DNA of 64,000 nucleotides. Source: Cenococcum geophilum 1.58. Its lineage: Eukaryota > Ascomycota > Dothideomycetes > Gloniales > Gloniaceae. The position numbers and the translations under genes were made by a program. Every line of letters starts with the position of its first letter. Within the stretch, counting starts at the first letter, position 1. This document shows, in pieces, positions 1-64,000 of the stretch. The stretch is taken from NCBI GenBank assembly GCA_001692895.1, contig KV748178.1, positions 2,404,536 through 2,468,535 of the forward strand, given 5' to 3'. Under the pieces are notes generated by a model. That model searched no databases, was not told the origin of the DNA, and was given only the letters and a program-made list of their open reading frames with translations.

Positions 1-2324
1 TTAACTCCATAAAATCTATTACTAGATAGCAGCTATGCCCTCCAAACCTCGTGCATTAGATGTAGAAGACCGTCTATAAGCTGCTTTAACGGCCTAGCGA
101 ACTAGCGGCCTCTATCGCAGTAAAGAAGCCTGCGCGAATGCCTATATAGTTACTCCCTTTACTTTTTAAAGACGTCTCTAAGGTAAACACCAGCCTTATT
201 AAGTCGCCCACGTTAACTAATATTGTATTACACTAGCTAGCAAAGCAGTAATTGTTTAATACTGTATCTATCTTACTAATACTAGATTTCTATATCGGAT
301 CTACACAATCTGGATAATAGCCGCTATTATCCTATACCGCGAACACTCCTACCTCCCTTGGTACTTTAAGATTTAACCACTAAGTAGAAACTGGGTTAGT
401 TACTTTCTAAAATAATAGGATAAGCTTTAAATCTGCTATATATAGTTAATTAATTAAGAACAAGCCATTGCTAATAATAGTCCCACCCTTATTAGGAAGT
501 TCTTTACCAACTACTTTAATGCTAAAACCTAGTATAATGTTAAAGACAATAATACCTAGAATATAGATAAGACTGGCACCTTAATAGGCTATGTATATAG
601 CGCTAAGGTTATAATATTATGAGGTAGGGCTACTAATTTTAAGACTATTGACGGCTCTAGAGAGTAGGTCTTATAGATTAATTGTATTAGTATAGGGGGG
701 ACGACTATACTACCTTTTATTGTCTTTAAAGGCCATATATATAGTAAGGGAATATAAAAGGACGCTTACGAAGCTCTTAGCGACTATTTAATTGGCCTTA
801 GTAAGAACGGCTAGTTAAATTAAGAAATTGAACTAAAGTGGCTAAAGTACTTTAAGCACTATACCTGGCAAACTAAGGTATAGGAAAGGGCAGTAGCAGA
901 GGTAGTAGAAGAAGAAAGAAATAGTAAATTAATTAGCTATTAACTACTAGTAATAGATGGCTATAGCAGCCATATTAACGTTAACTTTGTTAAATACTAC
1001 TAGAACTATAAGATTATACCTATATATCTGCCTCCGTATTTAACGCACCTACTCTAGCCGCTAGATCTCATTATATTTTCGCCTCTTAAGCGCGTATACT
1101 CTACTAAAGTTGACAAATACGTAGCTTATGGTATTACTGGTATAAATAAAGGCTATTTTATAAAGATTCTTAGTAAGATTTAGCCGCAAATTTATACTAA
1201 AACTTTGATAAAAAGCGCCTTTAAGGCAGTAGGCCTCCTCCCCTATAACCTAAATTAACCCCTTATACGCTGCTCTGCTTAGCCATCTACTCTACCTTAC
1301 CTAGCTAAGGCGACGATTTTATTGTTATCTCTACATCCTCCCCCTTTTAATAGCGCCTTTATTAGATCTCGTTACTAGTAAATAATCCTTTATTTAGAAA
1401 CAACTCTAGAGGTAATAAAGGCCTATATTAATTCGCTAATATAGCACCTATAATCTTTAGAGGATAATCTTAAGTTACTATAGGTGGAAAATAAGGAGCT
1501 GCGGTAACATGCTAATAAAAGGCGGGAAAGGAAGAAGTAAAAGCGGATAGTACTCTCTAAAGAGTTAGTTCTTATACTAGTAGCGGCTTAGGAACTTACT
1601 GCTACTAAGAAAGCTACCGTAAGGGCTAAAGAAGAAGTTAAGATAGCTAGAGATAAGCTATAGAAAAAGCGTTAAATAGTAATTACGCTTAAAAGAGAAT
1701 AGGTAGAAGCCAGGAAGGAAGCTTAAAGAATTGCCGCTAATGTAAAGAAGCTATTTATGCCTTATAATAGAGAGGTAGGGGGCGCAGCAAAGGTGGCAAA
1801 GAAGGCGAAGAAGGCCTTAGACGCTGCCGCCAAGACTACTCGCTAGAAGAACACTACTAAGACCCGCTTAGCGGCTATTAAAGCGGCTAATTAATGGTGG
1901 TTGCATTAATTAACGGCCGAGACACTCCAGAAGCAGGTAAAAGAGTCTTCTTCTACATAGGCCGCAGCTTAAGTCGTTGTTAAGCAACTTTAGGATACAG
2001 CTAAGAAGACGCCAGATCTACTAGATCTACTAAATAACCTCTAAAAAGACTAAGAGGATGACGATATAACCAATAATAAGTCCTTAGATAAGGAGGCTAA
2101 GCTAATTAATGGCGATTGGGGCCAAATTCACCAGCTAATTAAGCCCTAAAACACCAGAAATCGACTTTAGATAGACTTATAAATATATATTTATTGCTTT
2201 AAGACTCCTTACTATTAATGCAATGGTTTGTAATGGTTTTTACTAGTTATTTGCCACTAAATCGGCATTTTGGCGAATTTTGGTGTTTAAATTATGTAAA
2301 ACTCAGGGCTTATGCAAAACCCCG
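1..2324 (+). mobile_element. Degraded pogo/Fot1-like (Tc1-mariner superfamily) DNA transposon
   Basis: The plus strand carries a RIP-damaged DDE transposase frame that opens at an ATG at position 35 (MPSKPRALDVEDRL). It is interrupted throughout by TAG/TAA where Gln or Trp is expected. Around 956 it reads DGYSSHI, the motif around the second catalytic Asp of pogo/Fot1 DDE transposases. Shortly after, LPPYLTHLL-stop-PLD is the usual LPPYxTHxLQPLD block, with CAG read as TAG. The C-terminal part is Lys/Ala-rich and probably coiled coil. The frame ends near 2150. The right terminal repeat may end at CCCCG before a TA at 2325-2326, but the left end lies outside the window, so the repeat pair cannot be checked. 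Superfamily assignment is firm; the ends are not. The element is certainly inactive. Confidence 0.8.
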
Positions 2325-2664
2325 TATACTATGTTACTTAAACCTATAACCTAAATCTAACGGCATAATATTAGGGAGGGCTTATACTAGTAGGAAGGAT
2401 AGATATACTTTAGGAAAGATATAGGGTAAGGCTATAGGGCCTTTAAAGCTCTATAGGCAATATAAAACACCTATAGGGAGGTGCTGCTAAAAATTTAAGG
2501 GGTGTTTTTATAGAGTAGGCGTTGTCTCTAGGCACTAGGGACGGCGTAACTCCTTATTAGACACTTGTTCCACCTTAAAGGAGCTTTAGCAACCCTAATT
2601 AAGCAATCCTACCCCCCTATATATAGTGTATATAGCGGTATCGTTGACTAAGCTTAAGGGAGGG
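2325..2664. other. AT-rich non-coding stretch
   Basis: RIP-type sequence with high TpA. I see no coding potential and no repeat beyond short purine-rich runs. It separates the pogo-like element from the solo LTR. Confidence 0.5.
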
Positions 2665-2846
2665 TGTTGGAAAACAAGCCCGCAACGATATCACGTGATA
2701 AGACTTATGGGAGAAAGCTCTTGGCAGGAATCTGACCAATCAGACAACTTCGACCGGCAGTCGAAGTTCCTTGAAATTTCTTCAACCACCTATATAGAAA
2801 ATAAGCAATACACAGAGTTTTAGCCCCATGACCTCATATTCCAACA
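2665..2846. mobile_element. Solo LTR (182 bp) of an LTR retrotransposon, lightly mutated
   Basis: The segment begins TGTTGGAA and ends TTCCAACA, a perfect 8-bp terminal inverted repeat of the TG...CA type expected of an LTR. It contains a TATATAGAAAA box-like sequence about 60 bp before its right end. No internal retrotransposon sequence follows, so it is a solo LTR. The flanking 5-mers (GAGGG and CTAAT) do not match, so the target duplication is lost or the original insertion was rearranged. CpA dinucleotides survive, unlike in the neighbouring transposons, so it is probably young or too short for RIP. The superfamily is undetermined; copia is possible from the TGTTGG end. Confidence 0.65.
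2746..2769 (-). repeat. 24-bp dyad shared with five LTR-retrotransposon sites
   Basis: Arms AACTTCGAC and GTCGAAGTT face each other across a 5-bp centre, inside the solo LTR. The same dyad and part of its flank (CTGATTGGTCAGATTC on the minus strand) occur before the 3' LTRs of the copia and chromovirus elements in this window. This is the least mutated copy. Confidence 0.7.
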
Positions 2847-3035
2847 CTAATACCATTCAAGGCTTCTACACCAGCCAACCAATACCGGGTCGCAAAGCGA
2901 GATCGAGATCTACAGTATTTTATTGCTAGGTAGCTTATCACCTAAAACACATCTTGGGCTTATTGTTCGATATGATAACCCCACCATCTACTCACCACCT
3001 GTTATTCTCGGCTAGTCACGTGAGTGACCCACATT

Positions 3036-5183
3036 ATGGAATGCTTGTCTCCGTCCGAGGAATTGCAGTTATGCGAAGGATGTTACTCCCTACAGTTGGA
3101 GACACGCTTGCTTCCTCGACGTTCTAGTGGAGCACCCCTCGAACGAATGTCCATCAAACTCAATCCTGATCAATGTCGACTATGCAGTCTTATCAACAAG
3201 TGGCTCCTTAGGCTCGGGCCGGAAACATATACGACTCCAGGCAGTGGGAAAGCCTTTGAGCCATTTCTGGGCACAGGGACCAGTGACAAGAAAACTAGCG
3301 ACGGTTGTAGTGAAGTAGTTCGGCGCTTCGATGCGCTTTTAGCATCTTCACGCCAAATCACTGTTGTCAAGTTCTGGCCTTGCATGTTTCCCGTACCAAG
3401 CCTTCGTCGCCTTTGTGATACGAATTATCGTCAAGCCTTATCATTTCCAACCGGTCGTTTAATCGAACCTTTGGTGGACGTCCGCCTGTTCAGGCATTGG
3501 ATGCACCTATGCTCTCGTCTACATGGCGACGCTTGCTCTCGGCCAACTTGGGTGATGGCTGAGGATGATATACCATTTAACTTCCGGCTCATCGACGTTA
3601 AAGCAGGCTGCATTGTTGACTCGCCTGTGAAACCTCTATATTTCATTCTCAGTTACGTTTGGGGTCCTTCTAAGAACGACCTTTGTGCAACGAAGTCAAA
3701 TATAGATGATTTGAAGAAGCCGCACAGTCTCAACCAAAAGCTCCTACCTCAGACCATTCTCGACGCCATGAACCTTGTCAGCGATCTTGGCGTTCAGTAT
3801 CTGTGGGTTGATAGACTGTGTATTTTGCAGGATGATGATAACGACAAGTCAATTCAAATCCCTCAAATGGATATCATATATTCATTGGCAAAACTCACTA
3901 TTATTGCGGCCAGCGGCTCAAGCGCACACGAGGGAGTTGCAGGACTGTCTACCTCGCGCAAGGTGGATCAGGATATTTGCCCAATCTCATCAAAAGTTGC
4001 TCTAATGACTATTCCTCTGGAGAACAAATTTCCCGCCTACACATATAGCAGCCGTGGTTGGACTCAACAGGAGCGAATACTTTCTCGTCGGGCCCTTATG
4101 TTCACTGAAAGCCAGGCATTTTGGTCGTGCAGTTGCGCTGATTGGACTGAAAGATTCTGCCTCGAACCAAGCGGTTCAGGCTTCGAAGACAGTCCGTGGG
4201 AGGTCCCCAGAGTTCTGTTGGGAAGTTATGAGCGTAGTGAGTTCTATCGCGATTTCGGCCGCGAGCAATACAGCACTCTTCCTCGCTTTTACGCACTCAA
4301 GAGCTTTACAAACGAATCAGATGCCCTGGATGCAATAGCTGGACTCCTTCGTAGGATATCCCGCGTTACAGGTGATGACTTCTATTGGGGCCACAACTTG
4401 TGCTGTTTCTTCGATCAATCGCTTAGCTGGAGGAAATCGAAAATCGAAATCGCACGGAGAAAAGCGATGGCACCCATTCGTGGTGTAACCTCTTCATACT
4501 CTGTGCCATTTCCAAGTTGGTCTTGGCTTGGCTGGAAGGCGGCCATCAAATTTGTCCTTGATTTGCAGCTCATCTCTGTTCCCGGCGCTAGGCTTAGCCC
4601 GGAGATTGACTTCTATCATCTGGATATTAATGGAAGAGCTAAGCGCCTCGTGCAGCCGGCTGCTAACGTCGACTCCACACTGGTAGACTACTCGAGGCTT
4701 TTGCAGAATGGTTCTTCTGGAAGCTGGAAGAGTGACACGTACCTCACAAATCACGATTTCCCTAAAGATGTGCCTTTTAAAGATAGCGGCCGTCTTGTTT
4801 TCTGGACGAGTCACGCGGAGCTATCTATAAAGGCTGAACCAAGGGTTCGCCTTGGCTGTGTGCGCCTCAAGATTGTGTCTTCTGACGGTGTAAAAGTCGG
4901 CCAGATCGACGAGTTAACTTTAGCCTCTGATTATGGGATGGCTTGGCCATTTATCAAATACGACGAATCTGTATTACAATCAATTATTGTAATATCTCGC
5001 AAATACAAGAAAGAAAGCCATCAAGGTATTCAGATACTGGCAGCACAGCCAATACTGAATGTCATGTGGGTAAATTGGGAAGATGCGGAGAAAAAGACTG
5101 CTTCGAGAATATCCGTTGGTGAAGTGAGTGAGCAAGCTTGGATCGACGTCAAAAGGGATTGGAGGCTAGTAACCCTACAGTGA
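3036..5183 (+). CDS. HET-domain (heterokaryon incompatibility) protein
   Basis: An intronless frame of 715 residues. The start is the first in-frame ATG (MECLSPSEE); the frame also opens four codons upstream, but only with GTG. A HET domain (Pfam PF06985 family) runs from about residue 200 to 360. SYVWG lies near 206-210, followed by LPQTILDAMNLVSDLG, WVDRLCILQDD near 257-267 and LTIIAASG, and then the later signature RGWTQQERILSRRALMF. The N-terminus has a Cys-rich segment (CEGC, then CRLC), and the C-terminal half is unrecognised. HET proteins trigger growth arrest or cell death when unlike fungal individuals fuse; the partner of this one is unknown. Length and motif order fit the family. 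CpA content is normal, so the gene has escaped RIP although both sides are transposon. It is probably functional, but expression cannot be judged. Confidence 0.93.
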   Translation: MECLSPSEELQLCEGCYSLQLETRLLPRRSSGAPLERMSIKLNPDQCRLCSLINKWLLRLGPETYTTPGSGKAFEPFLGTGTSDKKTSDGCSEVVRRFDALLASSRQITVVKFWPCMFPVPSLRRLCDTNYRQALSFPTGRLIEPLVDVRLFRHWMHLCSRLHGDACSRPTWVMAEDDIPFNFRLIDVKAGCIVDSPVKPLYFILSYVWGPSKNDLCATKSNIDDLKKPHSLNQKLLPQTILDAMNLVSDLGVQYLWVDRLCILQDDDNDKSIQIPQMDIIYSLAKLTIIAASGSSAHEGVAGLSTSRKVDQDICPISSKVALMTIPLENKFPAYTYSSRGWTQQERILSRRALMFTESQAFWSCSCADWTERFCLEPSGSGFEDSPWEVPRVLLGSYERSEFYRDFGREQYSTLPRFYALKSFTNESDALDAIAGLLRRISRVTGDDFYWGHNLCCFFDQSLSWRKSKIEIARRKAMAPIRGVTSSYSVPFPSWSWLGWKAAIKFVLDLQLISVPGARLSPEIDFYHLDINGRAKRLVQPAANVDSTLVDYSRLLQNGSSGSWKSDTYLTNHDFPKDVPFKDSGRLVFWTSHAELSIKAEPRVRLGCVRLKIVSSDGVKVGQIDELTLASDYGMAWPFIKYDESVLQSIIVISRKYKKESHQGIQILAAQPILNVMWVNWEDAEKKTASRISVGEVSEQAWIDVKRDWRLVTLQ

Positions 5184-5640
5184 TCATCGGTGAGTATATG
5201 ATGGAGCGATATTATCGTCCAAACATCAATTGCGGCTGAGTGGAATATGATCTCAAAGCACGATTCTATGATTTACGACTGAATGTTAATCGGGTTAATG
5301 ATATTGTCTTTACCATGCCCCGCGACCCAGTGATGCAACTGGTTTGGATAGGATACAAAAATGAGGCAAAAACCAATCCAGATTTCGAATCAAAGCTTTA
5401 AACCGGTTATATAACCGGTTTAACCAATTAGAACCAAATATAAGATATAGATTTAGGGGCGATCTAGTGTACAGAAAGGTAGGAAAGCTAAAAGGAAGCC
5501 ACGACGTCGTTAAGAAAATATAAAGAGCCTATAGAGCCTCCGCAAAGTCAGTAAAAAATACCAATAGTATTAATTATTGTACGTACTATCGCGAGCCTTG
5601 GCATGGTATTAAGCCTTAATTAATTCTTAATTAGTGTATA
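5184..5640. other. 3' flank of the HET gene and left edge of the hAT region
   Basis: The first 200 bases are ordinary, unmutated sequence, probably the 3' UTR and spacer. The switch to TpA-rich sequence comes just after a 26-bp palindrome at 5398-5423. No further gene is visible. Confidence 0.5.
5398..5423. repeat. Perfect 26-bp palindrome
   Basis: Every base pairs with its mirror. The core is AACCGGTTAT followed by ATAACCGGTT, with TTA and TAA outside. It marks the border between the gene island and the mutated hAT block and may be the outer end of that element, but no partner copy was found. Confidence 0.8.
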
Positions 5641-7003
5641 TTTTACCTTAGTGTCGCCTTAATCGTCATCTTCATCTAAGCTCTTATCTACTCCCTTATA
5701 TGCTTCCTTAACTGCCTCCTCTCCCTCCTGCTCATCAATATTAGAATCGTTACCTTTATTAAAGGCTCCGGGCTCTAGGCGCCCAAACCATAACTTAAGG
5801 CACTTATTCGCTTTAATAATGTCGGCTTTAAGGCAATTACGAGAGTTAGTAATTAGATACTTTGCGGAACTAAATACGCGTTTATATTTAGCGCTTATTA
5901 ATAATATAGCTAATATATTAAGGGCAAACCTAGTAAGATTTAGTTATAAAAGGTAGAGGCTATTCTAATAGGCTAGAGGATTAGTAACTTCCTCTGGGTT
6001 GCTTTTAATATAAGCTTAATAGGCGTCTAATTTACTGCAAGGTACAGATTTAATTTATAATTTTTTAGGTTACTAAAAGTCTTACCTTATATAAAGCTAA
6101 TTAGGGTAGGTGGTGTAGTAGTTATAGGAGTACTATACTTATCCTTATACTCCTTTAGCTAGAGCTCCTCTATAAGGCCTTATACGCTATAATTAATTAA
6201 ATCCTTAGGATTACTAATAAGCTAATACTTCTTATTCTTATCTTAATTAAATCGCTAATAAAACTACTACTACTTCTTATTTAATAAAAGCACCTAAGCT
6301 GCATAATAAGCAGCGCTATTATCTACCATATTATAGTACTCCTCGCACTTCCCCTAAGATATATAGGCAGCTACTTTAAGGTAGGTATATTCCTTATAAT
6401 TACTATACTATTCGCGGTATTCTTTAAAATTAATTTAGGCGTTTTATATATAATTAAGAAGCTAATCTATTATAGTAAACTAGCGGTAAAGCGTATACTT
6501 ATAGCCCTAGCTATATATAGTTACTTTATAGAAAGGTTATAGTACGGATAAGAGCTTCTTAAAAAGGAACTAGTAATGTGGTATAAGGTGATTATTCTTA
6601 ATTCTATCGCCACGCTTTAGTATATAGATATTATAAAACTTCTAAATATAAAACTTATAATTTATTACTTATATAATAAAGAAAAAATAGAAATTCTATT
6701 ATATGGTGTTGCTTTATATAAGCTATAGAGTAGTAAATAAGAATATTTTAATATATTAAATATTGCGACTATAGCCTAGAGTAATATAAAATCCAGCGCC
6801 GGCTCTAATTAAACCCCTATCTTATAACGTTATATAGAGGGAATAACGCTAATGCAAAAATTAACTCTAGATTTTGGGTTTAGATTTTAATACTTATCTA
6901 GAGTTTATTAAAATTAACCTAACTACTACCAATTTTAATACTCTTAAACTCCTCTTAATATTATAGCGATATTTTAATATACCTAATAATATTATAAAGT
7001 TAT

Positions 7004-7219
7004 TATTGGTTACATAAGGGGATATCCCGTAGCTACGGTTCGTAGATAATATAATAATTGTTCTGTGTTCTTCTTAAAGAAAGGGGTGAGGAACTTAAGG
7101 TTCCTCACCACGCTAGTGCCGCGGCGGCACGTGATGGTAACTTGCCGCACGTAACGGCAACTTACTATACGTGACGGCAATATGCCTTATATAGTAACCA
7201 TTTACCTTTATTCCTAATA
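7004..7219 (-). repeat. 3' LTR of copia A (216 bp)
   Basis: It pairs with 12855-13070 at the same length. It contains a near-perfect GGTGAGGAAC... palindrome at 7085-7109 and a repeated GTGACGGCAA-like motif. Confidence 0.9.
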
Positions 7220-7387
7220 CTGGCAACTCTTCTTTTGTAGTTGCTATCTATATATATATACCGCTTAACTAGCGGAATAAAAATTAATCCTCCTTACTTA
7301 CTATTGCCATTATAATATAAGTCTCGCTATCCCAAAATTTGCCTCTTAGCATGTGGTACTTTCTTACTTATAAGTTATAGGTAGGTA

Positions 7388-7534
7388 TCTTATTAGTAGA
7401 GCCGCTAAGGCGCTAGCGGTAAGTAAGCCAATAGTGATTTTCTATCTTAGGGATAGAAAATCCTAATTAGCTAGTTTAAGTTAGGGTTTATAGAATCTAA
7501 CTAATTAAACAACTTTAACCGCTGGTTAAAGTTC
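7388..7534 (-). repeat. Shorter copy of the shared 3' module in copia A
   Basis: On the minus strand it holds both dyads of the 194-bp module seen in copia B and chromovirus C: an AACTTTAACC/GGTTAAAGTT-type dyad at 7511-7533 and a GATTTTCTATC/GATAGAAAATC dyad at 7436-7462. The stretch between them is shorter than in the other two copies. Confidence 0.75.
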
Positions 7535-10500
7535 CTGGATATCTTAAGACCTTATATAACTAAGAAATTTCTAGGGACTCCCTTTTAACCTAACCTTTAA
7601 CTTATATATATAGAGTATTTATATTAACAAACGTCTTTAGTGCCTTATTTAGGTTCGCCTTTATTATTACATCTACTAGGTTATCTTAGCTATTAATCTA
7701 TTAAATCTTAAAGAGTTCTTAACGCTCGTAGGATTGCTAAAGTACTATAATATTAATTATAAGGCGCTTCTCCTTTGTGATACCGAGCTTAACTAAATAC
7801 TTATAGAGGGAAAATAAATCGGTGTATATAATTATAGGGATAATAGGAAGTTTAAGTTAATCTATAATTATCTTTAGGGTAGTTCCAATTGTAATTGCTA
7901 TATTAACTCCGCTAACTATTTTATATATCTCTAACGCCAAAACACTTTGGGTAATACGCTTACTCTTAGTTAAGCTTTAATAGATAAGATTGCTATAGAT
8001 TATAAAGTTATTCTCTCTAGTAAATTTATTTATAATAATAATTTTATATCCTAACTAAGAGCTAAAATCTTTATTATTTGCGAATGATCTATTAATAAAT
8101 ATAAAGAGCTTAGCGGTAGGAAGATTAATAGGTATATAGAGTAGTCCCTAATTAAAATGGTTTATTTACTAGAAAAGACGCTTATTTAGGGCAAGGATAT
8201 TATCCTTAATTAGTTCCTAGTATTAAGCCGTAATAGAGAGATTAAATAAAGCCTTAGGTTAATAAATAGAAGCAATATAAGCTCCGCGAGCACGTTGCTC
8301 TATATATCCTTACTTTAGAGAATTAATGTTAATAATGTTAATCTTCTTACCTTAACCCTTTTAGCGTAAAGCAATGAAATCCTTATTTAGGGAGAGGATA
8401 TATCTATTAAAGAGTAATAGTGTTGTTAAGTTAAGCTTTTCCTTTAGCTTTACCATAAGATTTGCCTTTACTAGCTTATCCTCTTTAAGAGCTAAAAATT
8501 GGTCGTCTCCTAAGATAATTATATTATTAGTTTATATACTAACGATTCCAAATAGGGTTCCCGTAGTTATAATAAGGAAGTAGGGATTAAATATAGAAGT
8601 AGTTATTAAAAGCTTCTCTTTATAGTGCTTACTATAGGTAGCCCACTAGTAAGTTCCTACCTCTATAATTCTATATAATAGCTTAAGCACAACTATAATC
8701 GTGTCTTTAGAATACTAGTAGCGAATTTACTCTAAAAGGTATGCTAATATTAAGCGCTAAAGGTGCGTCTCTAATTAGGTATAAGCTTAAGTAATATCTT
8801 ATAAATAAACTGCCATTTTATTCTTTATTAAGGAGGGAGCTAATATAATAATGACTTGCTAACTAGCTCGTTAAATTATAGGAGATTGTATAAGAATTAT
8901 CTCTTTACTATTATCGTTATAACCTTAGATAATAAGCCTTAATTTCTTAAATAGGGCGTTAGTAGCTTTGCCCTTAATCTTATTAACTATTCTTAACTTA
9001 AAGATGCAAACTCTATTGAACTTAGTAGGGTTATATTTCTTAAATTTAAAGACTCCTCTTGTAATAAGACCGTTAATCTCCTGCTTATTAGATGCTTGGA
9101 AAGGAGCTCCTAGGGTTATAATATGACCTTCCTTTCGGAACTATTTTGCGAGCTTAAAGTTAGCCTTCTCTTTAGCTGTCATAAAGGCCATTAATAACTT
9201 GACTTCATTCTTAATAGCGGCAATAAATTATTCTTTAAAATTAATAAGGTATTGGCGATTTCGTGATCCCTTTAGGCGACCTCTACCGCATCGTAGTTGT
9301 GGCGCATCTACTATAATTATATTGGGATTATAGTCGCCTTCTAGAGTATATTAATCGTAGTTCTCTTCTAGGGTATCTTCTAGGGCATCCTATAAAGGCT
9401 TAGAATTGTTATCTTTATAGTAAGGCTTAATAATAGTTAAACGGAATTAGGTAGGTCTATAAGGCATCTAAATAGTATAAGTTTAACTATTAATTACAAT
9501 GAGTTAATATAGGCCTAACTATCCTCCCCTTTTACGCTATACGCGTACTTTAGACTAGAGTGGTAGATTAAGCGCAGTTAAGGTATTTAGGCTATTTCTT
9601 ATTCCTAGTGCGTTATTAACCTAGCGTATGGCATAGAGGCGTCGCACCTCTTTTATTGCCTTATAAATTGCCTTAGCTTATTATATAACGGAGGGAGATA
9701 GTAGAGAATTGTTAGTTATTTATAGGTAGGCGCTAAAGACTAGTAATATAGGTATAAGTCCATCCGGGCTAGCGGAATTATTAATAGCTTTAATAGCCAT
9801 TTATAAGGTAAGTTCTTCGCTAGCGTCCTTTAGTTCTAAAGAGATAATCTTATATACGCGGCGTAATGGTGCGTAATATCGCTCTACTTTTTTAATACTA
9901 TTATATGCCTTAATAGGGACTTCCTTAACCTTAATTACTATTGCCTTTATTTATTATCGGAACTCTATAGATAAAAAGTTCTTTCCTATATTATAGACGA
10001 TTTAATTAGGGGGTCCTAGGTAGACATTAATCCAATATAATTAAAGGGTATCCTATACGTTCCTAGCTGATATATCCTTTAAGAATTATGCGGCTTAAAA
10101 GGAGGTTAAGAAGTTAACAACTTAGAGTACTAGCTTATCGCTAAGATATATAACGTCGACAATAATATAAAAGTTAAAGTTATAGTTATCTTTAAGGGTA
10201 AACTTAAATTGGCTAGGGGACCTCTAGTTTATTTAGCAGTAGTAATAGTATTTTATAAGATACTTAATTGCCTTAACCTTAACTTTATAGCCTACTTACT
10301 AAAGAACCCTAAGCAATTAGTAAACTAATAGGTAACTAAAATAATAGTGTAGTTGGCGTAACTCTAACTTAGTTAAATGGCTTTAAGCAATACTCTTTTC
10401 TAGTTATTAAAGGAGCAGCTAAGGGTAACCCTACTTACGTATAATAGGCACCCAATTATCTCCCTATATAAGTATATTCTTAAGGTTATTAAGCTTAACG

Positions 10501-11442
10501 CCTAGTTTATTTATATCTCTAATATAAAATAGAAATAGGGTATTTATGGGAATAACGTGAAAAGTAATATACCCTAAGGGGGTTTAAACCCTAATTATGC
10601 TAAGAGAGATCACAATACCTTTACTAAAACGAATCGTGTATTAGCCTACTATTAAATAGTTAATCTAAACAGAGCTATTAAGCTACTAAAGGGCTTAAAC
10701 TTAAGGTTCTCCTACTATAGATACTCCTACGGCTCTAGTATCCGGCATAATACCATAGAAGATATTCGCCGAGTATCTGTCATTAAAGGAAAACGCAAAG
10801 CTCTCCTTTAGCTCGTTAAAGATATCTAACTTTATAATAAAATAGAGTGTAAATTAGTTATTAAGAACAGCAACGGTTTATATACTATTTACCTTACTAT
10901 ATTTAGTAAAGTATTAGTTAGGTAAGTAGTTCTTAATTTCTATATCTATAAGGAGCTGTTTAGTCTCATTAACCTCACACTTAAGGTCTTCTACGCCTTT
11001 ATATTAAACTAAGAAGCTTTAGAAGTAGGCTATAGTAACCTCGCAATTTCTAATATTTCTTATACTCTAACGGAACTTATTATATACCTCTTTTCGCTTA
11101 TTAAGGGAGTATCTAGTTAACTAGCAATTTGGCTTCTTACAAACGTAGTACTTCTTCTAGTAATTACTTTAAAATAAACCTCCACCGGGACCTCCACGGT
11201 TGCCTTATAGTTAACATTAATTATACCCTCTTCTATATTCCCTACTACGGCTACTATATATTTAATCAGTCTAGTTATAATTATATTAGTTAGGAATATT
11301 TAGTTAAGTAGGGTTTTTAGTATAGAACTGTTAAGATTCTTATATTTGCATTATAGTACTTACGGCGGAGCGTAGCTTAGTATATACTCCTTTAAACGTA
11401 TTTATAGGTTTATATAGCGCCAAGTTATACTTAGGAACGCTA

Positions 11443-11507
11443 NGGNATNCTAAGATAACCTAGTCCCTTAGGCTNTTCTTATTTTAGTAAGTTTTANTAA
11501 GGCTANN
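11443..11507. other. Cluster of seven ambiguous bases
   Basis: Seven N positions lie within 65 bp inside copia A. A similar cluster occurs in chromovirus D. Isolated N's scattered among called bases suggest conflicting reads from near-identical copies rather than a scaffold gap. Confidence 0.85.
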
Positions 11508-12854
11508 TTAGATTTTCTAGAGTTTATTAAAGAGTAGTTAAAGGCACTCTAAATAAGTCTTTATTGGGTTAAAAGCGATAACTCTTTAGAATATAGTCTT
11601 TTGCTATTTAGACATATAAAGCTAGCGATTCTTATTAGTCTTAAAGTAGGCTCTAGTAAGCTAAAGCATTATATTAAAGCTATAGTTTTTACCTATAATA
11701 TAGTTATAATAGAATGTTACTGCCTGTCCCTTTAATATAATAGAGAAAGCGTAGTAGTACTAGTGGCGTTAAATTTTAACCTTATTGCAACAGTTATAGA
11801 AGACCTATAGTTTTGCTCTAAGTATATTATATAGTTCTCCTCCAAACTTCTTCTCTTTATCTAAATATACCTTTATTAGATTTGTAATTTCTTATAGTAG
11901 AGGCTTACTAGTTAGCTAGAGTAGAGGAGGTAAAGGCGGAGCAACTCTAAGTAGGAGAGCACCTTTAGGTAGGGAAGTAGCTCTAGGTAGGGGGTTAGTG
12001 TTCTAGGGGTTTTAATATAAATTAAAGTTGCCTTCTAAAGAATATAGGTTGTTTTTAGGTTTCTATAGTTAACGTATAATCTTAGCTTTCGTCTATATTA
12101 GTTTATTTATACTAGTAATAACGGCCTAAATATTACTAGTAATTGGGTTACCGTTCTTAGTAATATATACCCTATTCCTATAGAGGAAGTCTTAAAAATC
12201 CTAAATAATATTAATGTTGCTAAGTGCCTAGGTATCAGCAGTCCATCCTATAAAATCCTCCTTAAAATACTCCTATAGTTATAAGTCGGCGTAATATTTA
12301 TTTCGGTAGAATATAATATAGTATAGAAGAAAGCCGTTAACTTGTTTTACGGTATAAGTTATTATATTAAAGGCAAATTCGTCCTAGTCTTTATTAATAA
12401 GTTTCGCGTACTTAGCTACCCCTAGTAGTAAGGAGTCTTTCCAGTTATTTAAAGTAGGCGTAGCTATATTTTTAGAGGGAGGGAAGTATTATTAGTATAG
12501 GGATTGTTATTTAGTACGCGTTTATGATATATATTTGTCGTTTAGTACGCATTTATAACATATATTTGCGATTATAGGGCTTAGAACTAGTTCTAGCCTT
12601 AAATCGCAAAGACTTATAAAGTATGTTATTCTGCGTAATAGACGCAAGAATCCGTAATCTTAGAAAGGCTTAGGACTAGTTTTAGCCTTTAAATCCTTAG
12701 ATTTATGGAAGAGTTCTATTTAAGGTTTAGGACTAGTTTTAACCTTAAAAGACAGTTTCCTCTAGCACGAGTAGCACTGGTATAGTAGCTTATCTCTTCT
12801 TAGTGGAATACCTTGCTATTCTATAATATAACAGTAAAGTTAACCATTAATTAG

Positions 12855-13070
12855 TGTTGGTTATATAAGGGGATATCACGTAGCTACGGTTCGTAGATAG
12901 TATAATAATTATTCTATGTTCTTCTTAAAGAAAGGGGTAAGGAACTTAAGGTTCCTCACCACGCTAGTGCCGCGGCGGCACGTGATGGCAACTTGCCGCA
13001 CGTAACGGCAACTTGCCACACGTGACGGCAATATGCCTTATATGGTGACCATTTGCCTTTATTCCCAACA
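12855..13070 (-). repeat. 5' LTR of copia A (216 bp)
   Basis: It begins TGTTGG and ends CCCAACA, and its right flank GTTAT equals the left flank of the other LTR. The palindrome lies at 12936-12960. Confidence 0.9.
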
Positions 13071-13799
13071 GTTATCTAAGGGCGCCGTACCTCCGCTAAA
13101 TCCTTATAATTAACCTAAAGTCTTACTTCTTATAGGCCGACTCTAGCTCCTCTAAAGTAGTATCTACCTTTTTGCCTAAGAGAAAAGCCTAAGTATAGAG
13201 GTTAACTATATAGTTAAGACACCGTAATTAACGTCTCTTCCGCTATTTTGCTAATATCTTTAAATACAAAGTCTTAAGAATTAGATTAACGGCCGTGTTA
13301 TTACTTAACGCGTTATTAAGTATAAAAAAACTTAATTTTACCCTTAATCTTATATTAGCTAATTATATTAAGGATAATTTAGGCTTAATTAGCGCTAGAG
13401 TACTTACCTTTAAGTTATTATATTATAAGAAGCTTTATCTACTAGGTACCGTTTTTATTAATATAATAGGCAACAATTATAACAATAGCGTAGTAATTAG
13501 GGGATATCTAGAGGTTAAAGGATAAGTATATATTTAATTAAGCTTCTTATAAGTTGTTCCGTAGTTACCGCTTCTATTTTCTAAACTTATTAATAACCTA
13601 GCCGTATATTATAGTATAAGACGGAATTAACTATAAGGCCTTTATAAGTATACTATATTAGCTCTAAAAAGAAGGCGTTTTTAATTTAATAATATATAAT
13701 ATAGTAATATATAAGCTAGCGAATTAGTTACTAAAATAGGAATTAGGGACTATAAAAGCGAACTAATATTAATACCTATAGGTATCCTATAGAGATCAC

Positions 13800-14978
13800 C
13801 TTTCTTACCAATTCTATTCTTATTTTTTCTTATCTAAGTTACTAGAGATGTTTAACTATAACTAAGATATATTAGCCCTAGGATTTATAAATAATATAAA
13901 CCTAATTATATAAGGAAATATAGCGGTAGAAAACTATATTGGGCTAAACTAGGCGTATAATAGGTATATTATATAGGTAAAATAATACGGCGCTAAATTT
14001 ATACTAAATAAATATTAGCTTATTTACTTTATAAGGAAAAGAAGGGTAAATTATAACATAGTCTTAATAGTAAATATCTAGCGCTATAAAGTAAAACTAG
14101 AAGCCACTCTTAAGGTCCTAAGGGTTTAGGTAAACTCTAAATTAAACTAGAATATGTATATTATATAGGCGACTTATAGAAGAGTAGTAGTATTTATAGT
14201 AGTATTACGAATTATAGCCTTAATATATGGTCCCTCTTTTAGATATATACGTCTACTATATATAGTAATAGTAAGGCTAATAATATTATATAACGCCTAG
14301 ATCTAAGGCCTAGGACTAAATAGTAAGCCATTAATAAAAAGCTTCTTAGCACTATTAGCTAAGCCATAAAACTATAGGGGCCTATAAGAGAATATTATAC
14401 GCTATACTAGAACGTAAAGTAGTAGTACTACTACTACTAGATCTATATATTAATATAGTTGCTATATAAAGAGCGGTTATAGTATAAGGCTACCTAGTAA
14501 AGGAAAATATACGCTAAATATTAAAATATATAGGAGGAGTAAAGGCTCTTTAAAAAGGCGGCGTACCTAAGTATACTAGCTAAAAAGCCCTCTACCTATA
14601 GGTAATAGAGAGAGAAAAGGAATTAAGGAGCTACTAGTATACTAGGCGGAGACCTAGCACTATATTAGTAGAGTATTATTACGGCAATAGAGGATAGGAG
14701 GCTATTAGTGTAAATAGAGATTTACTATATTTATTATAAGATAGGTAAACCTTAAGTAGAAATAATATTAGGAGGTAGTAAAGATATAAGATATAGCTAT
14801 AGATAATACCCTATAGATAATACTAATACTCTCTCTATATAAAGGACTAATAAAGGTAAAATATATAGCTAATAAGTATTTATATTCTAAATACTATATC
14901 GTAATATATATACAGATAACCTATATAGGTAGTGCACTATATACTAATTTTCTATAACTACTACGTAGTAAGAGATTA
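13800..14978 (+). mobile_element. Tad1-type LINE fragment (C-terminal reverse transcriptase)
   Basis: From about 13850 the plus strand shows the C-terminal part of a fungal LINE reverse transcriptase. GFINNINLI starts at 13881, followed by GAKFILNKY and IYFIRKRRVNYN, then a region like the RT thumb (GPSFRYIRLLYIVIVRLIILY). In Tad1-like elements the catalytic motif is F-x-D-D; here it reads F-I-N-N, which two G-to-A changes from RIP on the other strand explain. Many TAG/TAA codons are present. The 5' portion is missing, as is usual for truncated LINE copies, and the 3' end is cut by the Harbinger insertion. Whether the LINE resumes after 18047 is uncertain. Confidence 0.7.
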
Positions 14979-15233
14979 GGGTATGTTTAGTTACAAATTA
15001 CCTCCGTTACAGAATCTATTCGATCTATATGTATTTTAGTGTCGCCCATTTTATAATTAGTGGCGGCTACTACCGTAGGTTAGTTAAATCTATAATTAAG
15101 TTAATTTTTTAGTAAGCCTCTAGATAAGGCTCTAGATTTAACTTCGCATAATATGTAATTAATTTTAGTAAGCGATTTAAGTGACGCCTTCTGCCACTAG
15201 GCCTCTATCGCGACTCCCTACTTTAATGTAGTA

Positions 15234-16539
15234 ATGGAGCCTCCTCCTCAACCAACGCCCTCTTATTAGTTAACGTTTACTACACCTACGCTAACCTCCC
15301 GTACGAGCCGCAGTAGAGTTACCGCGACGCCCGCGACGCCAATAACGCTAGTAACGTCTACAACACCCACGGGGCACAGGAGGGGGCGTATAAGATGGAC
15401 AAGTAAGATAAAGGAGGCGATGTTAGAGGGCCTCGTTAAGGCCGTTAATAAAGGATATTATATAGATAGCTCTTACAAAGCTAACGGCTAGAAGATTGCT
15501 TTTATTTATATAATTACTATTACCTAATAGCCTATTACTCTTAGGCAAATTAAGAGCAAGTATAATAACCACAAGAGGTATTAGAAGGTATAGGTAGAGC
15601 TCTATAGCCTCTCTAGCTAGGGGTAGGATAAAGCTAAAGGCATGCCTATTACTAATAAGGAAGTTATAAAGGCCTATTTTAAAGCCTATCCTAAAGCTAT
15701 AAAGTTTTATAATATACCGCCTACCTTCCTAAATCTACTATAGGAGCTATTTAAGGGAGTCCTAGTAATAGGTAGTTATATAAAGTTAATTAATAAAGTA
15801 ATTAAGAGCTGTATAGACCCTAAACTTCCCTCGGCGGCAGCCTTATAGGCATTAGGTTTAGTAAATAAAAACGCTAAGGATAAGGAAGATAAGAAGGAAG
15901 TAAAGGAGGTCTCTAATTTTAATTCAGCTCATAGCTCTATTAAAGGCCATTAATTAAGCTTACCTTTAACTAAGCGCCCTAATCCTCCTAATACACCTAG
16001 ATCTTCCTCCTTAACGCTAAGCCAACCTTTTTTACTAGCTATACGGAAACGGGCTCTTAAGTAGGCTGCTAGAGAAGTTAAATCTAATATAAAGCGCTAG
16101 TAAGGAAGATAACAAGTTATAAAAACACTAGAGGAGACGGTAGAGAAGGTAATAAAAGAGATAAGGGCTATAAGAGAGTTAATCGCCCAGACGTCTCCTT
16201 AAGAGAAGGCCTTTATAGAATTTATTAACAAGTTTAGTCACCTAGATCCTATAGAGCAACTAGCTATTTTACAAGCTTTTAAGACGGAGTCTACTGCCAG
16301 ATTATTTCTTATAACGGCTAAAGTTATAGAGCTTCGGCGAAGCTTAATTAACAATATTTTGGCTAGTAGGAAGGAGGACGTATAGGAGAACGCGTAGGAG
16401 AGCAAGCCTTAGGTAAGATTTTGGGTGAGATCTAAGTCGCTCTTTAGAGCCTTTCTATATAGGCAATTAGTAAGCAATATAGAGAGGGAAACTACATAGA
16501 TTTCTATAGTAAATACACCCAAATCTACTATATATTCTT
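15234..16539 (+). pseudogene. MYB/SANT-like DNA-binding protein of the Harbinger element
   Basis: The frame starts at an ATG (MEPPPQPTPSY) and has a Ser/Thr/Pro-rich leader. Next comes a trihelix-like domain with GRIRWTSKIKEAMLEGLV, then ITLRQIKSKYNNHKRYWKV, as in Myb_DNA-bind_3 proteins that accompany fungal and plant Harbinger nucleases. The rest is charged, with a glutamate-rich helix (VEKVIKEIRAIRELIAQ). In-frame TAG/TAA codons appear where Gln or Trp is expected. The family role is to bind the terminal repeats and help import the nuclease. Confidence 0.65.
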
Positions 16540-16559
16540 AATTAATTGGCCTACTAATT

Positions 16560-17480
16560 ACCTAGCAGTAACTCTTCTATATAAGCTCCGCAATCTTATT
16601 ACGTCTTTAGTTTATAACTATATCGCTTTCTACCTTTACGAGCCTTACGTCTTCCTTATCTATAACCTTATCCTCTACCTCTAGATCGCTATTTAGATTA
16701 TTTAAATTGTTTATATTTATAAAGTTATAAACCACAGCTAAGGCGTACACTATATCTATCTATATACTTAAAGGAAGGCTACGCCTGCTAGCCTTAAAGT
16801 ATTAGAAACAGTTCTTAAAGACTCCTATAGTACGCTCTACTATATTCCTTAGTGCCACGTATCGTAGATTAAAGAGCTCCTTCGCGTTTTATAGCCTTAT
16901 ATTTACCTACACTTGCTTATAAAGATAATACTATACGCCGTAATAGGGAGTTAAAGTTATAGGCGTATTAGAGTATCTAGCATCCGCGACGTAGTATCTA
17001 CTAGGTAAGGCTTTAAACCCTTTAGCTCTTACTAAATTAATAACTCTAAAGTTATAAGCAGAGCCTTTCTAACCAGCTAAAATATAAAGGAAGTTTATCT
17101 AGAAATTAATAACTATAAGAACGTTTTGTAACAATCCTCCTTTCCTTTTACACTATAGAGCTTGCCTTATATACCCGCCTGCTACAGAAATAGGTAAATA
17201 AGTACCGTTAAGAGCTCTAATATAATCGGCAAAGAAAGGATATTATTTAGGGTCATTAGCAATCTCTTTTAGAGTAAGGTTCTTAGGAAGCCAAATAACT
17301 TCCTTATATAGTTTTAGAAGGCTAGAAAGGACTTCGTATACGGCTCTATAAGGTAGTAAATTAATAACACTAGAAGTTTAGCTAGCAGATAAATACTCAC
17401 TAGTAGATTATTGTAGATAAGTATTAAGTTACCTTACTTAGTAATCTATATAACGAATTATTGCTAAATATTATTAGGAA
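16560..17480 (-). pseudogene. Harbinger DDE nuclease (DDE_Tnp_4 type)
   Basis: Read on the minus strand, the region gives WLPKNLTLKEI, then ADYIRALNGTYLPISVAG, LYILAGWEGSAYDFRVI, YYVADAGYSNT and NLRYVALRNIVERTIGVFKN. These correspond to the blocks around the catalytic residues of PIF/Harbinger nucleases: D-G-T/H replaced by N-G-T, GWEGSAYD, DAGY and the final R-x-x-x-E-R helix. The frame is broken by RIP stop codons. It opposes the MYB-like gene tail to tail. Confidence 0.7.
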
Positions 17481-18047
17481 TATGAATAGCTTCTTAGCCA
17501 CTAATAGAAGCTTTATGTCCTTTAAGTCGCTATATAGTTATAACTAATTAAGAAGCTTCCTAAATACCTTAGGTCTTATACAAGTAATATTTAAAAGTCG
17601 TTACTCGTGGCCGTAGAGCAACTGCGCCGTCCACCTCGTTCCTCGCCACGTATTAGTATACTAAGTATAAACGCCCCCCGGAAACAAGCTTATCGCGATT
17701 AAGAAGGTTAAGATAATAATATCCTATAAGGCTTGCAAATGCGACTACAGTATCGCGATTGGGGTGTGTGGAGTCGCCATATTATAAGAAGTCGTCACTT
17801 TAGCGCATATGCGAGAGCTCCAGATTGTAACGGAATATGTAACGGGAGCTTAAAGCTATATATTGAAACGGTGCTAAGAACCTTATTTTAACTACTATAT
17901 ACGGTATAGCTTGCAAATTTGACGCGCTTACCGATATGGAGGAGCTTTAGATTTACCAAACAACACCCTTATTTTTAGATTTAAGCTCCAGTTCGTTTAT
18001 AATATAGAGCCTCTATATTTGTAACGGAGGTGCAACTAAACGGCCCC

Positions 18048-19123
18048 TTAGCTATTTACTAGTATAAGTATAAATAATATTACCTAAATACTCTTTATAA
18101 GTAAGGGCCTATATATAATAGTATAATAGTTTATAGGCTAAGAAGTCCTTTAGTAGTTCTAAATAGTATATAAGATTTAATAAGAGGATATTAAAGAATA
18201 TACCCCCTTTTAGATCTTTTAATATACCTAAGAAATATAATATATAAGGTAAATATACTATAAAGTTATATAGGCTAGGCAAAGGCGGAACGCGTAAAAC
18301 TAGCTAAAAGAAAATATTTAGGTTTTTCTCCCTTAGGGGACCTTTTCCTATATGGAAGGTAAAAGCCTATATAGACCTAAAAGGGACCAAATTGGGCAAT
18401 AAATAGAATTAATAATAACAATGGTATATTAGTGCTACGTATTAGTAGAGCTTTAGAGCCCTATATAGGGTTCCAAGTAAAGCCTTAAGTAGAGCTTTAA
18501 CTAGAGCTTCGACCAGAGCTTCGACTAGAGCTTCGTGCAGAGCCTCGTGCAGAGCTTTGTATAGAGTTTGTATTCGTGTAGGCGTTCGTGCAAACGTCGT
18601 GCAGACGTTGTGTAGGCTTCGTGTAGGCTTTATATAGGCGTTTGTGCAGGTAGCGGAGGAGCAATAAAGCAGGTAATAAGGCCCAGAGTTAGTCTGGATA
18701 TAATATATTAGTTATTTAGGTGTTTATCTACTACAAATATTAATATAGGAGGTCAAATGTTAAGAATTAGTGGCTCTGGCTAAATGTTTACTATTTTAGT
18801 AGTAATATTCGAGGTAAAATGTAGCGGTAACCACCGGCCCGTTCGCAATAATCTTAGTAGCATTAAAATCGCCCTATAAAGCTCTAGAACGTAATAGTGG
18901 CCAATTATCTATAAAGACGTTAGTTTGTTGTTAATTAGTAGCTAAAAAATAGTATAGTGCGCGAGTTTTGGTAAGGATTATATATAAATTAGCGCGTAGG
19001 ACTAATAAATTTCCAAACTATGTACTAGACGATAATAATATAAGCTGATTAACCTGTTATGTAAGCAGCTTATAATTGGATTATCGTTTGGGACCGAGAT
19101 AAAATATTGACGGGGGTTGGTAG
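18048..19123. other. AT-rich remnant with a 12-bp minisatellite
   Basis: RIP-type sequence continues to about 18.7 kb and then grades into less mutated sequence. No intact gene is present. One plus-strand frame is rich in Gln/Ser and runs into the minisatellite, suggesting a worn coding remnant of unknown family. Confidence 0.45.
18478..18660 (+). repeat. Degenerate 12-bp tandem repeat (AGAGCTTCGnnC type)
   Basis: Successive units such as AGAGCTTCGACC, AGAGCTTCGACT, AGAGCTTCGTGC and AGAGCCTCGTGC run for about 15 copies, with the last ones decayed to TAGGCTTCGTG. The period is a multiple of three, so it could encode a four-residue repeat (Q-S-F-x with RIP stops read as Gln). Confidence 0.75.
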
Positions 19124-19772
19124 TGTTACGTACGGCTTAGTAACTCAGCGGGCTCTCAGCCAAGCTGTAAACACCAATTAGACTCCCTATCTACTTTATG
19201 CCTTACAACCTATTTTATTGGATATCTAAGCCATACACTCCGGTTTCTTAATAGCTATCTCTCTGAAGCGGAACTTAGAAATCGGCCTTCTCTAAGTGCG
19301 TAAAGGAGGGCTATATTCTAGAGAAAGCTGCATAGCTTCTGTCGATTCAGGTTGGATTTAGCCTATTACCCTATCCTTGTCCCTGTTTCAGATGTATTAT
19401 ATACCCCCTGCCCCCCCCCCCCTCTATTGTCTGCGCCTATACTATGTATATATAGCCTCTTTTTCTTCATAGATTAATCTTTACACGAGTCCTTCTTTTC
19501 TTATAATCGGTGCACGGACTACCGATCGACAGCTTCCTATAAGGATTATTGCCATTGACCCCTACGAAGTATACCGATTCTTGCTAATAGAAACTCTCGA
19601 TATGATCCCTATATAGTATTTTTCTTACTGCTAGGAGGTAAGAGTAATACAATACTAACTAAGGAATCCTATTAATCGCGTCTCCTACCACTTTACGCGA
19701 TGCTATTCTGTAGTCCATTTTGAGGCTAGAGATTTACCAGTTCTTAGAGCTATTACAGTTTTTCCATTTCAT
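19124..19772. other. Possible LTR-derived sequence downstream of the ankyrin gene
   Basis: It starts TGTTACGTACGG, resembling the TGTTACGG start of the chromovirus LTRs here. It has a TATATATAGCC box, a C-rich run at about 19407 and pyrimidine-rich stretches. No matching right end or target duplication was found, so the LTR reading is tentative. No gene is seen in it. Confidence 0.3.
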
Positions 19773-20846
19773 CTACAACCCGCCAGCTACATGTTCGTTA
19801 CTTCGAAGAAGCTCTAATATCTCCGTATCACCTATTTTCTCCGCCGCCTGCAACGGTGTCTCATTTCCGTGTGGCCCGTTTTCATTAGCAAGATCCACCT
19901 TCGCCCCTCGTTGTAGAAGGAGCCGTACGGTCTCAACATTTTTTGCCTTGACAGCCGCATACAACGCTGTAGTCGGCCCTGCCTGTCTCAAATCCATCTT
20001 ATACGGCGGTATAGCCTCGTCAACATCAATTCCCGCATCCAGTAAGTAGGAGATCAACTTATTGTGGCCATCTTGCGCTGCCATTTGAATTACTCCCGAT
20101 TTCTTCAGATGGTCTATGCCACCCATCTCATCTACCAATATGGCCAATGTAGGCACGTGAACTGCGGCTGTGCCTGTGACCGCCTTTCTCACATCTTCGG
20201 GCCTGATGCAAGCACCATGAGCGAGAAGCCAATTCAGCATATGGATGTCTTGCCTAACGGCCCTTTCGATGAGCTGATTCATGACTTCCTGTGAACTTTG
20301 AATATTGCGCCAGTTTGCCCTAAAGAGGACATCAAGCATAGCAGGGGTTATGGCACCCTGTTTAGCAGTGAGATTAAGATATTGGTCAAAGATTGCCCCT
20401 CTGTCAAGGCAGAACTGGAGGATTTCTGCATTGCTTGCGAGAGCGGCCATGGTGGCGAGGGGTTGAATAGGGATGCGGAGGGATTGCTGTTCGATCTTCT
20501 CAAGTGTAGCCTTCATTTCTTCAAAGCTCCCAATAGAGCAGCAGTGCAGGATGTCCTCGTAAAGGCTCGTCTCTAATTGATAATAACCAAATCAGAATTT
20601 TATAATAAGCTCTGAGAGGGCGTGCTTACGTTCTACCCCTAACGGTTCGTAATCGTCCCTTAGAGCCATCTCTCGAATGGAACCCCCCACAGGGTCTAAT
20701 TTCGATACAGCAGGCTCTCTTCCGCTGTCTCGAGGATGTCGCACCCCTCGAAAGTGTGCGAGAAGGTGGCCGAAGTACTCTCTCTCTGTAATACTCTTGC
20801 TGCTCTTTGCAAGCATAGCTTCTAGGAAGCAAAGAGATTCAGACAT
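19773..20846 (-). CDS. Ankyrin-repeat protein (two exons)
   Basis: Exon 1 is 20846-20630 and exon 2 is 20572-19773, joined across a 57-bp intron (GTAAGC...AATTAG). The junction restores a continuous frame, ...LGVE-Q-TSLYEDILHCCSIGSFEEM. The product is about 338 residues from the ATG at MSESLCFLEAML. The frame stays open for 31 more codons upstream but starts with TTG after a stop, so an additional 5' exon is possible. At least four ankyrin-type helical pairs follow: NAEILQFCLDRGAIF, HMLNWLLAHGACI, HNKLISYLLDAGIDV and TALYAAVKAKNVETVRLLL. The C-terminal repeat ends TPLQAAEKIGDTEILELL. Ankyrin repeats bind proteins; no catalytic domain is visible, so the role is unknown. The sequence is not RIP-mutated. 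Confidence 0.82.
20573..20629 (-). other. Intron of the ankyrin gene
   Basis: Donor GTAAGC and acceptor AATTAG, 57 bp, phase 1. Splicing removes the stop that ends the upstream open frame. Confidence 0.75.
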
Positions 20847-21141
20847 AGCGATATGTTCTTTCTGACTATAGCTTGGGTTGATGTCTTTGAAGGCCAACGC
20901 TAAATTAATGACAGGACCATAATATGGAAAGGCCTTCAATTACCTTTTTATGCTGCGTTCGGTATTCGCGAGAGGGGTCGAAGGTTTTCTGCCTCTTGTA
21001 AATTGAAATAAATGTAAGCAGGATACAGAGAGGCTAGGTCGTAGGCCTTAATTGTGGAGCTGGGGTGGGTGATGATTAGGCTTCCGTTACTTGCTGTGCC
21101 GCAAAGCGGCACGTAACACTATACTTATAGGCTTCCTCCTA

Positions 21142-21300
21142 TCTATAAATACTCCCTCCTTTATGCCTTCCTCTCTTCTTTTTTTCTTTCTTATAAGAAG
21201 CTAAAGGTACTTTAATACTCCTTAGTCTCCATTAAGAGATATATTAGTTAACGTAGCAATATAGATAGTCTTAGATAAGGAGATGGGTAAGAGAGAAGAT
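21142..21300 (+). repeat. Dispersed repeat, copy 1
   Basis: It opens TCTATAAATACTCCC, has a pyrimidine tract, then GCTAAAGGT, TATTAGTTAAC and TTAGATAAGGAGA in the same order as copy 2. The TATAAATA box suggests a promoter-bearing LTR or SINE fragment; the family is unknown. Confidence 0.6.
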
Positions 21301-21539
21301 AGAAAGGATAGGAACCCCCAGTAGGTATTATGTAACCGACTACGGGCGCTGCCAAGACAGCCTCAACGCCACCCTATATATTGCTTGCAGATCACTGTTC
21401 CCATTTCAGCTACCATTTCATGTATATATTCCACTTGATACCCATAGATTTACAATCAAGTCGCTCGTTCAATTCCCACACACTGCAAAAGCTTACATAT
21501 TAGCTAAGCGATGTTAGCGGCCATATTATAGCTGGTTAA

Positions 21540-21700
21540 TCTATAAATACTCCCCCCTTTATACTTTCTACCCTTTTTTCTTCTTCTCTCTAGGGAGCTA
21601 AAGGTGCTCTAATACCCCCCCCCCCCCCCCCCCCCTAAGGGACCTATTAGTTAACATAGTAATATAAATAGCCTTAGACAAGGAGACGGGTAAGCGAGAA
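21540..21700 (+). repeat. Dispersed repeat, copy 2, with poly-C22
   Basis: Same order of blocks as copy 1. The segment between GCTCTAATA and TAAGGGACC is a run of 22 C (21615-21636) where copy 1 has a short mixed sequence. Confidence 0.6.
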
Positions 21701-21747
21701 GACGAGAGGAGACTCTGGTAAGCCGCTAATACTCTACCTATTATAGT

Positions 21748-21920
21748 TGTCGGGAATGAGGCAAGCGGTCGTCACGTGTCGTCACGTGTCGCCGCGGCAC
21801 TAGCGTGGTGAGGAACCTTAGGTTCCTCACCCACCCCCTAATTCTAAACAATAAGCTTTACAACCAACATTTACTGTATCTACTTAAGTAGCATTGGTGA
21901 GTTACCCTATAATACCAACA
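21748..21920 (+). repeat. 5' LTR of copia B (173 bp)
   Basis: TGTCGGG...CCAACA. It contains a palindrome with 12-bp arms around one base at 21807-21831 (GGTGAGGAACCT and AGGTTCCTCACC), preceded by GCCGCGGCACTAGCGTG. The same core is in the copia A LTR. Confidence 0.92.
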
Positions 21921-24900
21921 CTAATTAGTGGTTAAATACATAGTTAACTATAGAACAGTAAGGTTTTTAATAGAAGAGACAGTCTCGTACAGGGGTGCCA
22001 TATGCGCTCATATGGAATGGATCCCGGCGATACTATACTACCTTAGACTTGCGGAAAACTAGTAACAGAAGTGTTACTGAGTACTAGGAGATACTAAGTT
22101 GCGTCTATTACGCAGAACAACCACGTTTACGAAGATTTGGTTAAGTACTTTAGGTCAGAAGTGTTACTAAACCTAAGGTCCTAAGTTAATGTCCGAAACG
22201 CGTTAAAAACAATACTTTTGACACTCTGCCACGTTCCTAGCGGCCCTGCCACGTTAAAATCACGTTAATAACGCGCTCTCTGGCCCTTATACTCCTCTAT
22301 CAGCATCTAAGGCAGTACTAGCGCGCCCTTACCTTATGACAATTTTAGCTCTGCCAGACTATTAAAGTTCTACTAGCACGCTATCCCTACATTCTCGACA
22401 CTCTCTACACGTTAAATAACTGTTATTATGGCGTTAACCTATCTAAAGAAGTATAAGAAAGATATTAATCTAGAGATATAGGACAGACCTATAACCAACT
22501 TTATAACCGCTAAGTAAAAGAAACTAAATAGATTTTTATTATACCGTATAGTATACTATAAAGATAGCGAATATAATAATACTATACTATAGTATTGTAT
22601 AAAGGAGGACTTTATTAGATGGACAAAGGAAACATAGGTTCCTATATATAAGGATCTTATATAGGACTTCCATAACTTCCTTCGGGAGTATAAAGTATTT
22701 GTCCCTATAGATGGGGGAGGTATTAGAGATAATATTTAGGAGTATATTATTAAAGCAAAAGAAGAATATAAATGGACTCCATAAGAGATTAAGCACTAAC
22801 TACGCACTATAAAGAAGCTTAACTTATAATAGAATCCAAGCAATACGCCACTAGAGATATGCTCTAGTTCTATTGCTCTAGAACCCCCTACTTCGCGACT
22901 TAATAACCTTTAAACTCTCCTATAGCAAGATTAAGTACCATACTCTGTTCCATTAAGCTCTACGTCCCTACTACAGCCTATAATATAATCCCCACCTCCT
23001 TAATCTCTAATGCAATCTTAACCCAACCCAGCGCCACTTGGAGGCATCTTAAAGTTGCTTATAGATTTTATAAAGCTCTATTTAGACTAGGAAAAGAAGT
23101 TTAGCGGGGAGCTGTATAATATCCTTAATTTAAAGCTACGTATCTTCTATAACTATTACTAGAAGGTAGGACTAGAACCTAACTAATATTATAACGCCTA
23201 TTCCGTTATGCTTAAAGGCCGCGCTAATACCTTCTACTATAATCATTTAGTAGGAAAAGGGTATAATTTTAACCGTATAATATATAAGTTAAGATACCAC
23301 TTTAAAACAGAAGAGAATAAGTAACAGTATATATTAGAATAGAGAGAGACTACCTTCCTAAGGATTATTGCTATAAACCTAAGTGTTTCTTGGCTTAATT
23401 ATCTTTAAAAGCTCTTTAATCGACTTTAGATAATTTAGCGTGGTTTATCTAAATTATATTAAGAGGACTTTAGCCTACGCGATTAAGTTATTAGCGTATG
23501 CTAAGGTGTTAAAGAATATAACCTTACTCTCTTTAATCCTGCAAATACTTATAAAGGAGTGTATACTTAATTAAGATCCTTTATTAGCACCGCTTTACGT
23601 TCTTAAAAAGTATAGTAATTTAACGCCTAACCCTAACCTACTTTAATTAACCTAGATAATTAACACGACCACAACTAGACTAATTAAATATATTATAGTA
23701 GGGGATATAGTAAAGGGTACAATTAACGCCAACTATAAGGCAATCGTGGAGGTCCTTATAGAGGTTTATTTCGAAGTAATTGCTAAAAGAAGTGTTATAT
23801 TTATAAGAAGCCAAATTGCTAGTTAACTAGGCACCCTCTTAATAGATGAAAAGAGGTATATAATAAGTTTCGCTAAAGTATAAGAAATGTCGGAAACTAT
23901 AAGGTTACTATGGCCTACTTTTAAAGCTTCCTAGTTTAATATAAAGGTATAGAAGATCTTAAGGGTGAGGTTAATAAGGCCGAATAACTCCTTATAGATA
24001 TAGAAATTAAGGACTATCCTTCTAACTAATACTTTACCGAGTTTGGTAAGGTAGATAGTACATAAACTGTTACTATTCTTAATAACCAATCTACGCTTTA
24101 TTCTATTATAAAGTTAGATATCTTTAATAAGCCAAGGAAGAGTTCCGCGTTCTTATTTAACGATAGATACTCGGTGAACGTCTTCTATAGTATTATACCA
24201 GATACTAGAGCCGCAGGAGTATCTATAGTAGGAGAACCTTAAGTACAAGCTCTTTAGTAGCTTAATAGCTCTGTTTAGATCGACTAATTAACGGCAGGCT
24301 AATATACAATTCGCTTTAGTAAGGGTATTATAATCTCTCTCGGCACAATTAAGGTCCAAACCCTATTAGGATATATTATTTTCCACGTTATTCCCGCGAA
24401 CACCCTATTTCTATTCTATATCCAAGATATAAATAAATTAGGCGTTAAGCTCGATAACCTTAAAAATATACTTATTTAGAAAGATAATTGGGTGCCCGTT
24501 ATACGCAAATAGGGTTACCCTTAGTTGCTCCTTTAATAGCCAGAAAGAAGTATTGCTTAGAGCCACTTAACCGAGTTAAAGCTACGTCAACTACACCGTT
24601 ATTTTAGCTACCTATCTGTTCACTAACTACTTAGGGTTCTTTAGCGAGCAGGTTATAAAGTTAAGGTTAAGATAATTAAGCATTTTATAAAGTACTGCTA
24701 TTACTGCCAAATAAACCAGAAGTCCCCTAGCCAATTTAAGTTCACCCTTAAAAATAACTACGACTTTAACTTCTATATTATTATTAACATTATATATCTT
24801 AGCGGCAAGCCAGTACTCTAAGTTATTAACTTCTTAATATCCTTCCAAGCCGCACGCTTCCTAAAGGATATATTAGCTAGGAACGTATAGAATACTCTCT

Positions 24901-27389
24901 AATTATACTAGATTAATATCTACCTAGGACCCCCTAATTAAATTATTTACAACATAGAAAGGAACTTCTTATCTACAGAGTTTTGGTAATAGGTAAAGGC
25001 AATAGAAATTAAGGTTAAGGAAGTCCCTATTAAGGCATATAATAGCGTTAAAAAAGTAGAATGATACTATATGCCATTATACTAAGCATATAAGATTATT
25101 TCTTCAGAACTAGAGAATGCTAGTAAAGAGCTTATCTTATAGATAGCTATTAAGGCTGTTAATAATTCCGCTAGTCTAGATAGGCTTATACCCACATTAC
25201 TAGTCTTTAGCGCCTACCCTTAAATAACTAACAATTTTCTACTATCTCCCTCTATTATATAACGAGCTAAGGCTATCTATAAAGCAATAAAGGAGGTATA
25301 ACGTCTCTATGCTATACGCTAGGTCAACAACGCACTAGGAATAAGAAATAGCCCAAATACCTTAACTACGCTTGATCTGCCGCTCTAATCTAAGGTACGC
25401 GTATAGCGTAAAAAGGGAGGATAGTTAGGCCTATATAAACTTATTATAATTAATAGTTAAACCTATACTCTCTAAATGCCCTATAGACCCACTTAATTCC
25501 ACTTAACCGTTGTTAAGCCCTACTATAAGAATGACAGCTCTAAGCCTTTATAGGATGCCCCAGAGGATACCCTAGAGGAGAACTATAATTAACGTACTCT
25601 AGAAGGCGACAACGATTCTAATATAATTATAGTAGACGTGCCGTAACTATAACGCGGTAGAGGTCGCCTGAAGGGATTACGGAATTGCTAATATCTTATA
25701 GATTTTAAAGAGCAATTTATTACCGCTATTAAGAGTAGAGACGAGTTATTAATGGCTTTTATAACAGCTAAAGAGAAGAATAACTTTAAGCTTGTAAAAT
25801 AGCTCTAAAAAGAAGGCCATATTATAACTTTAGGAGCTCCTTTTTAAGCATCTAATAAACAGGAGATCGACGGTCTTATTACGAGAGGAGTCTTTAAATT
25901 TGAGAAATATGACCCTACTAAGTTTAATGGAGTTTATATCTTTAAGTTAAGAATAGTTAACGAGATTAAGGGTAAAGCTACTAACGCCCTATTTAAGAAA
26001 TTAAGGCTTGTTATTTAAGGTTATAACAATAATAGTAAGAAGGTAATCCTTACGCAATCTCCTACGATTTAACAAGCTAGTTAGTAAGTTATTATTGCGC
26101 TAGCTCCCTCCTTAATAAAGAGTAGAATAGCAGTTTATTTATAAAATATTACTTAAGCCTACACCCAATTAGAGACGCACCTTTAGCGCTTAATATTAGC
26201 ATATCTTCTAGAGTAAATTCGCTACTAATATCCCGAAGATATAATTATAGTTATCCTTAAGCTATTATACGGAATCGCAGAGGTAGGAACCTATTAGTAG
26301 GCTACTTATAGCAAGCACTATAAAGAGAAGCTTTTAATAACCACTTTTATATTTAATCCCTGCTTCCTTATTATAACTACAGGAACTCTATTTAGAATTA
26401 TTAGCATATAAACTAATAATATAATTATCTTAGGAGACAACTAATTCTTAGCCCTTAAAGAGGATAAGCTAGTAAAGGTAAACCTTATAGCAAAGCTAAA
26501 GGAAAGACTTAATTTAATAACACCATTGCTCTTTAATAGATGCATCCTCTCCCTAAATAAGGATTCTATTGCTTTATGCTAGAAGGGTTAAGGTAAGAAG
26601 ATTAATGTTGTTAATGTTAATTCTTTAAAGTAAGGATATATAGAGCAACGCGCTCGCGGAGCTTATATTGCTTCTATTTATTAACCTAAGGCTTCCTTTA
26701 ATCTCTCTATTACCACCTAATATTAGAAACTAACTAAGGATAATATTCTTAACCTAAATAAGCGTCTTTCCTAGCAAATAAACCATCTTAATTAAGGACT
26801 ACTTTACGTGCCTATTAATCTTCCCACCGCTAAGCTCTTTATATTTATTAATAGATTATTTATAAATAATAAAGATTTTAGCTCCTAGCTAGGATATAAG
26901 ACTATTATTATAAATAAATCTACTAGAGAGAATAATTTTATAATCTACGGTAATCTTATCTATTAAAGCTTAACTAAAAGCAAGCGCGTTACTTAAAGTG
27001 TTTTAGCGTTAGAGATATATAGAATAGTTAGCGGTGTTAATATAGCAATTGCAATTAGAACTACCCTTAAGATAATTATAGATTAACTTAAACTTCCCGC
27101 TATCCCTATAATCGTGTGCACCAACTTATATTCCCTCTATAAGTGTTTAGTTAAGCTTAGTACTATAAAGGAGAAACGCCTTATAATTAATATTATGGCA
27201 CTTTAGCAGTCCTATAAGTATTAAAAACTCTTTAAGATTTAATAGATTAATAGCTAAGATAACCCGGTAGATATAATAACGAAGGTAAACCTAAATAAGG
27301 CACTAGAGACGTTTGTTAATATAAATACTCTATATATATAAGTTAAAGGTTAGGTTAAGAGGGAAATTTAAAGAAATTAAGATCTTATA

Positions 27390-27583
27390 GAACTTTAACC
27401 GCTAGTTAAAGTTGTTTAATTAGTTAGATTCTTGCTAAGAGCGCCACGCCTAATTAATTTGGGTAGCAGTATATGATTCTACCGACGCTATTTATTAAGC
27501 TAGCTAATTAGGATTTTCTATCCCTGGGATGGAAAATCGCTATTAGCTTGGCTAAGAGCGGTAAGCGGAACTAATATCTTTGC
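27390..27583 (+). repeat. 194-bp shared 3' module in copia B
   Basis: It starts with a 24-bp dyad (GAACTTTAACC...GTTAAAGTT) and has a second dyad at 27512-27538 (GATTTTCTATCCC...GATGGAAAATC). It ends with GGTAAGCGGAACTAA and ATCTTTGC. The same order, spacing and total length occur in chromovirus C at 62943-63136. Confidence 0.85.
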
Positions 27584-27715
27584 ATAAACCCGTATAGATA
27601 CCTACGCTATTTCTTCCCCTTTATTTCTTCTTCTTCTTCTCCTTAGCTTTATATCTTTATATAGTAGCAATCTATAAGTGTATATAGATAGCAACTACAA
27701 AAGAAGAGTTGCTAG

Positions 27716-27888
27716 TGTCGGGAATGAGGCAAGCGGTCGTCACGTGTTGTCACGTGTTGCCGCGGCACTAGCGTGGTAAGGAACCTTAGGTTCTTTACCC
27801 ACCCCCTGATTCTAAACAATAAGCTTTGTAACCAACATTTACTGTATCTACTCGAGTAGCATTGGTGAGTTACCCTGTGACACTAACA
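27716..27888 (+). repeat. 3' LTR of copia B (173 bp)
   Basis: Same length as the 5' LTR; the differences I compared are nearly all transitions, as RIP would give. It is followed by ATAGT. Confidence 0.92.
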
Positions 27889-28224
27889 ATAGTAAAACTT
27901 TCTAAAGAGACTTCTAATTTTTATTGCCCAAAAATTGCGTTATATAATGACATTTAGGAACGTAAATATATACCCTCCCCATACCTATACCACTATTAAA
28001 TATTTTAGATTTTGCACTTAGAGCTACTTATAATAAGCGCACCTAAAAGATCTATTAATTTAGTATTCTAAAATTAGATGTTATTAATATTTTATACAGG
28101 GGTTATTAATTAAGCCCCTAGGATATAATTTTTCAAGTTTAACACCACACTAATATTACGACTTTCTTATAGTGGCCGAGCCACCCCTAATCTCCTCTCT
28201 TCCTCCCTCTCTTTCCTCCCATTA

Positions 28225-28350
28225 CTTGGCGCTAAGCTATTGCGTTATCACCGAGCCATTGCGTTATTACAAAGCCATCGCGTTACCGTTAAGCCATCGC
28301 GTTACCACTAAGCTATCGCGTTGTCGTATAATCGTGTTGTCGTGTTAAGG
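28225..28350 (+). repeat. 18-19-bp minisatellite (AAGCCATCGCGTTACC type)
   Basis: About six units in a row, for example GAGCCATTGCGTTATTA, AAGCCATCGCGTTACC and AAGCTATCGCGTTGTC. They differ mainly by transitions. Confidence 0.8.
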
Positions 28351-28614
28351 TAGTATACTTACTTTAATTCCACTAAGCCGCGCGGTAGTTTGGTTATTAG
28401 GCAATAAAACTATTTAGTATATAAAGCTTTAAATTATAATTATAATTAACTATTATATCAGATCCTACGTAGAGGGCTCTATATTAAAGCTCTAGAGTCC
28501 AAATATATACTAGATTTGTAACTAATATAATCCCTATTGCTAGCTATAAAAGCTCAATTAAACGCCCCTAAGCCAGATGCCTCCAAGCCAAACCGAAAGC
28601 TTCTAAATCTACGG

Positions 28615-28700
28615 TCTTCGAATTAAATCGGAGCTTTAAATTAGAGCTTTAAATTAAGGCTCTAAATTAAGGCTCTAAATCGAAGCTCTAAATAAAAGGC
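28615..28700 (+). repeat. 13-14-bp minisatellite (GCTCTAAATTAAG type)
   Basis: About six units such as GAGCTTTAAATTA, AGGCTCTAAATTA and AGGCTCTAAATCG. Confidence 0.7.
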
Positions 28701-28862
28701 TTAGTAAGCGTAAACCCGGTCAAATTTTTCGTTGGCTTTTACCCTAACGATTATCTTTATTATTATAGCTAAGATATTCCTATAGGTTTCTTATTACTTA
28801 GCGTATAATTAAATATCCTTAACTTCTAAAGCTTTAACTTACTACTAAATTTAATTACTAAG

Positions 28863-28930
28863 GCAGCGAGCTATTAGCTAGCTATAGTCTTATAGCTAAC
28901 TAGCTATTATAACTCTATAAGCTCGCTGAC
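28863..28930. repeat. Long imperfect stem-loop
   Basis: Outer arms GCAGCGAGCT and AGCTCGCTGAC pair, and inner arms TATTAGCTAGCTATAG and CTAACTAGCTATTA also pair. No target duplication is evident, so a MITE reading is not supported. Confidence 0.5.
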
Positions 28931-29514
28931 TGCTTACGTTATTAGCCTCTTGGCAGCGACGCTGTCGATGATGCTGACTCTTGGACACACTGAGTTAAAC
29001 TATGTCTCAACGTTGGATCCTACGTTTCCAGCGATCCTCCTCTCAGCCGAGGCCCTGGTATATTGTTTTACGTATTGCATGGTGGCCCTTACATCACATT
29101 CTGCAGGATCGGTCACAGCTTAAAACATACAATTTCCAATTAGCGAAGCCAACTCCTCTGGCGCATTTTTTGAGTAAGGAGCTATCAGCCTACGGTTAGC
29201 GCCCACCTCAGATACTTCAATGTGGAGTGAATATAATTACACCATCGTCTATTACATGAGCCAACTTGCGGCACACACATCTGACCACACCGATCATCAC
29301 CCCTGTTCTGAAACCAAGTGTATAGCAAATAATGTGGATTTGAAGTAAAACAAAGAACTCATCACATGTGAAGCTGCTGCGGTTGCTCTGAGGTCTGTAC
29401 TTATTAAGAAAATAACAGACGTTTTCAGCAAGGGAGGAATGCCACTCGTGGGCGTGGAGAGCCGAGAGCGACGAATCAGGATTCAATTAAAAATGGCTAC
29501 TCACTAGGCACGCT

Positions 29515-31536
29515 TCAGTCGGTAAAGAAATCTTCAGTCATTTCCTTGCCTTGGTCGTAGATGAGTTGCAGTCGCTCTGCAAGTTCCGGAGCCTTTGGTC
29601 TTTTTTTCGGATCAATTTTCAGACAGTCTACAACGAGATTCAACAGCATGATCATAGGATTGTTTTCGCCTTGATCCCTCACTTGCTCTTTTAAGAGTTT
29701 AATCTGATCTACAACCTCTCCGCGAAGTTTTATGTCGCCTTCTTCGTCGCAGCAATAATATCCCTCTGTTGTGACTTGAGGGGCCTGGTAATCAATCGGT
29801 CCAGATCTGTTAGGCATTAGCAATCGACGCTCTAGTAAAAAAAAAATTATCTTTAACCTTCGGTCTGCAAATTCCTCCAACCCGCTTGAACCTTCCTTGA
29901 GCCACACAATGATTTCGAGCATGATACAACCGAATGACCAAATATCATAAGGCCGGGCTTGCCTCCGTTCTTGATTTTTCACGCCTGCTTCGGGAGCGGC
30001 ATACACTGGGCTTCCCTGGATTGACTTCGTTCCGCTGCCGTCAATTTGGTCTCGAACCTTACCCAAACCAAAATCTGCCATGAGTATTCTGCCATATTCC
30101 GCTTCTAAGCCTTCCAGGGTGTCCTGAAGTTCATCGAACAGTAGTAAGTTTTCGGGTTTCAGATCGTGATGGTAACCCGTCTTCGGTGCTCGCCCCAAAG
30201 TATCAGGATGGAGAGTGTCGTCTGTGTGCTCGTGAATATGCTTCAGTCCGTTTGCAAGACCGTGGAGCTGCCCTAACATCCAGACGACGCGCTTTGAACG
30301 GTCCTGTCTTCTTGGATCGATGCGTCTAAAATGTTCCTTCAGATCGCACTTGGCGAAAGGAAATATGAGATAGTATTTTTCGCCATGCTGAAATGCGGCC
30401 AGTAGGCGGATGAGATGACGACGGTTTCCAAACTGCGCGAGTTGAAGCAACATCTTAGCTTCTTTGAACCAGTCTGCCTTGCGTTTTTCAGTCTGTCTAT
30501 TGCACTCTTTTAAGGCCAGGTATGGATTTGGATCCTAACATCATCGCGTTAGCCTTGCCTCTCAGAGATCAATTCCGGGGGTGCTACTGGCACCCACGCT
30601 AGGAAGTTCATATATTTTTTGGTGACTTGGGGCAAGTTTAACTTTATAAACATCACCAAATCCACCAGATCCAACCTTGTGCTTCTCCACGAAAGGGATT
30701 ATCCATTGCGCGTTGTAACGATGTACCGTATTGAGATCACTTGGCTTTGCCCCTTCAAGTTCGACAGCCATAGTCTGCCATTGGAAAGTACATATGTGGT
30801 CATACTGCAGTGGCGAACAAAAAAAAGGCCGATGATCGTCGCTAACATTGAATGGAAGGGCTGCATCATAGATATCATGTTCCCAAAATTGCCTCAGCAA
30901 AACACCAAAGGGCTTAATATCTGCGAGGAGAACAGTAGCCAACAGCTTGAATCCATCACGACTGATTTTGGAGATTTGTTTATGATCCGTTGTTGAAGCC
31001 TCCAGTTTATCAATCTCTCGAAAGAGCTCTGTAATATTTTGTTCGGAAAGAATGTTCCGAAGGACATGGGCAGGAATGAACCATCTGTGTTCCGGATCTT
31101 GCACCTTTGCCTCTATAAGAGCGTTCAATAATCTTTTCCGAACGGTCTTCGGCGGCTGGCTGGTCCGCGAGTAGGTGGACTCAAAAGTAGCATATGTAAA
31201 CTGGCCATTTCGAAGTTCTGTAACGGCTTGGTCGAAGCTGATCGCATTCGCAATCCGACGTGATACTTGGTCACCAATTCCTTCGAGGATGACACGTTGA
31301 CTGCGGAGCAATGATCCACTGGCGCCAAGGTTTCTGATAATGCTATCCCTTTGTTCACACGCTCTCGGATAAGGGCTGGAATCCGGTAAATCCAATCGCC
31401 CGTGGCCGACCATTTGTCTCAGCTCCTGCTCAACGATAACGCATATATCCAAGGATATTTTTTCTTTCGGTAACTTTGGAATCTCTGTAGGAACAGTAGA
31501 GCCAGGACTGTAAATGAGGATTTCCAGTCCCCCCAT
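29515..31536 (-). CDS. Protein kinase-like protein with long N-terminal extension (two exons)
   Basis: Exon 1 is 31536-30598 and exon 2 is 30534-29515, giving about 652 residues from ATG (MGGLEILIYS). The 63-bp phase-0 intron starts GTGGGT, has CTAAC as branch site and ends GTTAG. Residues 1-280 are an unidentified, largely helical extension. The kinase fold then follows: glycine loop GSGGFGDVY at 289, LALKE with the ATP-binding Lys near 322, HHDLKPENLLL with the catalytic Asp near 437, ADFGLGKV with Asp near 467, and YAAPEAG near 491. An HRD-to-HHD change is the only departure in the core motifs, and all catalytic residues are present. The C-terminal lobe includes WSFGCIMLEI. It is probably an active Ser/Thr kinase of a fungus-specific group; the substrate is unknown. 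Splicing joins the glycine loop to the rest of the domain, which supports the model. Confidence 0.88.
30535..30597 (-). other. Intron of the kinase gene
   Basis: 63 bp, GTGGGT donor, GCTAAC branch point 14 nt before the GTTAG acceptor, phase 0. It falls between the glycine loop and the ATP-binding lysine. Confidence 0.75.
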
Positions 31537-31976
31537 ATCTATTTAGGGTTCTCTAAGATTCTTCTTGACCAGGAACGTAACTGCCCCGGGGTTATCAACT
31601 GTAACTAACGGGAGACTTCCGCGCGGTTTGTGGGAAGCCGGAATTTAAAGGCAAAACTTACTATTAGTGGTGCTGTGCGTAATTTATGATTGCTACGATT
31701 CTCTTGAATACCGAATAGAAACCGAACTGGCTCCCTCTTGGCCCACGAAATTCCTAGCAAGGCTGTTGTTGAGGCCCTTTCTAACCAAATATGAAGGCTT
31801 GCTAAGGATTTAATCGGTTGGTAGGCTCCCCTGAAGAATCTCTCAATGATATTAAAGTTAGTTTAAGGCTACGTAATGAAAGCCCCTTTCGTTTCTAACA
31901 GACCTTGTCTGGAATAGTCGATTAAATTCGATAAGATAGCTTCTAATGATAAATTCTTTAATGGAAGTAGTTCAAT
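31537..31976. other. Upstream region of the kinase gene
   Basis: Ordinary, unmutated sequence, presumably the promoter and 5' UTR of the kinase gene. No open frame of note and no recognisable element. Confidence 0.5.
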
Positions 31977-32411
31977 CTAAACACGGTTACCAGCGAGCCT
32001 CAATTTTATACCTATTGGGTCAAAAGCACATACGTCTATGAGGCTGGCTAGAAGTCGCAGTGCAGCAGGACGCCCCGGAATATATTCGATGTTTCGAGGC
32101 TTAGGTACGGCTCTCACACTAAGTTGACCAATAGATCGAGTAATATGCTCACCGATCAGCTGGCTTTTGAGAATTTCGTCAGCCTTGTGCTTACCAACAG
32201 AGCAGGCAACAAGGCTGTGAATTTCGGCCATGCCTTGCTCCGCCACCTTGCCGCCCAACCGATTTGGAGAAAATTGTTTCGTCAAAAGCAAGGCAGAAAG
32301 TTTTCTTCCGTTGCGATTAGGTTCGTTTATCCGTCTTTGGGTTGTGGCTGGATATTTACGAGGTTGAAAAGACCTGCTTGGCGCAGAGTCAGCCTTGGAC
32401 GCCGGGAGAAC
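31977..32411 (-). pseudogene. Unidentified open frame, possibly a gene remnant or internal exon
   Basis: The minus strand stays open for 144 codons after a TAA, with balanced composition, but its only ATG is internal (MAEIHSLVACSV). Segments include NRNGRKLSALLLTKQFSPNR and YIPGRPAALRLLASLIDV. I do not recognise the family. It could be an exon of a gene whose other exons I cannot see, a pseudogene, or a chance frame. It lies between the kinase promoter and a mutated AT-rich patch. Confidence 0.3.
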
Positions 32412-34407
32412 TTAGGCAAAAATTTTTTTGTTCTGAAGCCTTGTTTTATTCAAATTTTGAAATAGTCGCAACTTGAGAGCAACGGTGTTGGGCTTAGCAA
32501 GCCCTGAACAGTGATCCATTTAGATCGGAACCTTTTGGGCGTGGGTGGTTGGAGTCGATCTGCATTGACTGTGTATCTGCTGATTTTTGGTGGCGTGGAG
32601 TGGGTTTCGAGGCAAGAGCGCCAGTACTATATCTAATATAGTAGTAGCTAAGCCTAGTATAGTGGTAACTAAGCCTAATATAGTAATACTAGGCAGGTAC
32701 GTGAGTGGGAAGGGCTGAAAAGGAAATTAAGAAAAGTAAGGGGTATATACCGGCAAAACTCCTTAGTACGATATGGGTTTTGGCGCCAAATGTATCGTAA
32801 TACCAATGGTATTGTTGTATCAAGAGTCACGTGTAGGGTGAATAAGCAGTAAAAACTCAATGAAAAGTGGATCTTAAAGCTTGAAGGGTGTAGATTTCCT
32901 CTTTACGGGTCAGATATACCCCCTTACATACAACTAGTTATACCGATACTAGTGGTAGAGCTTAATGATATCGTCGAAAGTCAGATAATCGTTAATTACA
33001 CCAAAAAAGCTTTAATTAGGGCGTGTAGATCGTAATACAAAATATATCGTTATATACCAGTTATCGTAAGAAAGAGTTTTGCCTGTAAGTGGTTATTTCA
33101 TAAATCAGACGCTCCGTGGTAGAATTTTAACAGAACACGCCGAACTTAGTTAGGTCAGCACGTGCTTGGTTACGGGGCAGGACACGCTCATATCCGCTCC
33201 CTATATTTTAAAATTCTAAGAGCTTATTGGCGTCGCTTTTAGTTAGAAGTGAATATTTTAAGAATTAATTTTTATCGCTTTTTATAGGCTATAGCCCAAT
33301 CACGGTAGCTATAGTAGATTTGTTTAATGTATTAAATTCTCTAAGTAATTATATCCCTCCCTAGATATACTAAAGCCCTATATCTATTATATTAAGACAC
33401 GAGATAGCGCCGCAGACCGTGTTAAATTTAAAATGGAATCTTCGTAAATTTTAGACCGACCACCTATATTTAACTTTTAATATAACGTAGCTACGACGTA
33501 GCTACCACGTGGAGTACATAGAGAAAACGGAGAGCTTATACCTCGTGTTATTTTTGAAGTGGTTAGATGTGGGGAAGGTGGTAAGGTTTGGCAGTGATTT
33601 GGTAGCTCTTAGACCCTTGACAGAAAATTTTAGGGGGGGATAGGGAGCAGCACGCACGTGCCCCCCCTTTTCTGCGAGGGTCTGATTTATGAGATAAACT
33701 ACAACCCAACTTTGTGCACTCCTGGCGTCAAATCGTTATTTTGGTGGATGGAGTGGATTTGCCTTCAGATCCGCCCCACTCCGATCCAAATAGATCGCTG
33801 GCCTTGAATTCCAACTAATAGACGATGTAGCCTAGATAAGCTGTAGAACAATGTGAAAGTAACTAAATTTTTGGAGCATTTGTTAGAGTGCTAATAGCTC
33901 AGGCTAATTCGGGGCAATGAGATAGTTTAGCGTATTGGTGTAGCTATATTGTGCTATTTCGATGGGACGCCTAAGTGCTATCAAAAGGGTTATACAAAGC
34001 ATTCTAGACAAGTCATATTAAAGTAAGGCTAGATAATCCTAGGTATAGGAGAGGACACCACACAAAAATCATTTAACTGGCGGTGGCGCTTATGATATGT
34101 CGAGCTAACCTGCAAATATAAAACCTCCAGCAGCCTGTTAAAGTCTCCTGGGTGGTGCATCGTGCATAACTCTTTATGAAAAGAAAACGTAGGGCGCATA
34201 CAGAGCTCAAAGAGATAAAATATTGCTTCCACAATATTGCGCAAGCTCCAACTCCGAGAAGTTCGCGCTGCATTTTGCTTTCAGAAAATCCCGACAACCG
34301 TGCTCCTGGGGTAGCTCATTGCAGTTCTGCAATGCAGTTGAGATATCCCTTCGTAGATGTGGAGCCTTAGAAAACTCTGCTTCTAGTCCTCTCAAGATCA
34401 GGCTTTG
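32412..34407. other. Intergenic, partly AT-rich
   Basis: It contains a short 21-bp tandem repeat near 32.65 kb, an AT-rich RIP-like patch at about 32.9-33.5 kb and a G7/C7-flanked GC-rich spot near 33.64 kb. Short open frames at 34.0-34.4 kb overlap one another on both strands and are not convincing. Confidence 0.45.
32632..32693 (+). repeat. Three copies of a 21-bp tandem repeat
   Basis: Units of the form CTAATATAGTAGTAGCTAAG, CTAGTATAGTGGTAACTAAG and CTAATATAGTAATACTAGGC differ by transitions and small changes. Confidence 0.75.
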
Positions 34408-35951
34408 TTAGCCGGGTATACCAAGTGTTTGGGACGTGATACTACTAGCTCGCTCAGAATTTATCCTTGGGATATCTGTAGCTAGGTTTCGTATCAGACG
34501 GGCTTTCCGAAGCCGGTGCGAAACTGCATCCTGGACATGCGTTGATGAGGTTATGTACCAAACAAGCAAGGTAAAAATAGTTAAAGGGCCTGTAACCGCG
34601 AAGTAGATCCACCATTTCGTCGAAAGGACAAGATTGTGAGCCGATATCGATACGAACTGTGTGGAGAAGAAGCTTGCGACTACTGTTGCTGGAAGGAAGA
34701 ACACCGTGATTATGGTAATTATTTTGATTGCGCCAGAGTCCTTGGTGGCCTTCTCGGTTAAGTTTCGCATGGCTGTATTATCGTTTCGAGCCTCTTCTGC
34801 TAGAAGCCTCAAAGAGTATGCATTTTCGTAATCTAAGAGACCCGATAGTAGAGCTGAAGCGCCTTGGATGCGTTTTTCCAGAACTTGTGCTTTCGTTAAA
34901 TAGAGCTTGGTTTCGTTTAGAATTTCGGAAAACCCATTGCACAGGGTTTCTTCTGTCGATGAATCTCCATTTTGTTGACCCATGGGTTTTGACAGACTGC
35001 CCATTAGACATGATATGGTACTGATAGTTGAGCTAAGCATGATCTCTAGGTTCAAAATTGCGTCTTCTAAAGTCTTGAGCCTTTGTCGATCCCTGAAGTC
35101 AATATTGAATTCAGGCAACCCATCAATCTTGTCTTTCGCCACATCGGCAAGCGTAATTCTGTCCGACTACTGGTGGTAAGCTTCTCTAGCTAGAAAAACC
35201 CGAAATCTCCTTACCTGGTCTTGCACCCGCTCGGTCATATCATTTATGTACCACCTCCATGCAACAATTGAGGCTTCGATGAGAGTTAAATGCAATGCAA
35301 ACGAATGCATAGATTTGGTGAATGGATGTTTCCTGATATGATCCATCACGTGCTTCTCTATGCTAGATTCTTTTGGTATACCTACGAATACCCAAATTAC
35401 TTGGTTACAGGGGGGGTCGTGCTTTTGGTAGACTGCGTATTGTCGAATGGACCATCTCTCTCTACCATCGGGGTTGCCATTGTCGGCAACATAACGAAGA
35501 CCATATGCGCATTCTAACATGTCAGGGCCAGTTCGGACGCGAATTCCTTGATTTCTTACCATATCCTTTTACTGGACACCCCTCTGAGCTTAAGGGATAC
35601 AACAAACGAAAGCGGCACGCCGGTGGTGCAAAATCATACTCTTTGTTTTTGTAACCGAACGACATGACAAACTCTTTGAAACGAGGGTTAATCGAAAAAC
35701 AGTCCATTAAACCCTCGAAAAGGACTCGAGACGGGGAAAGCCGACTGTTCGAATTTAGGGTGAATCGGATGAAGCTGGAAGGGTTAATCTCGGGTAAATA
35801 TACTAAGGGTTGGGAAGTCAGACAATGCGGGCTGTGGATGATTTTTGTACTCAGCAAAGCCTTCCGGATAACGAATTGGGCGTGTGCGGTCGCTGGTAGG
35901 TATACTTTTCTCGCCTAGTGTCCCCTCGGGTGTTACCCAGGTATAATCCAT
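34408..35951 (-). CDS. CorA-like membrane protein (four exons)
   Basis: Proposed exons are 35951-35804, 35724-35560, 35513-35215 and 35166-34408, giving about 456 residues from ATG (MDYTWVTPEG). Introns 2 (46 bp, GTAAGA...GTTAG) and 3 (48 bp, GTAAGG...AGTAG) join cleanly: GYE-CAYGLRY and RVQDQ-SDRITLADV. Intron 1 (79 bp) is tentative because an alternative donor also keeps the frame. The layout fits fungal CorA-like proteins: a soluble N-terminal part with WSIRQYAVYQK and WRWYINDM, a long helical region, then two C-terminal membrane segments (IIITVFFLPATVVASFF-like and WWIYFAVTGPLTIFTLLVWYI). The GMN ion-selectivity motif of true CorA Mg2+ channels is absent; FFSTQFV stands in its place. Ion transport is therefore uncertain. 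The gene is unmutated. Confidence 0.8.
35167..35214 (-). other. Intron 3 of the CorA-like gene
   Basis: 48 bp, GTAAGG...CCAGTAG, phase 0. Confidence 0.7.
35514..35559 (-). other. Intron 2 of the CorA-like gene
   Basis: 46 bp, GTAAGA donor, CTGAC branch-like site, TGTTAG acceptor, phase 1. Confidence 0.75.
35725..35803 (-). other. Tentative intron 1 of the CorA-like gene
   Basis: 79 bp, GTATAT...CTCGAG. The frame must shift here, but the acceptor is weak (GAG). An intron from GTCTGA to TTCCAG would also work. Confidence 0.4.
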
Positions 35952-36912
35952 TGCTAAACTGAGTCAGTGGTGTAGATAAAAAGAGCATCGGGGTAGCGAG
36001 CGTGCAGCGGTGAAATTGGAGTAAATTTTAAGGTTCCATCAAAGCAGGAAAGATTTTGATTCCGGAGGGCTGCAATTTTGAAGTTGCCCAGAAATTTATC
36101 CCAACGCCTCTGAGAATTACGACATCCCCCACCGGCAAGACAATCATCACTTACAGTGAGAATAAGCATCAATCCAAGCCTTGGAACCCTCCAGCTGGAA
36201 TATTTTCAGAGCTCTTCTATCGAATTTTTCCAAAGCGGGAGCGTCAACATCGCTACGAAAGACAGAGTTTGCCATTGTTGTGGATCCTAGATTCTGGAAT
36301 GTTGTATGCACGGGCTGCCACGGCTTTCATACGTATCATCGGCAAGGCACCTGTTCCAGTTTACCGGAAAAACACCATGTTCTGAAATTCGGGCAGCAAG
36401 GTTGAGCTGGATACTGTGTGAAGAGTACTGTGGCAGGCTCGTTCGCGATCAGGCTGGTGTATCGGCAGATCCAGCCTTGCAAATTTCTGATTAAGCGATT
36501 ATCAGAGGAGATATGCAAATAACTTTAAATGTATATATAGATAAAATAAAACTTAATGGATATTATTTTAACACAAAATATTAAATTGCCTAGTTATAGA
36601 TAGTTTTAGGTCATGTAAAATGGTTGTAATTGCCCTACGGTTAATGGAGCAACGTGGCTCATAGATAGCGGCTATTCCTTCAATGACCTAAGGCATGTAG
36701 TCAGGTGTCATAGATTATCGTTTAAAGTTCGGCGCCTGCAACGCCGTTTCCTAAGAAAAATTTAAATCTGCCTCGCCTCTACCTGCCTCGCCTCTACCTG
36801 CCTATTTGCCACCACGTCTTTTCAACAACAATTGCAGCTTCTTCCCTCTGAGAGCTATCGAGATATCTTTACGTTTGGCCTCTGAAAGAAACGGGGCTGC
36901 AGTTATCCAGAT
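35952..36912. other. Intergenic; no convincing gene
   Basis: Ordinary sequence to about 36.5 kb with overlapping open frames on both strands, none starting with ATG in a convincing context. Then a short AT-rich patch and a 15-bp direct repeat (TGCCTCGCCTCTACC) at about 36768-36806. Confidence 0.45.
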
Positions 36913-37203
36913 ATGCGTGGCTATCGGCGACCTACGACGAATTTAGACTGGCCTGTCCAAGTCCTTAACGATGCTTACATCGACACTGGGAGACTCACGA
37001 GCATGCTGTTGAAGCTCTTTCCAGCCGGGGATTTCAAGGCCCGAGTAAGAAACGACCATAGAGTTACCGGTGCTTACATTTGCTTACCTTTATAGCACAA
37101 AGATAACCGTTGGATGATCCAAGCCCCACGCAAGCTCAGAGACGTAAGAACTTATTACAAACGATCAGTATATATTTCTAATATGGTTGTAGGAAGAGAT
37201 TGA
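36913..37203 (+). CDS. Small two-exon open frame, possible gene fragment
   Basis: Exon 1 is 36913-37044 and exon 2 is 37096-37203. The 51-bp phase-0 intron runs GTAAGA...TATAG, and splicing avoids the stop inside it. The result is 79 residues: MRGYRRPTTNLDWPVQVLND, then GRLTSMLLKLFPAGDFKAR, HKDNRWMIQAPRKLRDV and a tail. An in-frame TGA sits a few codons before the ATG, and the frame before that stop also looks coding, so this may be the remnant 3' part of a larger gene. I do not recognise the family. It is unmutated by RIP. Confidence 0.4.
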
Positions 37204-38120
37204 ATCTATTTACTTAGAATCGTCCTCAGCATAGGATCCCACTTTAGTTCAATCTTATAATCTAACTATGAGATTCAAACCACTCCAAATTGCATACCCA
37301 AAACAGCTTTCCGACTCGCCTCTAATCCAGCCTTTGCAGTATCATCGCACGATATGACGACAGCCCACTCACGCATTCAAATTACAAAGACTAGCACTAT
37401 TGAGGCTCGCATGGGTTTTAGCTATCCTTTCGTCAGATAATCTGGTTTAAGTTCTCTTGTTAATGCCCCGCCTTATTATAACACGTGATTGGTTTCCGCC
37501 TACTATCAATAAAGCATACTCCTATCTAAAAATTTGACCCCCCGTATGCTCTGGGTTTAAATATATCCTCTGGGGGTGAGCTAAAACGGTACTGACCATA
37601 AACCGCTTAAGTTTAGGCTTGCCAGAGAAAAATATAATCACAGATAACACAGCTTAGAAAGACGATTCCAGGTTTGCCCTTACAATATTAGACTTTGGTG
37701 CCTAGCATATTACTCTCAATACTCTCAAAAAGTCGTGATACTCAAATTTTCCGACGATTTTGCTTTATGTCATACGCTAGGCACATCCTGCCTACCGTTG
37801 AGCCAGGGTTCCGCCCGCGCCCGTAAAGCTAACCTTATTGGTATAAGAAGTTACACAGTGTACGATGCAAAAACGCATCACTCTTAGACTGTATCTAGGC
37901 GAACGGTGCCACGAGTCAACTAGGGGTAATATTTTACCGCAATCTAAAACTCCTATCTCCTGATTCTCCACTTAGCTCCTTATGCTTTCGACTCTACTTG
38001 ATTAGAGTATAAGCCTACCGATGACCTCCACGTTGCACCGTTCCACTCTAATGCATTGCGCAGCTGTACACTGGTGGATGCAGGTCGGTAGGACCACGCT
38101 AAGAGGCCGGCCCACTATAA
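37204..38120. other. Intergenic; nothing recognised
   Basis: Ordinary unmutated sequence with no long open frame, repeat or RNA gene that I can identify. It ends at the border of the mutated block near GAGGCCGGCCC. Confidence 0.5.
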
Positions 38121-39700
38121 GCACTAATGTATAATCCTTGTATAACATAGGCTTAAAATATAAGATTACGTAGTTAGTTAACTATAAGATACTTAGTCTA
38201 CTATATAGTTTACCTTTTAGCTAGTTAATAAAGTTAATAATAAGTAAGTAGTATTATAGACTAATAGATAATAAGGAGCTTAATAGTAGGATAGGACGCT
38301 AGCTTATAAAGAGAGACTTATAAGGAGACTTTATAAACAGGGGGCTATAAGGACACGATTGTAGAATAGAATAGATTGGTAAGAGAGACAAATCCTTAAG
38401 GAGATAAGGCCTTAGGGGTTGTAGAGATTATGTACTATAGGCACGTGCCTCTAGTACGTAACTAGTAACTATCTAAGGGGCGTTTAGGGGTTATCTTAAG
38501 GGCAACCTAAGGTATCCGCAATAATATCCCTTATATTACCCCCCCTTTTCTTATAGCTAGCCCCTAATTACTATTACTTTATAGTAAAGGGAGATTATAA
38601 GGGCTCGTCCTAGAAGGGGTTTGGAGAGATATTAGAGAAATATTGGTATACCGCTATATATTATCTATTTATCTAACCCCTACTTTAAACTTCTAAAAAA
38701 CCTTAATAAAGAAAAACATAATTAGAGAAAAAAATATAAGGATTACTAAGAGACCTATTAAAAGCCTACTGGAAATATACTAGTAACTACGTAGGTTAAT
38801 ATAGGAATTTTTATATAACTTTACTTCTAAGCCTTTGTACTAGTTTATAATTAATTATAAGTATTATAGGCAATTTAGTGTTCTAGTATAGTTCTATAGA
38901 ACCTTTTAGTATAGGATTTAATGTATAGAGTCTTGGCTTACCGTTATCTTTAACTATTAAGATATAGTTTATAATCCTTTCTTATAATCCTTTTCTTATA
39001 ATCCCCTACGTTACTAACGCATTACTCTTATATTTACCCTTAGGCTATTAAATGCGGTTAAGGTATTAATTAGTTAATTAAAGAGACTTATCTCTTAAGA
39101 TTTAATATATATACTTTTTAATCTAGTAGTTCTATGCTATTTATTTAGTGTAGCTCTACTACCTAGTAAATAGGGATACTTTATAATAGCAACTATGGCT
39201 ATTATATAATTATTAAGAACGTCTATAACACTAATCATTAATACTATAGTATTATTTAGGTATAATTTAACCTATATATATCTTTAATTAACGTCTTAAT
39301 TACCTTTTCCTGGCCGCGTAATTAGTTTTTATAAGGAAGTAATAGCTAAATAGCTTATACGCGTGTTTTCTTCCTTTTAAATAGCGCTATTATAACGGAG
39401 TTATATTAGTGAGGTTGCGGCTATTTACTAAAAGGGTATTAGACAGTAAAGTATAAAGATACTTTACTTATTAAGCTTAATCCTTTTCCTTAATACCTTA
39501 CTTTCCCATTACTAACCTTCGTCCAATTTTAGACATATCTTTAATATATTATTAAGATTTTCTTCTTTTTTATTATTAATTTGATATACCTCTTTATTCT
39601 CCTACTAACTACTTTTTTAAGCCAATTCCTTAGTATATTCTAGCCTTACTATTATATATAGAACCCTAACCCCGCTAACCCGTAATATAATAAGCTAGGA
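38121..39700. other. RIP-mutated AT-rich repeat sequence, unclassified
   Basis: Strong TpA excess and many TAG/TAA in all frames. No transposon protein could be assigned with confidence. It may be the 5' part of the neighbouring hAT or an older element it inserted into. Confidence 0.45.
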
Positions 39701-42567
39701 TCTTACTAAGTTAAACCTGCGTACGGCTGACACTCTCTAACCTAAAACTCCTATATTAGTGCTCTCTAAAGTCGCTATACTAGCTAATAATGCACCTAAA
39801 ATTAATGCCGGTGGTAATATTAATAACTAGAAGCGCCTTTTAGATCTATAAAAACCTTATTATAGCTTTAAGCAGACGCCTAGCTGGATATTTAAATATA
39901 GCTACTAATACTAAAGTCATATTAATGTAAACTAAATTGTCTTTATTTGTAAATACTACTATACCTATAAAATTATTAACTGTGGTGGGGTAGGCTAATA
40001 TAATATTACTAGAGCGACCTTAGTAGCTGCTAGATATCTTAAAGCTAATACTAGAGGCTATGGCTATAATAAGAATGGAAAGATAACCTTTAAGAGTAAG
40101 AAGCGCCAGCGAATAGTCCTTAAAAGCCTCTAGGTAGAGGGCTATAAAGTATTATAGGCTATTGCGAATAAGCTAATTAGTAGCTTTAATATAACTTAAT
40201 TTAGGTAATTAGCTATTAATTAGCTTATTAAAAATACCTACCCCCTCCACGAGTTAAAAACCCCTGCCTTCTATAATTTAATTACTACAGCTAACCCTAA
40301 GGCCGAGCGTGTTCTATAGTAAAATTACTAGTTAGTAGTAGATTATATTATGGCTAAATATTAAACATTTTTACCCTTAGTTTGGAAGGAGCTTATAAGC
40401 GTAAACTTGCTAGCTTATATCTTATTTAATGGCTAAACAACTTAGAATAGTAAATACGCTTTTATAGGTATATATATTTACCATTTAAATTAGGGAAGGC
40501 GTATAGTTAACTATCTAATTGCCCTTTTAAAGCAGCTTAGCTACTACTCTAGTATTAATTATATAGAAGTCGTTAGGAATATATTAGATAGCGTTAATAT
40601 TAGCAAGGAATAGCTTAGCTACTTTATTATAGATAACGCTTTAAATAATAACACTACGCTTAACACCTTTGCCGTTAAATATAGCTTTACTAAAATATAT
40701 AGATAAACTCGCTGTACTTACTACGTCCTTAATCTTATTATTTAGTTAATTATATAGGGTAAGGATAAGGAGTCGTTTAAAAATAGCGACGAGAATATAC
40801 TAGTAAGTCGCTCCTATATAGAGTAGGCCGATTATATAAATAACTTACTAAAATCTACTAAAAGGAAGAGGAGTTTCTTACTAAGTGGTATAAAGAAGGC
40901 CCTCTTAGCACGTTCTATAATCTTATTAACTCTATTAATACCCCTTAACTTAATTAACTATTTAAATTGTTCTAGCGCAATAAGAACAAGCGTCTTTACT
41001 AGTAGAACTTTAAGATTAAGTAACTAGTTAAGCCCGTTAAAACTAGGTAGAATAGCTACTATAAAGCCTTTATACGCGCGGCCGAACTCTAAGAGCTATT
41101 AAACGCCTTTGCTTAGTATTAAATTAATAGATATAAGAAGGAAGTTACATTACTATAAGCTTGGGGCAAGCCTCTACCTAACGCGCGCCTCTATATTAAA
41201 GTTGGCGGCCTTAATATAAATAACTGGTAGATTATTAACGACTACATTAATATCCTTTGCCTAATTTGTAAAGCTATAGGCCTTTTAAATAGGTAAGGCT
41301 AGCTACCATAGCGCTATTTAGGAGGTTATACCTATATTTAATTAGCTACTTAAGGTATTTAAGGAGAGGAAGGATAGGCTTATAAAGGTAACTCTAGAGG
41401 ATTATCCTACCTAGGAAGCTATGGAAGATCACGCTAAGATTAATATTAACCTTAGGTAGAAGAAGCTGTCGGCCTACTTTAAGAAGCTTAATAAGACGCT
41501 AGCTTATTATATAGCAGTTTTACTACATCCTTACCTTAAGCGCTTCTGCTATAATGCTTAGCGCGATAAACTATAGTGGTTAATTAACTGCAACGCTATA
41601 TTTAAAAGGCTTTGGAAATTATATAAAGAGCAATTAATTATATTATCTACTAATCCCCCCCCCTAAAGCGCGTACGAGCTTCCTCCAGCCGCGAGGACTA
41701 TATTACTGCATATACTGGAGTAACTATACCTAGTAAAACTCCTTATAATAATAAATATAAGCGCTAAAAGCTCCTTAATCTACTTCTAAAAGAATACCCT
41801 TAGTGGATAATCTAATTTAATACTAGCTACTATATTGACTAGAGTTTCTATAACTTACTTAGTTCGCCCTTAATATCCTTACTATTCTAGCAGCCAGTAC
41901 TAACTGTAAATAAGTCTTTAGTAAGGCTAGTAATCTACTTAAACCTTATAGATTAAAGATAAGTCTAAATATAATCGCGGCAATTTAATATAGGCGCTCT
42001 TGGAAGCGTATAAGGTTTAAAAAGGTTGTTAAACTAATAAGTAAGTAGATTAATTTATCTTGGGACAGTATCTAATAATTTAGTAGGTGCTTCTTCTACT
42101 CCTACGTCTACTTTATAAGTTTTAACACTATGCCAAGACTTAGATATAGACTCTCCCTCTATATAAGCTGCCTTATTAGCTACTTCTATAACGACCCTAA
42201 CGATTAATATATTATAATTAGTAAGATTTCAGTTACTAAATAACCTTTTAGGTAATAATCTGCTATAGGGCGAAGCTATATTAAAATTTATATATATTAC
42301 ATAATCTATATAATTAATTAGCTTAGATTTAGGCGAACAATTAATTAATTAATTAAGAGGTTACTAAAATAGGCAATTAATTAAGCGGAAGGGTTATTAG
42401 ATTAATTAATTAATTGTTAGCAAGTCTGGGTAGAAGAGGTAGAGGGGGTAAAGAAGGTAGTACTAGAGCTGCTGGTATAGCTGTATAGATATCCTAAATT
42501 TAGGTCTATGTTTGCCTGTTATATAACTTACTACTTAATATAGTAACGTAAGATCTAACTTATAAGG
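39700..42567 (+). mobile_element. Second hAT DNA transposon, RIP-degraded
   Basis: Plus-strand transposase pieces appear in family order. ARYLKANTRGYGYNKNGKIT is followed by FKSKKRQRIVLKSL, then INWLIKNTYPLHELKTPAF. Further on, LGYFIIDNALNNNTTL-like sequence near 40.6 kb gives the hAT catalytic-domain signature (F-x-x-D-N-A), and near 40.7 kb CTYYVLNLI matches the C-x-x-H-x-x-N-L block with the His changed. Many TAG/TAA codons are present. It is cut on the right by chromovirus C (duplication TAAGG) and may continue after 63409. The C-terminal dimerisation block is not clearly seen. Confidence 0.7.
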
Positions 42568-42754
42568 TGTTACGGCACTGACCTGACACATACTGTCTCA
42601 TACTATCTCGTACTATTTCCTATTATTGGCTGGCCTACTACTAGCGACTTAGCGGCCGGCCCTACTATTTATATACAATACCCCCTTTCCACCTTCTTCC
42701 CCTCTTTATACCATAACGTAGTTATTTAGTCTACTTTATTACAGCACTGTAACA
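42568..42754 (+). repeat. 5' LTR of chromovirus C (187 bp)
   Basis: TGTTACGG...GTAACA, preceded by TAAGG. A GGCCGGCC box and TATTTATATACAATA lie mid-LTR. Confidence 0.92.
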
Positions 42755-44309
42755 GTTTATAGTATCTTTTATTTGCGCCCTGTCGCGATTACTAACTCCT
42801 TATACTCTAGCTAATTAACCTCCGCCCTAGAGTAATCGCGACCTACGCACGCCTCTACTAAAACTAATATGTCCCTAGCATAGTCCTAAAACGATTCTTA
42901 GTTTTTACCTAGCGCCTAAATTGGCGACACTAATAACGCTAAAATGGCCGAAACCTAGAACCCCCGCGATGTTTTTATAGACCTCTTTATAGAGATATAC
43001 CCTAATATTATATAGACAATCCGCTGCTCCCTACTATACCCTAAGACCTTTAAGCCTAGCAAAGCTTACCTTACCCTTATCGACTATACTAATAAGTTCC
43101 TTAATAATATTAAAGTAGGACTATAGTGTATATATAATATAAATACCGCCAATAAGAAAGCTAATAAAAACCTTAGTGCCCTTATCGCTTCCTAGACAGG
43201 AACTATTAGCTCTTAAGCAAAAACTATCACCGTTCTAAAATAATTAACCCCTATAATAACGGTAGTAACCTAGTAGAAAAAACAGAGATCTAAAGACCTA
43301 CTAATATTTAGCGGAAAAGGCACCCCGCTAAAATAATAAGCTAATTTCAAGACCTAGCATATTAAGATTAAGGGAGTCTTCGACCAGAACTGGGACTACT
43401 TTAATACAGTTTAGTCCTAAATCCTTTATATCTCGGATATACTAAAGGATAAGGCCTATAAGTTTATTAAGTAGGGCCTAGAGCTTATACACGAGAACCT
43501 AAATAACATATCTGCATAGAAATAGCCCACTAAGGAAGATATGCTTAAAGACCTTACTACCTACTATAAGGTCCTTAATATAACCTAGGTCGTAAAGAAT
43601 AAGCTTAACCATTTCCCCTAGGGCGAGCGTAATTACTAGTCCTAAAAGGGAGAGCTTAATAAGCTAATAGTCCGCGCTAAGAAGATAGATAAATAGAAGG
43701 TGGACCTACTTTAAAAGTTTATCTCTTTAAAGATAGAAGAGCTAGTACTTAGACTTACCTATAAAATTAATAATAGTAACTATATAGGTTAGAGCAAGCA
43801 GATAGATGTATTTGCTAAAAACCTTATAAACTATATATATTAAGCCAACCTTAAGAAGAACGCTAATCACCGCCTACCTACCTAAGCCCTTACCCCTATA
43901 TTAACCCTAACCCTAGTAATAACTAGAGAACCTATAGACCTTAATAGAATCTTAGATACGGAGCGTAAGCGCCGCGTTAATAATAGACTGTGCCTTACCT
44001 ATAGCCTACCCGGCCACTAAAAGGATACCTATAACCCCGCTAAGATAGTAAACCTGGTTCTAATACCACCCTGTTAAATAACGCGAACTAATAACCGCGG
44101 ACGCGGCGACTATAGAGTTTATTACGGACGCGGCAACCATAGAGCCTATTATAGCCGCGGCGGACAACCCCCCCCTTTAACCCTACGGCTTAGTTACTTT
44201 AAACTATGCCCTATATAGGAGCCCAACCCGTTAATAACGCCTAGTATTAGCGACTTCGCGCTAGCGAATACGAACACAGCCACGTTGTTAGCGAGGTATT
44301 ATCTTTCTA

Positions 44310-44523
44310 CGGAGGTGCGTTTCAAAAGTCTTTGCCGGCCCTGCCTAAGTTAAGCCTAAAGAGCCCGCATATAGCCGAAAATTGGGCGCATTCTAAGCCG
44401 GTTCTGGGGGACCTTAGGCGCCATTAGGCGGCTTCTAGCCCGTTACCCTACTAACCTTAAGGCAGCTACCGCCCATAAGACCGCCTAATAAGGGGCGGCG
44501 AAGACTTTTAAAACGCACCTCTG
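44310..44523. mobile_element. 214-bp MITE with about 30-bp terminal inverted repeats
   Basis: The left end CGGAGGTGCGTTTCAAAAG and the right end (minus strand) CAGAGGTGCGTTTTAAAAG are inverted copies that continue with GTCTTYGCCG. TA flanks both sides (44308-44309 and 44524-44525), as for Tc1/mariner-type MITEs. The interior has no coding capacity. Unlike the surrounding gag of chromovirus C, it keeps CpA dinucleotides and is GC-rich, so it inserted after RIP or was too short to be hit. Confidence 0.85.
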
Positions 44524-46275
44524 TATACCCCAACTAAAACTAAAACTAATACCGCCAGCTAGACGGACACTAGACTACCCTACTAAGACAGCTCTATACC
44601 CTAGTTGTTAAAAGGCAAACCCTTAGACTAAGTCGCGTCTAAGGGTTTAAACTATATAAGGAGGAAGATAAGAAGATTAGGTCCCTATTACTAGATTAAT
44701 TAGTCCTTTCTATTAGTAAACTACTACTTAATCTTAGATTAGCAAATAGTAATAAGAAATTAATCCTTATTTAAACCTAACTCTCCTTATTATATAACCT
44801 ATACCCTTAAGTTTATATTAATATAGTAAGCCTAATAGACTCCGGTAGTACTGTAATGGCATTTACTAACGTAAAGTCTATTATAAGAAAGTATAACGTT
44901 ATAACTAAGAAGCTACTGGCACCTAGGCTACTGCGCCTTATAGATAGCATCCTAACTTTACTTATTACGGACTACTTTACCACCTAAATATTAATTGGCC
45001 TCTATACTAAAGCTATACTCTTTTTTGTTACTAAACTCTCGCCCACTACCCTAATTATCCTAGGTATGCCCTAGCTTTAGAAGTATAAGCCCTATTCTAG
45101 CTTTAGGAAACTTAAGATCCGCTTTAACTTAGACTACTACTTTAAATACTACCTCCCGTAGGGGATAACCGACGTTAGTAGGGACGCCCTATATAGATAC
45201 TTAGTACTACTAAGCTTAGTGCCTAGGACTATATACAAAGCCCTAATAGTAAAAGACGTTCCTAATAAAGGGGAGCCTATATAGCTATAAAGAAACGAGA
45301 TAGTAGAAGACTAGACTACCTTAGCACTTAAGACTAAAATAATAGGCTAGCCAGCCCTGCTGAGACCAAGAAAGAAGGTCCGCTTTACGCCATTACTACT
45401 AAGAATCCAACCCTAGCCGCCTAGCCTAATACTTAGAACTAAGCCATATGCTATATATGTACACTATAGCTCGCGTTATAGTAAGGACTAGCTATAAAAC
45501 TACTAAGACCTAGATAATAGAAACCGCGCCACTATAATGCCTAACCTTATACCTGTCTCCCGCGCGTACTATATAGGGCCGCCGCCTTATTTCCGCCCCC
45601 TTAGGCTAACTAAGCTATACTAGCCTAGCCGTAGTACTGGAGAACTAGATACGCCCTAATCTAGACGATATTAAATATACTTATACTATTAATTTCACCC
45701 AGTTCTATAAATAAAAAGATATAAAGGTAATAAGGATCTATATAGCGGAGCTAGTAAAACTAGTTAAATAAGATAAGCACTAATAGCTACTTAAAGAGCT
45801 GCCTATAGGCCTAATAGAAGTACCGAACCTATTAGAAAGGTCTTTTTACTAGTTAGTAGAAGGCGACTATATAATAAAGGAAGCCCGTAAAGTGCTCCCC
45901 CCCTATTTCTATAACTTTCTTAAAATAAATCTAAAAACTAAACCCGAGCTTTTACGTTGGAAGATAGTTAACACTAATATTAAAAAATTCCTAAAAGGCA
46001 AACCAGGATTAACCCGCGAAGATATTCTATAACGCCTATTAAAGGAGTTTAGTAAATATATTAAGTACTTCCTCCCTAAAAATATAGATAAGCTGCCCCC
46101 TTACCAACTATGGGACCATAAAATTAAGATCACCCCTAGAAACTAGGCCCTATACTATAAAAATAGACCACTTTTACCTACTAAACTTAGGTGTGTAAAG
46201 AAATGGATTAATAAGATGCTGGATAAGGGTTTTATCCGCGAATTAACCTCACCAGCTACCGTACTACTCCTCCTC

Positions 46276-46468
46276 TGTTACGGAACCCCACCGTAGGGGC
46301 CTCCATAGGAGAGCCCCGTGCTCTTGCGTACACCTCGCGTACAGCTTATATTAGCTACGCGTAGGTATATTACCTCCTTACGCCCTTAACCCTTACGATC
46401 GATCGCGTAACGTCTTGTAGACTCCTTAAATACATACACTCTGTAGCCACTGCCCACGTTCTATAACA
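46276..46468 (+). repeat. 5' LTR of chromovirus D (193 bp)
   Basis: It begins with two short hairpins, CCCCACCGTAGGGG and CTCCATAGGAG. The differences from the 3' LTR that I compared are all transitions. Confidence 0.9.
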
Positions 46469-49400
46469 TTACGTTGCGCCTTTTTACTACTAACGCTTAG
46501 CCTACGACCAATTTTACGTCTTTATAATACTGTAGGCGCTGCCAGAAGTAGCGTGTTTATAAATTACCTTACTTTATACTTCTAAGGAACCTATAATAGT
46601 AAGACGATATTCCTTACTAGCTACTATGTTAAACCTAAAGAATAATCCAATACCTATACTTAACCTACGACGCTGATTAATCCTAGGAGAATTCAATTTA
46701 TTAGCCCTAGCCTTAACCCCTAAGGAGATGGACACTAATAATATCTTATCTTTTATTAACTATATAACTATAGATAAGTAAACAGAAGGGCTATTACCTA
46801 TTAAAATCGAAATATAAGACGCCGAGATGTTTATAAAAATGGTAGCACGAGACCCTAATAAATACTACCGCCTTCTATAGAACTACTACTTAAAGCTTAT
46901 ATAAACTGAGATGCGTACTGCCTAAGATCGCGATATTATTTAAGACCTATAAGCTTATAAGGCACTCGCTAATAACACACGTTAAGAAACTAAAGATAAC
47001 CTCTGTGTGTCTAAACGCGACGTCTAACAATTAAAGAAAAAGGAGATTATACTAATTGCTACAGTTACTAAAAAAGAAGGTATAATTAAATACCTATAAT
47101 CTTAGCTTAATAAGTATATTAGTAATAACGCTAGATACCTCTCTACTATATATAACGCTACCTAAGTCTTTACGCCCCCGGCAACTTCACCTACTTAACG
47201 CTTAATAAAGGGTTAGTATTAAGCAGCTTTACCTAATAGGAACCCCTACTAAAGTAGTAATAATAAAAGCTATAATAATCGGACCTAAACTGCTACTGTA
47301 GGGTCTAATATACGCTACCCTGATCCCCTAGTCTTTTAAGAAGACCGTAAAGAATACAGCTACTAGAAGATGTAAATCCGCAAGAAACTAACTTAAAGCG
47401 CCTACCTTTTTCCTATAGAAGATACTAAGATTAGCTATATTATTGGGCGAATAAAGGGTATACTATTTAACAGACTCTTCGCCTAATAGGAGACTAGTAG
47501 CCCCTAGAAGTGGCAGTTTTACTAAGAAGTCCTTAATAATCTTAACCTAATATACCGCGACTATAACCTATTAGCCACTAACTAAGCTAAACTATGTGCC
47601 CTAAAGATAAGCCCTACCGAATTATTTAATGAGTTCTATGTTAAATTCTAGAAATATACTAAAGCCCTCGCCTAAGACGATACTAAAGACTAGGAGGATC
47701 TCCTTAAAAAAGTTACTTATCGCCTTAGTTACGCAGCCGCTAGCTATAACTATAATAATGTTTATAAGATGGTAGCAGCCCTATAGAAGATTAAATAATA
47801 ACTAAATTAGATTGCTACTGCTAACCTTTATTTAAAGACCTCTCTATAGAAGCCCTCTAGGCCTACTAAACCTATATATACTACTAGAGCTAATATTAAC
47901 CTCTCTATACCAACCTTTTTGTAAAAACTCTTAGACGGAGAGTGTAAGCTACTCTAGAAACTAGGACGCTGCTATAGATGCCATTAAGAAGGCTATTATT
48001 GCGATAACCTAAACTGCCTAATAGCTAGGTTTAGTACCCGCCGCCTAATACCTAACCTAATGCCCCGAATACTAAATATGTTACTATACGCCACTACCGT
48101 ACAAGACGAAGATATAGTAATAGTAGTAGAATTAGATACGGAAGCGAAAAACGCTAAGTCCTAGCCCTAAGTCGCGGGTTAGGACACTTTAATAATAGAG
48201 GGATCTATATATTGGCCTACTTAATAGATAACTTAGTAAAGATAAACGGACGGAAATAGATAGTTTTACTTATAATAGGAACTACTGTTATAAAATAATA
48301 TAAAAGCCGTTCTATAATTAACTGTAGAGCTACTAACTAATTTATAGATACTTAATTTGTGCGTACTTATAACCTACCTACCTTACCCCTTACTAAAGCC
48401 CGCGCCCTATAACTCGCTAACGGTAGTTATACTATATAGAAGATTACCCACGTAGTATAACTCTACTTAGATATAAACGGGCACTAGGAAGAGCTCTAGG
48501 CCTATATTATACTACTTACTAACTACCCTATTATCCTTAGAATAAGCTAGCTTAAATAATATAACCCCGCCATTAACTGGGAAAAGAAAGAAGCAACCTT
48601 TAACTCTAAATACTGTAGAGAGACTTGCCTAGGATATGGCCTAGCCGCCTTTATTTACTCACCAGGATATTAACCTAAGAAACCCCTTATTACCCTACCT
48701 ACGACTAACTACCACTATATAAGTGCTATGGCCTTCTACCGTATAGTATATAGGAAAGGCTGGACCGTTGCTATAGCTTCCTAATTATAACTATATAAGC
48801 TTAATAAAGAATAGGACTATATCCTCTATAGTTAACCTTTTAAAAGATAACGCCCCCGCGGAACTCTATAGACTTTTACCTTTAGACTTTAAGAAGTTTA
48901 TAAAACTTAAAAAAGGACTTACTAATAAAGAACTCCGCAAGCTTCTCCCTAAGAGGTACTATAACTTTATTAATATATGCTTATAAAAGGGCGTAGATAT
49001 ACTCCCCCTATATCGACCTAATAACTATGCTATTAATATTAAATAAGGAAAAATGCTACCTTATAAGAGACCCTACCTAATATTAAAAAATGAACTTTTA
49101 GTTATAAGAAAGTATATTAATAAGCACCTTAATAAAGGGTTTATTCGTCCTAGTATATTACTAGCAGCTGCCCCTATCCTTCTTACTAAGAAGCTAGGAG
49201 GAGGTATTTAATTCTATGTTAACTATAGAGGATTTAACGCTATTATAATTAAAAACTAATACCTAGTACCGCTTATACGGGAGACCCTTAAGTGGCTTAG
49301 CTAAGCTAAAATCTATACTAAGCTTAATATTATCGCCGCCTTTAACTATTTTTAAATACGGGAAGGTAACGAATAGAAAACTATATTTGCATCGCGCTTT

Positions 49401-51179
49401 GGCCAATTTAAATATACCGTTATGCCCTTTAGTATATATAACAGCCTAGGTACCTTCTAAAGCTATATTAATAACGCCTTACGGGACTACCTTAATGACT
49501 TCTGCTCCGCGTACCTGGACGATATACTTATTTATAATAATAACCCTTTTAAGTATACTAAACACGTTTAAAAGGTCCTATAGCGCCTTAGGGATATAGG
49601 ACTTTATATTAATTTAAAGAAATGCGAATTCTTAGTTATAGAAGTAAAATACCTTAGACTAATTGTTACTATTAAGAGTGTCCGTATGGACCCTAAGAAG
49701 GTATATATAATTACTAAATAGTAAGCCCTTAACTGCATTAAGGACGTACAAGCCTTCCTTAGTTTTGCTAACTTCTATTAGAAATTCATATATAACTTCT
49801 TAAGCGTAGTAGTATTACTTATAGCAATAATACGAACAAAGGGCCTTTTTATAAAAGGAAGAAAAACGCACTTATGCTTTACCTAGATGCCTAAATGCGG
49901 GAAGGCGTTCTAAGACCTTAAAAATGCCTTTACTAAAGCACTTATCCTAGCCTACTTTACACCAGGATAATAACTCTATCTTAAAACCGACTCCTTAGAC
50001 CACGTTAACGCAGGCGTCCTTTCCTAAATAGGTGACAACGGTTTCCTTTACCTAGTTGTATTTTACTTGTCTAAGCTTATACTATAAGAGTGTAACTATA
50101 AGATCTATAATAAAGAACTCCTTATAATTATATAAGCGTTTAAAGAATTCTAACCAGAACTCTTTTTAGTAGAGCCTAACTAGCTAACTAAAGTCCTTAC
50201 GGACCATCGCAACCTTAAGTACTTTATAACTATGAAGTAGCTAAACTAACGCTAAGTATATTAGAACGAGTTCCTCTCTAGTTTTAACTTTAAAATTATA
50301 TATAGACTAGGAGTATAAGGTACTAAACCTAATAGCCTAATACGCTGCTTGTAAGACCTTCCTTAGTCTAAAGATAACCCTTATAATTAGTTCCAATAAT
50401 AGACGATTCTAAAAGTATGAAATTTGGCCCTAGGCATACTACCTATAATAGAGCTAACTATACCTTAGCTTTATACCACAGAACTAGAGTTACCCCCTAA
50501 AATTAATAAGCTTATTACTACGGCATATAACACCTCTATTAACTTATTACTGTATTAACTTATTACCGCAAAGACCGCTAGCGCCTGTACGCTACCTACT
50601 AACCTCTAAAGCTTAGGCTAGATTAATATAGCAGCCTTAGAAGTAAAAGAAAATAGGCTCTATTATAGAGGTCGCCTATTTATCCCTAACTTAGAAAATT
50701 TACAACAGTAACTAATCTAAATAGCCCACGACCTCTAATTAAGCGGCTATTTAGGCAGAGGAGGAACCTACGAGCTTCTTAGCCGATACTACTTCTGGCT
50801 AAAAATAATAGACTTAGTTAAACGCTTTATAGGCGCCTGCTACGGTTATAAGCGCGCTAAGGCCTTTAATATAAAGTACTAAGGATTACTATAACCTCTA
50901 CCAGTACCTATATAATGATGGGCAGATATTGCTATAGATTTCGTTATTAACCTACTACTCTATAAATGATACGGCCGTACCTATAAGAATATCCTTATAA
51001 TAATATACCGACTTATAAAAGAGCGCCACTACGTCCTAACCGAAGGCGTAGCCGTTAGTGACGTTACTAACGCCTTTTTTCGCGAAGTTTACTGACTATA
51101 TAGGTTACCTGACTTAATTACGTCTAACTAAGGTATATAATTTAACTCCGATATATAGAGACGAATCTACTAACGCCTT

Positions 51180-51278
51180 NGTATCTCCGTTAAGATATCT
51201 ATATCCTTTTACTATAAAACTNCTNGGTAANNAGAAAACGCTAATNCCAGTATAAAAGCGTACNTATAATAGGTAGTN
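51180..51278. other. Cluster of eight ambiguous bases in chromovirus D
   Basis: Eight N positions within 99 bp of the integrase region. At several of them the sister element E has a base, for example GCCTTGGTATC where D has GCCTTNGTATC. Confidence 0.85.
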
Positions 51279-52197
51279 GCCTATAGTTAAGATAACTGGG
51301 TAGATTACCTCCTACTAGGTAAATTCGCAGCGAATAATTACGTCTTAACTACTATAGGACTTACCCCGTTCTTTACGAATAAGGGTTATTACCCCTAATC
51401 CGGTATAGAACTACTAGAACCTATTAATAAGAAACTGCTATATAGAAAACGCCTTAAGATGCTACTTACCGACCAGTATGCAGACTATATAAAAAACCTA
51501 CTTAACTACTATAAGGGAGAAATGGCCTGGGCCTAAGTAAAGTAGGCCTACTTTGCTAACTGCTATAGAACGCCACCACCGGAGATGCGTGTTAGTGACT
51601 GGGTATAGCTAGATATATATAATATCTCTATATAAAGGCCTATAAAGTCACTTAATTATAAGAACCTTAGCCCCTATTTAATTAAACGAGTTATTAATAG
51701 GGGAGCTATATATAAGCTAGAACTCCCGCCTACCCTAGCTACCCATGGGATATGGCCTGTATTTTACCTATGGCTACTATACCTCCATTAGCCTAACCCC
51801 TTACCGGGGCAGCGATAGCCTAAACCCCTACTAGTACTAATCCAAGATAAGAATAAAGACGAGAACTATGAGGAGTGGATAGTTAAATAAATTATTAACT
51901 CTAAATACTTTGGCAAAGGTAAAGGACGACAGCTTTACTACAGAGCTATATATATAGGATTCGATATAAATTAGCTAAAATAGCAACTATAGGAAGACTT
52001 TAAAAATGTAAAGGATCTAATTAGTGACTTTTACTACGCGAACCTATAGAAACCGGGCCTAAGTAGAGATTTCATACCTAATCCCCTATAGGAGCCCTTA
52101 TAAAATTAAACCATTATATATTGCCACGTAAGGGCAAATTACCGTCAGATTGCGGTAAAGTGTAATTATATAACTGGAATATTGTTAAGATATCTAG

Positions 52198-52221
52198 GAA
52201 CTTTAATTGGCGGTTAAAGTT
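52198..52221 (+). repeat. 24-bp dyad in chromovirus D
   Basis: GAACTTTAATT...GTTAAAGTT followed by TCTAATTAGTCAGATTC, between the chromodomain and the 3' LTR. The second dyad of the 194-bp module is absent here. Confidence 0.75.
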
Positions 52222-52398
52222 ATCTAATTAGTCAGATTCTTAGATGCCAAGCCTTATTATATAACGTTGTTTTAAACCTTTAGCAATACCCCCCCTTTTT
52301 TTTTTCTTTTCTTCTTTTCTATACCTTAAGTGCCCCTTCTATATATATATAGTAACCATAGCGTCGCCGGAGCTCCGCCTCTATAGGAGGGGGGGTAG

Positions 52399-52591
52399 TG
52401 TTACGGAACCCTACCGTAGGGGCCTCTATAGGAGAGCCCCGTGCTCTTATATATACCTCGCGTATAGCTTATATCAGCTACGCGTAGGTATATCACCTCC
52501 TTACGCCCTCGACCCTTACGATCGATCGTGTAACGTCTTGTAGACTCCTCGAATATATACGCTCTGTAGCTACTGCCTACGTTCTATAACA
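52399..52591 (+). repeat. 3' LTR of chromovirus D (193 bp)
   Basis: Pairs with 46276-46468 and is followed by TCCTC, after which the reverse transcriptase of C resumes. Confidence 0.9.
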
Positions 52592-53417
52592 TCCTCACTG
52601 CTAAGCCTAGCGGTAGTATATAAATCTACTATAACTACCAAGGCCTAAACACAGTTACTATTAAAAATTAATACCCACTGCTACTAATCCGCGAGATACT
52701 TAACGTACTTTATAGTGCTAAATACTTTACTAAACTTAATATAATTGCTGCGTTTAACTAAATCCGGATTACGGAGGGCTATAAATGGCTTATAGCATTT
52801 ATTACCCGGTTCGGACTTTATAAAATACTAGTTATACTATTTAGCCTCTATAACGCACCCGTTATATTTTAAAACTATATTAACCATATTTTATATAACG
52901 CCCTTAATAACTACTATACTACTTACCTTAATAACATTCTTATCTTTTCTAAAACACGCGCTAAGCACACTAAGTATGTAAATAAAGTTATCTAAAAACT
53001 CGGTAATACTGGACTTTAGATTAATATTAATAAGTTTAAGTTCTACTCTACTAAAACAAAATACCTTGGCTTAATTATCTTAACTAATAGTATAACTATA
53101 GACCCTAAGAAAATACAGGCCTTATAGGAATAGAAGGACCTGACATTAATTAAAGAACTATAATAATTTCTTAGCTTCGCGAACTTCTATTAACAATTTA
53201 TCTAAGGCTACTCTACTATTACTATACCTATAACAAAACTCCTAAAGAAGGATATTGGATAGCTATGGGGACTAGAATAAGCCAAATTATTTAAGGCCCT
53301 TAAGGGAGCCTTTACTTTAGCACTAGTACTAGCATACTATAACTATATAAAGAAAACAGTGGTAGAGATAGACGCATTAAATTAGGCTTCCGGCAGAGTC
53401 CTTTTCCAGTATAATAA

Positions 53418-53610
53418 TGTCACGGAACCCCACCGCAGGGGCCTCTATAGGAGAGCCCCGTGCTCTCGCGTACACCTCGCGTACAGCTTATGTTAGCTAC
53501 GCGTAGGTATATTACCTCCTTACGCCCTCGACCCTTACGATCGATTGTGTAACGTCTTATAGACTCCTTAAATATATACGCTCTGTAGCCACTGCCTACG
53601 TTCCATGACA
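53418..53610 (+). repeat. 5' LTR of chromovirus E (193 bp)
   Basis: TGTCACGGAACCCC...CATGACA. Same family and length as the LTRs of D. Confidence 0.9.
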
Positions 53611-56600
53611 TTACGTTGCGCCTTTTTACTACTAACGCTTAGCCTACGACCAATTCTACGTCTCTGTAATACTGTAGGCGCTATTAAAAGTAGCGTGTCT
53701 ATAAATTACCTTACTTTATACTTCTAAGGAACCTATAATAGTAAGATAATATTCCTTACTAGCTACTATATTAAACCTAAAGAACAATTTAATACCTATA
53801 CTTAACCTATAACGCTAATCAATCCTAGAAGAATTTAATTTATTAGCCCTAGCCTTAACCCCTAAGGAGATGGATACTAATAATGTCTTATTTTTTATTA
53901 ATTATATAACTACAGACAAGTAAATGGAAGGGCTACTACCTATTAAAATTGAAATATAAGACGCTAAGACGTTTATAAAAATGGTAGCATAAGACCCTAA
54001 TAAATACTACCGCCTTCTATAGAACTACTACCTAAAGCTTATACGAGCTAAGATGCGTACTGCCTAAGATTACGATATTATCTAAGACCTATAAGCTTGT
54101 AAGGCGCTCGCCGATAATATACGTTAAGAAACTAAAGATAACCTCCGCGTATCTAAACGCGACGTCTAATAGTTAAAGAAGAATAAGATTATACTAATTG
54201 CTATAGTTACTAAAAAAGAAGGTATAATTAAATACCTATAATCTTAGCTTAATGAGCATATTTGTAATAATGCTAGATACCTCTTTATTATATATAACGC
54301 CACCTAAGTCTTTACGCCCCCGGCAACTTTACCTACTTAATGCTTAATAAAGGGTTAGCGCTAAGCAGCTTTATCTAATAGGAACCCCTACTAAAGCAGC
54401 AATAATAAAAGCCAAAATAATTGGACCTAAACTGCTATTATAGGGTCTAATATACGCTACTCTGATCCCCTAGTCTTTTAAGGAGACTGTAAGGAATATA
54501 GCTACTAGAAGATATAAATCCGCGAGAAACTAACTTAGAGCGCCTGCCTTTTTCCTACAGAAGATATTAAGATTAGCTATATTATCGGGTGAATAAAGGG
54601 TATACTATTTAATGGACTCTTTACCTAATGGGAGACTAGTGGCCCCTAGAAGTAGTAGTTTCACTAAAAAGTCCTTAATAATCTTAACCTAATATACCGC
54701 GACTATAACCTACTAGCCACTAACCGAGCTAAACTATATGCTCTAAAGATAAGCCCTATTAAATTATTTAATAAGTTCTATATTAAATTATTTAATAAGT
54801 TCTATATTAAATTTTAGGAATATACTAGAGCTCTTACCTAAGACAATACTAAAGACTAGGAGGATCTCCTTAAAAAAGTTACTTATCGCCTTAGTTACGC
54901 AGCCGCCAGCTATAACTATAACAATGTTTATAAGATAGTAGCAGCCCTATAGAAGATTAAATAACGACTAAATTAGATTGCTACTGCTAACCCTTACTTA
55001 AAGACCTCTTTATAGAAGCCCTTTGGGCCTACTAAACCTATATATATTAAACTACCGACGCCTACTACCTTAAGTACTACTAGAGCCAATATTAACCTCT
55101 CTATACTAACCTTTCCGCAAAAACTCCTAAATGGAGAGCGCGAGCTACTCTAGAAACTAGGATGCTGCTATAGATGCCGTTAAAAAGGCTATTATTGCGA
55201 TAACCTAAACTGCCTAATAGCTAGGTTTAGTACCTACCGCCTAATACCTAACCTAATACCCCGAACACTAAATATGTCGCTATATACCACTACCGTATAA
55301 GACGAAGATGTAGTAATAGCAGTAGAATTGGATACGGAAATAGAAAACGCTAAGTCCTAGCCCTAAGTCGCGGGTTAGGACGCCCTAATAATAGAGGGAT
55401 TTATATATTGGCCTGCTTAATAGATAACTTAATAAAGATAAACGGACGGAAATAGATAGTTTTACCTATAATAGGAACTACTGCCATAAAATAATATAAA
55501 AGCTGTTTTATAATTAACTGCGGAGCTACTAACTAATTTATAGATATCTAACTTGTACGTACTTATAACCTACCTACCTTACCCCTTACTAAAGCCCGCG
55601 CCCTATAACTTGCTAATGGTAGTTATACCGCACAGAAGATTACCTATATAGTATAATTTTACTTAGATATAAATGGGTACTAGGAAGAGCTCTGGGCCTA
55701 TATTATACTACTTACTAACTACCCTATTATCCTTAGAATAAGCTAGCTTAAATAATACAACCCCGCCATTAACTGGGAAAAGAGAGAAGTAACCTTTAAC
55801 TCTAAATACTATAGAGAGACTTGCCTAGGATATAGCCTAGCCGCCTTTATTTACTTACTAGGATATTAACCTAAGAAACCCCTTATTATCCCACCTATAA
55901 CTAACTACTATTACGTAAGTGCTGCGGCCTTCTACCGCATAGCATGTAGAAAAGGCTAGACCGTTGCTGTAGCTTCCTAATTATAACTATATAAGCTTAA
56001 TAAAGAATAGGATTATATCCTCTATAGTAATAGGATAGACATAGTTAACCTTCTAGAAGATGACGCCCCTATAGAACTTTACGGACTTTTACCTTTAGAC
56101 TTTAAGAAGTTTATAAAACTTAAAAAAGGACTTACTAACGAAGAACTCCGCAAGCTCCTCTTTAAGAGGTACTATAACTTTATTAATATATGCTTATAAA
56201 AGGGCGTAGATATACTCCCCCCACATTAACCTAATAACTATGCTATTAACATTAAATAAGGAAAAATGCTACCTTATAAGAGACCCTACCTAATATTAAA
56301 AGACGAACTTCTAGTTATAAGAAAGTATATTAACGAGTACCTTAATAAAGGGTTTATTCGTCTTAGTATATTACTAGCAGCTGCCCCTATCCTTCTTGCT
56401 AAGAAGCTAGGAGGAGGTATTTAATTCTATATTAATTATAGAGGACTTAACGCTATTATAATTAAAAACTAATACCTAGTACCGCTTATATAGGAGACCC
56501 CTAAGCGGCTTAGCTAAGCTAAAATCTATACTAAGCTTAATATTATTGCCGCCTTTAACTATCTCTAAATACGGGAAGGTGATAAATAGAAAACCGCATT

Positions 56601-57343
56601 TATATTGCGCTTTAGCTAATTTAAATATACCGTTATGCCCTTTAGCGTATATAACGGCCTAGGCACCTTTTAAAGCTATATTAATAACGCCTTATAGGAC
56701 TACCTTAACGACTTCTGCTCTGCGTATCTAGACGATATACTTATTTATAGTAATGACCCTTTTAAGTATACTAAACATGTTTAAAAGGTCCTATAGCACC
56801 TTAGGGACATAGGACTTTATATTAATTTAAAGAAATGCGAATTCTTAGTTATAGAAGTAAAATACCTTAAACTAATTGTTACTACTAAGGGTGTCTATAT
56901 AGACTCTAAGAAGGTATATATAATTACTAAATGGCAAGTCCCTAACTGCATTAAGGACGTATAAGCCTTTCTTGGTTTCGCTAACTTTTATTAAAAATTC
57001 ATATATAACTTCTTAGGTGTAGTAGCACTACTTATAATAATAATATAAACGAAGGGCCTTTTTACAAAAGGAAGAAAAACGTACCTACGCTTTACCTAGA
57101 CGCCTAAATGCGAAAAGGCGTTCTAAGACCTTAAAAATACCTTTACTAAAGCACCTATCCTAGCTTACTTTACACTAGGATAATAACTCTATCTTAAAAC
57201 CAACTCCTTAGACTATATTAATATAGGCATCCTCTCCTAGATAGGTGACGACGGTCTCCTTTACCTAGTTATATTCTACTTATTTAAGCTTACACTATAA
57301 GAGTGTAACTATAAGATCTATAATAAAGAACTCCTTATAATTA

Positions 57344-58363
57344 GTAGTAGTTCTTTAATTAACGTCTGATACGGATCCTATCTTAGCCCACGCAGACTAC
57401 TCCGTCACAGGGGGGAAAACTTATAATTTACATGAAGAAAACCCTGCAGTTAGGGGAGGAAAAACCCTATAAGCAGCCTCAGTAGGATAAAAAACCCCGA
57501 TTTGCCATGTTTGCACGTAGCAGCGGCCCTGCGGGCCTACTACACGTCCTCCTCCTTAGATGTTTTGAACTCCTTAGGAACCACTGCTTCCTTCTCTAGC
57601 TTATTAAAGCTAGGGTTCACTACGTCCCAGCTAGGCCTTGCTGATCGATTGCTGTGTCTTATTGTCTCTTTGTGTCCCATATCTTGCCCATCCCCTATAT
57701 GCTATCTCTTATGTAGACCACTGCCATATACGCCTTACCTCCCCCCCCCTAGAGCCATTAAAGGCGTAAGGGGGATTCATCCGTTCTAACCACCGTAATA
57801 CTAATAAGCGAGCGGGATATTGTGTTATTTAGGTATCTTTTATGCCTAGGCCCCAGCTAGGCCCTCTCTAAGGGTCACCACTCCGTTAAAAGGAGATAGG
57901 GAAAACCGTGGGTCGCAATCCAAGCTGCTAGGTAGTATTTAGTAGTTGAAAATGGCGAGTGACCGCATGCTCCGCGGGCGACTGCCCTGGGGGTTAGGAG
58001 GGGCCGTATATTTGCTCGTTCGTTTATTCGCTCGTACGCTCGTTTGTCCGTTAATATAAGGTCATTAATGCTTTCCATTAGGGGCTAGGGGATGCTTTTA
58101 AAAGCTGTTTATCCACGTTGGATTACACAGGTGCTTAGTAGGAGAACTAGTGGCTGTATTGTGAAGGGGTACCGTCAGTAGTGGTTTTCGAGATCTCACC
58201 ATCCCATGTAAAAACTTTTCACTACGCCCCACGACGCACACAACCACCAGGTCCTACTTGCACGCGCTATGCAACGTCTCTGCGTTGGCTCTGGGTCTGA
58301 ACTTCAAAGACCCAGGTTCGTAGCCGTCACCACGTACAGGTGCAGAATCCGTTTTCGACGGCC
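57344..58363 (-). mobile_element. Unmutated 1,020-bp retroposed insert in chromovirus E
   Basis: A 15-bp direct repeat, AACTCCTTATAATTA, flanks the segment (57329-57343 and 58364-58378). The same 15-mer occurs once in sister element D at 50116-50130, giving an empty site. A duplication this long is typical of target-primed insertion by LINE machinery. On the minus strand the insert ends in a short ACTACTAC run, like a LINE/SINE 3' tail, so minus orientation is likely. No reverse transcriptase is visible and the longest open frames (95 and 67 codons) resemble nothing known to me. It may be a SINE or a truncated LINE. CpA is frequent, so it arrived after E was mutated. Confidence 0.75.
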
Positions 58364-60445
58364 AACTCCTTATAATTATACGAGCGTTTAAAGAATTCTA
58401 ACTAGAACTTTCCTTAGTAGAGCCTAACTAGCCAACTAAAGTCCTTACGGACTATCGCAACTTTAAGTACTTTATAACTATAAAGTAGCTAAACCAACGC
58501 CAAGTATATTAGAACGAGTTCCTCTCTAGTTTTAACTTTAAAATTATATATAGATTAGGAGTATAAGGTACTAAACCTAATAGCCTAATACGCCGCTTAT
58601 AAGACCTTCCTTAGTCTAAAGATAACCCCTATAATTAGTTCTAATAACAGACGATCCTAAAAGCACGAAATTTGGCCCTAGGTATACTACCTATAATAAA
58701 GCTAACTATACCTTAGCTTTATACCATAGAACTAAAGTTACCTCCTAAAATTAACGAGCTTATTACTACGGTATATGATACCTCTGTTGACCTATTACTG
58801 TATTAACTTATTACCATAAAGACCGCTAGCGTCCGTACGCTACCCACTAACCTCTAAAGCTTAGGCTAGATTAATATAGTAGCCTTAGAAGTAAAAGAGA
58901 ATAGGCTTTATTATAGAGGTCGCCTATTTATCCCTAACTTAGAAAATCTATAACGGTAACTAATCTAAATGGCCTATAACCTCCGATTAAGCGGCCACCT
59001 AGGTAGAGGAGGAACCTACGAGCTTCTTAGCCGATACTACTTCTGGCTAAAAATAATAGACTTAGTTAAACGCTTTATAGGCGCCTATTATGGTTATAAG
59101 CGCGCTAAGGCCTTTAATATAAAGTACTAAGGACTACTGTACCCTTTACTAGTACCTATATAACAATGGGCAGATATTGCTATAGATTTCGTTATTAACC
59201 TACTACCCTATAAACGACACGGCCGTACCTATAAGAATATCCTTATAATAATATGCCAACTTATAAAAGAGCACCACTACGTCCTAACCGAAGGCGTAGC
59301 CGTTAGCGACGTTACTAACGCCTTTTTCCGCGAAGTTTACTAACTATATAGGTTACCTAACTCGATTATGTCTAACTGAGGCATATAATTTAACTCTAAT
59401 GTATAGAAACGAATCTGCTAACGCCTTGGTATCTCCGTTAAGATGTCTATATCCTTCTACTATAAAACTACTAGGTAATTAGAAAACGCTAATGCTAGTA
59501 TAAAAGCGTACCTACGATAAGTAGTCGCCTATAGTTAAGATAACTGGGTAGATTACTTCCTACTAGGTAAATTTGTAGCGAATAACTACGTCTTAACTAC
59601 TATAGGATTTACCCTATTCTTCGCAAATAAGGGTTATTACCCCTAATCCGGTATAGAGCTACTAGAACCTATTAATAAGAAACTGCTATATAGAAAACGC
59701 CTTAAGATGCTACTTGCCAACTAGTATATAGACTGTATAAAAAATCTACTTAACTACTATAAGGGAGAAATGGCCTAGGCTTAAGTAAAGTAGGCCTACT
59801 TCGCTAACCGCTATAGAACGCCACTACTAGAGATGCGTGTTGGTAATTGGGTATAGCTAAATATACGTAATATCTCTATATAGAGGCCTATAAAGTCACT
59901 TAATTATAAGAACCTTAGCCCCTACCTAATTAAATAAGTTATTAATAGGGGAGCCGTATATAAGCTAGAACTCCTACCTGCCCTAGCTACCCGTAGGATA
60001 TAGCCTATATTTTACCTATAGCTACTATACCTTTATTAGCCTAACCCCTTACCGGGGTAGATATAGCCTAAACCCCTACTAGTACTAATTTGAGATAAGA
60101 ACGAAGACGAGAACCATAAGGAGTAGACCGTTAAATAAATTATTAACTTTAAATACTTTAGTAAAGGTAGAGGACAACGGCTTTACTACAGAGCTATATA
60201 TATAGGATTCGATATAAATTAGCCAGAATAGTAATTATAGGAAGACTTTAAAAATGTAAAGGATCTAATTAGCGACTTTTACTACGCGAACCTATAGAAA
60301 CTGGGCCTAAGTAGAGATTTTATACCTAATCCTCTATAGGAGCCCTTATAGAGTTAAACCGTTATATATTACTACGTAAGGGCAAATTGCCGTTAGATTG
60401 CGGTAAAGTGCGATTACGTAGCCGGAATATTGTTAAGATGTCCAG

Positions 60446-60469
60446 GAACTTCGACCGGTGGTTAAAGTT
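60446..60469 (+). repeat. 24-bp dyad in chromovirus E
   Basis: GAACTTCGACC...GTTAAAGTT followed by TCTAATTGGTCGGATTC; intermediate in mutation between the solo LTR copy and the D copy. Confidence 0.75.
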
Positions 60470-60633
60470 ATCTAATTGGTCGGATTCTTAGATGCTAAGC
60501 CTTATTATATAACGTTGTTTTAAACCTTTAGTAATACCCCCCTTTCTTCTTTTTTATACCTTAAGTGTCCCTTTTATATGTATATAGTAACTACAGCGTC
60601 GCCGGAGCTCCGCCTCTATAGGAGGGGGGGTAG

Positions 60634-60826
60634 TGTTACGGAACCCCACCGTAGGGGCCTCCATAGGAGAGCCCCGTGCTCTTACGTACACCTCGCGTAC
60701 AGCTTATGTCAGCTACGCGTAGGTATATCACCTCCTTACGCCCTCGACCCTTACGATTGATCGTGTAACGTTTTATAGACTCCTTGAATATATACGCTCT
60801 GTAGCTACTACCTACGTTCCGTGACA
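60634..60826 (+). repeat. 3' LTR of chromovirus E (193 bp)
   Basis: Pairs with 53418-53610 and is followed by AATAA, after which the RNase H of C resumes. Confidence 0.9.
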
Positions 60827-62942
60827 AATAATAACGGAAAATTAAAACTGGTTGTATTTTTCTCTATAAAGTACTTTACGCTAGAGTATAACTACAAGAT
60901 CTACAATAAAGAACTCTTAGCTATTATTAAGGCTTTAAAGGAATGGCGTCTTAAGCTGTAAGGGATTAAGGAGCTGTTTAAAATTATTACCAACTATAAG
61001 AACCTACAGACGTTTATAACTACTAAGTAGCTAAACTAGTACTAAGTCTGGTAGGCAAAGTTCCTTTTATAGTTTAACTTTATAATTATATATAGACCTA
61101 GTAGTAAAGCCATACTCCCTAATGCCCTAAGCTGGCTACTAGGAATAAGGCCTAAGGACACTAATAATAAACGCCTCCACTACTAAGCCTAAGTTATTAT
61201 ACTACCCCAGAAAGTTAACCCTATAATCTTAGAAGAATTACTATACAAGTCCCGTAGCTTTAACGACGCGGAGTTTATAGCCACTCTAGACCCTAAAATA
61301 GCCGAAAAATTACTAAATAAGTTAATCTAGCTGGGATACTAGGAGAACAAACTCGCAAAAGATATAATAGTAGCCCTATATAATTAGAAAGCTCACTATT
61401 AGCTAAAGAAGATTAGGAAATTACTTTGTTACAATAAGTTAGAATATAGTATTATTAACGAATAGATCTACTTCCACTAATATCTCTTTATCCCTAACGC
61501 CCTAGACCTCCACCTAAAAGTTACCCATCGCTCTTATAGTAGTGGCCCCGCTAGTTACCCCAGCTAGGTTAAGACTCTTAACCTCTTAAACTGAATATAC
61601 TAGTAGCTAGGAATCTCCTAGTTTACGGCTACCTTTATTAAAGACTGTGCCCTATACTTTTGTACTAAGACCCCCTATTCTACCCCGCCCGGTTTCCTAA
61701 AGCTACTAGAATTACCCACCCGCCCGTAAACCGATATCTTAATTAACTATATTACAACGCTGCTAGTATGCTAACGCTATAGTAAGGTATATAAATATAT
61801 CCTTATTATTATAGACCGCCTAACTAAAATATAATACCTTATTCTAGTAATAGGACTCTTAATAGAGGAGCTAGTTAATGGCTTTATTAATAACGTGTAT
61901 AAGCTCTATAGTACACTAAGCACAATTATCTCCGATTGCGGTATATAATTTATTAGTAACTTCTAGTAACGACTAAATAAACGCCTTAAGATAACCTTAT
62001 AACTAAGCTTAGCCTAGTACCTAGAAATAGACGGCTAAACTAAAATTATTAACGCTGCCGTAAATAAATACCTTTATACTTTTATTAGCTTTATATAGAA
62101 CAACTGGGTTAACTACCTACTGCTTACTAAGTTTGCTATAAATAACTAAGTCAACGAGAGTATAGGCATCTCCCCGTTTTTTGCAAACTATGGCTTTAAC
62201 CCTCGCCTTAGAATTAAGCCTACTAGCCCCTGTTTACTAACACTATCAGTATAAGTAAAGAAGGAGTTCTTCCGCGTAGACTCTGTGGCTAACCGCTTTA
62301 AGCGAATATTAATATAGTTTAAGGCCCTAGCCCGGATTTTATAATAACGCTATAAAGATAATACTAATACCTATAGGGATAAGAGCGTGTTATTCTACGA
62401 AGGCGATATAGTTATAGTTAGCTTAAAAAATATAAAGATAAATAAACCTAAGAAGAAATGGGACGACAAATAGGACGGCCCATACCCCGTACTCGCAGTA
62501 TACTAAGGGGCAGTTATAGTAGACCTTCTAGACCATATCTAAGTAAATAAATCCTTTTATATATCTAAGGTCCGCCTTTAGGCTGCTAAAAAGATCCCTA
62601 GCTAAGCAAATATTAATACTATAGAGTATTATAATATACAAGAACGAGTAGCAGAGAGAGATAATAACAGCAATATAGAAGATAAATGGGAGTTTAATAA
62701 AATCCTTAATATACACGACGAAGACCCCTAGGGCCTAACTTATAAGATTAAATAGAAATATTATAAGGATATAACCTAGCAGCTAGAGGAAGACCTAAAG
62801 GGTTATAAATAAGCTGTATAGCGCTTTTATAAGCAACACCCTAAGAAGCTCAGACCCCTAGACTAGGTATAAGATAAGGAAAAGTTACGCTAAGGTCACA
62901 GTCGACCACCGTATTAAAATTTGTGGTAGTTAAGATGTTATA

Positions 62943-63136
62943 GAACTTTAACCAGCGGTTAAAGTTGTCTAATTAGCTAAATTCTCGCCAAGAAACGCCA
63001 CACGGATTAATTTGGGTGGTAGTATAGAGTTCTACTAACCTTACTTACTAAACTAACCAATCAGGATTTTCCATGCCCGGTATAGAAAATCGCTATTAGC
63101 TTAGTTAAGGGCGGTAAGCGGAACTAACATCTTTGC
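62943..63136 (+). repeat. 194-bp shared 3' module in chromovirus C
   Basis: The first dyad is at 62943-62966 (GAACTTTAACC...GGTTAAAGTT) and the second at 63065-63091 (GATTTTCCATG...TATAGAAAATC). It then reads CGCTATTAGCTTAG, GGTAAGCGGAACTAAC and ATCTTTGC. The module has the same length and 98-bp spacing between dyads as copia B. Confidence 0.85.
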
Positions 63137-63222
63137 GGTAAAAAATAGGCAACCCTATATACTGCCTATTTTTAAGTTATCTATTTAGTTTAGGGACTAA
63201 ACTATCTAGGGGAGAGGAGTAC

Positions 63223-63409
63223 TGTTACGGCACTGACCTAACGCATACTATCTTATACTGTCTCGTACTATTTCCTACTATTAGCTAGCCTACCACTAGC
63301 GACTTAGCGGCCGGCCCTACTATTTATATACAATACCCCCTTTCCACCTTCTTCCCCTCTTCATACCATAACGTAGTTATTTAGTCTACTTTATTGCAGC
63401 ACTGTGATA
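63223..63409 (+). repeat. 3' LTR of chromovirus C (187 bp)
   Basis: TGTTACGG...TGTGATA. Same length as the 5' LTR and followed by TAAGG. Confidence 0.92.
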
Positions 63410-63410
63410 T

Positions 63411-63620
63411 AAGGCGCCTTAGTTACTATAGGGGTGAATATATAAGATATAAGGCGCCTTAGTTACTATAGGGATAAATATATAATATGCGAGGCGCCTT
63501 AGTCACTATAGGGGCGGATATATATATAAGGCACCTTAGTTACTATAGGGGTAAATATATAATATATAAGGCGCCTTAGTTATTATAAAGGGATCTATAG
63601 TAGTAACCAAGGCGCCTTAT
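63411..63620 (+). repeat. 40-bp tandem array with an inverted end copy
   Basis: Five units start at 63411, 63451, 63491, 63528 and 63568. Each opens with the palindrome AAGGCGCCTT (or one change from it) followed by AGTTACTATAGGG and an AT-rich tail. The last part (about 63594-63620) is inverted: CTATAGTAGTAACCAAGGCG. Chromovirus C inserted at the very start of the first unit. Confidence 0.85.
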
Positions 63621-64000
63621 AGGTTGTAGCTACTAAATATATTATTAAAATATATTATTTATACCATAGTAAGATGTATTTAGCTAAACTATCCCTAAAA
63701 TTTTATAGTATAGCGCTACTGTAAATATAGAGAACGCGTCCTTTTATATATTCTCCTCTTTCTTTACTAGTATTATTAACAACCCTTACCTTCTACTTAC
63801 TCCTACGGCTATATTTTTCTTATATACTATCCTATATAATATTTAAAGTTAGTAAGACCTTTAAGACTATAGATAAAGCCACTGGCTATATTATAGTTAT
63901 AATTATTAAACTTAATTAGCATCTAAAGCCTATATTAAATAATAATAAATCTGTCTAGTGTGCCTACTATAAGCTAAGCAAATATAGCCGCCCCTTTTAT
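63621..64000. other. RIP-mutated repeat sequence at the window edge
   Basis: TpA-rich. A plus-strand frame near 63.86 kb (KTFKTIDKATGYIIV) looks like a worn transposase N-terminus but is cut by the window end. It may belong to the hAT to the left of chromovirus C or to another element. Confidence 0.4.

Follow-up and report, generated by a model that had tools for sequence, protein, structure and literature searches.

A non-coding cassette is shared, genome-wide, by LTR retrotransposons of the Ty1/copia and Ty3/gypsy superfamilies in Cenococcum geophilum. These two superfamilies are generally regarded as distinct lineages without common non-coding sequence. Tentatively, we regard recombination between elements, combined with selection on a short DNA element, as the best reading of this sharing.

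A non-coding block common to copia and gypsy elements

The window analysed here is a stretch of 64,000 nucleotides. The following retrotransposons in it carry the cassette:

7004-13070, minus strand: copia A element, 5-bp duplication ATAAC, ends read by eye
21748-27888, plus strand: copia B element, 5-bp duplication ATAGT
42568-63409, plus strand: gypsy C element, 5-bp duplication TAAGG, interrupted by the D elements nested in it
about 46276-52592 and 53415-60826: gypsy D copies 1 and 2, nested inside gypsy C, about 90% identical to each other

Copia A and copia B have the TGT...CA LTR ends and 5-bp target duplication that characterise GalEa elements; in detail, the final bases are ACA in copia B, and ACA and ATA in the two LTRs of copia A. 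Right behind the 5′ LTR, copia B contains CTAATTAGT, which is sequence 1 of the GalEa Conserved Hairpin Site (21921-21929), and copia A contains CTAATTAAT, one transition away from it. Pfam searches of stop-free pieces of copia A, copia B and D gave no meaningful match; certain pieces of copia A and B were recognised by eye as what we take to be reverse transcriptase and RNase H. Gypsy C belongs to Ty3/gypsy according to an RT_RNaseH_2 match at 60827-60958 (E 7.1e-8), and it also contains a chromodomain-like piece at about 62606-62728 that was seen by eye and for which Pfam returned no match. The published genome of the species comprises 177.57 Mb, of which 10.4% is GalEa (PMC5445492).

Apart from the cassette, the region between the two D copies (52593-53414) contains pieces that resemble the reverse transcriptase of gypsy C by eye, and tandem repeats with a unit containing GGCGCCTTAGTTACTATAGG occupy 63407-63587, at the end of the gypsy C 3′ LTR and past it. 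Long open frames resembling host genes also lie amid the repeats, encoding a HET-domain protein (3024-5183; 74% identical to its best named relative, from Lepidopterella palustris, and 96% to a JGI sequence), ankyrin repeats (19773-20591) and a protein kinase (29515-30534).

The initial annotation had described one 194-bp module in both copia B and gypsy C. Both copies are indeed present, as 27390-27583 and 62943-63136 align without gaps over 194 columns, of which 151 are identical (46/55 inside the two dyads and 105/139 outside them). The two non-dyad segments show 68% and 91% identity, far above the mean of 32% and 39% and the maximum of 48% and 55% obtained with 100 dinucleotide shuffles per segment. 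The 43 differences comprise 30 transitions and 13 transversions. With blastn, the homology extends beyond 194 bp to 221 columns at 79.6% identity. The shorter copy suggested for copia A was likewise recovered; it is the same block with about 50 bp absent internally, and this short form is typical of the family, as all 29 other relatives fetched (L040-L068) match it over 145 or more of its 147 bases. The blocks and their second dyad lie as follows:

27364-27583, plus strand: shared block of copia B (GalEa-like), between coding region and 3′ LTR, from blastn
62917-63136, plus strand: shared block of gypsy C (chromovirus-like), between coding region and polypurine tract, from blastn
7388-7534, minus strand: short block of copia A, the family form in L039-L068
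27511-27539, plus strand: dyad 2 of copia B, motif match
63064-63091, plus strand: dyad 2 of gypsy C, motif match
7436-7463, minus strand: dyad 2 of copia A, motif match

Dyad 1 also precedes the 3′ LTR in both gypsy D elements, at 52198 and 60446, which the initial annotation had not mentioned. Its ten matches in the window represent five sites read on both strands, with a shuffled expectation of 0.00. The motif scan of the window gave no dyad 2 match at the core of gypsy D copy 1. In copia A, copia B and gypsy C, the 5-bp target duplications lie outside the LTRs, so that the block is part of each element itself, and the insertion of one element into a remnant of the other is excluded. The claim that two superfamilies share this sequence without an ancestral reason is upheld.

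Copies in the genome and the elements that carry them

The assembly (177,193,698 bases in 162 contigs) was searched with several patterns. A RIP-tolerant form of the dyad gave 3,383 matches (1,686 and 1,697 by strand, some sites being counted on both), compared with a single match for the reversed control (1 and 0); in the first 3.88 Mb of contig C1, the 100 matches listed correspond to 98 distinct sites. The exact mutated dyad followed by TTAG matched 661 times in the forward and 1,100 times in the reverse direction, again with some sites twice, and a flank pattern that leaves the dyad free matched 2,100 times (1,063 and 1,037); both controls gave 0. The unmutated dyad was found in 46 matches at 45 distinct sites (control 0), and G and C flank its centre in 42 of the 46. 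Similarity to the three window blocks yielded 2,559, 3,228 and 2,658 candidates, of which 40 each were scored. The genome-wide search for the module thus returned thousands of copies, with controls near zero. The AT-rich and heavily mutated elements and nested insertions of the window might have pointed to an assembly or nested-insertion artefact, or to a chance likeness of AT-rich sequences. The shuffle controls, the duplications flanking the elements and the thousands of copies refute this, and we give it a negligible chance.

For classification, 100 sites were fetched, 78 from the 100 matches listed for the mutated dyad with TTAG, where some sites appear twice and from which several sites known from the block-similarity searches were set aside, and 22 from the 45 unmutated sites. 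These sites fall into about nine groups, namely two copia, five gypsy, one further LTR group and one unclassified. The 78 mutated sites and the five window copies formed 11 upstream clusters, including three singletons (L072, L087 and L113). L087 and L113 join other groups through their downstream side; for L072, a match to L161 was seen by eye, and its alignment with the L079 group spans 276 columns. Grouped by eye, the 22 unmutated sites comprise nine of the copia group LTR-S (L156 and L158 as partial matches), two copia A, four L081 gypsy, three L076 gypsy and one relative, L174, and one each of D, L079 and L072.

In copies of C, D, L071, L076/L174 and L079/L072 that were read far enough, the core is followed, by eye, by a polypurine tract and an LTR start like TGT(A/T)ACGG. 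Assignment to gypsy was based on RT_RNaseH_2 for C and L071, on a match 1.9 kb upstream of L139 for L076, on matches near two copies for L081, and on similarity to C and inspection by eye for D. The L079/L072 group was placed as an LTR element from its polypurine tract and LTR start, and the L101 group is the unclassified one. On C36, C5 and at C2:2716094, the dyad is preceded at a distance of about 1.9 kb by an RT_RNaseH_2 match of like orientation, so that the cassette is in sense to the genes. In the L081 group, it lies on the opposite strand at a distance of about 2.8-2.9 kb on C11 and at C2:2678485, where the cassette is antisense. These domains and dyads were joined by eye among the 150 scored matches listed per family, as examples rather than a full count. 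A strictly sense orientation was considered and dropped, since LTR-S and the L081 group carry the cassette in antisense. Among well-scoring reverse transcriptases, absence of the cassette is frequent: among the matches listed in the first 3.88 Mb of C1, 0 of ten RT/RNase H matches had a sense copy within 8 kb downstream, and one of the ten, an RVT_2 match, had a cassette on the opposite strand 4.6 kb away.

The LTR-S group carries the cassette inside the LTR. L154 is a solo LTR of 180 bp with TG...CA ends and the duplication GAAGC on both sides; on its sense strand, CCAAT is found at position 72, the dyad at 82-104 and TATATAG at 127. Loci L159, L160, L162 and L173 run on into CCCTCCCTTAAGC, the reverse complement of a polypurine tract located before the LTR on the other strand. 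The copia assignment comes from RVT_2 matches between or beside unmutated dyads, joined to them by eye and running opposite to the core, at C82:263737-264435 (dyads at 262440 and 268164), C81:587708-588403 (dyads at 584282 and 589677) and C21:1657826 (dyad at 1655639). The cassette thus sits in the U3 of LTR-S, the probable promoter region, in the order CCAAT, dyad, TATA, which favours an activator acting at the DNA level.

The initial annotation had also considered the capture of a small mobile element. A MITE-like or fold-back element that inserted independently into many retrotransposon 3′ ends would fit the high copy number, the palindromes and the presence of both orientations. However, each of the 100 sites sampled has flanks that recur in other repeats, leaving no solo core among them by this measure. 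Inspection by eye revealed no terminal inverted repeat that the groups have in common, and all of them carry the cassette towards the 3′ end. The one solo unit encountered with its own duplication is the LTR-S solo LTR, which holds the block in its U3. A free-standing mobile element is thus unsupported, and we rate it as very improbable. A Helitron carrier, suspected from a Pif1 sequence upstream of the core in L148, was rejected as well, as two more copies place the start of the shared repeat about 400 bp upstream of the dyad and so exclude the Pif1 gene. The group of L148 is gypsy-like, given the gypsy RNase H on the opposite strand near two copies. The Pif1 2B-domain piece itself (L148:2061-2258, E 2.5e-11) is perhaps a Helitron remnant beside an L081-group copy.

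An invariant core within mosaic flanks

The part of the block that is common to all groups is a core of about 51 bp. In unmutated copies it consists of a perfect 11-1-11 dyad, AACTTCGACCG-N-CGGTCGAAGTT, and of CTGATTGGTCAG, a small palindrome with a CCAAT box (CTGACCAATCAG on the other strand) at a fixed spacing from the dyad. In the window, the cores are located at:

27381-27431, plus strand: core of copia B, with dyad 1 at 27390-27413 plus GTTTAATTAGTTAGATTC, from R/Y conservation in 13 groups
62934-62984, plus strand: core of gypsy C, with dyad 1 at 62943-62966, from R/Y conservation
7493-7543, minus strand: core of copia A, with dyad 1 at 7511-7534, placed by analogy, the related copy L166 being in the R/Y comparison
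52189-52239, plus strand: core of gypsy D copy 1, before its 3′ LTR
60437-60487, plus strand: core of gypsy D copy 2, before its 3′ LTR

The comparison of 13 groups was made in a purine/pyrimidine (R/Y) code, which ignores RIP-like transitions. Invariant columns make up 23/24 of the dyad, where the centre alone is free, 17/18 on its 3′ side and 7/12 on its 5′ side, with the reservation that 11 of the 13 rows came from a dyad pattern, which favours conservation of the dyad. Farther out, 0/42 columns beyond (14 + 28) and 0/33 before (13 + 20) are invariant. Most sites were picked by a dyad pattern, which inflates dyad conservation; the block-similarity and dyad-free searches avoid this bias. No dyad transversion was found in the 68/68 loci identified by whole-block similarity to the three window blocks. 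Among the matches listed for the flank pattern in the first 3.88 Mb of C1, the span was exactly 49 bases in 58/58 sites, with 20 other lengths allowed, and the RIP-tolerant dyad was present in 55 of the 58. This sharply bounded invariant block of 51 bp with its fixed spacing supports the selected cis signal that had been proposed among several explanations.

Mutations within the dyad are almost exclusively transitions. In 99 of the 100 matches listed for the dyad-free pattern, 427 transitions and 2 transversions from the unmutated form were counted over 2,277 cells, and the central base is G in 56 copies and C in 41. In the two TTCGA CpGs (dyad positions 7-8 and 18-19), every one of the four bases is changed in 81-91 of the 99 copies. 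By comparison, the CpGs of CCG-N-CGG (positions 11-15) carry a transition in just 13-27 of the 99. Either protection or a preference of the RIP-like process for certain sequences may explain this contrast.

At the four variable pairs of the stem, 91, 90, 82 and 75 of the 99 copies retain pairing, compared with 89.8, 87.5, 83.6 and 75.5 expected for independent arms, so that stem covariation shows nothing clear past independence. The perfect AACTTTAACC/GGTTAAAGTT hairpin is a RIP-like product of a symmetric sequence. Since the arms of mutated copies pair about as often as independent arms would, this hairpin does not argue for RNA structure. The RNA structure named in the initial annotation is weakened accordingly: the hairpin follows from RIP-like mutation of a symmetric DNA palindrome.

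Of the 22 unmutated sites fetched, 13 have a complete CCAAT sequence, read as ATTGG immediately 3′ of the dyad; the other sites may have lost it by mutation, or may never have had it. Seven of the 22 (L161, L164-L167, L171 and L174) contain a YACGTR motif (for example CACGTG or TACGTA) no more than 45 nt 5′ of the dyad, which is a possible candidate for a third factor site.

Around the core, the 194-bp block has a mosaic structure. The 13 groups form 78 pairs, and every pair has the core in common, over at least 45 columns, where up to nine copy pairs were aligned per pair of groups and the best length was taken. Related groups are alike over most of their sequence, as in copia A-copia B (443 columns), L079-L072 (276) and L076-L174 (254). 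Some unrelated pairs also share more than the core, namely copia B-gypsy C (222 columns), copia A-gypsy D variant (182), copia A-gypsy C (177), copia B-D variant (175), copia B-L071 (165), L071-L081 (161) and copia A-L071 (153), although the longer L071 figures are upper values, because the dyad 2 palindrome lets alignments pass through an inverted block. Copia A and the L076 gypsy share 100 columns at 87% identity, of which 42 nt lie upstream. The dyad 2 block varies in orientation relative to dyad 1: positions 452-557 of the L081 group match both gypsy C and copia B in the opposite direction, whereas the match to L071 runs in the same direction. Within the stretch read, dyad 2 was detected in 42 of 105 sites scanned (33 in one orientation, 6 in the other and 3 unassigned), a count that misses diverged forms. 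In the copia A loci L069 and L167, a polypurine run stands right behind the core, as it does before the LTR in the L076 gypsy, and this is possibly a captured gypsy 3′ end. These mosaic flanks support recombination between retrotransposons, another explanation considered at the outset. For the D variant L113, it was suspected that the dyad 2 block had inserted as a clean event; this was rejected, as by eye the flanks are replaced and not merely interrupted.

The mosaic flanks of many lengths would also be expected if 3′ untranslated pieces were repeatedly copied between co-packaged RNAs and became common by chance along with successful families, without any function. Consistent with such neutral passengers, other small palindromes are shared too, namely dyad 2 and, by eye, GCTAGCGCCTTAGCGG-like ones, and elements that score well can lack the core. 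However, R/Y invariance in 40/42 columns from the dyad through 18 nt beyond it gives the conserved part sharp edges, and the length is constant in the 58 sites checked among the matches listed. Both features are hard to obtain without selection or a very recent spread, and we consider a functionless core unlikely. The GCTAGCGCCTTAGCGG-like palindromes, as seen by eye, lie in the copia A 3′ region (7388-7440), the gypsy C LTR (63223-63405) and LTRs of the L079 group (L079 and L109).

Possible function and relation to known elements

Our tentative proposal, which we rate as possible rather than probable, is that a composite non-coding cassette is exchanged among LTR retrotransposons and that its core acts as a DNA-level upstream activating element. 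A host dimeric factor would bind the dyad and a CCAAT-binding complex would bind beside it, and both would raise retrotransposon transcription. The core sequence presumably fits the CCAAT-binding complex, and we assume that CCG-N-CGG resembles the sites of fungal zinc-cluster factors. The unit would act from the U3 promoter in LTR-S and from between the last gene and the polypurine tract in the other families. The most likely route of copying between families would be a switch of template while co-packaged RNAs are reverse transcribed, or else recombination between copies, and such copying would carry along flanks of varying length, the 194-220 bp of copia B and gypsy C being one such piece. 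At the level of sequence, the LTR-S layout points to a promoter-type DNA element exchanged between families. The occurrence of the cassette in both orientations and of an inverted dyad 2 block is what a DNA element tolerates, although orientation cannot separate DNA from RNA for the dyad alone, because the dyad reads alike on both strands. The activator reading is strained by the position of the cassette, which in most groups lies at the end of the element far from the 5′ LTR promoter.

A signal at the RNA level is plausible, if on the unlikely side. Here, the dyad would pair two RNAs, or a 3′ hairpin would aid packaging, stability or export. Folding of the core gives -19 kcal/mol (z -2.4), a value equalled or bettered by 8 of 200 shuffles, and a cofolded pair of 24-mers reaches -37.6 kcal/mol compared with -13.3 kcal/mol for the single hairpin. 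In every group with a readable layout the cassette would be located towards the 3′ end of the genomic RNA, and either of its sites, the U3 or the interval from the last gene to the polypurine tract, fits such a role. In contrast, pair retention in the 99 copies stays close to independence, slightly above at two pairs and slightly below at two, and no Rfam match was returned for nine sources at E up to 1 or for six sources at E up to 2. Furthermore, the G and C on either side of the centre are preserved, even though a 3-nt RNA loop would leave them unpaired. A three-way-junction RNA suspected by eye was not reproducible over 23 folded sequences. As a variant, the shared 23-nt dyads might serve as a common RNA pairing site across families, whereby copia and gypsy RNAs would be co-packaged and swap their 3′ ends through template switching, and the palindrome would drive its own spread; this is distinctly improbable.

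Other known signals offer partial parallels. The motif s2m is a structured 3′-end RNA motif common to unrelated families of positive-strand RNA viruses. The cassette is similarly a single 3′ non-coding module across unrelated genomes, but no structural covariation was detected in it. Palindromes have been reported or proposed as dimer contacts of Ty1 and Ty3 RNA, and these resemble the cassette as self-complementary stretches of genomic RNA (PMC4974528, PMC11381356). Those of Ty3, like those in the Ty1 model, are short and located 5′ (PMC11381356), and the relevant passages of both papers make no mention of sharing between superfamilies. The palindromic repeats and polypurine tract-flanking repeats of plant Sireviruses are likewise conserved non-coding palindromes in diverged LTR retrotransposons, and they lie partly upstream of the LTR TATA box, as here; they are described for one plant copia genus, unlike the cassette (PMC2829016).

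A further parallel is the GalEa Conserved Hairpin Site, a palindromic non-coding signal common to distant families within one species, which takes the place of the primer binding site at the 5′ end (PMC5445492). The sequence CTAATTAGT from this site also occurs inside the present core in many mutated copies. In contrast to that site, the cassette lies near the 3′ end or in U3 and not directly after the 5′ LTR, has a different dyad of 23 bp and is also found in Ty3/gypsy. A literature search judged by titles, abstract starts and some passages revealed no description of the module, and among the 20 papers listed, of 182 that contain any of four 10-mers, none was a transposon paper by title. The cassette belongs with the known cis-elements of retrotransposons, rather than being a new type of mobile unit.

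The presence of the cassette in about nine groups of both superfamilies means that the retrotransposons of one genome trade 3′ ends, retaining one short element as the sequence around it changes. Repeat annotation relies on sequence similarity to merge or split families, and could be misled by shared pieces of this kind. The cassette also offers a ready test of whether selection or the mechanics of copying shapes the non-coding regions of retrotransposons. Combined, these observations suggest that a useful control sequence can be passed between jumping genes that have no close common ancestor.
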